Below, in pieces: positions 1 to 64,000 of a stretch of DNA of 64,000 bases. Under the pieces are notes generated by a model. It did no database searches and was not told where the DNA came from. It saw only the letters and a program-made list of their open reading frames with translations. How positions within the stretch are numbered: position 1 is the stretch's first letter; each line of letters begins with the position of its first letter. The stretch is from Trachythela sp. YZ-2020 (lineage: Eukaryota; Cnidaria; Anthozoa; Malacalcyonacea; Clavulariidae): contig JADLSH010000236.1 in NCBI GenBank assembly GCA_016169945.1, forward strand, positions 3,210,001 to 3,274,000, read 5' to 3'. The position numbers were made by a program, and so were the translations under genes.

Positions 1-1870
1 TTTCATCGAGTCTCATGAGCCCTGTATTCTATTAACTATGATTTTTGGTGTGCAGAAGAAATTAAGCAAAAAAGAAAATGTCAAAATGAACAAAGAAATT
101 ATAGGGAATCATGATAGCTATACTTCATTATTATCCATAATATCACTTATTATTATATGGCTTTATGAAATCCGCGGTTCTGATTGGCTAGCGAGCGGTC
201 CGATAAAAGCCGTATTCGGACCGTGGTCCGGATAAATAGTTATCCGGACCGGTGTCCCGGACTAAAAAATTAAAAATTTAAATTTAAAAAAATATATATT
301 TAAAAATATTTTTTTTACATATTTAAAAAATTTTTTAAATGAGGAAGCCATTTATTCTTGCGTAATCTCCCCTATATGGCCCCTCTATTCTTGCGTAATC
401 TCTATGGAAGAGCGAGCATTGCAAATATGGGCAGGTTTCTATAATTTTACAATGGAAATTATTTTCAACTGCTATATATCAATCTCATTTGAATCTAGAA
501 GCAAAGTAAGCCTTTAGTTTTAAATACTGCACGAATATCCTGCATTATTTTAATATGCTTTGATTTAGATAAAGTTCACTCATAAAAGTGTTAAAATCAC
601 GCCATTTGTATTCTCAACACTATTTGGATGAAATTGACAATACAATAGACCCCTTGCCTTGTTTACAAAGCCAGATACTGCTATTTAATAGAGGAAGGGG
701 CTGCGGCATTCAGCATGCAGTGCGTACATATAAATTATATCCCCTCCCCATGTTTTAACCCCTCCCCCCGACATAATTAATGAAGTAAATGAACACTCCC
801 TAAAATATTGTGCTGGGCTCTTATTTTCATTATAAGAATACGTTTCCTTCCCGGAAAATTTATATCGTAACAACCAATCAGAAAGATAATTATATATTCC
901 ACTAATCACAAACTACCCCGGAATATGAAAATATGAAGGACGGCGAGAACAAGCAACACTGCGGAGAACAAGCATAACGAGGGAAGAGCCTGGGAACGAG
1001 GTTGCAAGTGAATGGTTGATAACTGTAGATAAATCGGCAGGTCTAAAGTGCAGACTCTGCAGATCGAAAAATGCAGACCAGTTTTGGGATATTTTGAAAG
1101 TTATGGTCCGTTAAACACTGAATACTCGATTAAGGTCTAGTTTGGACGTCGAGCTTCGACGAAATAAATTACTTGGATAAAATGTGAACTTGTGCGTTGC
1201 CAATAAATGTTCACGTTGGTTAGAGCCAGGACTGAAGGGAAAATGTCGTGGGTTAAAACATCTTGAATTTTTGTATGTCTCATTCGTTAGATAGTTAAAG
1301 ATCATATTGTGCACCGTTTCGCAGGTTAACCCCAGTTGATAAGCCGTTGCGGCATAAAAACACCGTCCGTCAGTAGTAATACAGGTACCGATCAACCCTG
1401 TTTTTTGAGGCGGCATGAGCCGGTATGTGCCGGCGTGGGGCGGCGCACTTATTACCATATGAGGGTAGGCACATTAATTATGCAACTTGATCCTACCCCT
1501 TTGAGACCTCTCAACCCTCATTAATATGCAATGACGTCACAGAACAAGACCACTTCCGCGCTGAACAAGTATCTGCCTTTTTGCTTTAACACTTCTATTT
1601 TGGTTGGCTAGATCACTAATATCGTGCTTAAAAGGTCCAAGTTTGTCCATCGTCTCTTTTTTAAGTGTGTGTGAAGTGACATTTTTTTTCCATATTATTA
1701 CATAGAAAATGTGTTTGTGATGGTGAACTCAACAGAGCTTGCTGTTGAGCTGTTGAGAGTTACATAGAAGTTATATGAACGATCTGTGCTTGGGAAGATT
1801 AGTCATATCTGCTCGACGACCAACGTGATGAATATTGTATGGACAGACTATATTCTTATATATTTACTAC
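1..1870. other. No gene recognised
   Basis: AT-rich sequence with short ORFs on both strands. None shows a recognisable domain or a convincing splice-linked partner. The missing 3' exons of RNF121 were looked for here on the minus strand and not found. Confidence 0.6.
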
Positions 1871-1872
1871 TT

Positions 1873-2010
1873 CATGACTATAGACTATAGTCATAGTCAG
1901 TAGTCACAGTCAGTCATATAGTCACATCAGTCATATATAGTCATAGACTATAGTCATAGTCATAGTCATTGTCATTGTCATAGTCATGGACTATAGTCAT
2001 AATCATAGTA
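1873..2010. repeat. Simple repeat, TAGTCA-type
   Basis: Imperfect tandem iterations of TAGTCA/TATAGTCA with interruptions. Low complexity, non-coding. Confidence 0.8.
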
Positions 2011-2531
2011 GCACGGTTGTGGACCTGTTTTCGTTTATGACAAGTTATAACTGACAAGTATGGACAATGCACTTATCCATATACTTATAAACTATCGGTA
2101 CAGAAGTCTGGATATATTTTAAAGTTATAACTGACAAGTATATGGACCACTTACTCATACTTACAAACTCCTTATTGTCCAGGGAAGACACACATGCATA
2201 GATAGTCATAGGCATTTAAAAAGCGGAAAATCCGCCATCCGCTCTACAAGCTATACCATGAATGCACGCTCGTGATGCTGATAGGATTAACCTCCCATGA
2301 TGGGACCCCATCTATATTCATCCTGCAAATAATATTGGTAAATAGCGTGTGAAGTGGTTAACAGTTAGAACTGATAGAGCTAACCAGTATTAATAAAGTT
2401 ACCAAATCCTAATGAAATTAGTTGATAGTGTTTCCAATTTATTCGCTATTATTGCCGATATTAAAATTAAAATTTTGATTAGCAAAAACCCGAACACGCA
2501 ACGTTCCATGCTGTTAATATATATATATATA

Positions 2532-3129
2532 CCGGGTGGGGCAAAAACAAGTACGACTGTTTGATTTAGTATAACTTAAAAACTAAAAGAGCTATTACAC
2601 TAAATGCTTTGCATTCAGCCATGTCTAACGTAAATATTGATATGTGCCATGTGCATTTTCATATAATATTGACCGAGATAGCTGCGTTTAAACTTGAGTA
2701 AACATTTTTGGAAGTGTCGAGAATTAGCTAAAAATGGCCTATTAAATAATTTGATAACCATTAGCATTTTACGCAAGTATTCGTTTCAATGAAGTGAAGT
2801 TGAAGTTAGAAGGCCAAATGTTAGAATAAAAGAGGATATCTATTCAAGAAACATTTCTAACTTCAACTTCACTTCGTTTAAATAATATGGTAACGGTTAT
2901 CAAATTAGTTTAATAGGCCATTTTTAGCCAATTCTCGACAGTTCCAAAAGTGTTTAGTCAAGTTTAAACGCAGCTATCTCGGTCAATATTGCATGAAAAT
3001 GCACATGGCATATATCAAAATTTAAGTCAGACATCGCTGAATGCAAAGAAACTTGTTTAAGTGTAATAACTCCTTTAGTTTTTAAGTTATACTAAATCAA
3101 ACAGTCGTACTTTTTTTTGCCCCACCCGG
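2532..3129. mobile_element. Palindromic Tc1/mariner-type MITE
   Basis: The two ends are inverted copies beginning CCGGGTGGGGCAAAAA, and the similarity runs through most of the element, so it folds into a hairpin of about 280-bp arms. It is flanked by TA on both sides (2530-2531 and 3130-3131), the Tc1/mariner target duplication. The arms have drifted, so this is an old non-autonomous copy. The flanks are TA-rich, which weakens the TA duplication as evidence. Confidence 0.75.
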
Positions 3130-3179
3130 TATATATAAATATGTTTTGTCGAACGAGATGCTCCACAATTACGATTTTA

Positions 3180-3765
3180 GAATAAGCTAGCACTGTCCCT
3201 GAGGTACGAATAAGCTAGCACTGTCCCTGAGGTACGAATAAGCTAGCACTGTCCCTGAGGTACGAATAAGCTAGCACTGTCCCTGAGGTACGAATAAGCT
3301 AGCACTGTCCCTGAGGGTACGAATAAGCTAGCACTGTCCCTGAGGTACGAATAAGCTAGCACTGTCCCTGAGGTACGAATAAGCCAGCACTGTCCCTGAG
3401 GTACGAATAAGCTAGCACTGTCCCTGAGGTACGAATAAGCTAGCACTGTCCCTGAGGTACGAATAAGCTAGCACTGTCCCTGAGGTACGAATAAGCTAGC
3501 ACTGTCCCTGAGGTACGAATAAGCTAGCACTGTCCCTGAGGTACGAATAAGCTAGCACTGTCCCTGAGGTACGAATAAGCTAGCACTGTCCCTGAGGTAC
3601 GAATAAAGCACTGTCCCTGAGGTACGAATAAGCTAGCACTGTCCCTGAGGTACGAATAAGCTAGCACTGTCCCTGAGGTACGAATAAGCTAGCACTGTCC
3701 CTGAGGTACGAATAAGCTAGCACTGTCCCTGAGGTACGAATAAGCTAGCACTGTCCCTGAGGTAA
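3180..3765. repeat. 28-bp minisatellite, about 21 copies
   Basis: A 28-bp unit (starting AATAAGCTAGCACTGTCC and ending GAGGTACG) is repeated head to tail about 21 times. Copies are almost identical; visible variants are one extra G, one T-to-C change, and one copy with a short internal deletion. There are no spacers, so it is not a CRISPR. It lies in the RNF121 intron downstream of the RING exon. The ORF through it on the minus strand is a by-product of a unit length not divisible by three. Confidence 0.95.
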
Positions 3766-3792
3766 ATTAAGCACACACAATAAAGGATACAC

Positions 3793-6700
3793 GTGATCAC
3801 AAGAAAGTCGACATGTTTTCTCCGGAGCATCTTCATCAGATACAGCATCAGGATTAGTTCCTTGACCACATACAGCACAGATACCAAGACTTAACTTTCG
3901 ACTTGGTAATCCACCAACTGTTGTATACTGCATCACAAATATTTATATTAATACAGTTTGTCTTAGAGGGCGTGCATACAATGTTTCAGTTTGTCACAGA
4001 AACATCCTCATCAGAAACACAAAGAGGCGAGCTCGAATTCGGCTCTAGTCTAGTTTAGATGACGAATTTTAAACATTAAGTATAGTCACGAAAACACAAT
4101 TATAGTTCGTTGATCGGTAAGTCTATCAGCAAGCCATCTTTTCATGTATTGAGGCCTTATATCGACTAAGATCTTGAGCATGTTAATGTTAAGCATATTA
4201 TTAAGGTTATATATATATAGGTAATCCTTCCACCTGACTTATCAGACAGTATAGGGCCATTTATACGAGAGAAAGTAAGTCGCGACTATACATAAGACGC
4301 GTCTTATATAAGACGCTGGAACAGCCTGAACCCCTGTTCTTATTTAAGTCGCGAGCTATTAGATTTGACCATTTATACGAGTGTGTTCGCGTCTTATATA
4401 AGACGCGTCTTATGTAAGTCGCGACTTATTTTCTCTCCTATAAATAGGCCTAGTCACTAGTGTTAACCAAAGCGCGTCGTTCCATTGTTCATGCTATACA
4501 GTATTGTACAGTATATGTCGCCGATGGTCGGCAATGCTTTCGCAGTGCCAGGCACAATGTTGATATCGCTATCGTTATTGTTAACAAAAACAGCTTTCAG
4601 TGGGTACGCTAACTGCCACGGCTTCTACATTCTACAGTAATACATTTAAATGCGTTAACCCCTGATGTAAAAGAATTGTTAACGTTACTTTGGCATAAAA
4701 TCGTTTTTAACGAAAACTTGAAAAGGTTGAACACCTCACTGTCACCCCATGCAAGCATCTGGTCATGAACTAAAACTGTCTTCGTTATAGCCAAGCAGAT
4801 TACGTTGGAAAACATTTTGTTAAACATGTTATCTGCTTAACATAAAATGATTAACACCCTCATGATGTTACCAGGAGTTATTGTATGTGTTACCACTGTT
4901 CAATAATGTCTTTTAAACAACGATAAGATAATTCTAACCCGTATATATTTGGTTTTACATAAGTTTTATGTACGAGTCAAATCCGACCGCGACATCTCCC
5001 CCCGGGCATACCCCGGGGAATTTGACTTTTGAAAAAAATATATAGTCAAATGGCTGTATGGGTCGGTGCCTCTGTCAATCAAGACAAAATATGCGTTAAT
5101 CTGTACCATCTCCACCATGAAGTAGATGTGTGTGGTCGCCTGTTTCCAAATTATATATTTCTGAGTATACAAGACGCGAACTTGCCGCTCCGAATCGTTA
5201 ATAAGAGATCATGGTTAGAGAATTACTTGTTGGAAAACATGTTTTAGTTGCTCTGGCCTAGATTAAATGTCCAGAATATTCATTTGTTTATCATATTGCG
5301 GGTATTGTCCATATTGTCTCACCCGCCTTTTGGGTGTTCCGCCGCGGGTAGACCGTCTGCCACGCAGGCTATACCATAGGGGCAGTCATGCATGGTTCTT
5401 GAAATGTTGTTATAAAGATTTTCGAATAGTTTTTGTCCTGTCCCAGATTTTAAATAGCGGCATTTTGGTCAGCTTTTACTTTGATACGGTCAAAAACTCA
5501 CTGGAAAACTACCACGAGGCGACATACTTTAATTGACAAACTTCCGGAGTTACAGTTGGAACCGAGCAGTGCGAACGCAACTTTCAAAACTCACCCCTAA
5601 TTTAGATGCCATTTTATCTGCACATATTTCCGCAAAGTCTCTTCCCAAAACGCCAAAATATAAACCATAAAATAGAACTAGTAAACCAACTTCAGCTGCT
5701 GTATCAGGAGGAATGGTAAACATCATTGATACCCCGAATATAGTTAACATTATTATAAAATAACCAATTAAACTTAACGCAGTCGTTCCTTTATGAATGA
5801 AATAAAACCACTTGTATACCAATCTAAAACAAAAAAAATAGATGATGCTCTAATTAACTTAAGCCTTGATCCGTTTATCCTTCTCAGTGGACAAGAATAT
5901 CTGTGTTTAGGCCTCTAAATATTTGCTATTTTGGTGCCTCTGGGAGCGCCTGTGACCATCTAGGTAATTTTTTAAACGTTTTTTGAGTACTTATATAATC
6001 TAAGATTTACCATCCCGTTACCACCAGCTTGGTCCTTGGACTCTGGCGGTCTCCCAGAACACTTGCCGTGGTTCCCTGAGTGAGTCAGTTGTGATGTACC
6101 CTGCCCCGGTCGATGATCGCGGCCCGCTCCATAACTACCGCCAGCTCACCACCCCCACTATATAAGGCATGGGGGTAATTTCTGAAGGCGCGCGGGGCAT
6201 GTAGGAAAGACGGGGGGAATTAATACTCTGTCAGATAGCGATACTCATCACTAAAGATATTGAAAGATCATCGATTCAGCTTTTTGCCTATACACACCGG
6301 GTAAGTTCAATCATATATAAATCGTTCGTTCGGTGACTGATTTCAACCAAATGCAATTCACGTTGTGGAATGCCTCTCCGGAGCAGAACTTGATTAACTG
6401 CCCATACAACCGGTATGTTAGACCGAGATTTCACAAACACCACAGACATAGGGGTGAACTTCAACACAGCTGCGCTTGCAATAGGCGTTAAAGTAAAACA
6501 CAGACATCATTACCTTGGTGTAGTTGGTGCTAAAGGTTGTCTTGTAGCTTTAAATACAATATAACCAGTCATTATTGAAAATATAATCCAAATAATAAGC
6601 ATTCTAAACCACTTCAAACGAATATTAAAATATAGTGGAATAAGCCAGACACCACATAACGTAACCATCTAGAAAAGAAATATTTTAGCGCAGTTGAGTA

Positions 6701-7473
6701 TACTGTAGTGCAAACGTTCAGAATAATCAAGACCAGTACAATAAACTACAACACAAAACACGTTCAAAGTTTCAAAATGCACGTTCAAAAGTCATCATTT
6801 TTTGGCAAAGTTGATATGATAAATAAGCTAAACACGTATACGAAACACTAAAAAAACAGTTTACATAAAACTGACATACATATAGTAACTAGTGTACACG
6901 GTTTACGGCCGACACAATTAAATCCTGAAGTGTCAGACACGTTACTTTCTTCCACTGTGCACGCACAATTAAAATCTCCAACCTTCAGGTTTTGCGTTGA
7001 CTCAAAAAGTTACTGAGTGATTCACTGAGACTCAGAAAAGTGATTCAAATACTCTTAGTTCTCTATGGTGATTGGTGATCGTGATTCGTAGTGTACCGTG
7101 GGGGGGGGGGGGGCACAGTTTTAAAGAACATATTAAAAATGATAAATGATTTTTATTTCAGTGCAGAACAATATATAGTACAACACATTATTGATATTCA
7201 CAGTATAGTCAATAATAAGAATCGTTAATAATGAAGAGAAGTGCGAGCTGAAAATTGAATTTGCACTTAACCGTGAGAGAAAACATGTCACTCTTGTGAT
7301 ACGTCCACATACTACGGACATATCCACGTACCTGGTAGGACCTGAAATGTCGTTTCTTCCATTGAACAAGCAATATCTGAGCCACAACTAAAGTTGTTAA
7401 TAAAATCAGGATCATCTCTAAATGCATGGTCTCATGTCCTTTGTGTTTTGCATGAAGTTTAGCGTGTTCAAGT
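3793..7473 (-). CDS. RNF121: RNF121-like ER/Golgi membrane E3 ubiquitin ligase, internal exons
   Basis: Four exons recognised by similarity to RNF121 and by matching phases: 7332-7473, 6514-6668, 5595-5823 and 3793-3927, all with AG acceptors and GT donors. They encode a conserved His-rich stretch (LEHAKLHAKHKGHE), then several hydrophobic membrane segments, the conserved segment LLVLFYGLYFGVLGRDFAE, and the first half of the RING finger (CAVCGQ followed by TCRLSCDH). Known RNF121 is a multi-pass ER/Golgi protein that ubiquitinates membrane clients. The first coding exon and the exons with the rest of the RING and the C terminus were not found; the latter probably lie beyond the left edge. 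Frames are open across all four exons, so this is probably a working host gene whose introns hold MITEs and a minisatellite. Confidence 0.9.
4252..4452. mobile_element. Short palindromic MITE in an RNF121 intron
   Basis: Inverted arms share the stretch GTCGCGACT and then ATAAGACGCGTCTTATATAA, separated by about 75 bp. The outer ends read TAGGGCCATTTATA on the left and the complement of TAGGCCTATTTATA on the right. No protein is encoded. Confidence 0.7.
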
Positions 7474-8113
7474 CTAGGAAGAAAATAAAACATTAAATTA
7501 TTGCTCAAGTGCAATCAACTTTAGATAAATTTGTATTTCTTTCCTCAACCGTTTTCAAAAGGTATAAGCACTTTAACTGGAGCTGCTCCCGATTCATCGA
7601 ATTTTCTCATGTTTTCCAGCCATCGATAATTCTTACAATAATAAGTTCATTGACAACAAGGTCAAGATTTCAGACACACAGCTTGGAAACGTTGATTGAG
7701 AACTCTGAAAATTTTAATTTACTTATTTAGTTTGTTGGCTGGTACTCAACCTGTTTTTTATTAGTTTCACTTTCGCGTCACTGTCAGTCTTTCATGTCTC
7801 AAAATCGACAGAAAACAAAGAAAAGAAGTAAACAAGTTTGGATCATGCCGCTTGGTGACATATAAAAGATCCATATAAAAGATCCATATAAAAGATCCTT
7901 ATAAAAGATGAATAGAACATGACCGATCAGAATTGTGTCACATGGGTTAACTCCAAAAATATGGAATCTCTCTGTTTTATCGCCTGGGTAAATATGAAAA
8001 TGGAAGGGGTAAATATGAAAATGGAAGTGGTAAATCATCCGACACAACTATTTTCCTCATATTTCAACATGCTAAAAGTATATCACATAAATTTCAATAG
8101 ATTTTAAACAAAT

Positions 8114-8300
8114 CCACAGTAGTGGAGTGGTTTAGGCATCTGCATTGTACGCACTGAGTCGAGGGATTAAATCCCACAATCGCTCAATGCCAGTAGTGAC
8201 TAATCTGCGGTCAGGTGATGAGTAACTGCCTGATATTGGAGGTTAGGATGAGAGCCAGTCAGGGTTAGGGTGGGGGTTGGGTGCGGGCAAGGTTCAGCCT
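8114..8300 (+). repeat. Possible tRNA-derived SINE
   Basis: A box-A-like GTGGAGTGGTTTAGGCATC is followed about 30 bp later by a degenerate box-B-like GAGGGATTAAATCCC, the spacing of a tRNA-type internal promoter. The sequence continues without coding potential. Weak evidence. Confidence 0.35.
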
Positions 8301-8340
8301 TTTATTGTCTAAAACAATGTGAACTGGAAAGTTTGTATTG

Positions 8341-8362
8341 CGCAACCGAGATCTCGGTTGCG
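8341..8362. repeat. 22-bp perfect palindrome
   Basis: CGCAACCGAGATCTCGGTTG plus CG reads the same on both strands. Function unknown; probably the centre of an old inverted repeat. Confidence 0.8.
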
Positions 8363-8507
8363 TAATTTCGGCCAAAATGCGCACCAGTCCTGCGACATAC
8401 TGTATAAGCGCGCGGCTACACTTACGTTAATTGTAAAATTTCACATAAATGGCAGTTCCTTTAATTTGGGTTCAATATTTGATTCCTCGTGGTGATTCCT
8501 CGTTGGC

Positions 8508-8590
8508 AAAACGCTGCCCCGGAATCGCAGGTTGGATTCCTGCCAGAGGACCTATAGTTGCATTTTTCTCAACTGGTCCTGGACAGGTCT
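8508..8590 (+). repeat. tRNA-derived SINE, 5'-truncated copy
   Basis: Contains CCCCGGAATCGCAGGTTGGA and TTCCTGCCAGAGGACCTA, then GTTGCATTTTTC. The same series occurs at 61760-61858 (complement) and, in part, at 62024-62077. The box A half is missing or degraded. Confidence 0.7.
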
Positions 8591-9034
8591 AAAAATATGT
8601 ATACAATTTTCGCTCGAAATATTCATCTACAAACATCTTCAACATTCAGTTCTATCGAGCGAGATCTTGATGCCCAAAATTTAGAATATTTAGAATATGT
8701 ACATAATTTGGAATTTTTAGGAGAGATAGGGGGGGGGTCATGAAGTTGAGGATGAAGGGGTGGGCCACGCTAAAAATTTAAGAGGGCACACTAAATTCCA
8801 CCAGCCCCCCTCCCAGATAAAAAAATGAACAGTCCCTAGTACATGATAACTGTGTTATTGAAAGATTGACGAGGTATGGATAAAACACGGATACGGAGGG
8901 CGGATGCGATTAGAAAATGCGGATGACGGGATAAAATGCGGATAAGAATCAAAGACGAAGCAAAGACGAAGCTAGTGGATTTCGGTGCGGATTCAGATCC
9001 AAAAACGATTCTAAATTAGACCAGTTCTAGAGCG

Positions 9035-10114
9035 ATGTTGGGGCCGCCACGGGAGACGAAGTACTCTATTGGGTCACGGCTGGACAACCACGTTCGAATG
9101 GCAAGGTCTAGGGGAACTGAACTTCTTCCAGACGATGACTCTGTTGAGCGACAATTATGCATGCTTTTTTGGCAAGGGATTCGCGAAGAGATCAAAGATA
9201 AAGCTAGACATAAAAAATATCAATGCAAATCATTCGCGGAATTGATCACAGCAGCGTGATATGGTAAAAAGGAGGTTTCCTCTGTTCAGGCCCCCAAAGA
9301 GTTGCGCGGGTAAATCAAATTACGAAGACGGATGTCTTTGGCTCTAATGGTTAAGAGATTAGAGCCAAAGACAACCTGGAAAGTCTTAAAGAGCAGTGGT
9401 CGCAGGAATGTCGAACAGTATTAGAGATATTGATTCAAAGGTTGTCGTCCTACTCCATCATTCTTCCATTCATTCTTCATACGGATGCTTCCGGCTACGC
9501 ACTCGAGGGTGCATTGTATCAACTGCAAGATCATGATAAACCTGGAGTTATTGCATATGGAAGTCGCTCAACATCGCAGAGAGTCGTTACTCTGACAGTA
9601 ACTTATTTTTTTTCATCCGTTAAGCGTAGTGCAACCGATCATCGCTGGCTATCTGACTTATCCGCAGGCCTATACGACATTACCATAACGGACGGACGTG
9701 GGAAATCAAGTTGCGATGCTGATTGCCTGTCCAGGATGCCACAAGAGTTATCCACTGAGAGAGAGACTACCATCCCAAATCTTGACTGTATCAAGCCATT
9801 TTTGGCAAAACTCTACAAGTTAGATACAGACTCGACAGTATTCTGTTGGGATAAAGAGTTCCGTGAAATCTGCGAGTACCACTCCGTTAACCAACCCTTT
9901 GCAAGCACAGAGATGCCAAGTCCAGTCATTGAAGCGGTTTCAATGCACACAATGCGGTACCCGAACATCTGTTTCACCCTCCACAATGTCAAACACAAAC
10001 GAATCTTTCAGCAGTGTCCTTTCCGATTGGACGAAGTTGCAGCGAGAGGATCCGCTTATCGGACGAGTGCTTCAGCCGCTATCTTCAGGCAGCAATAGGG
10101 TGAAGACCGTCTAG
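9035..10114 (+). pseudogene. Decayed Ty3/gypsy fragment (gag-like piece plus RNase H)
   Basis: A 74-residue ORF (9035-9259) resembles part of a retrotransposon gag. A second ORF (9430-10098) begins with an RNase H signature (HTDASGYALEGALYQ) and a connection region ending KSSCDADCLSRMP, typical of Ty3/gypsy pol. RT, most of integrase, LTRs and a continuous frame are missing; the reading continues in another frame to 10114. Two perfect hairpins (9333-9373, 10202-10246) lie in or next to the remnant. A dead internal fragment. Confidence 0.75.
9333..9373. repeat. Perfect 16-bp hairpin in gypsy remnant
   Basis: TGTCTTTGGCTCTAAT at 9333-9348 is followed after 9 nt by its exact complement at 9358-9373. 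Confidence 0.9.
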
Positions 10115-10201
10115 TACAAAGACTTTTTCAGGATAAGGAACGACTTCAGGTAGATCATGAAACATGGTGTCGGACGCCAGTGGCATATAGATAGATAGAT
10201 A

Positions 10202-10246
10202 GGTGTTGCCAAAGTCACAGCATCAAACAGTGACTTTGGCAACACC
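10202..10246. repeat. Perfect 17-bp hairpin beside gypsy remnant
   Basis: GGTGTTGCCAAAGTCAC at 10202-10218 is followed after 11 nt by its exact complement at 10230-10246. Confidence 0.9.
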
Positions 10247-10454
10247 AATGACGACGTGGGTCATTTCGGAAAGGATAAGACGGTTGAATTGGTATTAATA
10301 CTGCGGTTCTAGTACTGGTCTCTTACCGATAGTGGAAGAATACACAGCGTTAACACTACAACCCGAAGATCGCGTTTTAGCCAGAAACCTCAGTAACCGA
10401 GGCAAGCTTCGGGACTTTAGGGTCAATCTACCTGAAAAATACAACAAGAACTTC

Positions 10455-11680
10455 GACGTTTCGAGCGAAGGCCTTTCATCTGGAAGTTAGTATACTGTAG
10501 AGTGGGTCGGGGAAAAACATGTGCTTTTATAGTGAATACAAAAGCGATCATGTGATAAAAATAAACCAATCACATGGATTTAGTCAAAACAAAGTATAAA
10601 CAAAATATGGAAATCATATTACAAAATATATTAACCTGTACAGGGTGTCCCAAAAAAGTCCCCCTATAGAAATCACTCTTTTGTTGTTAAACGTGCGTTG
10701 TTATACCTCTCGTCGTACCGTCAGTTCGAGTAAGAATGGTTCAACTGACTACAGAGCAACGAGTATTTGTCGTAACAACTTATACGTCGCGTTAAATTAT
10801 TTGGACGAAGGGAAGTTGTAAATACTTTCGCCGTTCATGTACAATTCAATTAAAGAGTGATTTCTAATGGGGGACATTTTTTGGGGACACCCTGTACAGT
10901 AAAGCGAAAAAAGACATGAATAGGAGAAAATACATAACTATGTATGAGATTAGATATGAGCCGACACTAAATTAGCCGATTCGATTAATCTGGTTTCGAG
11001 CAAAGGTCAGGAGAGTTAAGTGGTTTTATCTCTTTAACGACATATACTTTCCAAAGGCCAGAACGTTATATATTCTCCAAAAACGCTGCCTGTGTGTGCA
11101 AAAACAATTACGTACATAGTGAAGAAAAGCGACAAAAACAAGAAAACAATGCAGATTATGCGTTAATAATTGGCCGATTACCGATTATTAAAAAGCAGCC
11201 GATTATCGGATGTAGAATATCTGCTGATGGCAGGCATAAACAGATAAGAGTAAATGTAAGAGAAGCGCTCATTAATACTATGAGGATGAATGGTGCCAAT
11301 TGCAAGTTGGGAAATGAGATGCATCCCTGATCCATCTCTTGTCTTTTACAGCTACTGTACCATTGTTGCCTGAAATGGGACACAGACTGACAGACCTTGA
11401 ATTTTCATATCTGAAACACTGTCATTGCCAGTGTTGAAATGTCTGGCAACAGGCTGTCTAGCATCGTTGTCTGTGACAGCACGACGATGCTCATCAAACC
11501 TTGTCCTTAAAACATCTTCCAGTTTCACCAATATATGTAGAGCATCCCACATTTACTGCATGAAATGCAGTAGATGAAATTGGAGGAGGCACACGTGTAA
11601 CGGTGCTTGATAGTATACTTAGATTTCGGTGCTGACGACGCACCAAAACTACCATAACGACGGGAAATGTTAGTGCACCT
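10455..11680 (-). pseudogene. Penelope-like element remnant: GIY-YIG end and 3' region
   Basis: On the minus strand, 11552-11156 encodes pieces of a GIY-YIG endonuclease domain (DEHRRAVTDN, then QPVARHFNTGND), closely similar to the copy at 20273-20581. The reading is broken by frame changes and there is no reverse transcriptase. Downstream on the same strand, near 10457-10490, is a degraded version of the hammerhead-like motif seen at 19951-19985, with the GAAACGTCGA part kept and the CUGANGA box altered. A mariner MITE (10641-10894) interrupts the 3' region. Confidence 0.65.
10641..10894. mobile_element. Mariner-type MITE with a transposase N-terminal remnant
   Basis: Ends are inverted (CAGGGTGTCCCAAAAAAGTC on the left) and flanked by TA (10639-10640 and 10895-10896). 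Inside, an ATG at 10737 starts MVQLTTEQRVFVVTTY, which looks like the helix-turn-helix start of DUF4817-type mariner transposases, followed by a stop. It is therefore a deletion derivative of an autonomous mariner that keeps both ends and a stub of the transposase. Confidence 0.8.
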
Positions 11681-11699
11681 CAGTAACCATCAAATTTCT

Positions 11700-12426
11700 G
11701 TTTATATTTAGTTTATAATTAATAAGCTTGGACATAGCTAGCAGCCAGAAGTAGAATGTGATAAACAAAGCATATGACATATTATAAAAAAATACTTTGT
11801 GAGACAGCATATGCCTCGATCACAAGACCATCTGTTTTTTATTTGCTTTAACATAAATATATAACTATTCCTTGAGGACCTGAAGTTGTCTTTTTGTAGT
11901 AAGTGTCTATATTGCTTGCTGCTACATTAACATCATGAGTATTGTGGCTAGGGCCGTTTTAATACACAAATGATGTAACATCACCCAAGAAACATGCAAG
12001 ATAAACAGTATATTTTGCAGCACACTTTTACCAATCGTGCAATAAATGTAAACAAATTTGCAGCTGTGCACAGAAATTTGAAAACTTATAGGTAGGCAAA
12101 ATCAAAAACTAGGCACACAAAATGTCCGGAAAATTTTGATCTCGGGAGTACTTACTTTTTTAGCGTGCGGCAGCTTTATATGCAAGAAAATGCAAGAATA
12201 AAAGCAAGTAAAAACAACATGAATAAACGATGCTTTTTTGAAACTTTTATCAAACCTATAGTAAGTAAATTAGGTGTATAATATTTTGTCGTTCTTGTTT
12301 TAATTTTATTATTATTAGCATGACAAAATTACTGGATGCTGATTGGTTGAGAGGAGTACAATTATTTCATTAATTGTACTGCAGTACAATTAATGATCAA
12401 TGTATAATAAAACAATTATTGAATTC
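11700..12426. other. No gene recognised
   Basis: AT-rich sequence with no supported ORF. A small inverted repeat GTACAATTA..TAATTGTAC lies around 12357-12395. Confidence 0.5.
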
Positions 12427-12528
12427 GGTTTTTGTGATATCCGGAATTATCAAGGTCTCGGTAAGTGTTATCAGTCTCAGTGCCACAGCCGATAACACTG
12501 CACTCGACAATCGGATATCACAAAAACC
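12427..12528. repeat. Inverted repeat, 17-bp perfect ends
   Basis: GGTTTTTGTGATATCCG at 12427-12443 is the exact complement of 12512-12528; weaker pairing continues inside. Probably a small foldback element or MITE core. Confidence 0.75.
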
Positions 12529-12690
12529 TATACAATTGTTTAATATATGCCTTGGAGTAAACATTTAAGGGTTATTTTACAAAGAGTATATCCGATTATC
12601 TGGTGATTGTTTTTTATTAAATGTACTTTTGAACATGTCAGTCAATGTCAGAAATAAATATTATTAATATGTCACTATAGTTATACAGTA

Positions 12691-14002
12691 CAGTCAGTAC
12701 TATACTTGGGCAAAGTCACTAAACAAATCGAAACCCACTGACGTAGTTTTATTGGACTTTTCAAAAGCCTTCGACAGCGTACCTCATGAAAGATTGTTAC
12801 TCAAATTAGAACGCTATGGCATTGATGACTATGGCAAACAACGTGCCGCAATCCGAGGTACCTACTCGTCGTGGGCCCATGTCAAATCCGTGCGTGCCTC
12901 AAGGGACTATTCTAGGACCAATTTTGTTTCTAATTTACGTTAACGACATATTAACAAGTGCCACATCTCAAATCAAGTTGTATGCAGGTGATACCAAACT
13001 CTATCGAGAAATTAGCGACAAAACAATTGATGTACAAATATTACAGTTAGACTTGAGGCACCTCTACGATTGGTCCATGTCATGGCAATTACCTTTTAAT
13101 TTGAATAAGTGTGAAGTGATACGAATCACCCATGCGCATGACGGTTCTGTTCCGACTTATTCATTTGCAGGAACTTGCCTGGAATCAGTTGATCAAATTA
13201 AAGACCTCGGGGTAACCATCACGAAAGACCTCTCATGGAGCCAACACGTAGCCATAATCGTTAGCAAAGCAAACAAGGTACTGGGCATCATTAAACGAAC
13301 AGTTGGCCCAGTGGATAAACTAGTTTTCCCAATGCTTTACAAATCGCTTGTGAGGCCCATACTGGAATATGCCGTACCAGTTTGGTCTCCTCATTTGGTC
13401 AAAGATATACAAGCGCTCGAAAAAGTTCAAAGAAGAGCATCTAGAATCGTCCTCAGACAGAAAAGACAAGAAATGAGCTACGACGAAAGATGTAAAATAT
13501 TAAAATGGTCAAGTCTAGAGGAACGTAGACTTTATTTATCACTGATTGAATGTTACAAGACAGTTTTTAATATTCATAATTTGGACTTTGACACTTATTT
13601 TGAACTTGGTTCAAAACGTACTAGAGCGAATCATGACTACAAGCTATATGTCAAGCTTGCGAAATGTAACTCTTACAAATATTCATTTTTTGTAAGAATT
13701 ATTAATGAATGGAACAATCTGCATAAATATGTAGTAGAGGCAGGAAACTTCAATTTATTTAAATGTAGATTAAAATTATTTATGAAAATTTCTTAGCAAA
13801 TATTTATATAGATGCATGCATGTGTAGGTGTATGCCTCTGGGTGTATGCTATATGTTTGTACGTTTATGTGTTAGGAAATCGTTAAAATAGGGTTAACCT
13901 CTCAATTCTTCCTTTTCAAGGTGTGATAGAATGATAGATTTACACTATTTATTTATTTATGTAGTTGTAATATTTAATACTTTGAATAAATATCATGTAT
14001 GT
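12691..14002 (+). mobile_element. 5'-truncated LINE (CR1/L2-like) with 56-bp target duplication
   Basis: The segment is bounded by two copies of a 56-bp sequence (12635-12690 and 14003-14058; only about two differences), both starting ATGTCAGTCAATGTCAG. It begins inside the RT domain and ends with an ATGTATGT tail after the stop. CR1/L2-like LINEs are known to end in short tandem repeats and to be 5'-truncated. The near-identical flanks are best explained as a long target-site duplication. Confidence 0.85.
12752..13796 (+). pseudogene. LINE reverse transcriptase, 3' half, defective
   Basis: Starts MDFSKAFDSVPHERLLLKLE, the RT finger/palm region of CR1/L2-type LINEs, then shifts frame near 12840 and continues to 13796. 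The downstream frame has PQGTILGPILFLIYVNDI, the catalytic block changed to YAGD where YADD is expected, and the C-terminal region typical of these LINEs (LVRPILEYAVPVWSPH). The lost catalytic aspartate plus a frameshift means it is dead. The endonuclease and ORF1 are absent because of 5' truncation. Confidence 0.9.
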
Positions 14003-14058
14003 ATGTCAGTCAATGTCAGAAATAAATATTATTAATTTATCACTATAGTTATACAGTA

Positions 14059-14744
14059 CTATAAATGTACTATATAGTATATACACTATACAGTATTAAA
14101 ATACAGTCATACAGACATACAGTACCTTCGTTGTTCTTGTACACTTAGAGTCTTCATTGTTGTGGCAATATTGTCGGCGCCAGTATTAATATGAAGCTAA
14201 AAAAATTGGAAGATGAACATTGTCTGGTATTGTACATTTAGAAACTTGAAAGTATGTTTTACCTGTTCAATGGACGTATGAGCCGCCATGTTGTCAATGA
14301 GTGTATGTATGTTACTTATGTATCGTTATCTTTGCACCTTACATGACGTATTGAATGTGCACAGTCTTGAAATGGCCATATCGAACTCTGCATTGAACCC
14401 GATTGAACTCAGGGTTCTTTTTAAGGCAAATTTCTCGATCTTGGCTTGGGAAAATTTCAGTTGGCTTATTTTTACTATTTGACTTATTTTTGGCTTGTTT
14501 TTAAAAATATTAAATTATGGTGGTCTTAGCATCGTATTAAAAATATGCTTTTTTGCTTAGACTGACTGCCTGAAATCCGTAATCTCGGTTCAGAGTTAGC
14601 AAGAATCATGTAGGATCACTATCAACCAATCATAAGAAATCTTCAACACTACAGCTCAATAACTCATACAATTTAGGGTTACAATTCCATGACACGCACG
14701 AAATAGGGTTAGGGATTGGGTCGGGATTGGGGTCAAGTTAGGGC
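14059..14744. other. No gene recognised
   Basis: AT-rich with short ORFs only. Nothing with a recognisable domain. Confidence 0.5.
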
Positions 14745-14825
14745 CAATCTCGTTCCCCGAGCCCGCGATCCTTCGAGAGAAGGAACGATTCTTCCAAAGG
14801 ATTGCAGGCTCGGGGAACGAGATTG
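14745..14825. repeat. Short hairpin, member of a dispersed family
   Basis: CAATCTCGTTCCCCGAGCC at the left end pairs with GGCTCGGGGAACGAGATTG at the right end. A related single arm (AAAGGATCGCAGGCTCG) occurs near 18585. Non-coding. Confidence 0.75.
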
Positions 14826-14988
14826 AGTGGTTAGGGCCAGAGGCAGAGGAGGAATGAGGGTCTTCCCGAAATGCAACGCGCGCCGGGGCGGTTTATCATA
14901 TATACTCAATTTCTCGGCCTGCTCCGTCATTGTTCGATTGTTGCTCGCTACGTTCACAACTCAGAGATTAAAAGTAAAATATTAAAAA

Positions 14989-16049
14989 ATGGCGAGTTTT
15001 CGCAGTATTACTGGGATGAAAGCTTCTGAATTAGATGGGCATGAACTTCTTTATGTTCATTGTGTGTCGAAAAACCCTGTGAATATGATCACAGATGGAT
15101 TACCGTGCGTTCAACTAGAATGCTGCGAGGTTCATATAAGTTTTATGGATAGTTTGGACATTCGACGAACAGCCCTTATTCCATCAGTTGTTAAAGGCAT
15201 AAAAATCGAAGAAATGTTCGCTCATTGTAGTAGCCCTGCATTGATAGAAGTGCATACCAGTTGCGTTTTCAAGGTGAGATGATTTAAACGCATGCTTTTA
15301 ATACTGTATATACATTTTGATTGAAATACATTTTGTATATTTCCAAAAAATAGAAACTTTAAAAACAGATAAGAAATACATACAATGTGTTTACAGTACA
15401 TAAATATCTTCGAATAAGAAAGGATTTAATCAGTAAAAATTGATTATAATATATAAATATACTTGATATAATTCAGGGCATAAAATATATTTTTTATTTG
15501 TTTTTTATATTAATATTAAACACGTCATTGTTAGACTGATATTTAAGTCCTTTACCTTGACTTTGTTATGTTCCTACTCAATGTGTTTCTTACTTCCATG
15601 TGTAGTTCCATGACCCCATTGAAATCAGGGATGGATGTGGCCGGCTATGTAATATTGTCATGTTGTGGGAGTTTGATATTTTACCATCACCAACATCCCA
15701 AGCAGTCCCTCCAGGTGACCTGGATATTCAAAATGATGAGCTGGATAATGTACTTCCACCAGTACCTTTAAACAAGCCAACTGAATGTAATTGTTTTAAA
15801 CAACTACTAAATCCTGTTTGTTTGGCAAATATTGATACACACCGAGTGGTACAGAACGAAGACCTGTCTAGTGGTGCTAGTGTTGGTGAAACTGAGGCAG
15901 TGAATGTAAATGAAGTTGAGGAAATTCAACAATTGACAGAAATTTTGGATGTGGAAAATACTGCCTTTGGTGATGAGGACAATAGTTCGGATGTTATATC
16001 TATGTATTCTGAAAAGTTTGTTGTTGTTGGATCTTGGCAAGAGAACTGA
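14989..16049 (+). CDS. Uncharacterised two-exon protein inside the TIR transposon (242 aa)
   Basis: Exon 1 is 14989-15273 (95 codons) ending in a GTGAGA donor; exon 2 is 15606-16049, after a TGTGTAG acceptor. The phases agree (0/0) and the joined frame is open, giving 242 residues. The start is the first ATG of the open frame, 145 bp from the left TIR. The N-terminal half is compact and Cys-containing (HELLYVHCVSKNPV, LPCVQLECCEVH); the exon junction falls in CVFK/FHDPIEIRDGCGRLC. The last 100 residues are acidic and probably disordered. No known domain recognised. It faces the Myb/SANT gene, whose stop lies 184 bp away. Possible roles are transposition accessory protein, diverged transposase part, or captured host gene; none can be chosen from sequence alone. 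Confidence 0.75.
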
Positions 16050-16232
16050 TACCAAGCGGCGCTCACAAGGTGCATGTGGAGAAGGTCATCAAACCTAGAG
16101 TTGACATTCAAAGCGGAACATGAACCAGACTCACAATGTTTGAGACACAAATGCATTGAAATTTTTAGTGTTTCACAATGACAACTGGCATATAATTGGC
16201 TATTATATTATATTACATTATATTATACTATT

Positions 16233-17473
16233 TTATATTATATTGGGTGGTATTCTTGGTGGTGGTGGGGGCGGCATTCTTGGTGTTGGTAGGGGTGCCG
16301 AGGTTGGTGGTGGTGCCGAGGTTGGTGGTGGTGCCGAGGTTGGTGGTGGTGCCAAGGATGGTGGTGGTGCCAAGGATGGTGGTGGTGCCGAGGGTGGTGG
16401 GAGTGCTGAGGGTGGTGGTGGTGCCAAGGGTGGTAGTGATGGGGTTGCTGAGGGTGGTGGTGGCCTCTTATCAATCACTAGTTCTGCTAAACTGTCAGAT
16501 AATGTCAAACCATAATGGATTTCAGCATCTTCCAATGTTGCAAACTTTTTCCTGTACACAACAGTTACTCGTGATCGCAGACGGCAATCTATATAAAAGG
16601 CATGAAAACAAGAATGAAGTAACATCATATCTATGATTGAATAATATTTAAAAAACATCCTTGATCTTACTCTTTTTATACTAAGGGCTTTCAAAATAAG
16701 CCGGCAGCCTGCTGGGTTACTTTGAGCTTTACCGCTGGCAACTGTGACCTGTTGGTCAAATTTTAGAACAATTTCAATAACAGACAACTGCCTGCTACTG
16801 TACATTACCGCCTGCTAATTTATTATCACAACAGTCTATATTGAACTAATTCTGAAATCCCTGTATATTTATATTAATGAATTAGACATCTAACAGTAGC
16901 ATTAACTTACTTGATAAGAGAATGTTAGAAGAAGTACCACATTTAATATGTTTGGCACCATCGTCCCAGAAACTGTTCTTTTTACCAAATGCTGGCCACT
17001 CTCCAACAGACATTTTTCCATATTTTGGATCTGTTTTGGCAATCACTATGAACTCAACAAATGCCTTGTCTTCCTCAAAGGTCCATTGATTAAATTTTAC
17101 TGGGGACTTCTTTGTAGGAGTAAGTTTCCTCTTTCTGGATATCTTTCTACTAGGAAACTACAAATAAAACCGATTCTACATTCAATTATTAAATACGAAA
17201 TAGCTTTCAGTTGAACAACAGTTGACACACTGTATTTATATTTATATAATTTATCTGTATATATATATACATGTACAGCAAGTGCTATAAATGAAACCTT
17301 TGTATAATTTTTACCTTTGGTGAACATTCCAGGACTCTGACACAAAGCTCGACTTGATGATGAATTCGTTTTCCCGGCGTATCTCCTTTAGAAATATATG
17401 CCCTCTTGGCAATATCATTTTCCTCATCAACAATGTCTATAATATTATAAACATCGCTGTCGTCAGATTCCAT
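16233..17473 (-). CDS. Myb/SANT-like protein with proline-rich tail, three exons (253 aa)
   Basis: Exons on the minus strand: 17315-17473, 16911-17157 and 16233-16588, all with GT-AG introns; total 762 bp, a whole number of codons. Exon 1 starts MESDDSDVYNIIDIVDEEND. Exon 2 carries a basic patch (RKISRKRKL) and a tryptophan-containing Myb/SANT-like helix region (FNQWTFEEDKAFVEFI, then MSVGEWPAFGKKNSFW), likely DNA binding. Exon 3 has a short conserved-looking block (VVYRKKFATLEDAEIHYGL) and ends in about 65 Pro/Ala/Ser residues encoded by a GGT/GGTGCC minisatellite. Myb/SANT proteins accompany transposases in Harbinger elements, but the 9-bp duplication here does not fit Harbinger. Probably the element's DNA-binding accessory factor. 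Confidence 0.8.
16250..16460. repeat. GGT-rich coding minisatellite
   Basis: 18-bp units of the type GGTGGTGGTGCCGAGGTT repeat across the 3' end of the Myb/SANT gene. On the minus strand they encode the APPP-type tail; open frames in other phases are by-products. Confidence 0.9.
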
Positions 17474-18135
17474 TTTTCCCCGAATTCTATAATAAAATAG
17501 AAAAATACAGTCAGTACAGTTAAATATATATTGCAGGTATTAAACAGGAGAATCAAAATATATAGCAACATATAAGCGTATGTTTCTAAATACAATATAA
17601 ATAGTGCATCATACACAAGATTCCCTCGCGCCATAATGATCACAACGCGGTCTATTCCCGCCATCTGGGTTAGAATACAGCAAAAATACCCCATTTTCAA
17701 ACCGCGATTACTCCTCGATTTAGTGGAGCTATTTAAGGTTTTAAAGTACCAATATAAAGAACAAAGCTTGCTGAATATGATGACGTGATTTTTTCCCCGT
17801 TTCTGTTTAAAAAAGCTAATTAGCTCCAGCATTGTTTCAAGGTCACTTTTGTGGCGTGTCCTCTGACCCGGAACAAGCATAAATACAATGCGTAATTAAC
17901 ATAACTAAAAAGAAATATCTATACCAAACAAGTCAAAAATAACTAAATTAGATACCTAAACAAAACAATTATTAAAACATACCTTCCAAAAAATCAGATC
18001 TTTAGGGATAAAATTCGCAATATATTTCAACAATTTTTCACCTAACTTTGTTGAAAATCGCAAATGTGAATATTAATGAGATGCAATGCATTTCGGGAAG
18101 ACCCTCATTCCTCCTCTGGGCCAGAGGGTTAGGGC

Positions 18136-18500
18136 CAGTGAGCTCTATATATATATATCTGGAGTGAGAACTTATGTCCAAAAAGTGAAGCCAAAGATGG
18201 CGGAAATTGACGTCCAGTGCCAATCCCTTTCTATTGTTTTCGACCGCGCGGTTTACACAAGCCGGCAAGGAGTGTGCCGAAATTTCGTGTTTTTACTCCG
18301 ATTTAAACAATAATATCATGATTTTATGAATTAATAACTTGATTAGCGATACGATCTGTTAGAAATTAGCTGGATAAAATGCTATGAAAACTGTTTATGA
18401 CCTTCATGAGTTTGGACGTCAATTGCCGCCATCTTGGCTTCACTTGGCCTATTGGCCGAACATTAGAAGTTCTTACTCCAGATATATATGGAGCTCACTG
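18136..18500. mobile_element. hAT MITE with 8-bp target duplication
   Basis: The ends are inverted repeats beginning CAGTGAGCTC, and pairing extends about 100 bp inward (including GGCGG and ATTGACGTCCA). It is flanked by perfect 8-bp direct repeats GTTAGGGC (18128-18135 and 18501-18508). CAGTG ends plus 8-bp duplications are diagnostic of hAT elements. It is inserted immediately beside the duplication of the 3.3-kb TIR transposon. No coding capacity. Confidence 0.92.
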
Positions 18501-18621
18501 GTTAGGGCCTGTTCACAGCCTCGTACCCAGGCGCTTTAAGGGAAAAAATCGCATTCAGCTTATGGCCTGTTCCAATTCTTCCCAAAGGATCGCAGGCTCG
18601 CGGGACGAGCCCAGGCCATAG

Positions 18622-19324
18622 CCAGGCTCTATTTGCCCGCGCCCGCCTGTGACTTCCTTATAACGAGGGAAGGAAGGAAACATTGAGACCAAAATAGCCC
18701 AGACTTGGCATATGTTACACGAAACTATCCTCGATTTTTCGCCTTTAAATGCATTTCTTTCGAGATTAATCGATATCCCCTGCAATAATGATACCGTACA
18801 ACTCTCAAAACAACGATGCTTTAATCAAAGAGCTTAAATTCGCTCTAAAATCCGTGAGGGAATGACAAAATTTGGCAAAAATATATCGCCGTGCCAGGTT
18901 TGCTGTTAAAAAACCGGAAGTCGTTGAACAACTCAAAATACACTCAAACCTGATTGGACAACGAATATCAACAAAATTTCAAATTTCAAAGTTGTCCAAT
19001 CAGGTTTGAGTGTTTTTGAGTTGTTCAACGACTTCCGGTTTTTCAACAGCAAACCTGGCACGCGGATATATTTTTGCCAAATTTTGTCATTCCGATTTTA
19101 GAGCGAATTTAAGCTCATTGATTAAAGCATCGTTGTTTTGAGAGTTGTACGGTATCATTATTGCAGGGGATATCGATTAATCTCGAAAGAAATGCATTTA
19201 AAGACCTTTAAAGGCGAAAAATCGAGGATAGTTTCGTGTAACTCTGGGCTATTTTGGTCTCAATGTTTCCTTTCTTCCCTCGTTATAAGGAAGTCACAGG
19301 CGGGCGCGGGCAAATAGAGCCTGG
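18622..19324. repeat. 700-bp near-perfect palindrome
   Basis: Two arms of about 335 bp, starting CCAGGCTCTATTTGCCCGCG and ending in its complement, face each other around a loop of about 28 bp near 18973. Differences between arms are few (single bases and one small indel of about 10 bp near 19200). No ORF of interest and no clear target duplication were seen. It may be a foldback MITE or a recent inverted duplication. Confidence 0.9.
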
Positions 19325-19940
19325 GCCTCCTGTGGGCTGACAGGCCCGTTTTACCGGGCTGACTTGCAAGAAGCGAGATCCCGCCTCGTATATTGTTTTT
19401 ATATGATTTTGAGGCCAGCCTGGTTTGCCGGGCTCCCGCTTGAGCGAGGTGAGATCAATGTCTCTGCCCTCACTCCTACCGATTTTTTGCCATCGAATTT
19501 TACTCTCGACATACTACTTTGCTATGATGAAAACGACGCAAAAATAACGCTTAAAATCAGCGGTAATATATAAAAATATGAATGTCTTACATTACAGAGC
19601 TACATTACAGTACATTACAAGAAATATTAAATACAGTAGAAACTCTCAGTCTATATCAAAAGTACTTGAATGTTTGGTCATTTTCATGCCAGGCAATGTT
19701 CGGCAGTCTCGTTAGCTATATGGCCACGTTCTTTTATTACAACAAGACGCTCTGTTGAGCGTTAAGTTGCTGTATCTTTTTGTATCTGCGCTAGCGCAGA
19801 TATATTGCTATCGCGTCTGTAAGTTAACCACAGTTTCTTGTGAAATTACGTAATTACTTTGATTTGACCTGTTCGCAGGCTAGAACACCTTTAAAACAAG
19901 ATAGAACAAATGAGGGTTGTTTCGCGTGTGCCTAAAAGAT
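19325..19940. other. No gene recognised
   Basis: No supported ORF or repeat boundary. Contains a short segment with repeated TACATTACAG. Confidence 0.5.
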
Positions 19941-19950
19941 ATAAACAAAA

Positions 19951-19985
19951 TCTCGACGTTTCGAGCTAAAGCCCTTCGTCAGGAG
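19951..19985 (-). ncRNA. Hammerhead-ribozyme-like motif downstream of Penelope-like element
   Basis: Read on the minus strand: CUGACGA (19982-19976), then A, then a stem II GGGC-UUUA-GCUC (4 bp, one G-U), then GAAA, then CGUC and GAGA. The upstream UCUC can pair with the downstream GAGA as stem I. ACGU is self-complementary, so stem III would be very short or formed between two copies. Hammerhead motifs are known in the terminal repeats of Penelope-like elements. The extra A before stem II is a deviation. A degraded copy lies near 10457-10490. Confidence 0.6.
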
Positions 19986-20272
19986 AAATTAGTAGACAGA
20001 TAAACACATTACATCAGCTTTTATAGCAACGCTATAAAAGCTGTCACGTGAACAAAATATTAACCAATGAAAATAAAGTAGTCATAACAATCATAACAAA
20101 ATAGAATTAATATGTAAAGATATAGACTGCGTGCAGGCTTCGGCCCGATTATAGGGTCGAAGGCCTGCGCACAGGCGTTACACTTATCAAAGCGCTATAA
20201 ATGTCGTACAAGGGAAGGGAAGAGGGGATATAGAGGAAAGTATATAAGAAGTATTTAAGAGAAAAGAATGAG

Positions 20273-21807
20273 CTAGATGAAGGAGAGGCGCTCATTGATA
20301 CCATCAGGCTGAATGGTGCCAAGTTTAAAAATGAGACGCTTTTCTTGCTTCCGACGGGTATCATTGCCACCAATAATGGGATGAATGGCGCATATTTTCA
20401 TATAAGAAAAGGAGTGGTTGGCACTGTTGAAGTGCCTAGCAACCGGTTTGTTGTGCACATTGTTCTTAACATCACGCAAGTGTTCAGCAAACCTATCGCC
20501 TAAACGTCTTCCAGTCTCCCGATGTAGAGCAAGCCACATTTGCTGCAAGAGATGCAGTAAACGAGGTTGGAGGAGATGCACGTGAAACTGTGCTTGATGA
20601 CAAACTGAGATTTTGGAGCCGAAATACAGGTGGCGAGGTTTAAATGCTTACAAGTGTAGCACTTAGCACGACCACAGGAAACAGTGCCAGCTGGTGACAC
20701 AGAGTCCTGTCGCAGTGAGCTGTGCACTAGGGTTTCCCGGATGTTTTTACTGTGTCGAAAAGAGACTAGTGGGGTCTCGGAGAAAATGGAAGACATTGCA
20801 GGGTCATTTTTAAGTAGATTAAAATTCCGGCCAATGATGTCCCTTACTTTAAAATTGAAGGGATGAAAGGTTAAAACTAAAGGTACTTTTTGATTAGAAA
20901 TTGCAACCGAAGGTTCTCTTAAGGTGTCTGAACGGGGTATAAGGGAGGCCTTGTTAATGGCAGTATCTAAAAGGTGGGAAGGATAACCACGATTCACAAA
21001 AAAGCTTCTCATTTCTGAACATTTGGCATCGAAGTCGTCGTCTTCACTGCAGAGGCGACGAAGGCGTAAGAATTGAGAGTAAGGGATAGCAGTTTTAGTG
21101 TGCTTAGGATGACAGGATGAGAAGAGAAGATAGCTGTGGGAGTCAGTAGGCTTGTAAAAGACAGATGTGCTCAGCCTAGTACCATTGATAGAAATGAGAA
21201 TGTCTAGGAATGATACACTGGTCTCACTGATCTCCCATGTGAACTGAAGTGCTGGATGGAAATCATTAACAAAGTTAATGAAGTAATTCAGATCAGCACG
21301 CGAGCATGATGCAGTGCCTAAGCAATCATCATTGAACCGGCGATAGAAGTCAGGTGAGGGACCAGTGTATTGTTCGAAGATTTGTTTTTCCACATAACCA
21401 ACAAACAAATTGGCATAGTTGGGTCCCATTTGGGTACCCATGGCCACACCACTTATTTGTTGGTAATGCTCACCATCGAACGAGAAATTGTTCAAGATGA
21501 GCACTAACTCTGCCAAGCGTACCAAGGTGGTGGTAGATGGATCCTGAATTACCCTTTGGTCTAAAAAGTATTTTAGTGCTTGAAGGCCGTCTTGATGCGG
21601 GATGACAGTGTAAAGTGATTTGACATCCATGGTGAAAATGAATTTGTGTGGACCCTGAAAATTGATGTTGTCAAGAATTTTCAGGGCATGCTTGGTGTCC
21701 TTGATATAAGAAGGCAAGTTCTTAACCAAGGGCGCCATGATGTGATCGAGGTAGCTAGAGAGGAGTTCAGAACCATCATAATTAACAAGAACTATCATAA
21801 TTAACAA
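20273..21807 (-). CDS. Penelope-like reverse transcriptase plus GIY-YIG endonuclease
   Basis: A 435-residue frame (21807-20500) carries Penelope RT motifs: FTMDVKSLYTVIPHQDGL, GVAMGTQMGPNYANLFVGY and RRFNDDCLG (the DD pair in place of YADD), then SVSFLDILI. Near its end is a Cys-rich linker (CGRAKCYTCKHL) and the start of GIY-YIG (YCISCSKCGLLYIG). The domain continues in the next frame, from about 20518 to 20273 (GDRFAEHLRDV, KPVARHFNSANH). The switch falls at a three-base run (20518-20520), so one base may be missing. Penelope proteins use GIY-YIG to nick the target and prime reverse transcription. The start shown is where the frame opens; the true N terminus is missing. Confidence 0.9.
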
Positions 21808-21954
21808 CGTGTAAATAAGGAGTGTTTATAGACATTTTTACTCATATGCATGTTTTTACTCATATGCATTCAGTTTTTAACTGCAAAATTGGTATCTTTT
21901 GAATAAATTGAAAAAAATAAATTGAAAATAAACATAAAGAAGGTAGCACAAACC

Positions 21955-22226
21955 TTATCTCTTGTTTTATCACGACCAAAATGCCCTGCAAGTTTGTCGG
22001 CGTGACAAGCTGTTAACATTTTTTGTTGTTCTTATACGCTATAAACCCATCTTCGAGGTAGACTATTGCTCTGACCAACATAAAACAAGGCACCATCTTT
22101 AAGGACAAATTTTCCTGCTTTCTCTCGGATTATTCTTTTCTGGTCTTTTCCAGCATCACTAGGATAGCTACCGTCACAGAGATAATTAAAAATTTCGTCG
22201 TAAGCATTCTTTTCATCCATCGGCAA
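21955..22226 (-). pseudogene. Retroelement integrase zinc-binding fragment
   Basis: The frame at 22032-22226 reads FNYLCDGSYPSDAGKDQKR and KFVLKDGALFYV; just downstream another frame encodes a CHADKLAGHFGRDKT-like H2C2 segment. This order is the N-terminal region of Ty3/gypsy-type integrases and their domesticated relatives. The catalytic core is absent. It is a fragment, outside the Helentron boundary. Confidence 0.6.
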
Positions 22227-22421
22227 GGAGTAAATTTGAAATTAAGACCACGTTAGAAAATATATCGCTGTATCACCGCAAAATAACAACTACAATGAGT
22301 TGGTTCGATCATAGTTAATGGAGAGGTTCGATTCAATGGTCGCGCGTATTTATATGTATTCAGATCACCATTTTTATCTCAGTTATGAGTCATCACCTAT
22401 TGTTTATTATGGGATTCCATT

Positions 22422-22616
22422 TAGACGGCCGGCCAAGCTTGAAAAAAGTGTCTAGAAAACACTGTCGATGGCATTTTTTGTTACAAGCATGAAACTACGC
22501 AAAATGTCGTAGGATAGTGTTTACTTTGAGGGTGAAAGTGGTTGCCAACCGTAATTTTTTATTTATGTACTAAAATTTGAAGGTTTTTTCTAAAACATTT
22601 CGAAGGATGGGATTTC
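22422..22616. repeat. Helentron left terminal inverted repeat (interrupted)
   Basis: Pairs with 34631-34741. The outer 29 bp (22422-22450) and inner 77 bp (22540-22616) match the other arm; the 89 bp between do not. Confidence 0.8.
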
Positions 22617-23419
22617 TGTCGAATGCTGTATTTTATATCAGTGTTTTATTTTAATTGGCTAACTATCTAATTAACATTTGTAAAGCTCGGGTAATCTTCT
22701 TTCGTATAATTCAAAATGATATGCAAATAAGAAACATAGCGCAAATACATCAAAACACGACCTTTCAAAAAGAAGCCACAACAATATGTTTTTGTTGTGT
22801 TACAGACAGGCAACAATCACATATGTTTAGATTACATACGAATCAGTATTACACGCCCGGTTGCCACCCGTGTAACACAATATATTTCTGTTGAGCCAGT
22901 CGAGTTTTGGCATGTAAATGGTTGAAAAACAGCATGTTGGTGCAAACACGTAGTTTTACTACAACACATAGACCTTCAAAATCGGTAAATATTCGAAATT
23001 AAACGTAATAATTTACGAATTTAAGCCTTTGGGTAACCACTCGTCCTAATAATCCATCCTTATTTGAAACTTGCCTCCATACAGGTATTTTAACAAGTGT
23101 AATAGTAATACCATGTTTCTCATTAGCATGTCACTTTGAGTTATGACAATTAAGATCAAAGGCCTTCGAGGCCGACTCACGGATGAGATCAAATTAAAGG
23201 GGGATATGATTTACAGCAGTTTTTTACAAACGGGAACCGTGCAAGGGCATTATTTGGTAAAAACACGACATAATATAAAATGTTCCCGAAGATCTCACAG
23301 GTTTAAACAGTTTAATAATTTTAACGACATCCTCGATTTTAACAATAACCAATATCAATAGTCTTGAAAAAACAATCTGAAAAGATTACTATAAAACTAC
23401 ACACTATCAAAGCAAATCT

Positions 23420-24220
23420 ATATAAAAGTACAATAACCGTAGCTGTCAGGTGTGTATAGTGTTCAACAGAATAACTATAAGTATAAAGTTGTACCTAAGG
23501 CCACATAAAATAAATTCCTTGATTCTCATCACTACACTTTGAAAATGTCGAAGAGGCGGGAGGTTTATATTTTATATTTATATAATTTATATATCAATAT
23601 ATAAAAGTGTCACAAAATGAAATAAACATATTTCTCCACGAACAATGACTGCGAAGTTTCGTTAAAATGCAATGAAATTTCTTTGAAGGTTCTATTTGTT
23701 TGAAATTAGCGGTTTAAAATGGCACTAAAAATCCAATATAAAATATAGAAAACTTAACTGTCTTGAAATATTTTGTCAGGCATACATTTATATTGTATAA
23801 CAAAATATAGAAAAATTTCACGCGGCTCTTAAAATACAGTCGGGCGGTGATGAGAATCAAGGAATTTATTTTATGTGGCCTAATACAGTCAGTATCAGTA
23901 CATCCAATGACCGTGGCTTTCCGATATGTACAGTGTTAAACAGAACAATTTAAACATGATAACTATAATAAGTATAAAGCTGTACCCAATGTAATATATC
24001 AAATGACCGTAGCTGTCCGATCTACAGTGTTGAACAGGACAATTTAAACATGATAGCTATAAGTATAAAGCTGTAACCAATACAGTACATGCTGCATCAA
24101 TGACCGTAGCTGTACGATGTACAGTGTTGAACAAAACAATTTAAACAGAACTATAAAATACCACCCTTATTGGTACAACGGTACAGGTAGCTGTCCAATG
24201 GCAATGTACAGTGTTTAAGT
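23420..24220. repeat. Tandem repeats of about 80 bp at the Helentron 3' side
   Basis: Four to five diverged copies of a unit containing CAATGACCGTAGCTGTCCGA, TACAGTGTTGAACA and AACTATAAGTATAAAGCTGT, at about 23430, 23905, 24000, 24085 and 24185. A Harbinger-type MITE (23499-23880) splits the first from the second. Confidence 0.85.
23499..23880. mobile_element. Harbinger-type MITE inserted in the Helentron
   Basis: Has 34-bp perfect terminal inverted repeats starting GGCCACATAAAATAAATTCC and is flanked by TAA on both sides (23496-23498, 23881-23883). A 3-bp TWA duplication is the PIF/Harbinger signature. Removing it rejoins the local tandem repeat cleanly. Confidence 0.88.
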
Positions 24221-24242
24221 AAATCCAGGCGGTAATGCTGCC

Positions 24243-27064
24243 TCAGTGTCCAATGTTCTTTTTCACGTTAGTTGCAATATTTTTGTTGTTATAGGTGATG
24301 TTTGCTTGAACGGTTAGAAGAATTTCTTGCAGTTCTTCATCTGTCATTTCATCCAAAGGAACGACGTTGCCATGGCTTTCACTTTGATGAATGTCGAGCA
24401 ATGCTTGTATTATATGTTGTTTCATCAATAAAGATATCTTTTGCCCATTTTCATTGATAAAGAAGACGTTGGCATGCACCTTTTTTTGGCAGAAACGCAA
24501 TAACTGGATAAGGCCACATGCAGTGCATTTTATTGTCTTCCCGGCAGTATGGTGAACCATTGAGTTGGCGCATTTCTTGCAGGATAGGGTTCTGTGTGTT
24601 GCCAAAATCCCTTCTGGAGGGGAAGAAATGGTGAATTCTTTATAGGTATTGGCGAGATCATCATCAGGATTTGCAATAGTTTGGCTAACTTTAGAAATCT
24701 GGGTTTCCTTGTTTATGGTAATGTAAGGTTGGTTGTCGAATTCGCGCACAACTGATCTTGTCAACATGTATGTCTCCCCTGACTGAACTTTCTGGATATC
24801 ATTTTCCCAGAGAACTAAACGTATTGAGCCAGTTTCGTCAGTTAGCATGGTTTCTTGTTTCTTCAAATTTTTGCCTCTGACGTTTACGTATTCCGTTCCA
24901 CCCTGGAAGGTCAGTCGACCAAGAACAGTGATCGCTCTTCCGGGCCTAACTTCATTTACTTCCTTCACAGCGGTCGTCGTTGTGGTATAATCAAATTATT
25001 TTGCCGCAATGTCAAAAGTTATTTCAAACTCAGATGGATTATCAAGCTTCGTTCGCTTGTTTACGATGATTTCTTCTTCATTTGTTCGATGGTTAGATTT
25101 AAGTTGAAATTGACTTAGTTTTACTGGCGACGAGGCTTCGAAGCTTCTCTTAAACGTCTCATGTTTCTCTGGGGAGAAACAAACAGTTCTCACTGTGCGA
25201 TCTTCTGTCTGCATTTTCATGTCAAAATATGCGTTATTGTTTTGACTTTGCTTTACAGGCGACAGTTGATGGATGTAGCCAATAACAGGCATGTCTACGA
25301 ATAAAACAAAAGTCAAAGTTAACAAACCTTTGTGTCTTAGCTCTGAATTTGCACATCAGACAGTATGCAGCACATTTTATACGTCCAGGATATGCTGATA
25401 TATCAATCCAGCTGGTTGTAAATACGTTGCAGGGTGGAAAAATATTTTTCTTCGACCGTACAATGGTAGTATCAATTTGTAAATAACAAAGTCCTGCTGC
25501 GACTTAAAATATTTTCTGGGAACATAGAGAATTTTCTGGGACCAATGGCCGCATGGTCCGATACATTTGTACACCTGATACGTTAGTTTTGACTTTTTGA
25601 ATTTACAATATGAAGAGCATGCATTTAAGTTAAGAGTTATACACATTTACTTACTTTCGTTTAAGGCAGCTTTATTCTCGACAGCTCTACCTGTACGTGT
25701 TAAATTGCTCTGACCTTTAAAGTAATAAACTATGGTTAATAATTAACTAGGTTTGAATACAAGTGTTTCACATATAATGTAATTAAACCGCAATATATAA
25801 GTAGTTAGTTAACTGTAACTAAAAATAATAAAATTACTGTTTTTTGTGGATGTACATGTACTTACTTTCGTGAAAGATAATTTCATTCACAGCAGCTTTA
25901 TCTGATATAAAATTGCTCCGACCTTCAATGCAAGAAAAAGAGAATAAGTCAGTACTCTAGATCTTAATAAAGTGTATGAGTTTAAATCTGTAGTACAGGT
26001 AGTCAGAGCTTTTGTCGCAGCAGCTTTATTATCGACAGCTCTACCTCTACGTATTAAATTGCTCTGACCTTTAAAGTAATAAACTATGGTTAATAATAAA
26101 CTTGGTTTGAATACAAGTGTTTCAAATATAATGTAATTAAACCGCAATGTATAAGTAGTTAGTTAACTATAACTAAAGGTAATAAAATTACTGCTTTTTT
26201 TAGATGTACATGTACTTACTTTCGTGAAAGATAATTTCATTCACAGCAGCTTCATCTGATACAAAATTGCTCGGACCTTCAATGCAAGAAAAGAGAATAA
26301 GTCAATACTCTTAATAAAGTGTATGAGTTTAAATCTGTAGTACAGGTAGTTAGAGCTTTTGTCGTATAGGTACAGAAAAACTACATGTTTTGTAGCCACA
26401 GTACATAAATGATAATTTATGTTTATAATACTACCTTCTATTTTCTTCCATAGCAACTTCAGTTGTGAGGGCTGCATCTGGCGTAGATGCACCGTCAGCT
26501 GTAACAGCTCGTTCTTGGGTAAACGCGCCGTCAGTTGGGAGGGCTGCATCTGGCGTAGAGGTAACTTCTGGTGGTAGGGCTCCGTCTTGGGCAAGAGCAA
26601 CTTCAGTTGTGAGGGCCAGATCTAGTGTAGATGCAACTTCAGGTGTAACGGGGCTCCTTTGGTAGACGCAACTTCAGTTGTGAGGGCTGTATCTGGTGTA
26701 GATGCAACTTTAGGTGCTACGGCCGCAGCTGGTTTAGGTGTGCCTCGAGGTTTATTTCGCTTCTTATCAGTTTTGCTTTGCTTCGAGGTTACTATATGGT
26801 GAACATGGTTAATAAAGTTGATTTTAATGTGGTATACATTTTTATGTAGTTGTTTTGTTAATATACAGGAACAGGACCGACAAAAATTGCACTTTGACTT
26901 TTAGAACTTTAAAACTTATTAGAAAAGTTAGTATCATTGATTATACTCCATCTGTTATTAGTTTAATATGTGGCTATACGACTGTTAACAGTGTTGCACT
27001 TACCAGAAGCGTTCTTATTTGAGGAATACTGGATGGCCATGGGTTTTCCATTGTCTAAATCCAT
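24243..27064 (-). CDS. Helentron RPA-like single-strand-binding protein, multi-exon
   Basis: Exon 1 (27004-27064) encodes MDLDNGKPMAIQYSS and ends phase 1. Exon 2 (26435-26791) is Ala/Thr-rich and frameshifted once. Then come four short exons related to each other (26220-26276, a damaged one starting 26068, 25866-25922, 25655-25714); the intact ones are phase 1 at both ends. The last exon (24243-25294) joins in phase and starts NMPVIGYIHQLSPVKQSQNN, a typical Helentron RPA OB-fold start. It continues through a second OB region and a four-Cys zinc site (CKKC, CTAC). An in-frame stop lies at 24996-24998. The join from exon 2 to the first short exon is out of phase as read. The protein probably binds single-stranded DNA during rolling-circle transposition. 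Confidence 0.75.
25664..26345 (-). repeat. 354-bp tandem duplication creating extra RPA exons
   Basis: The stretch starting at CGACAGCTCTACCT (25679) repeats at 26033, an offset of 354 bp, with high identity through to GGTAGTNAGAGCTTTTGTCG. Each unit holds one exon of each of two short types, plus introns. Confidence 0.85.
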
Positions 27065-27172
27065 AAAAAAAAAACATATCAGTTGTGAAACATGTTAAAA
27101 ATGGACCAGGATGCCAATGGTCTCGAAATTTGAAGCTGTGTGAACATCTTACAGTATTGCTGTTGATAAACT

Positions 27173-28016
27173 CTAGTGCATCAATTGAAGACAAACAAAA
27201 ATTGGTTTATGGTCACTAAAGTATGACTCCAATGTGCCAGATGAATGAACAACATGTGGGATATTAGTATAAATATGATCTATGGAAGTTCTATTGTCTG
27301 TGGTAAATTGTGAGATCAATTGGGAGTATCCCCTACACTCAATCATGTTTCGCATTAAAGCTTTTCGCTCACTAGAGGGTTTCAATAAGTCAATATTAAA
27401 ATCTCCCAGGAGAATGGTTGGCTTGTTAACCAGTAATGTCATGTGAAGATAGTCTAATGCCTCTATGAGTTTGTGAAGCTTGACTTTCGACCTTGAACGG
27501 TAAATGCCAACAATATGCAGATTGGGAACAGGCTCGTTCACAACTGTCACAGAAATTTCCATGTTATTGTAGTTGTAACTAAAAGGTGGTACAAAGGTAA
27601 GCAAGTGTCGATTTAAGGTACGTAATTGTCCCATATGTCGTTCGAATATTATTTTCCAAATGAATATGATCATTTCTGAAAAGATCAAATCCATCAATTT
27701 TATACTCTTCATCTGTGTCTCGTGCACACAAAGCTGTTTCAACAAAGATACTTATGTCTGTTGCTTGAACATCAAAATCGTTTGAAATGTCCGAGATGTG
27801 AAGATGAAGTGACCTGACATTGTGAAATAGTATTTTTAACGTTTTTGTGTAGGAAACTGCTGTAAGATCTGGAACACATGGAACTAATTTACATTTAGAT
27901 CTCAGTCTGGCCATTTCTTCTTTAACTTTAGGATTAACTCTGATTTTGTTCTCACTTAAATTTAAAATGTGCAACTTGTCAATGTTTCTAACTCTACTAA
28001 GACCAACATAGTGCAT
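27173..28016 (-). pseudogene. Helentron AP-like endonuclease domain (C terminus of Rep-Hel)
   Basis: Begins in a helicase C-terminal motif (MHYVGLSRVRNIDKLHI), then an endonuclease/exonuclease/phosphatase domain: KILFHNVRSLHLHI, GDFNIDLLKP, SIDHIYTN and SDHKPIFV, which match the metal- and substrate-binding motifs of the APE family. Two overlapping frames (28016-27579 and 27745-27173) together cover it, so one frame change falls between about 27580 and 27745. A C-terminal endonuclease of this type separates Helentrons from canonical Helitrons. Confidence 0.88.
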
Positions 28017-29330
28017 GTGCTCTCTGGTTGAATTTGGAAATCAACAACTGCTTCATCAAGAGTGTCTCCTGACAACGATGAATTGTTTTTGCAGCAGCTG
28101 GCCTTAGAGGAACTGCCTTCGTAAGACTTTTACATTGGTACTTTTCCAATTTTAAATTGTCGAGTTATCTCTAATATTGGGGTCCAATGCCTTTGTACGT
28201 GTGTGTTATACAAGTGTGATTTTTCGTTACGACAATTCTGTCCAACATTAGGTTCTGAAAATAAAACCCATATAATACTGGGTCTACTTGAATTTAAAAC
28301 TCTGTAATCAATCTTACAAATTGTGCATTCACTGCCATTTGTCATTCCATCATTGACAGAAACGTTGGTGGTTAGATCGTATTTTGCAGATGTGGCAACT
28401 GAGAGAACGGAATGCAGCCCCATAGTTTTAGTGTGGAATCTGATGAGATCCTCTGTTTAAATTGCTGCTTCTTATCATCAGAAATATCGCCTACTACAAT
28501 ATCGACAGCTTCTATTTCTGCTTTATCATCATTACAACACGTAAACGTTTTGTTATTATGAGCAGCCACAGATTTATTAGTGGTAAACAAGTGTGTGACA
28601 TTTGAATTCCTACAGTTTGGTTGCAAGATTCTAGTTTTCAATTGTTCAATATCCTGTTGCGAATGGTGTCCGTCTCGAAGCCGAGTTAACAGTTCTGCAA
28701 ACTGTTTATCTTCTTTTGTCTCATTATTTGGGTTAGCTCATACATTTCAAAATACTCTTGCCAAACATTTAGAGCCAGTGGGCCATAATCCTTGTTGCTG
28801 TTTTCAAAAATCCATTTGTCAAAAACTGGTTGAAGCTGAAACAAATCCCCTACAGCAATGATACTTACACCTCCAAATGGCATTTTTGAACCCATGATCT
28901 GTTGCAAGCGTAAATTGACGAAGTTGAACATACCGCTGCCAACCATTGAAATCTCATCAATGAGTACAACTTTGAGTTTTCTTAGCTTAGATCAGATTGT
29001 ATTGAGTCTGTCATTGTCAAAGGTATATAGTGAAATCCTTTGTTCACAGGTAATTGAAGTCCAGAATGGACAGTGTTGCCTCTAATATTATAAGCAGCTT
29101 TCCCGGTTGGAGCAAGTTTAATGACTTTTGCTTCATCTGGATTCTCTCCAACAACATGGTTTAAATACTTTGTAACTGCTTCGTATAAAGCGTTAGTAAC
29201 CCAACTCTTTCCCACTCCAGCACCACCACTTAAAAGAGTGATAATTGATCATCGCTTACTTTGACAGAATGGAGTACATGATTGAAGAACTGCCTTTGCT
29301 CCTTATTTAGAGATCTGACCAGGTTCCTAA
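28017..29330 (-). pseudogene. Helentron PIF1-type helicase domain
   Basis: Walker A is visible as SGGAGVGKSWVTNALY near 29190-29240, followed by LAPTGKAAYNIRGNTVHSGL. In the next frame, motif II (IDEISM) and VGSGMFNFVNLRLQ precede GVSIIAVGDLFQLQPV and ELTQIMRQK (helicase motifs III-IV). After a further shift come TTNKSVAAHN and the C-terminal part that runs into the endonuclease. These are superfamily 1B PIF1-like motifs that unwind DNA in rolling-circle transposition. Breaks occur near 28985, 28690 and 28400. Confidence 0.88.
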
Positions 29331-30925
29331 AATCAGTATCATTCATTTGGTTAGTTGTCAACTCTACATTATTTGATCTAGGATAAATTCCAATATCATC
29401 CATCAGGTCATAGTGACTGTGATTTGTATTTTTTCCAGGATTAAAACAACCAAATAACTCACTAGCCTGTTTTTAGCAAGTTGGTCTTGTTCGTCTAGAT
29501 GTTGCGTATTAGGTGCAATAGCATCACATTGATTAGACTCAACTACAGGATTTTCTAAATCTTCTTTGTTTGATATTTCTTCAATCGCTTTGTCAAGAAT
29601 ATCAGACTGAAATTCAAATTGCTGGTTATTTTTCAAAATTAAACCTTCTAATGACTCATACATCTGCAAATAACTTTCACATGTTCCCAAAAGATCTTTG
29701 AGTTCATTTCTCCAAGGAGTGTAGAGCATGAGTTGCTCTCTATAATAATTTTCAGGATCCTTGACTTTGTTAAATCTTACAGAGCGAATGACTTTTGGTG
29801 TAGATCTTTTGACAAGTGTTAATCCTCCTTCAGCTGATACTCTTTTTGGTTAAGATCAATTGCTTCATTCTCAGAAAAATCATCATCAACATTAGGCTCA
29901 AAATCACATTCAGCTAAAAAGTCATTTTGAATCTTGTTTTTCTTAGTGTTTGACTGGTTTGATTTATGATGAACACAGTTATACCAAGCAGCAAACTCTG
30001 CTAAGCATACATGTTTCAACTGATTTGGTCTCCTTTGATATCGTTTAATGAAATTATCAGACTCAATATTTTGAGAATTATCTGGCAGTGCATTTATTTG
30101 TTCTTTTGATTTCAGTAAAAACGTTCTCTCTTCAGGGTTTGATGTATTAATGAACACAACATTACGCGACGATCGGCGCAAAGCCATTTGTAACACTAAA
30201 TAAACAGCCTCTTGAGCACTTATTTCAACAGAATTAAGAAATGTGTTCCCAATATGTCTAATCTGACTTAACAAAGCTTTATTACCTAATTTTGCTTCTT
30301 CACTAGCTTTTTCTAAAAGTTTGCTCATTCCTCTTTGCCCTTTTGTTATATATGACAAAATATAAACAGCACATGCATAGGATCTAATACATACTGTATA
30401 TCCATGTTTGCTCTCCAAGCTTTCAAAAGATCAACATTGTAACTATTAACACGTATTTCAGATGGTGATCTCTTAAGAAAAAGAGTGTCACGCTGTAGTG
30501 TATATTGTATAGCCTTTATATATTGATCATTTGTCAATAGCATTTCTTCAAGAAATTGTTGATAATTTTTCTGACTTCCATACTTCATGCCAGCAAGTTT
30601 ATCGACAACCAGAGCAGAATTAGCTTTTATTTCCTTAAGCTCTTTTCATCAAGGTCTTCTTTAGCTAAAGGTTGCAACACCATTGTTTCACGCATAGGTG
30701 GCATGGGGAAGTTGAATCTACAAGTGTTTTTTCCATTTTTTACATGTTTTGCATGTCTATGTAGTTGTAAGTTCAATAAATCTGCCTCAATGTCTTGAAC
30801 ATCATCACTACATGAAACATATTTTTCAACAAAGGAGGCTACTTCTGAGTGTGAGTTTTACCATATACAGGTGCATTTGTAACCCAAAATAATGCATGTA
30901 TGTGTGGAGAACCGCGTTGCTGAAA
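29331..30925 (-). pseudogene. Helentron HUH Rep nuclease, catalytic part
   Basis: The HUH motif reads [13 protein letters not shown] with HIH at 30896-30904; the catalytic Tyr region reads [14 protein letters not shown] near 30340-30375. The sequence between and after matches Helitron Rep (MALRRSSRNVVF), followed by a poorly conserved acidic linker to the helicase. HUH Rep cuts and joins single strands at the element ends. Frame changes fall at a seven-base A run on the plus strand (30937-30943), near 30958, near 30645 and at 30380-30381. With both HUH histidines and the tyrosine region kept, this may be intact in the real genome. Confidence 0.88.
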
Positions 30926-30926
30926 T

Positions 30927-32568
30927 TCAACCCTGTAAAAAAATCATGTATATCACCAATAGGTTATGCTCACCTTTAATAAAATTATTGATAAGCAAAT
31001 GAACCATGTGATCAAAGTGCCGGGCACATGTAACTGGATCATTTTGTATAAGCTCAGATTTTTTTTGCCATGTCATCTCTGTTATTTCTTGGTCACTGTA
31101 GTCCTTCCCTTCAACAATTCGACCTAACATTCTAAGTAAATGTGGCCATCTAGTCTCAGCTGCAGAAAACGAGCAAAACCATGTTGGTGTTCCAAGTTGT
31201 CTTATCATAGCAAACAAGTCCTTTTTGCATTTCTCAAAATATGGAGGGGATCCTCTAAGATTTCTCAAGACTCTAAATCCTTCATCAAGGTGCACTAGTT
31301 TTTGAATGGAGGCTTCTGATTTTAAATCACCTGCCTTATACTGTTTCCCTTTAGTTTTACATTTCCGAATGGCAATAGAAGCTGTATCTTGAATCCTCTT
31401 AATTTGGAGTTTTTTCAGTTTGTAAAATATATTAGGAACAGACTGTGCAACCCTTCTATCCCGACTCCGCATTTCCCATTTGCACACAGTACTATAGTGA
31501 ACTGGAACTAATCTGTCCTTGTTGTCAACTCTACGTTCTCCGCAAAAAATTGTTGGGAAAGACAAGTACTCGGAATCTTTATCAGTAAACAAACCTAATG
31601 GTTTATTATCCTCCCCAGGTGCAAAGTTAAACACTAATTCACTATCTTGAACTGTGTCAGGTTCAACTAGCAATGTATCCATTACTGGGGCCGGACGCTC
31701 TTCAATTTCACACCAGTTATCATCAGAATTATTGTCAGATGTTTTAGAACTAATAAAGCCTTTACTTCTGTTTTCAAAATCATGTTGCTTATTGTTATTG
31801 TTTACCTTATCCTTTTCATTCTCAAGGACAGGAGAAGAGGAGACAAGATCTTGATCAGTATCACTTTGGTCACCTTGTTCATTCATGTATTTGGGCTCAT
31901 ACAACAAATTGTTGCCCATTTTGTCTGTGTATGTATCAAGAAAAGCATCATTTACCTGTATACCTTCATTTATAAATAATTTGCTATTCTTTGCAAGATA
32001 TTGGGCAGCCATTAGCACCTTCATAGGCCGAATAGTCTGGAACCTGTAGTGGTGTTTATAACTAAGACGCCTCTTTAGTTTGACTGGAATGGTTTGTAAT
32101 TCATTCATTGATCTTGGTAAAACATTGACAGTCGAGTTTACATTTGCTGGGACATTTACAACATTCCCATGTATTTTAAATTGACCTCCTCTTGAAGTTC
32201 ATGAATTTGCATGAAAGGTATACGTGGAGAAATTAACCTTTCTTCAAGGGAGGTAAGATTTAGTAGGTCAGACTTTAGTGGGAATTTCATACCATTAGCC
32301 TTGAACATGCCGGTAACTTTCCATCTTTCAAGTTTGAGTGGCAAGTGCAACAAATCCATTCAATGTTGTCAAAACTTTTAACACAAGTAAGACAAAGCTT
32401 AAGAATATTCTCAGGACACATGTTATAAGAACTTGGTTTGCACATCTTTACAGATGTTCTGTACCATAACTGATCACAACATGTACAGATATACTCAGGA
32501 CCAGATTTAACAAGATCATGAAATGTCTGAATGTATTTTTGTCTCTCACTGACATCTGAATATTTCAT
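30927..32568 (-). pseudogene. Helentron Rep N-terminal region with zinc-finger-like motifs
   Basis: Starts at 32568 (MKYSDVSERQKYIQTFHDLV) with Cys pairs (YICTCCDQLWY, CLTCVKSFDNIEWICCTC), the zinc-finger-like DUF6570-type start of Helitron Rep-helicase proteins. Next is KFPLKSDLLNLTSLEERLISP and the long frame 32108-30927 (TIPVKLKRRLSYKHHY; FFAMI-like region; GTPTWFCSFSAAETRW). Frame changes lie near 32299 and 32195, both at two-base runs. It leads directly into the HUH region. Confidence 0.85.
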
Positions 32569-32603
32569 TTTTTGTGCATCATATTTAGTTTTTACATTCT
32601 AAT

Positions 32604-33817
32604 TCATGCTGTAGTTTCCGTGATTAAAACTGCATCTTTTCGCTTCATAGATTCTGTTTCAGTGCTCATGGAAGTTATTTGTTCTTTTGGACTTTCTAAC
32701 TTCTGTGCTTGTTCTACCTTGACTTTATTGGTGCTAGTATCTTGCCTTGTTTCTGGCTTGTTTGCAGAATACATTGTTGTAGAAACATAGTGAAGTTCAT
32801 CGATGTGCCCAATATGTATTTTAGTATACTTTGCTCCATGAGTAACTGGGTGAATAATAGTCGTTGCATTGAAATTGAGTGCAGACTCAGTAATATCAAT
32901 TATACAATTCAGGGCATCAGAAACGGCTTGAACTACAATCGCATCTGCCCATGTGCCATTCATCGACATACTATTAATATATGCAGAAAATGAGTTGTTT
33001 GCTATACTTTCGACAAACTGTTCTGGGTGACTTCTAATGTAATCTATAGCTGTTGAGCGCACAATTTGATGAAAGTTGGAATTTTGAAATAATTGATGAG
33101 AAACAGCCCTAAAAAAACAATTTCCATCACCACCAACATCAAAAGGTTTTAGACCTTTAGCAAATAGACGAGTTGATAGTGTCATCATACTTTGACTGAC
33201 TTCTTTATTTGAAGACAAGTTTATTTTTTTCTGACCTTGGCTAGTTGCAAAAGTTAAATCACTGGTTCCCTCAGAAACATCAAGCACAACATCATAGTGA
33301 ACCCCAGTTGAATTCTGTAGGTAAATCCCCATTTCACTAGACACAGGCAATCTATCTAACATGCTTCGAGAAAATTTAGACCATCTATAATTGTTACCAA
33401 ACTGTGAATAAACATAAATATCTACATTGAAAAGGGAAGTGGCTGCAAAAATTTCAATATCAGTCCCCCACACACCACTGTTCCTCATGTTGCTTGTGGC
33501 TAAATAATGATCTACTGAACTATTCATATGTGGTCTAAGGACATGTTCTATACTGTTCATGTGATCCACTATTTTTGTCTTAAAATCATGTGGTATGTTT
33601 GTCTTCCGGTTAAAAAATATGACAGTGCTCTAAATAAACAATTGCCATCCCCTGTAATCCGACACAGTTTCGTTGGATTAACTAGTGGTTTTGATGTTGT
33701 TTCATTGCGTCTAAATATAAGTGGGACATTCATCAATGAGCATAAGGACAGCTGAAATTCTCCTGATAGAGGATAAAAACGAAGCGATCTATCGATACAC
33801 TGCTGAGACTCGTCCAT
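32604..33817 (-). pseudogene. Helentron tandem OTU cysteine-protease domains
   Basis: The first OTU begins LCRITGDGNCLFRALSYFL (catalytic D-G-N-C) in the frame starting MDESQQCIDRSLRFYPL. After a one-base frame change near 33575 it continues to GVHYDVVLD, with the catalytic His. A second OTU follows: GGDGNCFFRAVSHQLFQN, then ELHYVSTTM. So two complete OTU modules with both Cys and His are present in a row before the Rep region. OTU proteases cleave ubiquitin-like modifiers; one domain is common in Helentrons, the tandem arrangement is less familiar to me. Confidence 0.85.
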
Positions 33818-34061
33818 GTCAGCTTATCTAGGCTACAGTACAAGCGCAGTCATGTGAAATATACAAGTTTACAACGGCAACGTGACTTACCAAGATTTTG
33901 TGTCGTATTGCTTCAAATATTATGTCCTTTGTATTCCGTGACAGCTAAAACATGAATTATTTAAATCACACGATTAAATTTGGTAAACAAAAAACCCTTT
34001 CAATCGACAGAAACTATGGAAACAGTGTTGAAACGGTGTTGAAACGGTGTTGAAACACAGC

Positions 34062-34215
34062 TATTAACAGAGGCGCTCGAAAGGCACCAGAAAATGTGAA
34101 TACTTGTATATTGAACAAAATTTCAAACACAGCTATTAACAGAGGCGCTCGAAAGGCACCAGAAAATGTGAACACTTGTATATTGAACAAAATACTTGTA
34201 TATTGAACAAAATTT
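34062..34215. repeat. Direct duplication of about 72 bp upstream of Rep
   Basis: The stretch GAGGCGCTCGAAAGGCACCA through TTGTATATTGAACAAAAT occurs twice in tandem, with a third partial copy of ACTTGTATATTGAACAAAAT. It lies upstream of the Rep-Hel start, in the presumed promoter region. Confidence 0.85.
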
Positions 34216-34483
34216 CGGCTAAAAGGTAGATCAGTGTGTTTATCAGCAGATCTGTTGGGTGAAGTAGAAAAACAGATAACAATTAAGTCAACTAAACAAA
34301 AACGAAACACTCACCTTTTAATTTACCATACGCTTCTCAAAAAGTCAAAACTTGAAAAGAACGTGAAAGCGTGCTCCAGCCCGATTTCCGGTTCCAAAAG
34401 GCCCGATTCGCAGGCAAACACTGCGCGCAAAGCAGGCTGGTCATTTCCCATTGTTTAACTGCTCCACTCAAGTAAACCACAAA

Positions 34484-34553
34484 GACTCACAGATGTTGCT
34501 TCGCAACATCCGTGAGTCAATCACAGATGTTGCTTCGCAACATCCGTGAGTCA
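34484..34553. repeat. Two tandem hairpins near the Helentron end
   Basis: The hairpin with core GATGTTGCTTCGCAACATC and flanking CTCAC/GTGAG stem (one mismatch, loop TTC) occurs twice, about 36 bp apart, 190-260 bp inside the right end. Helitron-type elements carry hairpins near their ends, usually at the 3' end; these are on the 5' side of the genes. Confidence 0.85.
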
Positions 34554-34630
34554 AAAAGGAGAAATTTGCACATGTTAATTAGGTAGTGAACCAATTACAA
34601 TAAATCCATGATATCGAAAACTGCTTTTAA

Positions 34631-34742
34631 ATGGATTCCCATCTATCGAAATGTCGTTATAAAACCTTCCAATTTCGGTACATAAATAGAAAAATTACGG
34701 AAAGCAACCACTTTTTTCGAGGCTGGCCGGCCGTCGTCTAAT
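34631..34742. repeat. Helentron right terminal inverted repeat
   Basis: The reverse complement reads TTAGACGACGGCCGGCCAGC and continues through GAAAAAAGTGGTTGC and GTAATTTTTCTATTTATGTA to GAAGGTTTTA, matching the left arm apart from its insertion. Confidence 0.82.
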
Positions 34743-34888
34743 TCAGAACCATTTAAATTATCTAAATTGAAAGTTAAAATTTACATAACTGTAGGCATGG
34801 TATTTAATGCGGAAACAGACACAAATAACAGATTAGTAATCTTTTAAATATGGAAGAGGCGAAACCAGGATTCATGATTAAAGTTTCA

Positions 34889-37800
34889 AACGTTCTCTGG
34901 TTTAAAATATTTATTATTTACGAGCTTTCGGCTGCCAGTCTGCAGTCTTCAACGGGTTGATTAAAATGAATAATAACAAATAACAGTGGTTTACAATTAC
35001 ACAAAACAAATACACTGACAAAAGACACAGTGACAGTTCCGCCTACGTGAAAAGATGAATAATTATTTACATTGATGTAGTATATATAGATATAGTTTTA
35101 AATGTTTTTAAGCAAAACACTTACCAGAACAATATAGGTTCTTACTTAAAAACATTTAAAACTATATCTATATATACTACATCAATGTAAATAATTATTC
35201 ATCTTTTCACGTAGGCGGAACTGTCACTGTGTCTTTTGTCAGTTTATTTGTTTTGTGTAATAATAATCTTTATTCATCAAATACCAATACAGGCACATAT
35301 GAAATTACATGAAAAAGATACAAAACGTATCGTTATAATAACTATAAAATATTGTAAGATTATAAAATATCACACTCTTTATATTATACATACTAATATG
35401 CATGTTTACGCAATGTACTGTTTATCATATAGTAGGAGAATATCATGGAAATATTTTGCTATTATTTTCATAATGGACTTATCGTGAATATTTAAAATAT
35501 ATAAGAACAAATTATTTGTATCAAATAAGCGGAAAGAGCTATTGATACTATACAAATTATTTAAAAAAGTGTTTCGAGTTTCTGCAATTTTTTTATTGGA
35601 GCATGACATTAAATAGTGGAATTCATCTCCAATTTCATTCGATTGACATACAGTACAAATCCTTTCATCGTATGGCGTTTTATTATATCGGCCATATTCA
35701 ACCGGTAGTTTGTGTGCGGATATTCTCATTTTTGTTATTGCTTGACGATGTTTAACATTACATACTTCATGGAGATATTTTTCAAATACAAATTTATTCT
35801 TAACTTGTGCGAGGGTTCTTAATTTACCACTGTAACGACTTTGTTCAATCTGATCTTTCCAGAAATCAGTGAAGTAGGCAAATAACCTATTTTTTAAATA
35901 TTTACCTAGATTATGTAAACTTTCAAGTGGGAGAGAAATACCGTTTAGTGATTCCAAATCACACATTTTTAAAACATAGTTTGTGAATTTAATAGCCTGA
36001 GTATTTGATCGGATATTAAAACTCGCTGTCTCTCCTACAAGAGTATTCATATAATCCGGAGTTTCAATTCGTATCCAATACTTTGTCACTAAAGTAGAGA
36101 CCTGTACTATTAGAGGAACTTTACCCAGTTCACCATATACTGCTAGGTTTGTACTCTTAGAGTGGACTCCTAGTATACGTTTAAAAAATTTCAACTGTAA
36201 TGATTCCAGTTTATTTACCATATTGAGAAATCTCTTTTGGAAGAGTTCAAACGAAGAGATTTTACCTAATAAACCTACACCTCAGATTTCACAACCATAT
36301 AATAAAACTGGAACCACCATTGAAGAAAATAGTTTTAGTAAAGTTTTAATCGGTATATTCTCTGCATTTGAAAGTTTGTGCATTAGGCAATTGTAAACAC
36401 GTAATGCCTTGCTGTATAACATTGTTATCGCTATCTTAAAATTACCAGTATAATGAAAAGTTAATCCTAAATACGTATATTCGTTTACACAATCCAGTAG
36501 ATTAGTTCCGAAGTACCACTTGAACGAGATAAATTGTCGTCTTTGGGACTGTGTCCCGAATATCAGAATTTTCGTTTTTTTTAGGTTAATTTGTAATTTC
36601 CATTTCTTAGTATATAATTCAAGTTTTTGAAGGCATTGTTGTAGCCCAGATTCTGATTCTGACATTATGACCAAATCGTCGGCATATAATAAACAACTCA
36701 ACTCAGTGTTTCCAAACTTCAAAGGTTCACAGGTAGTATTAAACAACTTAGGTATATCATTGATGAAGAGGTTAAACAGAGTTGGACTTAGATTACATCC
36801 TTGTTTCACACCAATATGGGATTGAAAGAATGGGGTGACACCTTGTTCGAGCTTAACCGCTGATTTAACAGAGAGTACATGTTTAGTAAAATTGTGATAA
36901 ATTTTCTGCTACATCCGTTGTTTATCAGTTTAAAAAATAAACCTTCTCGCCAGACACTATCGTATGCTTTCCTGAAGTCTACAAAACATGTAAACATGGG
37001 TTTTCGTCTTAATTTATAGCTGTCTATCAATGTTTTAAGAACGAGCAGATGATCAGACGTTCGAAATCCATGTCTAAAACCTATTTGGTACTTATTCAAA
37101 ATACTGTTTTCTTCCAGAAAAAGATTCAAACGTGCGTTAAGAATTGAAGTGAAAAATTTCCCTAAACAGCTAGAAATACAAATGCCTCTGTAATTTCCAG
37201 GATCACTTTTGTTTCCTGATTTGTGTATAGGAGTAATAAGGCCTTCCGACCATATTTTTGGAAAAACTCCACTAGATAAAATTTTATTAAATAATTTCAC
37301 ATAGTGAGGAGCTAAACTAATAGATGATGTTTTAATAATTTCATTATTAAGTGTATCGTTTGCGCTTGCCTTATTAAGTTTGAGTTTTCTAGAAATGTCG
37401 CCAATTTCTTTTAAAGAAATAGGTTTGTCAAGAATCTCAACACTACAGGTCGCCCAAAGGTTAATATCTCTAACTATTTGAGATTCAGCACTATTGCTCT
37501 CAGTGGAAAAATTAATCTTATTTAGGTCATGGAAATAATTAAACCACTCAACGGACGATATTTCATTGGAACCACTAGTGCGATTTGATTTAATGGAGTT
37601 AACAAGGTTCCAAAACTCTTTCGGATTGCTATCTGCCAAGATTTTAATTTTATCCAATATATTACTATGAAAGTTCCTCCTAAGTTTTCTAGTTAATTTT
37701 TTGTATTCTTTTTTCTTAGTAAAAAACAGGTGTCTTATAAAAGGGTTATTTGGTTGACTTGATAATAGTTTCCCTAAGTTTCGTAGTTCTTTTTTAAGAC

Positions 37801-37972
37801 GGTAGCAGTTATTATCAAACCATTTCTGCTTTGGTATTGAGTTCGTTTCTGTCTTTTTCTGTAATTGTAAACCACTGTTATTTGTTATTATTCATTTTAA
37901 TCAACCCGTTGAAGACTGCAGACTGGCAGCCGAAAGCTCGTAAATAATAAATATTTTAAACCAGAGAACGTT
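34889..37972. mobile_element. Hairpin (foldback) element split by a LINE insertion
   Basis: Left arm 34889-35112; right arm 35145-35261 plus 37866-37972; loop 35113-35144. Joined, the right arm is the near-perfect complement of the left over about 224 bp. The LINE at 35262-37860 interrupts the right arm, with GTAAT repeated at both junctions (35257-35261 and 37861-37865). The arms contain a motif GAAGACTGCAGACTGGCAGC followed by CGAAAGC, resembling a degraded hammerhead. A 12-bp direct repeat AGATTAGTAATC near 34830 and 37982 may be the target duplication of the outer element. Confidence 0.85.
35262..37860 (-). pseudogene. 5'-truncated LINE reverse transcriptase
   Basis: On the minus strand coding runs from the 5' truncation at 37860 to a stop at 35406. 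Motifs include FPKIWSEGLITPIHKSGNKS, CFVDFRKAYDSVWREGLFFK, KQGCNLSPTLFNLFIND and LLYADDLVIM (catalytic YADD intact), ending in a Cys/His cluster (CTVCQSNEIGDEFHYLMSC). There is one frame change near 36822 and one in-frame TGA at a conserved Trp near 36285. The 3' end after the stop is AATAAAGATTATTATT. 5' truncation and a short GTAAT duplication are normal for target-primed insertion. No endonuclease region is present. Confidence 0.88.
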
Positions 37973-39176
37973 AATATTGAAAGATTAGTAATCGTTTCCA
38001 GGACCGAAGCAGAATTAAGAGAATATTTTCTGTCTACCAGACTACCACTAGTGAAAGCGCATGGAAGTTAAATTTACGGGAAAATGGCACCGAAATAAAG
38101 TCTACTTCTCGTAGTTAAATATATTATAGTGGCAGTGAAATATATTTTTGGCAGTGAAATGTAGTTTTGGTTGCAGTAAAATATAGTTCCTGGAGTCCAA
38201 AAGCACGAGAAAATTTACAGGAACATTTTAATCCAAAAAATCTTCGTACACTTTTCTCTGTTAGATGTAAAGATGATTCAAAACGTTTTCATTCGATATT
38301 TAATATGCCATACGATAGATTCGCGAGGGGGGTCCAAATCCGCGAGAGGGGACCATATCCGCCAGCTGATATGGAACCCCATAGGACCATATCCGCCAGC
38401 GGATCCGCTGTGACACCCGACTGTCAGCATACAGATTGAATGACTTAATTGTTAGTCTGGACAAGCGTTACTTTGGGCGTCACAGGCGGTCGAGGCGGTA
38501 CACAGCTCAAATTGCAACACAACATGTCAACAGGGAATATATAGGTTTCTCGTATTTCGCTTTATTACCTGAAAGCAATGCAAATGCTTGTTACCCTGAT
38601 TCCTATAAAGTAGGTATTTCTACTGAACATTCTTCTCCGTGAACGCGCTTGAAATTGTGTTTGAATGCAAATTTATTGAAGCGTTGCCAATAGCATGTCA
38701 TCGGTGAGACAAAAAACAGGAAATGAATATGAAATATTGGCTGGCTATAAGGCTATATTTTTCGACCAATGTTGAAAAATGTTTGAACATTGGTGAAACA
38801 AGTAGATAGAGATGATTTACTATTTCCCTTCTGAATACAGGAAAGGATGTAGTCTGCATGTATATAGTCGCAATAGTCTGCACATATATAGTCGCAATAA
38901 ACTGACTCAACGCTCATGTAACCCGACTCCAGGCAGCGTTGCACTACCGAAGTGGAAGGCTGGCAAACATATATACAACAATTTAATAAAACACATCTTG
39001 TAACTTGGAAGATATAAAAGAATGATTAATTCTATATATAGGTTATCGATGAAATTATGTCTTAGAGTTGTAAAGATTGTAATATATGTTGTTCATTCCG
39101 AGGTTCACTACATTCAGGTCACAATGTTTACATACTCTATCACAGTAACATTTTTTATATCGACCAGTTAACATTA
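37973..39176. other. No gene recognised
   Basis: Short ORFs only. A small local repeat (GGCAGTGAAATATA/GGCAGTGAAATGTA) is at 38130-38175 and CCATATCCGCCAGC is repeated at 38352 and 38387. Nothing identified as a gene. Confidence 0.5.
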
Positions 39177-40439
39177 TTGCTGCGGAGCGAGCGAGCCTGA
39201 AGCGAGCGAGCGTAGCAGCAGCCTAATATGTGCAGAGAGGGAGTTTTGAAGTAAATTTTATTTAGCGCATGGAATTGTGGTCGTGCGCGCTTGCTATGCG
39301 CAGAACACATAGCTCAGTTCCATGTGGTTTTCGATTTTGACGGACGGAGTCTTCGAATTTTTATCGAATTTCTATAGCTTTTTCAATTCTATTTTGACCA
39401 TTCAAGGTAAGATAGTTTGTCTTTTGTTTATATGTTACGTTTACATTTGTTTACTCCTTTTTGGAAAGTTGGCAATCTCAATTTATATATCTATGAAACG
39501 CTGAAAGCACACAATCGATCGCCGCTAGATTCAGTGTCTGTTTATATATAAGCTATATATTCTGCTAATGTGCTATCGACTTTGCTTGAGCTGTTAGTGC
39601 TGTAAAGCATGGAAGTCTTACATAGAGATGTCTTTAAAAGGTTTTTCTATCCATTCGCGTTTGCTTTAATTCTCTTGCTGATTTCCATATTTTGCATCAA
39701 GTGATGTTTCATGTATGCCGCTTGACGCAACTTGACACAAAGTCACAGATATGCAATTGATCGTCTAAATTGCCTGAATGAATCATTATGATTTGTGCAA
39801 GGTTTGACCTATTAAATAGGCTACTGTAGGCATAGAAATATGTTTTTATTCCTATTTTACAATGGACTTAATATTTTTGTCTAGTCGCGTTCACATATTA
39901 TTGTCAGAACAGACAGGGTCTCAGTTCTGCGCGCACTAAGACAAATATTCGAATGGCAATGAGTTGAAATGAGTTGTGCTTTACATGTAGGTGACTCACA
40001 TATCCAGCAAAGTAAGAACAGAATGATGGAACAACGCTTTCGTTTTATAGCTTTCCAAATGCAAAATTATTTTGCGCACATGTATATATATTTTAACGCT
40101 TTTATACACTACAAAAATATGCAAATTTCCTTGTGTGGCAGTGTTAAATTACTCATCGCAGTAAACATGGGTTTCATGTGGGAATTCCATGTGGAAGAAC
40201 AATACATGGAAAATATTGATATTTTGAAATAGATGTTACAAAATTTGATGTCTTAATTTCATGTTTCGTGATATATTTAGCTTGTCTCATCCTGCAAACT
40301 ATGCTAGAGTATGCATCTACTAACAGCGCGCAAGCCACTGGGTCATAATTTGTGTTGCATATTTGTTTGCATGTTTGTTTCAAGAAGCTAAAGAATAATA
40401 ACAGTCCCCGCAGCATTCCCTACCTTGCAGGTACCCTAG
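39177..40439 (+). mobile_element. RC-like unit 1, complete
   Basis: Complete from the 5' hairpin module to CTAG, 1,263 bp. It is followed directly by the 5' module of unit 3 (head-to-tail CTAG/TTG junction). Confidence 0.8.
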
Positions 40440-40489
40440 TTGTTGCGGAGCGAGCGAGCCTGAAGCGAGCGAGCGTAGCAGCAACCTAA

Positions 40490-42085
40490 CCAAAGCTTCA
40501 AATTCCCTTCCTGCATTCAAGAATAACCTTCAAACGTTATACAGATCCAAACTGTCTACGTACATGCCTCCGGGCTCGACATACGTTGTAAATAGGTTTT
40601 AATAATTGCTGCGGAGCGAGCGAGCCTGAAGCGAGCGAGCGTAGCAGCAACCTAATATGTGCAGAGAGGGGGTTTTGAAGTAAATTTTATTTAGCGCATG
40701 GAATTGTGGTCGTGCGCGCTTGCTATGCGCAGAACACAAATTTTAAACTCGCTCAGTTCCATGTCACAGAGTCCATGTGCTTTTCGATTTTGACGGACGG
40801 AGTCTTCGATTTTGACGGACGGAGTCTTCAAGGTAGGATATTTTGTGTTTTGTTTATAAGTTACGTTTACATTTGTTTACTCCTTTTTGGAAAGTTGGCA
40901 ATCTCAATTTATATATCTATGAAACGCTGAAAGCACACAATCGATCGCTGCTAGATTCAGTGTCTGTTTATATATAAACTATATATTCTGCTAATGTGCT
41001 ATCGACTTTGCTTGAGCTGTTAGTGCTGTAAAGCATGGAAGTCTTACATAGAGATGTCGATCTTTAAAAGGTTTTTCTATCCATTCGCGTTCGCTTTCTC
41101 TTGCTGATTTCCATATTTTACATCAAGTGATGTTTCATGTATGCCGCTTGACGATTGTGACTCCGCGTGAACTTGACACAAAGTCACAGATATGCAATTG
41201 ATCGTCTAAATTGCCTGACTGAATAATTCTGATTTGTGCAAGGTTTGACCTATTAAATAGGCTACTGTAGGCATAGAAATATGTTTTTATTCCTATTTTA
41301 CAATGGGCAGATGGGCTTAATATTTTTGTCTAGTCGCGTTCACATATTATTGTCAGAACAGACAGGGTCTCAGTTCTGCGCGCACTAAGACAAATATTCG
41401 AATGGCAATGAGTTGAAATGAGTTGTGCTTTACATGTAGGTGACTCGCATATCCAGCAAAGTAAGAACAGAATGATGGAACAACGCTTTCGTTTATAGCT
41501 TTCCAAATGCAAAATTATTTTGCGCACATGTATATATTTTTAACGCTTTTATACGCTACAAAAATATGCAAATTTCCTTGCGTGGCAGTGTCAAATTACT
41601 CATCGCAGTAAACATGGGTTTCATGTGGGAATTCCATGTGGAAGAACAATACATGGAAAATATTGATATTTTGAAAATTTGATGTTTTTCATGTTTCGTG
41701 ATATATTTAGCTTGTCTCATCCTGCAAACTATGCTAGGGTATGCATCTACTGACAGCGCGCAAGCCACTGGGTCAATGCCAATTAATAATTACCGTCTGG
41801 CCGTCTACTGAATATAATTTGTGTTGCATATTTGTTTGCATGTTTGTTTCAAGAAGCTAAAGAATAATAACAGTCCCGCAGCATTCCCTACCTTGCAGGT
41901 ACCCTAGTTTAATGCATGTGTGTTGTTCCGTATCATTAGGGGTCAGGTATCAATTGGGACGAAAGTCCTGTTCCTTTCTCCTGTCACAATTATGTACGTT
42001 CGTTAACCTAATCGTTGTTTTAGTTATGGTATTGTAAATGAGTTAATTTGTGACAAACCAATTAAAATAAAATAAAATAAAATAA
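40490..42085 (+). mobile_element. LINE 3' end inserted in unit 3, interrupted by unit 2
   Basis: 40490-40605 encodes a LINE C terminus (LYRSKLSTYMPPGSTYVVNR, then F and stop). 41908-42085 is its 3' UTR ending in AAATA repeats. Removing unit 2 (40606-41907) makes the LINE continuous. Confidence 0.8.
40606..41907 (+). mobile_element. RC-like unit 2, single-copy insertion in a LINE
   Basis: 1,302 bp, complete, from TTGCTGCGG to CCCTAG. The left flank ends AATAA and the right flank begins TTTAATG; the LINE reads through once it is removed. This copy shows the unit moves on its own. Confidence 0.82.
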
Positions 42086-43167
42086 TATGTGCAGAGAGGG
42101 GGTTTTGAAGTAAATTTTATTTAGCGCATGGAATTGTGATCGTGCGCGCTTGCTATGCGCAGAACACAAATTTTAATAAACTCGCTCAGTTCCATGTGCT
42201 TCTCGATTTTGACGGACGGAGTCTTCGATTTTGACGGACGGGGTCTTCAAGGTAGGATATTTTGTCTTTTGTTTATAAGTTACGTTTACATTTGTTTACT
42301 CCTTTTTGGAAAGTTGGCAATCTCAATTTATATATCTATGAAACGCTGAAAGCACACAATCGATCACTGCTAGATTCAGTGTCTGTTTAATATATATAAA
42401 CTATATATTCTGCTAATGTGCTATCGACTTTGCTTGAGCTGTTAGTGCTGTAAAGCATGGAAGTCTTACATAGAGATGTCTTTAAAAGGTTTTTCTATCC
42501 ATTCGCGTTTGCTTTCTCTTGCTGATTTCCATATTTTGCATCAAGTGATGTTTCATGTATGCCGCTTGACGATTGTGACTCCGCGTGAACTTGACACAAA
42601 GTCACAGATATGCAATTGATCGTCTAAATTGCCTGACTGAATAATTCTGATTTGTGCAAGGTTTGACCTATTAAATAGGCTACTGTAGGCATAGAAATAT
42701 GTTTTTATTCCTATTTTACAATGGGCTTAATATTTTTGTCTAGTGGCTGGCGTTCACGGTCATATTATTGTCAGAACAGACAGGGTCTCAGTTCTGCGCG
42801 CGCTAAGACAAATATTCGAATGGCAATGAGTTGAAATGAGTTCTGCTTTACATGTAGGTGACTCACATATCCAGCAAAGTAAGAACAGAATGATGGAACA
42901 ACGCTTTCGTTTTATAGCTTTCCAAATGCAAAATTATTTTGCGCACATGTATATATTTTTAACGCTTTTATGCACTACAAAAATATGCAAATTTCCTTGC
43001 GTGGCAAACTATGCTAGGGTGTGCATCTACTGACTGCGCGCAAGCCACTGGGTCAATGCCAATAATCACCGTCTACTGAATATAATTTGTGTTGCATATT
43101 TGTTTGCATGTTTGTTTCAAGAAGCTAAACAGTCCCCGCAGCATTCCCTACCTTGCAGGTACCCTAG

Positions 43168-44405
43168 TTGCTGCGGAGCGAGCGAGCCTGAAGCGAGCGA
43201 GCGTAGCAGCAGCCTAATATGTGCAGAGAGGGAGTTTTGAAGTAAATTTTATTTAGCGCATGGAATTGTGGTCGTGCGCGCTTGCTATGCGCAGAACACA
43301 AATTTTAAACTCGCTCAGTTCCATGTGCTTTTCGATAAAGCTTTTCAAGTCTATTTTGACCATTCAAGGTAGGATATTTTGTCTTTTGTTTATATGTTAC
43401 GTTTACATTTGTTTACTCCTTTTTGGAAAGTTGGCAATCTCAATTTATATATCTATGAAACGCTGAAAGTACACAATCGATCGCAGCTAGATTCAGTGTC
43501 TGTTTATATATAAACTATATATTCTGCTAATGTGCTATCGACTTTGCTTGAGCTGTTAGTGCTGTAGAGCATGGAAGTCTTACATAGAGATGTCTTTAAA
43601 AGGCTTTTCTATCCATTCGCGTTTGCTTTCTCTTGCTGATTTCCATATTTTGCATCAAGTGATGTTTCGTGTATGCCGCTTGACGATTGTGACTCCGTGT
43701 GAACTTGACACAAAGTCACAGATATGCAATTGATCGTCTAAATTGCCTGACTGAATCATTCTGATTTGTGCAAGGTTTGACCTATTAAATAGGCTACTGT
43801 AGGCATATAAATATGTTTTTATTCCTATTTTACAATGGACTTAATATTTTTTTCTAGTCGCGTTCACATATTATTGTCAGAACAGACTGGGTCTCAGTTC
43901 TGCGCGTACTAAGATAAATATTCGAATGGCAATGAGTTGAAATGAGTTGTGCTTTACATGTAGCTGACTCGCATATCCAGCAAAGTAAGAACAGAATGAT
44001 GGAACAACTCTTTCGTTTATAGCTTTCCAAATGCAAAATTATTTTGCGCACTACAAGAATATGCAAATTTCCTTGCGTGGCAGTGTCAAATTACTCATCG
44101 CAGTAAACATGGGTTTCATGTGGGAATTCCATGTGGAAGAACAATACATGGAAAATATTGATATTTTGAAATAGATGTTACAAAATTTGATGTCTTTCAT
44201 GTTTCGTGATATATTTAGCTTGTCTCATCCTGCAAACTATGCTAAGGTATGCATCTACTGACAGTGCGCAAGCCACTGGGTAATTATTGGCCAATAATTA
44301 CCGTCTACTGAATATAATTTGTGCTGCATATTTGTTTGCATGTTTGTTTCAAGAAGCTAAAGAATAATAAGTCCCGCAGCATTCCCTACCTTGCAGGTAC
44401 CCTAG
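43168..44405 (+). mobile_element. RC-like unit 4, complete
   Basis: 1,238 bp, from TTGCTGCGG to CTAG, head-to-tail with unit 3. Confidence 0.8.
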
Positions 44406-45299
44406 TATGTGCAGATCTAGAGAGGGGGTTTTGAAGTAAATTTTATTTAGCGCATGGAATTGTGGTCGTGCGCGCTTGCTATGCGCAGAACACAAATTTT
44501 AAACTCGCTCAGTCTTCGAATTTTTATCGAATTTCTAAAGCTTTTTCAAGTCTATTTTGACCATTCAAGCTAGGATATTTTGTCTTTTGTTTATATGTTA
44601 CGTTTACATTTGTTTACTCCTTTTTGGAAAGTTGGCAATCTCAATTTATATATCTATGAAACGCTGAAAGCACACAATCGATCGCAGCTAGATCCAGTGT
44701 CTGTTTATTGCTGCGAAGCGAGCGAGCCTGAAGCGAGCGAGCGTAGCAGCAACCTAATATGTGCAGAGGGGGGGTTTTGAAGTAAATTTTATTTAGCGCA
44801 TGGAATTGTGGTCGTGCGCGCTTGCTATGCGCAGAACACAAATTTTAAACTCGCTCAGTTCCATGTGCTTTTTGATTTTGATGGACGGAGTCTTCGATTT
44901 TGACGGACGGAGTCTTCAAGGTAGGATATTTTGTCTTTTGTTTATAAGTTACGTTTACATTTGTTTACTCCTTTTTGGAAAGTTGGCAATCTCAATTTAT
45001 ATATCTATGAAACGCTGAAAGCGCACAATCGATCGCTGCTAGATTCAGTGTCTGAAACTATATATTCTGCTAATGTGCTATCGACTTTGCTTGAGCTGTT
45101 AGTGCTGTAAAGCATGGAAGTCTTACATAGAGATGTCGATCTTTAAAAGGTTTTTCTATCCATTCGCGTTTGCTTTCTCTTGCTGATTTCCATATTTCGC
45201 ATCAAGTGATGTTTCATGTATGCCGCTTGACGATTGTGACTCCGCGTGAACTTGACACAAAGTCACAGATATGCAATTGATCGTCTAAATTGCCTGACT

Positions 45300-45509
45300 T
45301 GTAGCGTGCCGATACTCAATAGACTTCACGAACTCGGTTTTAAACTCTTTATTTCCCAGTTATATTACAGAGGCTACAGCCTTTCATGTGCGACCCTCTC
45401 GCTCTGAGGTGCGCGTTCACTCCCTCGTCATCGGCTCAAGTCATTGTCTAGATCATCCACTGTCCGGAAACCACATCGGTTTCACATTACATATTGTATA
45501 CACGTTACA
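45300..45509 (-). repeat. Gypsy LTR (3' side of the element)
   Basis: 210 bp, plus-strand start TGTAGCGTGCCGATACTC and end CACGTTACA. Identical by eye to 50422-50631. Confidence 0.95.
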
Positions 45510-45607
45510 CCATCTCCCTACATAAAATTCTTGCCCACAAGAATTGTACATTTACAGAATTATGAATTATATAAATTACTACAACAGAGTTTGTTCTGGG
45601 AGTATTA

Positions 45608-46138
45608 TTACGCAGCAAACCCATACCGATCAGGCGCATGGACATCTTGCCTGAGATTCCTAGGCCTAACCCGAGGGACATGTGGCGCATTTTCGCAATT
45701 AGGTTGAACGTTGTTTGCGGGAACATTGTAAACCACCTGATCGCCCCCAATTTCTCGCGCAGGGCAGACAATGTCTCCACAGTTTAATGGTGCATAACCA
45801 CGCTTCAATCGATCATGATGTACCACCGTAATCTTACCTTCGATCGATTTGATTTTATAATCAACGCCTAACCGACAAACAACTTCAAACGGCCCGATCC
45901 ACTTGGCCCCAAATTTCCATCCTTTTGGTCTACGCAAGTAAACTGTTTCACCTGACCCGAATGGGCGCCACTTTTGCATTCTCTCTTCATTACCTTTCAT
46001 TTGTTTCTCCCTTGCTCTCTCTAAGTTTACCTTTGCTACCTCTCTCACCTCCTTAAATATCTTCCTAAGAGACTGTGTGTATTCGGATTGTGTGCTAGGG
46101 TCTTTCAGTGGGAGGCCTAGCTCTAATTCTAAGGGCAA
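45608..46138 (-). CDS. Gypsy integrase C-terminal part
   Basis: Overlaps the integrase core frame by a few codons and carries GETVYLRRPKGWKFGAKWIG, PFEVVCRLGVDYKIKS and HHDRLKRGYAPL, a GPY/F-like C-terminal integrase module that helps bind DNA. It continues the core in a different frame; the change falls at a four-base run (46154-46157). Ends at 45608, about 100 bp before the LTR. Confidence 0.85.
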   Translation of the reverse strand: MPLELELGLPLKDPSTQSEYTQSLRKIFKEVREVAKVNLERAREKQMKGNEERMQKWRPFGSGETVYLRRPKGWKFGAKWIGPFEVVCRLGVDYKIKSIEGKITVVHHDRLKRGYAPLNCGDIVCPAREIGGDQVVYNVPANNVQPNCENAPHVPRVRPRNLRQDVHAPDRYGFAA

Positions 46139-47600
46139 TCTCGGCGTACGACCAAAACTATCTCATATGGAGATGTTTGCAATGACTCTTGTCGACTCGT
46201 GTTGTAGGCGAAAACTACTGCGTCTAGCCATAAATCCCAATCGTTATCGTGTTTTGTACAAAATGCCGCTAACATATCTTGCAGTGTCCTATTTTGCCGC
46301 TCTACTTGGCCGTCGCATTGAGGATGATACGCCGTTGTTCGCGTCTTGGTGATTCCCATTAAATCGCACACTTCGTGCATTAAATTACTTTCGAAGTTCG
46401 CCCCTTGATCAGAGTGTAAGACAACTGGGGGCCCAAATCGACTGAAAACTTTATCGACAAGTATTTTAGCTACTGTGGACGCTTTTTGATCCGCAGTGGG
46501 AAACGCTTCACACCATTTTGTAAAGTGGTCCATTAAAACCAATATGTGGCGATTGCCACGACTAGTTTCAGGCAAGGGGCCCATATAGTCTAAAGCCCAA
46601 AATGTAAATGGTGTGCTCACTTCTAAACTTTTCAATGGGGCAGTTCCACTATTTGCCGTCGGCGCTGGCGCTTTTCTTTTGATGCATACGTCGCAATGGC
46701 GGATATAATCTTCAACAGATTTTCGCATATGTGGCCAAAAGAAACGTTTCCTAATACGGTCTAGTGTTCGTGTGACGCCTAGGTGTCCGGTAAATGGGCT
46801 ATCATGGGTACCCTTAAGTATTTCGTTTTCTAGTGCTTTGGGTACAACTACAACCGGATCGGGATGCGTATTTCGTGTCTTAAGTGACCGATAAAGCAAC
46901 CCATCTCGAACAAACAACTTTTTGTAATGATGCCAAAATGTTACTAAGTGACGGTCATGTCGCCATGTCGCAAGCTTCTGTTTTGGTGTGCCGCTAATTT
47001 TAAGTTGGATAATTTGAGAAATAATCGGGTCTTCTTGTTGCGCAGTCCGTAAGTTAATTGTTGGATTAACGCTTATTGCACAATTAGGTTTATCTTCGAC
47101 AGAGTCCTGTAAATACGATGTCGCAGTGGTATCAGTTTGGCATTCTTGGACTGTGTTTTCATGCATGTGAGATTCGCTAGGAATAGGTGCTACAAGACGA
47201 GACAGAGCATCGGCATTATTGTGGAGTTTACCTGGCTTATGAATGACTGAAAATTGAAATTCTTGTAACTCCATTACCCACCTTTCTAACCGTCCTTTAA
47301 GACGTATACTATGTAGCCATTTTAAGGCACTATGGTCTGTTATAACCTTGAACGGGCGGCCTAATAAGTACGTCCGAAAAGTGCGGATACCAAATACAAT
47401 CGCGAATGCTTCTTTTTCTGTTGTGCAGTATTTTCGCTCCCGGGCGGACAAAATTTTAGACGCATATGCTATGGGTCGTTCTTCGCCATTGTCATCAATC
47501 TGTGACAATACCGCACCTAGTCCTATATCCGATGCGTCTGTTTGTAGGATAAATTCTCGGTCAAATTTGGGATGGACTAGTACCGGCGAATTGCACAGAC
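46129..47600 (-). CDS. Gypsy RNase H and integrase core
   Basis: Starts upstream of 47508 with an RNase H segment (TDASDIGLGAVLSQ), then TTEKEAFAIVFGIRTFRTYL and VITDHSALKWL. The integrase HHCC zinc domain follows (HDSPFTGHLGV, CDVCIKRK). The catalytic DDE triad is visible: ALDYMGPLP, LHSDQGANFE and GQVERQNRTL. The 47577-48035 RT frame ends near 47577 and this frame takes over near 47610, at a spot where one base of a run may be missing. Confidence 0.92.
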
Positions 47601-48541
47601 ATGTCTGAAGCGTTGTAAAGCATTTTCACAATCTTGGTTCCATTCAAACTGTTTTGTACTGGTTGTTGAGGTCAATTTAGTCAGAGGTGCCGAAATGGCT
47701 GCGTAATTCTTAATAAAACGGCGATAATACCCCGATAAACCTAGGAAACTTCGGACTTCCTTGACTGTCTTTGGCACCGGAATTTGCTTGATTGCTTCGA
47801 CCTTTGACGGAACCGGGCTTATACCGTCTTCGGATATCATATGTCCTAAATAGTGAACCTTCTTTGCCGCAAAAGTACATTTTGACACATTTAACCGCAG
47901 ATTTTGCTGCTGGAAACGAGTTAAAACCGTTCTTAACCTATCACAGTGTTCGGTAACGCTGTTACTAAATATAATTATGTCGTCCAAATAGCAAAGACAT
48001 ATACTATAAGTAAGACCAGCTAAAACTAGTTCCATGGCTCGCTGGAACGTTGCGGCGCAGTTGCGAGGCCAAAAGGCATTCGGTTGAACTCGTATAAGCC
48101 GCTATGCGTGATAAAAGCGGTTTTTTCACGATCGTCAGGATGAACTGGAATTTGCCAATAGCCGCTTTTTAGGTCCAAAGTGGAAAAATACTTCGCGTTT
48201 CCCACCGAGTCGAGTAAATCGTCTACCCTTGGCAAGGGATGTGCGTCATGACGAGTAATCTGATTAAGTTGCCGGTAATCAATGCAAAAGCGAATATCAC
48301 CTGATTTTTTTCGCACTAAAACAATTGGGCTAGCCCATGGGCTGGTGCTAGGACTTATAATTCCTTGATCTAACATGTCCGAAATTTGTTTGTTTGACTC
48401 TTCGCGAAATGCGTATGGCATTCGTCTGGCTCGCTGCCTAATTGGAGAATTGTCACCGGTGTCAATTTTGTGCTGCGCTACGTTTGTTTTGCTAATTTCA
48501 CCGCTAAAAAGTTCCTCAAACTCTTCTAACACTCGTTTCAC
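47577..48541 (-). CDS. Gypsy reverse transcriptase
   Basis: The first frame (48541-48026) has WASPIVLVRKKSGDIRFCID, the first catalytic Asp region, and YWQIPVHPDDREKTAF. The second frame (48035-47577) has CYLDDIIIFS (catalytic YLDD) and KCTFAAKKVHYLGHMIS. The switch is at about 48053, where one base of a G run seems absent. All catalytic residues are kept. Confidence 0.92.
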
Positions 48542-49002
48542 TTGTTGTTTTCAGAATTACTTAAACCCGGGTCTAGACTAGAATCAATTTTTGACGCCAC
48601 GTGATCTGCTTTGACGGCATTACAGTTAACCGGATCGTTGTTGTTAGCAACGGTCTCTTTCTCGACTAGAGGACAAAATTCCGCCAATTTACAACCTTGT
48701 GGTAATTCAATTTCGTTGTCCGTAGTGTTAGCTATTCGAATTGGCACTATTTTACCTACAGGAGTAACAACTAAATGAGCTACATGCAAGCCTTTTAAAT
48801 GTCTAACACTATCTGATTGACTACCTGATATCATACCAACCTGTGAAATGTTTTTCACCAGCACCTTACCGTCAATTATTATTTCCGATCGAGCCGGAAT
48901 TGCAATGCCCTTAGGAAGAATAACTTTGTTAACACCTTTCAACTGAGATTGGACAAGAAGCATGCTTGTTTCAGTGGTTTTACTCGAGTCATCGGGAAGC
49001 AA
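48538..49002 (-). CDS. Gypsy pol linker between protease and RT
   Basis: A 154-residue frame with VILPKGIAIPARSEIIIDG and GCKLAEFCPLVEKE, the spacer common in Ty3/gypsy pol between protease and RT. It ends near 48540, where the RT frame starts; a one-base change there would join them. The link to the protease, 49003-49094, is also out of frame. Confidence 0.75.
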   Translation of the reverse strand: MLPDDSSKTTETSMLLVQSQLKGVNKVILPKGIAIPARSEIIIDGKVLVKNISQVGMISGSQSDSVRHLKGLHVAHLVVTPVGKIVPIRIANTTDNEIELPQGCKLAEFCPLVEKETVANNNDPVNCNAVKADHVASKIDSSLDPGLSNSENNK

Positions 49003-49094
49003 CAGGCGGATTTGCCTCTGTGATCACAACTCCGCTCGACTGTACCTTCATTGTTGGATGCTCCGCATGTAATGGGAATTTCCATAGGGCCCCA

Positions 49095-49613
49095 CTAACT
49101 GAAAACTACTTCGACCTCCCCGAAAATCCCTTGAATACCTAATTTGTGCTGCGTAATAAAGTCCCATCCCAAAACACAATCGTAGGGTATATTACTACTT
49201 ACAAGAAAACAACTATTATATTTACGTTGAGAATGAGGAAAAGTGACACTTGTCACAATGTTGCCTTGAATATCTAATTCCCCACCTGTAATTGAAGTGC
49301 AACGCTGTGATTGCGATTTATCTAATAGAATACAGTCAAAATCGAGAATATTATGAATGTTATCATTAATAAAAGACTTCATTGATCCAGTATCTAGAAG
49401 AGCATTGACCGGTACACCGTCAATGAAACATGTTACGAATGGGTGTGCAGGCAAGCTCTCATTACAAACATTAGTACTATTAGCATTAAGAGAGTCACAG
49501 TGCTTACTTGTTTCGGGGCTGTCTACCGGCCTGTAGTTCCTCGAGACGCCCCTTGGAAGTTTAAAGGTGCATAGTTTCCACAATCGCGAGCAAAATGTCC
49601 ATATCGTTGACAT
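49095..49613 (-). CDS. Gypsy aspartic protease
   Basis: Contains VNALLDTGSMKSFIND, the catalytic DTG of retropepsins, followed by CVLGWDFITQHKLGIQG. Its frame overlaps the end of gag (49523-49613), as expected if pol is made by -1 frameshifting from gag, though the overlap is longer than usual. Confidence 0.88.
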   Translation of the reverse strand: MSTIWTFCSRLWKLCTFKLPRGVSRNYRPVDSPETSKHCDSLNANSTNVCNESLPAHPFVTCFIDGVPVNALLDTGSMKSFINDNIHNILDFDCILLDKSQSQRCTSITGGELDIQGNIVTSVTFPHSQRKYNSCFLVSSNIPYDCVLGWDFITQHKLGIQGIFGEVEVVFS

Positions 49614-50388
49614 TCATAGCACCGTACATTGGAATGGTTTTGACGTTGGCGTGGACTGCGGCAATCACGAGCAAGGTGACCTGGTTTTCCACATTGAAAA
49701 CATGTAGCTTTCGATCGCTGTCGATTTATAGGTTGGTTAACTGCGGCGGCATAGAACTGTTCTGAAGTGGCCATCTGATCTTCGAGCGCCTTCTGTTGAG
49801 TGGCAAGTTCGTTCATGAGACCCACGAGTTGGTCCATGTCGGCGTTCGGTTTGGGTGTTGCGGAGCTGGCGTTGGTTGTAAAGGATGAGTCGTGTTCTTC
49901 AATCGCACGATAACGCTGAACAAAGCCTAGCATTTCGTTCACGTTTGGTGTGGGGTTATGAGCCAAAAGCTTCCTCTCATTGGTTTGGGTAGACCACGCA
50001 TAAATTGGCGCGACAAAAGTGCAGATGTGGCTTCGTCACCGAGCGTTGGGTCGGCTTTTTCCAGAAGTTGTTCCAGCTCCCACTTGAAAACTGATGGGTC
50101 TTCACCGCTCCGAAGCATTCGGGCCTCAAACTTGGCATAATAATTTTCCCTCTCGACTGGTGGGCACAGGGCTTGTTTCAAGCGCTTCGTCGCGGCGTCG
50201 TATGTGGCTCTCTCCTCGGCAGGAATGGCGTAGAAATGACTAGACGCGCGGCCACGGAGAAACGCAGGCAATTTCTTGATCTTGTCGTCGTCTTTCCAAC
50301 CATTGGCTACAGCACATGCATCAAACTCTCTTAGCCAGGCGACAACGTCGTCTCCGTCGAATTTTGTTGGCAGAATGCTCGTTGACAT
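49523..50388 (-). CDS. Gypsy gag with two zinc knuckles
   Basis: Starts at the ATG 50388 (MSTSILPTKFDGDDVVAWLR) just after the LTR. The capsid-like region ends in ALLSRQFMRGLP. After a one-base frame change near 49973 it continues to two CCHC knuckles, CFQCGKPGHLARDC and CYECQRYGHFARDC, which bind RNA. The length is normal for a metazoan gypsy gag. I chose the ATG after the LTR and primer site; the open frame itself extends upstream into the LTR. Confidence 0.88.
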
Positions 50389-50421
50389 GATTTCGTTTTT
50401 TGTTTTACCGCTGCCACCAAT

Positions 50422-50631
50422 TGTAGCGTGCCGATACTCAATAGACTTCACGAACTCGGTTTTAAACTCTTTATTTCCCAGTTATATTACAGAGGCTACA
50501 GCCTTTCATGTGCGACCCTCTCGCTCTGAGGTGCGCGTTCACTCCCTCGTCATCGGCTCAAGTCATTGTCTAGATCATCCACTGTCCGGAAACCACATCG
50601 GTTTCACATTACATATTGTATACACGTTACA
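50422..50631 (-). repeat. Gypsy LTR (5' side of the element)
   Basis: 210 bp, no difference from 45300-45509 seen by eye; followed by GACT. Confidence 0.95.
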
Positions 50632-52572
50632 GACTGAATAATTCTGATTTGTGCAAGGTTTGACCTTTTAAAAAGGCTACTGTAGGCATAGAAATATGTT
50701 TTTATTCCTATTTTACAATGGGCTTAATATTTTTGTCTAGTCGCGTTCACATATTTATTGTCAGAACAGACAGGGTCTCAGTTCTGCGCGCACTAAGACA
50801 AATATTCAAATGGCAATGAGTTGAAATGAGTTGTGCTTTACATGTAGGTGACTCGCATATCCAGCAAAGTAAGAACAGAATGATGGAACAACGCTTTCGT
50901 TTATAGCTTTCCAAATGCAAAATTATTTTGCGCACATGTATATATTTTTAACGCTTTTATACGCTACAAAAATATGCAAATTTCCTTGCGTGGCAGTGTC
51001 AAATTACTCATCGCAGTAAACATGGGTTTCATGTGGGAATTCCATGTGGAAGAACAATACATGGAAAATATTTATATTTTGAAAATTTGATGTTTTTCAT
51101 GTTTCGTGATATATTTAGCTTGTCTCATCCTGCAAACTATGCTAGGATACGCATCTACTGACAGCGCGCAAGCCACTGGGTCAATGCCAATTAATATAAT
51201 CCGTCTGGCCGTCTACTGAATATAATTTGTGTTGCATATTTGTTTGCATGTTTGTTTCAAGAAGCTAAAGAATAATAACAGTCCCGCAGCATTCCCTACC
51301 TTGCAGGTACCCTAGTATATAAACTATATATTCTGCTAATGTGCTATCGACTTTGCTTGAGCTGTTAGTGCTGTAAAGCATGGAAGTCTTACATAGAGAT
51401 GTCTTTAAAAGGTTTTTCTATCCATTCGCGTTTGCTTTCTCTTGCTGATTTCCATATTTTGCATCAAGTGATGTTTCGTGTATGCCGCTTGACGATTATG
51501 ACTCCGTGTGAACTTGACACAAAGTCACAGATATGCAATTGATCGTCTAAATTGCCTGACTGAATCATTCTGATTTGTGCAAGGTTTGACCTATTAAATA
51601 GGCTACTGTAGGCATATAAATATGTTTTTATTCCTATTTTACAATGGATATTATAGACCTTAATATTTTTGTCTAGTCGCGTTCACATATTATTGTCAGA
51701 ACAGACAGGGTCTCAGTTCTGCGCGCACTAGGACAAATATTCGAATGGCAATGAGTTGAAATGAGTTGTGCTTTACATGTAGGTGACTCGCATATCCAGC
51801 AAAGTAAGAACATAATGATGGAACAACGCTTTCGTTTATAGCTTTCCAAATGCAAAATTATTTTGCGCACATGTATATAATTTTAACGCTTTTATACACT
51901 ACAAAAATATGCAAATTTCCTTGCGTGGCAGTGTCAAATTACTCATCGCAGTGAACATGGGTAATTTCATGTGGGAATTCCATGTGGAAGAACAACAGAT
52001 GGAAAATATTGATATTTTGAAATAGATGTTACAAAATTTGATGTCTTTCATGTTTCGTGATATATTTGGCTTGTCTCATCCTGCAAACTATGCTAGGGTA
52101 TGCATCTACTGACAGCGCGCAAGCCACTGGGTCAATGCCAATAATTACCGTCTACTGAATATAATTTGTGTTGCATATTTGTTTGCATGTTTGTTTCAAG
52201 AAGCTAAAGACTAATAACAGTCCCGCAGCATTCCCTACCTTACAGGTACCCTAGTTCTAGACCAATAGTTCGTACGGCTACGTGTTTCGTTGCTTATAGT
52301 TTAACATTAAAATCGCTATAAACTTAATTATGCAAATCGCGCGATTTTAATTGGTTAGCCAGTATCATTATATATCCTGGGCAGCTTTGATTGGTTGCTA
52401 CATTTGCTACAATTAATTTGAAAGTAGCCAATCACAGCTGTTCTTCTTGAAGCTGAACCTCTACTGATATTTGCGGATTAATGAAGTGAACTCAATAATC
52501 TGGTAATCAAATTTATGGAGTTCACTGGCTCAAACAAAATTCCCACCTGTAACTCCCACCAGTTGGATTATA

Positions 52573-52942
52573 GCCTGCGTGGCCGGCCCTCGTTGCAGGG
52601 GAAAAGAAGAACAGGGAATGAGGGCCTGCAAGAAAACCCAGCTTTCATGACTAAACGCCGTTCAATTTTTGAACGTAGAATTTGATGGTCAACACCAAGA
52701 ATTAATTGACATGTTTACGCACACAGGAATATATTATCACATTTCTTCGTCTTGATTGACATGTTTATGCACAAGCGAATACATTTCCTTCGCTTTGGGG
52801 TTTCCCCTATAGTCCAGCTGCATTTGTATTGGTCAATTTTAATGAGCCTTTATTAGGGCGTTTAGTCATGAAAGCTGGTTTTCTTGCAGGCCCTCATTCC
52901 CTGTTCTTCTTTTCCCCTCCAACGAGGGCCGGCCACGCAGGC
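52573..52942. mobile_element. MITE with about 85-bp inverted ends
   Basis: The left end GCCTGCGTGGCCGGCCCTCG is complemented exactly at the right end, and pairing continues through AGAAGAACAGGGAATGAGGG and CTTTCATGACTAAACGCC. No clear target duplication. CCACGCAGGC also occurs near 5356 and 54803, so the family may be dispersed. Confidence 0.85.
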
Positions 52943-55490
52943 ATCCTCGTACCCAGGCTTTTCCCTCTTGTGGAGATAAAACCCTGGATGGAGCTGGTCA
53001 CGTGTCTCTTTAAATTTTTATTGCCTAAGGGGGTGAGGAGAAGTATCATATTACATGCTTCCACTTGAAAATTATACACTTTAATTGCAAGGAGTGGGAT
53101 ATTATTATGTATAATATATCTCGAGAATCATATATAGTTCAAAACACTTGCAAAATTTGTTTTTTGTTTGCTTTTAAGTTTTAAAAACGTAGTAAACAGT
53201 TTTATCAACAGACAAGTCAAGTAACCAACCAAAATTGTATGCTTTTGAGGTGTTGTTCAATGTTCTCTCGAGCACGGTTTCATATCAGACGCCTGTGGAT
53301 CTAGTCTATATTATTAAATCAATCGTCACTACAAATATAGAAACCTATATTTATAATATTTTTGTAATATGCCAAGCTATAAACATGCGGAGAGCCGGAG
53401 ATTGATGTCCACTCTAAAATCTGTTGAAGCATTTTACAGTTTAGAAGGTAGTAAGATACAAAAATTCTCAGGGAAATGTGGTAAATTATGATTTATGTTA
53501 TTCGAGAACTTCCTTCTTGTTGCCGATTCTATAAACATGTACAAGTCTGAAGCCTGAGTGAAGGCAAAAGCCTCGTCCGCAGCTGCAGGAAAATACAAAT
53601 TACGATATAGTATTGTATTTTAAATATAGGCTATATGCAAAGAAATGATAGCGCATCAGGTTTACAAAATATTTTTCATACATAATTCATAAAAACTGAT
53701 GCGTAGCCTTCCACAGATATATAATATATATATATGTAAAATTTTAATAGTCCTTCAGAGTTAATTTAGTCCCATTGAATCAGCTGTAGAGTGTATAGTA
53801 CAGCAAAATAAAAACATAGTTGTACACTAAATTTTGTCTATACTATAGGACAAAGACTTTAAAACGGCTTATTGGACACTGATGTCTCACAGTCACAGAC
53901 CATATGCACAGACACAATAGCATATAATAGTGATATGGATACTTCCAGCAAATACTAAATAACTGTATTCTAAATCCCTTTTGTATATTATATTAGATCA
54001 AGCCAGAAAGACGATGAAAACTATTTAGGATTTAAAGTGTGGACGTGTATACTAACACATATGAAGTATAATTACATATGTTTTATCGTAAATATTCAAG
54101 TTGTACCGCACGCACGGAAGAGTCGTTGAATTTGCCTTTATCGGATAATTTTACCGTATGTTTGGTAACATAAAGTTATACTTGACATACTTCTTGATCG
54201 TCGCGTTTAGCGATGCCAAGGCGGGATATTTTACAATCTTGAACGAGATTTAACCTCTGGATAGCATTGTTTACACACAGTAGGATCTCGATATTTTATA
54301 GCAATTCCATATGTCAGCATTAAAAAAATCCATTTTGTTTGCAGTTTGAATACCAGACAGGATAAGGTTCAACATTGTTAACAATCATATCAGTCAGTCT
54401 ATAGAAGATATGTTTTATTGATTGTGTTTTATATTAAAATACCGTGCGACCCGTGCTTTCCTTGGCTTGACAAGCATTGTTGTGTATTGAAATCTGATCC
54501 AACTTATCGCTACTTATCGCTTGAAATGTAACTCAACACTCCAGGATACAGTAGGTAGTGACATGATGATGAATGCGACTATTTTATAACAACAGTTTTG
54601 TCACAATTTCTTGTTGCAAATTTTCAATTCATCGCCCCAAAATACTTTTTTCCAAACGCAACAATATCACAGAAGACAACACGCTCCTGTACCACCCCTC
54701 CCTAAGTGTATTCTCAATTTATCACGCGAAATCCGGGTGACACGTGACCAGCTCCATACAGGGTATTATCTCCCCAAGAGATAAGAGCCTGTGAAAGAGG
54801 TTGCCACGCAGGCTAGTTGGATTAATGCGGAATCCGGGCTCCTACCGTCATGCATAGCGGGCATCGCTGTGCCGGAGGCATCGCAGTGGCAAACCCTCTG
54901 GTGGCAAACGGCCCACGCTGAATATTGTTTGTGTTTTGGTGAATATTGTTTGCTGTGTCTCCATTTTTGTGTGTTTATTTCCGCCGTGTAGTAAGAATAT
55001 CACTTTCAAGATTTGGATAAGGTGCGTTTGTTTCAGTATTGGTAATGTTATTTCATTTTTAATCACGATTTTTATATCAAAGTAGTGAAGAAAGCGCGGT
55101 GCGGTTGGCGTCGTATTTAATATAGCTTATAAAATTGGAGATTGTGCAAAGGCTGTTTGCAGCCTGCAGTATGAGCAGAATTGTACGAAATAATAAGAGA
55201 CGAGATCTAACAATATAAATGCCCTTTATTAATTTCATTCACAATAGCGTTTTACAGATATATTTTTAAACGCCGTGGTTTATATTCTAGGTCCGAACAT
55301 ATTCTACGGTTTATACAGATCCGACAAAAGACAGAATAGCCATGCTCTTTCAAAAATAATTAATCATATTACTGTCTGGTTCTCTAAAAATGACAAAAAC
55401 ACCTGTTCAGGCCGTTCAATACCCAAAAATTTAGAAGGGGGCTAGTTGCAATTCGCATCGATTCCATGTAATATACAACGGCATTTTTGC
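52943..55490. other. No gene recognised
   Basis: AT-rich with short ORFs only. No domain, splice-linked exon pair or repeat boundary was seen apart from the CCACGCAGGC motif near 54803. Confidence 0.5.
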
Positions 55491-55504
55491 GATTTGTTTT
55501 CAAG

Positions 55505-55555
55505 CGGCACGCCAACGCAAAACGCCCGGTTCGAATCCTGCAAGAGCACCTTTTA
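55505..55555 (+). repeat. Possible tRNA-SINE fragment
   Basis: GGTTCGAATCCTGC is an excellent box B sequence, followed by AAGAGCACC; box A is not found. Weak. Confidence 0.35.
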
Positions 55556-55690
55556 GCTTCACTATTTATTTCAGCAATCTATTAAAGTTATTTTTTCGAT
55601 ATCTTTGTGATAAGGGACTGATGTTTTGTGGTTAGGCCAAATAAAAGAATTCCCGTTTTCTCATCAGAAATTTTTCAAAATGTATGAATC

Positions 55691-55906
55691 ATGAGTGATG
55701 AGGACACTCAGTCTTTATTTTTACCTAGCAACGAAGTTCGTTGTCCTCGACACTTAGCGCCGTTTGATGGCGAAAATCTGAAATATATTACTCGAAAATA
55801 TGGTTCTTTTTGGGAAATAAATGTTCCATTTTCAATTGCTATCGTAACAACAGATATCAGTCTTCTTCTACCGCGAAAATCATGGCAAACGATGGAGTAT
55901 GTCTAA
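55691..55906 (+). CDS. Unrecognised small ORF (71 aa)
   Basis: MSDEDTQSLFLPSNEVRCPR begins an open frame of 71 codons. No domain is recognised and no splice partner is found. It may be an exon or chance. The text NEVRCPRHLAPFDGEN does not look random but is insufficient for a call. Confidence 0.25.
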   Translation: MSDEDTQSLFLPSNEVRCPRHLAPFDGENLKYITRKYGSFWEINVPFSIAIVTTDISLLLPRKSWQTMEYV

Positions 55907-56860
55907 CAAAACGACGTTTGTAATTTTGGTCGCTGAAGTCTTAGTACTGTAGAGTCGCAAATTAGCAAGCTAGCGGAACGCTTTGATGTGCTTATGCTTG
56001 CGTTGTTCTCATTGTACGTTAACTTCGGAACGTTTGATCTCTTATGCTTAGGCTTGTGCTTATCTCACTCCTGTGAACTGGGCTTTTAGGTGTCATGGAA
56101 AATTTATTAATTTCATAATATTGAAGATCACCAATTTTTTATTTGGCCTTAGGAAGGGAAGGCATTCCTAAATTTTATTTTTCACAACCGGACAGTATTA
56201 GTAAGCAAGTCAGTGAAATGTTGGATCTATAACCGTAGAACTAAAAGATACGGTGTCGGACCTATATAACCACAGCAATAATTAAAATACAACTTTAAAC
56301 TCAAAACCACAGAGGCTGCGCCAGTTCATATTTCCTGCCAAGGCATATTTTAACACTTGGCCCCCCAGGCCCTCTGGATGGCCCCCCACTGACACAAAAT
56401 TGGCCCCCCACTCCCTGGGCCCTTTATATATTGGGTCATTTACAGAGTAAATGATTTGTCTGTGTTTAACGAAATATTGTTTTTATGGCTTATACAGTTA
56501 CACATTTTTAAAGTTTTAGAACATTGAAATACTATTGGCTTGGCAATTTCAGAGCTCCAGATTTCAAAATTTTCCCGGGAAAAAACTCCCCCGGACGCCC
56601 TACAGGCTCGCGCCTTCAGCACTCAGATTAAGGGCCCTTTTTCACAAATGGCCCCCCACTTAGAAATCCTTAAAATATGCCCTGTCTCCTGCCATCCCCT
56701 CAAGTGTCCATGTTGCCTTTTTGATGAGCGAACAATCCATGGCTATGGACCACCATGTAAATCACCTAAAACTAAAAGAAACAAACATAACAAAAAAAAT
56801 TTAACAAGCTAGGATGATGTGGTGGGATTTGCATTGTTAGATCCTGTCTCTTATTGTTTT
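55907..56860. other. No gene recognised; GC-rich GGCCCCCCA repeats
   Basis: GGCCCCCCA occurs at about 56359, 56381, 56403 and 56650. No ORF of note. Confidence 0.5.
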
Positions 56861-56872
56861 GTAGAATTTTGT

Positions 56873-58250
56873 TTATACTGCAGACTGCAAGCAACTTTGC
56901 ATAATCTCCAATTGTACTTCATAATACTTGCCTCGATATAACAATGTATTAGTTTTAAAAGCCTTGTGATACTGATTACAATGTAATACAGAACCACTTA
57001 CACTAGCATTCCATACAGTAGCATTCCATACAGTAGCATTCCATTCAGGGGACAGAAATACTAGCTCTGTAGTTGCTGCAGAAGTAGATGCACCTCTTGT
57101 GGAATGTGCCTTAGTTAATAAATACATTGCTGTCTACTACTCTACTCCTGCTTCTAGTAAGCAATCCTTTACCCAATGAGATAAAGCAGAGGAGGTGATA
57201 GGTTTATGAGGTTTGTTTACTGAAAAACATTGTCTATTTGGTTCCTTATCTGAAGTTGGAAGAAAGTTCTTGGTTCGTTTTCATACTTCTTAAGGCATGA
57301 ACATGGACATAGTAATTCATTTGCATGAAAAGAGGTCTTAAGTGGTTTAAAAAATACACCTTCAGGATGGAATCGCATAAATCATGAGCAATTAATTCTG
57401 AGCCTCTTTCTGGCGAAGTAAGCGCTAGTTTCTCACTCAGTTGTTTTAATGTTAATTTTTCATTTGGTCCGAGACCTTCAAGATACTTTGTGACTGTATG
57501 AACATGTATTAACATATCTGGGGTGGGGGGAGGGAAATAATTAAAAATCTCTTCTAACAATTGAACTATTAAAGGGTGCTCTCCCACATTGAAACCTTGA
57601 ATCTGTGGATGCGTGGCTGTTATGGCTGAACAATAGACATTGGGTGTACGGTATTCCAGCCCAGAATCAAACTGACTAGCTATAAAGTTCGCTATGGCCT
57701 CTAAAGATGCTGAAAGTAGATTGATTTGTTGTTCACTACACCAGCTAGTCCACTTCTGCCAGGCAGAGGAGTAAGTCTTCTCTGTCCTGGATCTTCAGGC
57801 AGCCAAGAGAAGTCCTTGAGCTGGCTGTGAAATTAACACACTCTGGACATTTCTCATTAGACATTCCACACAGCTAAAATTTTAACTGCAAGTGGGCAAG
57901 AGGGTGTAGTTTGTCCTCTTGTCTCAGTAACCCAGGGAATGATGGCAGTAACACTGGAACTTCTATCAATTCCCTGTAGTAGAGGATAGGGCTGGGCTTC
58001 CCAGACTGGAGTGACTATGGTTAGTCGAGGAACTGACTGGGAATGCATACCCTGTGAATTGGCTCCAATCCAGTGTAAAGTCATCCACTGCCTCTGCCAC
58101 TGGATCTAGTTTCCAACTCACAAATCTTGGCAGTTGTGCAGTAAGTCTTGTTGCAAATAGATGTACTGAGAATGACCCCCCTTTGAAGTTGATTCCCTGG
58201 AACATCAATGGATCACTGCAATGGATCCAGTTGCCAATCACTGCAAGGAG
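56873..58250 (-). pseudogene. DIRS-like RNase H and tyrosine recombinase remnant
   Basis: Read on the minus strand: 58241-57966 has GGSFSVHLFATRLTAQLPRF and VDDFTLDWSQFTGYAFPV, the RNase H region of DIRS-like retroelements, then TIVTPVWEAQPYPLLQG. Next come the tyrosine-recombinase N-terminal domain (GLEYRTPNVYCSAITATHP, GEHPLIVQLLEEI, SPERGSELIAHDL) and, in another frame, a catalytic-box piece (KAHSTRGASTSAATT). This RH-YR order is DIRS-like. The catalytic core is not continuous and several frames are used, so it is dead. A triple repeat of GTAGCATTCCATACA (57001-57047) sits between the recombinase parts. The catalytic Tyr was not found. Confidence 0.8.
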
Positions 58251-58263
58251 TTCACCTAGCCAG

Positions 58264-58283
58264 GTGGGTTAAATTTAACCCAC
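58264..58283. repeat. 20-bp perfect palindrome
   Basis: GTGGGTTAAATTTAACCCAC, directly outside the DIRS-like remnant. It is followed by variants of GGGTTA in both orientations. Confidence 0.8.
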
Positions 58284-59340
58284 TCTTTAACCCTGGGTTA
58301 CGGTTAATCTAGCTTTGAGCAATGCAAACAAACCTAAGACTAAAATGTAACCCTAGGTTTGGCAAATTTAACTGTGGGTTAGCTTGAGATGTCTTCGGAT
58401 TCGACTCGATTTCTGACATGCAACTAACTACTGTTGGTCGCCATCAACAAGGGGATGCCAGGGGATATAAACATGGCAGCCTCGTTTTGAGTTTAAAGTT
58501 GTATTTTAATTAACTACAAAAAATGATATTGTGAGTGAAGTTAATCATATTCCTCTCGATGTGATCAACATGAGTGGTCAATATGAGTTAATAAATGCAT
58601 TACATTGACATTGTTTTATCGAGGCGAGTGTTATGAAGTACAAATCTAGTTTGTATTTCTAGTATTCTTTTTATTTGCCCACCAAATGCTTGAAGTTACT
58701 TGAGGCCGGAAGGGGAGGGGGGACAAACGCAAATAGAATCATGCATAGATTATATATCCTATCTATGTTGCTATAAACTTGAAAGTAAATCTGGATAAGA
58801 ATATATACCAACCTGAATGTTAGAAAGATGAAATATTATGTATTAAGATTGTTGCTTTTGGCCTTTAAAAGTTCTAACTTTTACCCTGCACCAAACACAC
58901 ACGCTCCGTGGTCCTATATTTTCAGTAAAATGTTTTACAACATTGTCATTGTTTGTAAGAAAACAAGTTAGCTGTCCAGTAAACGTTATGAAGACAAAAA
59001 GAACAAGTATTCTTCATTTCGATAACTTTTCGTGCATGTTAGGTATTTACTGTCTTTTTTTACTCAGAAACAACAAATGCTGTTTCCTTTCTTCAAGTAA
59101 ATCCAGTAACTTTTCTCAGTCAGTGGCTTAAGATTGCATCATCGCTCACCTGTTTCTGTTTCATGCACTGAAACAATGACTAAGAGAAATCAGTTGGACC
59201 AGTTAAATAATAATTTAAGTACTAGAGGATTAGCGTATTTGTTTAGCCAGACGGAAGGTGATGTTTATTGTAGTTTACTTGGAGCATTGAATGTTTTCCA
59301 TCATAATGAAGTTGAAAGGTCCTAATACAGGGTGTCCCAA
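58284..59340. other. No gene recognised
   Basis: Contains an ORF 59173-59325 (MTKRNQLDQLNNNLSTRGLA and on) without any domain I know. No other feature was seen. Confidence 0.45.
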
Positions 59341-59349
59341 GCATTGCTG

Positions 59350-61097
59350 TCAAACAACCTATTGTATTCAATTCATGAATACCTCAACCCGGGACCTCCA
59401 CTTCAAAATCGGTTGTAGGATGTTTTGGTTCGTCAGCGTGCATATCCGATCGCTGTGACGGGAGATATTCGATATTCCATAAATGGAATTCCAACCATCG
59501 CGAGCTAGAAGAAGTTAAGAATGCAGTTCCAGATGACGAAATGCGAACTTACGCGAAACAACAGCTTGACGTAAAAGAAGAGGATCGAAGATTCTTGGAC
59601 TCAAGTGGGACAAGCAGCGTGATACCCTCAACGTGGTGATGCCCATCGAAGAAGCACCACCAACGAAACGTGGAATACTCGGAAAGCTAGCCCGGATATA
59701 CGACCCATTGGGATTTGTTGCGCCACTAACTCTGACTGGTAAACAAATCTACCGTGGCAAGTGCCGTGGGACGTGCCATTGAACAACAACATTCTGCAGG
59801 TTTGGAAGAAATGGGAACAGCAGCTGCCTGTTGTACACCAAGCTCCTCGTCCGATCACCTGTTATCAAGAAGCGATCGAAGAAGTTGAATTACATGCCTT
59901 TGGAGACACGTCAGGACAGGGAGTTGGAGCAGCAGTTTATTCTATCGTCCGACAAAGTTCAGGTACTACGCAACAGTTAGTAGGAGCAAAGAGCCGTCTC
60001 GCGAAGAAGGGACTGACAATACCTAGACTAGAACTAGTCGGAGCACACATGGCTACAAATTTGTTGGTAAACGTATGCAACGCCTTGGACAATATTCCCA
60101 CGCCACAGTTATACGGATGGATCGATAGCACGGTCGCACTGCACTGGATCAAGGGAAATGGCCAATCGGGTGGCCAAATCGGGTGGCCAAAATTCAGCTA
60201 CACAAGCAGATCCAATGGAGACATGTCCCATCCAGCGACAACCCAGCTGATTTTGCCAGCAGAGGTGGTTCGGTCCAGTCGTCAACGCTTTGGCAAAGAG
60301 GCCTGAATGGCTCCAAACCAAGCAATGCTGGCCGGAAAATCTAGTGACACAAGCATCGCCAGTTTCTGAAAGAGAAGCGAGAATGACCCGAGAAATTTTC
60401 AACCTGGCGAAGATCGAGCCTCTTAACGATGAATTCGATGATCTTCTGAAGCGAGGCAGCCTACGACGTACGATAAGAGTCGGGGTGTGGATCAAGAGGT
60501 TCGTGCTTAATTGTAGAAACAAGATGAAGAAATTTGGTCCGATAACCTCGGAAGAAGTGAAAATAGAACGCATTTGGTGGATCAAACGAATTCAGGAAAG
60601 AGACAGACAGGAATCCCACTATCCTAAGACCAAAGCCGAACTCGACTTACGACTAAATGAAGAAACCCTGACGGTATGTCATGGTCGAATACAGGGGGAA
60701 CATCCGTTATACCTCCCAAGAAATGCAATGTTCACTGAGAAATTGGTCGAAAGAATTCACTGTGACACGCTCCACGGGGGAGTGGGATTGACAATGGCGG
60801 CGATTCGTGAGCAGTATTGGGTCCCAAGTTTGGCAGTATTTGGTCAAGTCCGTTCGAAGAAAGTGCAACGGTTGTATGCGATTTCGTACCACAACATTTA
60901 CAAGACCAGCGCCTGGCAAACTACCACGAGACCGTACAACAGGAGGAACGGAATTAGAATGCGACAAGAAGCCAGTGACGAATGAGCCGAGTCAGCTCAA
61001 CCCTGAAGCCCCACAGTTTCGCCATGGAAGAGCCGCGGCTACTGCAGCGAAGGCTCGGATGGAACAAATTTTAGAGATGGAAGAGAACGAAGTATGA
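59350..61097 (+). pseudogene. BEL/Pao retrotransposon pol remnant
   Basis: Starts in RT (YLNPGPPLQN, RQRAYPIAVTGDIR), skips by deletion to ILGKLARIYDPLGFVAP and LTLTGKQIYR, a Pao-family signature. RNase H follows (ELHAFGDTSGQGVGAAVY, KSRLAKKGLTIPRLELVGAH, YGWIDSTVALHWIKGN), and then the integrase zinc domain (YLPRNAMFTEKLVERIH, HGGVGLTMAAIREQYWVPSL, CNGCMRFRT). It ends RHGRAAATAAKARMEQILEM. Frames change several times and the RT core and most of the integrase core are missing, so it is dead. No gag and no certain LTR. Confidence 0.88.
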
Positions 61098-61690
61098 AAC
61101 AGTTGTTGACTCAGATATTTGTGAAGTTGACTTTATGACACTTTAGTGTATTAATGCGTTCAAATTTAGTTAATTAAAATTACTTATCATTGTTAAGACA
61201 TACTGCATGTATATTTACGGACAGTTAACGAACAGTTAAAACATATGCATCTCAGAAGAATGCATATGGGGGAATGCATATGTAGATTTGCCCGCGTGCT
61301 GGTAATGTTGACACTTTCGAGCGATGGATTTTAGATCAGGAGTTGAGAGAGTTGTGGAAAACCGTACGTGCGACGTATAAAGCGATAAGTATAAAAGCGA
61401 ACGAAAGCGAGACAATTAAAAGTATTTTATTATTATTATTTGTGCGAGTTACTCCGGGAGGCAGGGTAATTTGTCTTCGTTTGAGGCCTGTTTTACATGT
61501 CGAATCTCCGCTGAATTTAACTCGTCAAGTTTAATATGAAATATCTTTGTGGACGGCAATTCGTCATTCTCGCTTCTCCTTTTCTCTCCCCCCCCCCCTT
61601 CAAACGCCTGCTACGCAGCATAATTATAGATAGTACAACGTAGAATACAGTTACTTCATATTAAACTACAAAGCTATTATATATTAGCTT
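61098..61690. other. No gene recognised; possible degraded Pao LTR
   Basis: Follows the Pao stop codon and contains a TATAAA-like promoter stretch (ACGTATAAAGCGATAAGTAT) around 61374, then ATT repeats and a C run. It could be part of a 3' LTR but no second copy is present to test it. Confidence 0.3.
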
Positions 61691-61759
61691 TGAATACTGA
61701 GTTTGGTGGATAATCCAAGTGAGTAGATATATACACAATTTAAGACCTAACCAGGAACG

Positions 61760-61858
61760 GTTCCGAAAAATGCAACACTAGGTCCTCTGGCAGGAATTGA
61801 ACCCACGGCCCTGCGATTCCGGTGCAGCGCTCTAACCAACTGAGCTACAGAGGCCAGT
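61760..61858 (-). repeat. tRNA-derived SINE, minus strand
   Basis: On the minus strand: GGCCTCTGTAGCTCAGTTGG (box A inside), GCGCTGCACCGGAATCGCAG, then GTGGGTTCAATTCCTGCC (box B) and AGAGGACC, followed by a SINE tail (GTTGCATTTTTCGGAACC). The acceptor stem has an extra base, so this is not a functional tRNA. It lies head-to-head with the copy at 62024. Confidence 0.8.
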
Positions 61859-62023
61859 TGCTGAGCTGTAACCGTAAGTTATGTATATATAGGTTGACGG
61901 GTGTGCGGGTTGTGATAAGGTAAACTTCAAAGATTTTTTTGCACTTCACTTGGTTGAACTAGAATACTGAGTTTGGTGGATAATCCAAGTGAGTATACAT
62001 AACTTACGGTTACAGCTCAGCAA

Positions 62024-62077
62024 CTGGCCTCTGTAGCTCAGTTGGTTAGAGCGCTGCACCGGAATCGCAGGGCCGCG
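62024..62077 (+). repeat. tRNA-derived SINE, cut by a LINE
   Basis: ACTGGCCTCTGTAGCTCAGT begins the same tRNA-like head, running to GCAGGGCCGCGG, where it stops. The rest of the SINE is replaced by the LINE 5' end at about 62078. Confidence 0.8.
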
Positions 62078-62147
62078 GATTTCGCAGAGCGAGACGGACG
62101 TGCTTTTTAGAGCTCTGTTAAATCGATTTTACTGAGAACTTAATTTC

Positions 62148-63904
62148 GTGAGACATACAATTGACATAGCGATGAATCAAGACAATTCTCAAGCTGAATT
62201 GTTCATTACAACTAGAGGTTCTTTCAAATGGTTAGGTAGCTTTGAGGAACTTAAAAAGTTTTGTGATAAAATCTTGAAGATCGACTCAAGATGGCTTGTG
62301 CCCAGAGGAGGATGTAAATCATTTCAAAACGAAGATATAACGATCAGTTGGTACTCAACAACTAATTCACTGATAATTAAAGGTCAAGATGGTGAATCGC
62401 TTCGAAACGAGCTTAAATTGATTGCAAATCCAATGGACGAAAGTGTTGGGGACTCGCAAGATGACGAGTTGATCTCTGCCGAAGGCGTCGGCGACAGTGT
62501 AGTTTCAACTCGAATTCATGGGAAGGAAGACGAAGTTGTTCAATCGGTAGAAAGCCCTCACGTAACCGCCAAGGACTCCTCTGAACATGTTTACTTTCAA
62601 AATCAGGTAAGCGAAATTAAATCAAATTTGGATCAGCACATTGATAAAACGAGAGCGGAATTTCAACGAATAGAGGAATCTCTTGCATATCAATTTGATC
62701 AGCTAAAAGAAGTCCAGTCCAACGAAAGGTCAAATGAACTTGCCAAATATTGCTTGTCCAACTTAGAGACCCAAAACTGTGAGCTCAAACAAGAAAATAT
62801 TCAGCTTAGGATCGATAACGACACTCTTAAAGATAGACTTAATACTGTCTCCTACGTTGTCTCTGACCTAAACATCAAAATTAAAGATATCGAAAGCGAA
62901 AAGCTTAGTCTAGTCACTGCTATAAAGTTATTACAAGAAGACAACAATTTAGCAATAATAAATAAAAGAGATTCGGCTTGCAGTTCATGGCAAACTTCAA
63001 GGTCTAAAGCACAAAGTAATGCACATAATATTTCCTCTAATGATGGGCATAATATAACCGTACGCATGACTGATCAGAATAATCAAGCACCAGAGGCAGA
63101 GACAAAAACATCAAATACGTTTGATACCTTGTCTGTGGAAAGTTGTTCTGATAATGAAAGCGACACAAATGTAGATGATAGTACTTTGAAGCTCAACACT
63201 GTATTGCCATCGGAATCTAGACTAAATAGCCCAAACGTCGACTCGAGGAAGTATGATAGTGCACAAAAGAAAAATCAATCGACCCAATCTTATGTTCAAA
63301 GCAAAAAGTCTAATTCAAAGTCCAATGATAGTAATCGTAGTTATCGTACTGCGAATTCGAAGAGAGCCGCTACATCTCAAAAGGGCACTACAAATCAACC
63401 TAGTAAGCTTGTATTTATAGCTGGAGATTCAATAGTCCAACATGTCCACGGCTGGGAGTTATCTGATGCTGAACGGCGAGTAGCGGTAAAATCATTTTCA
63501 GGAAGCAAAATCGAAGATATGCGTGACTTCCTTAAACCACTTATCCGCAAAGAACCTGACGAGGTGATACTACACATAGGCACCAACGATGTAAAAGATA
63601 ATTCGAAGACAGCAGAAGTGGTTGCAGCTGGTATCCTGAATCTGGGTACTCAGGTTAAAGAATCTTGCCACGTACCAAAGTAAGCTTCTCAAGTATAACT
63701 GTCAGGAAAGACAGACTTTCTATTCAAAATAAAATAGAACATGTTAATGCTATACTTAAACGCATGTGCATTAAAAAAAATTGGACCTATATAGATAATA
63801 GCAACATTGACTATACCTGTTTAAATAGGCGTGGTTTACACCTAAATAAAAACGGAAGCTCAATTATTAGTAAGAATTATAGCAATCACTTACGTTTAAA
63901 TTGA
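62148..63904 (+). CDS. LINE ORF1: coiled coil plus SGNH esterase
   Basis: The N-terminal region (RGSFKWLGSFEELKKFCDKI) may be a nucleic-acid-binding module. Residues about 155-270 form a heptad-rich coiled coil (NSLNLETQN-like), then a Ser/Asn-rich linker, then an SGNH hydrolase: block I KLVFIAGDSIVQHVHGWEL (catalytic Ser), block III VILHIGTNDVKDN, and block V LNRRGLHLNKNGSSI with the catalytic Asp/His region. An esterase in ORF1 is known from CR1/L2-like LINEs. The frame changes once at 63665-63666, a two-base T run, where one T may be missing. Start chosen at the first ATG; MNQDNSQ at 62172 is also possible. Confidence 0.88.
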
Positions 63905-63905
63905 T

Positions 63906-64000
63906 ATAATGTACAGCCAGGTGGAAACAGGCATACACCGATTAACCCATATTTACCTAATGTAAAGGGTTTTAAAATGGGTATGCTTAATATAGCTAGT
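63906..64000 (+). CDS. LINE ORF2 start (endonuclease), partial
   Basis: The frame reads NVQPGGNRHTPINPYLPNVK and then GFKMGMLNIAS, the typical opening of a CR1/L2-like APE endonuclease (compare GLKIGHLN). It is cut by the window end. It is in the same frame as ORF1 across a single TGA stop. Confidence 0.7.

Follow-up and report, generated by a model that had tools for sequence, protein, structure and literature searches.

A short transposon copy in the anthozoan Trachythela sp. YZ-2020 as a probable deletion derivative of a long two-gene element with a P-like transposase and a HIRAN-like partner

The analysis of a 64,000-nucleotide stretch of the Trachythela sp. YZ-2020 genome (the window) suggests, with a probability of about 0.86, that the unit at positions 14844..18118 is a non-autonomous copy, shortened by an internal deletion, of a two-gene cut-and-paste transposon of 10-14 kb that encodes a P-like transposase and a HIRAN-like partner. 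This reading rests on the ends of the element, its target site duplication (TSD), the long copies in the same genome and the homology of both genes, together with predicted protein folds.

The element is delimited by perfect 32-bp terminal inverted repeats (TIRs), the left one (14844..14875, + strand, beginning CAGAGG) being complementary to the right one (18087..18118, - strand) at 32/32 positions, and the 9-bp sequence GGCCAGAGG is duplicated outside them, at 14835..14843 and 18119..18127 (no strand). Both features had been claimed in the original prediction and are borne out. Used as a query against its own genome (578 Mb, with the window on G000:C96), the element gave at least 95 matches, the first 8 of them nearly full-length, and its right-end 269 bp was found in at least 40 places, the window among them, in addition to a 36-bp fragment (lower bounds, the best 40 of 1119 and the best 40 of 670 candidates having been scored, respectively). 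Among 16 TIR-bounded copies from this one genome, the window's own among them, the 9-bp TSD is repeated at 9/9 positions in 12 (L001-L006, L011, L013, L016, L017, L020 and C197), at 8/9 in C354 and at 7/9 in L019, and is missing from L007 and L008; read in an 8-bp register, the repeat reaches at most 5/8 in every copy examined (n = 16). Twelve perfect duplications in 16 TIR-bounded copies place the unit and its 9-bp TSD far beyond chance.

The genome was searched for longer copies with the same TIRs, a check proposed with the original prediction, and the two that were read carry longer forms of both genes: C354:827148-837576 (10,429 bp; TIRs present, duplication 8/9) and C197:2418099-2432011 (13,913 bp; ATTCAGCCT duplicated at its two flanks). 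The 32 bp of the left TIR are near-identical at both ends of C197 (at most 4 mismatches) and are recovered at both ends of C354 when up to 7 mismatches are allowed. Against C354, the window element matches at 92-95% over its positions 1-1287 and 1402-3274, and against the left end of C197 at 92.4% over positions 1-1361; C197 was read at L054, L055 and L033, the rest being known through matches alone. The C197 match stops at window position 16204, and the matches to C354 and C197 (L033) resume at 16244-16246. These matches indicate that the window copy arose by an internal deletion that removed approximately 7.2-10.6 kb between breakpoints close to 16204 and 16245, where an AT-rich filler (16205..16243, no strand) marks the junction. 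Thus, the label of a complete small transposon does not hold, because both open reading frames (ORFs) are incomplete; indeed, about 7.2 kb (relative to C354) or 10.6 kb (relative to C197) of the interior is absent.

The long copies are themselves unequally preserved, with gene A exon 2 open through the HIRAN-like part in C197, and with gene A lacking the HIRAN stretch and a stop in one gene B exon in C354. A late catalytic exon lies within 10 kb of at least 4 of the 40 right-end places (C354, C197, C147 and C82), as judged by eye from the right-end and catalytic-exon lists, among the matches listed. Furthermore, the two genes are convergent, with gene A at the same end, in all 8 copies in which parts of both were read (L009, L010, L011, L015, L016, L018, C354 and C197).

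The long copies also bear on the possibility that the window holds a non-autonomous MULE or Merlin element. A 9-bp TSD would fit such an origin, and P0024, a Paramuricea clavata gene model homologous to the SANT part of gene B, contains a Mutator fragment, albeit below the Pfam cut-off. P0024, however, combines this fragment with a piece of the SANT exon and other sequence and is probably an annotation artefact made of unrelated pieces, whereas the protein family encoded by long copies with these TIRs lacks a Pfam Mutator match and has a model that matches the P transposase. No Mutator family was matched by Pfam at E≤10 in five C354 ORFs or in 15 homologues, and neither of the two long copies read is a MULE or Merlin element devoid of both genes. 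An assignment based on TSD length was accordingly rejected, the long copies deciding otherwise, and we regard a MULE or Merlin origin as very improbable.

Gene B, on the - strand, comprises exon 1 (17315..17473), which holds the transposase start and carries indels relative to the long copies, exon 2 (16911..17157), which codes for a predicted Myb/SANT-like DNA-binding domain, and the 3'-truncated exon 3 (16233..16588), in which the 253-aa spliced ORF (17473-17315, 17157-16911, 16588-16233; two introns with GT/AG sites) ends. Within exon 3, an 18-bp tandem repeat (family D1; 16251..16477, - strand) codes for a Pro-rich linker also present in C354, P0034 and P0036, and in C354, C301 and homologues the coding sequence goes on to ...RMPFGLVEYQIEFFS.... 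The 253-aa protein has 19 homologues at E≤1 among 61 candidates, many of which continue into a conserved region beyond the linker. Its N-terminus (aa 17-172) is 44% identical (77/175 columns) to that of Oculina P0053, where the SANT N-terminus is followed by the initial portion of the transposase core. In C354, the gene B exons follow the order of the protein, SANT part first and C-terminus last, and Lineus P0038 (from residue 275) and Oculina P0053 (residues 2-787 of 804) are collinear with them, each uniting SANT and core in one protein. For exon 3, the median dN/dS is 0.139 (range 0-0.89; 218 pairs with dS of 0.05-2, from 256 pairs sharing at least 70 codons, at the 25 of 30 loci with a stop-free match). 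Collectively, these data identify the 253-aa protein as the N-terminal, SANT-like part of a P-element-like transposase. The reading frame and GT/AG sites claimed for this gene are real, but they belong to the start of a much longer one; and the four introns proposed come down to three predicted ones (one in gene A, two in gene B). Pfam gave no match for either window ORF (242 and 253 aa).

A composite of the gene B exons retrieved 22 homologues at E≤0.01 among 4166 candidates (best 2.1e-207) in a search that admits only proteins of approximately 439-1396 aa. These come from Lineus, Branchiostoma, Actinostola, Amphiura, Oculina and Porites, are 468-1223 aa long and are named in their sources 'uncharacterized', 'hypothetical' or by a number (Hypp6614). 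The predicted core of gene B resembles the RNase H fold of the P-transposase type, and the family model matches the P-element transposase. The P superfamily is described as having the catalytic signature D, D, [C/D](2)H, E (PMC8230255). The gene B family would fit this pattern with D107, D330, D486-x2-H489 and E662, conserved in 15/15, 14/15, 14/14 and 13/13 members and located at predicted beta1, beta4, after beta5 and in an alpha helix, respectively. Alignment of the sequences to P supports the second-D segment only: 1 of 4 pieces aligned to canonical P with some support, and neither hhalign of the whole core against one canonical P transposase of the same genome nor hmmsearch gave a match. 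Foldseek alone listed neither a P nor a HIRAN match among its best 50 rows, a sequence search of the PDB returned nothing credible, and Pfam found weak unrelated matches for only one of five C354 ORFs. At E≤10, the 15 members together match 18 Pfam families, none of them THAP (some members having no N-terminus), and Myb_DNA-bind_4 appears below the Pfam cut-off in 2 of the 15. The same genome also contains at least 150 matches to canonical P-type transposases (PF21787; L053), several with open frames of 600-900 aa.

The P-element transposase is structurally distinctive, and its relatives without THAP are, to our knowledge, little known. Compared with P, gene B has a SANT-like N-terminus in place of THAP, about 150 extra, mostly helical residues between the first and second D, and 156 rather than 36 residues between the second D and D(2)H, and shows no significant whole-core sequence match; the long element, at 10-14 kb, carries a second gene. 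In P, a GTP-binding insertion domain sits between beta5 and alpha4; the predicted core of gene B has a helical stretch of approximately 170 residues between D(2)H and E. The TIRs are alike, 32 bp and perfect here against 31 bp in P, whereas the TSD is 9 bp here and 8 bp in the Drosophila P element and its THAP9/Pdre2 relatives (for P, 8 bp and 31 bp are the values given in PMC7776569). P has 11-bp subterminal inverted repeats; in scans for exact words in the outer 400 bp beyond the TIRs, the element showed no 9-12 bp word common to both ends and no 10-mer repeated within an end.

Gene A, on the + strand, consists of exon 1 (14989..15273; 95 aa), the end of which, with the GT donor after it, is kept in four divergent copies, an intron (15274..15605) with donor GT and acceptor AG in 15/15 copies compared, and exon 2 (15606..16049), stopped early by the TGA at 16047-16049 that ends the 242-aa spliced ORF (14989-15273 + 15606-16049). 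Homologues and C197 read on past this stop. In the window, a decayed and frameshifted remnant of HIRAN-like coding follows (16050..16204, + strand), recovered by tblastn of P0004, which matched 15663-16133 and 16126-16203 in differing frames, and ending where the C197 match ends. Of 144 candidate proteins, 18 are homologous to the 242-aa protein at E≤1 (14 below 1e-3), and most of these extend beyond its stop, where a conserved stretch follows; in a few (P0012, P0013) the similarity or the protein itself ends sooner. Here too, the frame and the GT/AG intron of the original prediction stand, but the ORF ends early relative to the homologous coding. The full gene A product is predicted to be a partner protein of approximately 360 aa that carries a HIRAN-like domain at its C-terminus; the 242-aa protein represents a truncated form of it. 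Matches to Pfam HIRAN (PF08797) are weak, being present in 7 of 13 gene A members with a best E of 0.039; P0004 scores 13.0 bits, below the curated cut-off of 24.7, and C197 gene A has no match at E≤0.5. A search of IMG/VR viral contigs with one pattern confirmed no gene A relative.

It is conceivable, though we consider it rather unlikely, that gene A is a captured HIRAN-like passenger with no role in transposition. None of its 18 matches carries an organism name, whereas the transposase matches come from named species of four phyla, which would suit a passenger, with the proviso that the two protein searches admit different lengths. Against this, exon 1 of the window copy is 60-63% identical at the amino acid level to four divergent copies, with a dN/dS of 0.19-0.24 and the same splice donor, and the convergent arrangement with gene A at the same end recurs in eight copies. 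Among near-identical copies, dN/dS of gene A scatters around 1 where defined (0 to 2.06 for the HIRAN part), so no selection is evident on the HIRAN part.

With gene A taken as a functional partner, a long copy would make a transposase with a SANT-like N-terminus and a P-element-like RNase H core, the latter enlarged by a long helical insertion and a further insertion domain. The SANT part may bind the ends and the P-like core, presumably through its DDE residues, cut and join them, giving rise to the 9-bp duplications, while the HIRAN partner might hold the single-stranded 3' ends released on excision. P cleavage leaves 17-nt 3' single-stranded ends (PMC7776569), and the HIRAN domain of HLTF binds single-stranded DNA with a preference for replication forks, recognition of 3' ends having been reported by others (PMC4666394). 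Unlike HLTF, gene A has no visible SNF2 helicase part, and its Pfam HIRAN matches are weak. Short copies would arise by internal deletion and, since they keep both ends but have lost the catalytic exons together with most of the HIRAN part, would be mobilised in trans by the long-copy transposase. The early TGA and the AT-rich junction are common to 8/8 aligned full copies, which show 97.1-99.8% identity to one another, indicating that the shortened form multiplied as such. Of the two options originally proposed, a gene-carrying non-autonomous derivative thus fits the shared truncation and the existence of long copies.

The other option, an undescribed two-protein system, was right in a changed form, in that the long copies encode a P-like transposase and a HIRAN-type partner, but the window proteins are truncated. 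It is hardly credible that the two proteins of the window element form a working transposition system that does without a DDE enzyme. Both spliced ORFs are open in the window copy, but both stop early relative to their homologues, and long copies that share its ends encode a P-like core; moreover, among 12 short copies of the window form (exons mapped by pairwise alignment; the other derivatives L016 and L011 excluded), the gene A frame (242/251 aa) is open in 4 (L001, L002, L004 and L017), and that of gene B in 2 (L001 and, with no stop in the mapped exons, L005), counts in which some of the many small indels may be assembly errors. A functional small two-gene element was rejected on the truncations.

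A further possibility is that the short copy owes its retention to repression of the full transposase by its SANT fragment, much as KP, which retains its DNA-binding domain, represses P elements; speculatively, the fragment would compete for transposase sites. Like KP, the window copy is an internal deletion leaving a fragment predicted to retain DNA binding and to have lost catalysis, and the near-identity of the derivative across 8 full copies is compatible with retention. Nevertheless, the gene B frame, open in so few short copies, gives no sign of maintenance, and the ends alone suffice for amplification. Unlike KP, a 207-aa repressor from a deleted P element (PMC7776569), the fragment has a frame that is poorly kept among copies, and we judge retention by repression improbable. 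Internal deletion followed by mobilisation in trans, which we favour, illustrates how such elements breed non-autonomous families.

Tentatively, and with less than even odds, the long elements may represent a separate, undescribed animal transposon superfamily that split from P long ago, with a SANT-led P-like transposase and a HIRAN protein holding 3' single-stranded ends, present in cnidarians, nemerteans, echinoderms and amphioxus. We found no description of an element that combines a predicted P-like fold with another kind of DNA-binding N-terminus and an additional partner gene. In the open-licence PMC literature, no paper linked the HIRAN domain with a DNA transposon; a query for HIRAN and transposase, in titles and abstract starts, returned none about transposons; and for a SANT-led P-like group nothing appeared there among the matches listed, although prior cataloguing (Repbase, Dfam, subscription papers) is possible. 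A SANT-led relative in Cnidaria, Nemertea, Echinodermata and Chordata would make the P-like group broader and account for gene models that now stand as orphans in the genomes of marine invertebrates; it would also allow a test of whether a HIRAN protein aids a transposase of the P kind, with its 17-nt 3' ends. PIF/Harbinger and Nuwa (PHIS) elements likewise pair a DDE transposase with Myb/SANT; in Nuwa, however, Myb/SANT is encoded by a separate ORF, whereas gene B joins SANT and transposase in one protein, and PHIS elements have TSDs of 2-3 bp or none, against 9 bp here (PMC4482050, for Nuwa and PHIS).

Finally, other repeats and transposon-like sequences lie around the element. A small MITE-like unit with inverted ends (18135-18501) adjoins it, and copy L002 (TSD TATCTGGAG) is inserted in sequence resembling this unit. 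A 28-bp repeat, 89% identical between its two copies, flanks the element (14794-14821 and 18582-18609) and is perhaps part of an older surrounding repeat unit, and an imperfect large palindrome lies at 18622-19324 (main arms of 80-110 bp, 96-99% complementary). ORFs matching RVT_1 are found at 12810-13796 (+), 36806-37891 (-) and 20500-21825 (-), the last below the Pfam cut-off. Farther along, an LTR retrotransposon, which we take to be Gypsy-like, occupies 46129-47625 (-) within an ORF array at 45608-50481 (RT RNase H, Integrase_H2C2 and rve; one ORF scanned), and a Helitron-like element, presumably of the Helentron type, extends over 24243-33629 (-), with matches to OTU protease (E 2.2e-26), Helitron_like_N (E 2.9e-14) and DUF6570 (E 1.3e-7) and a weak OB-fold.
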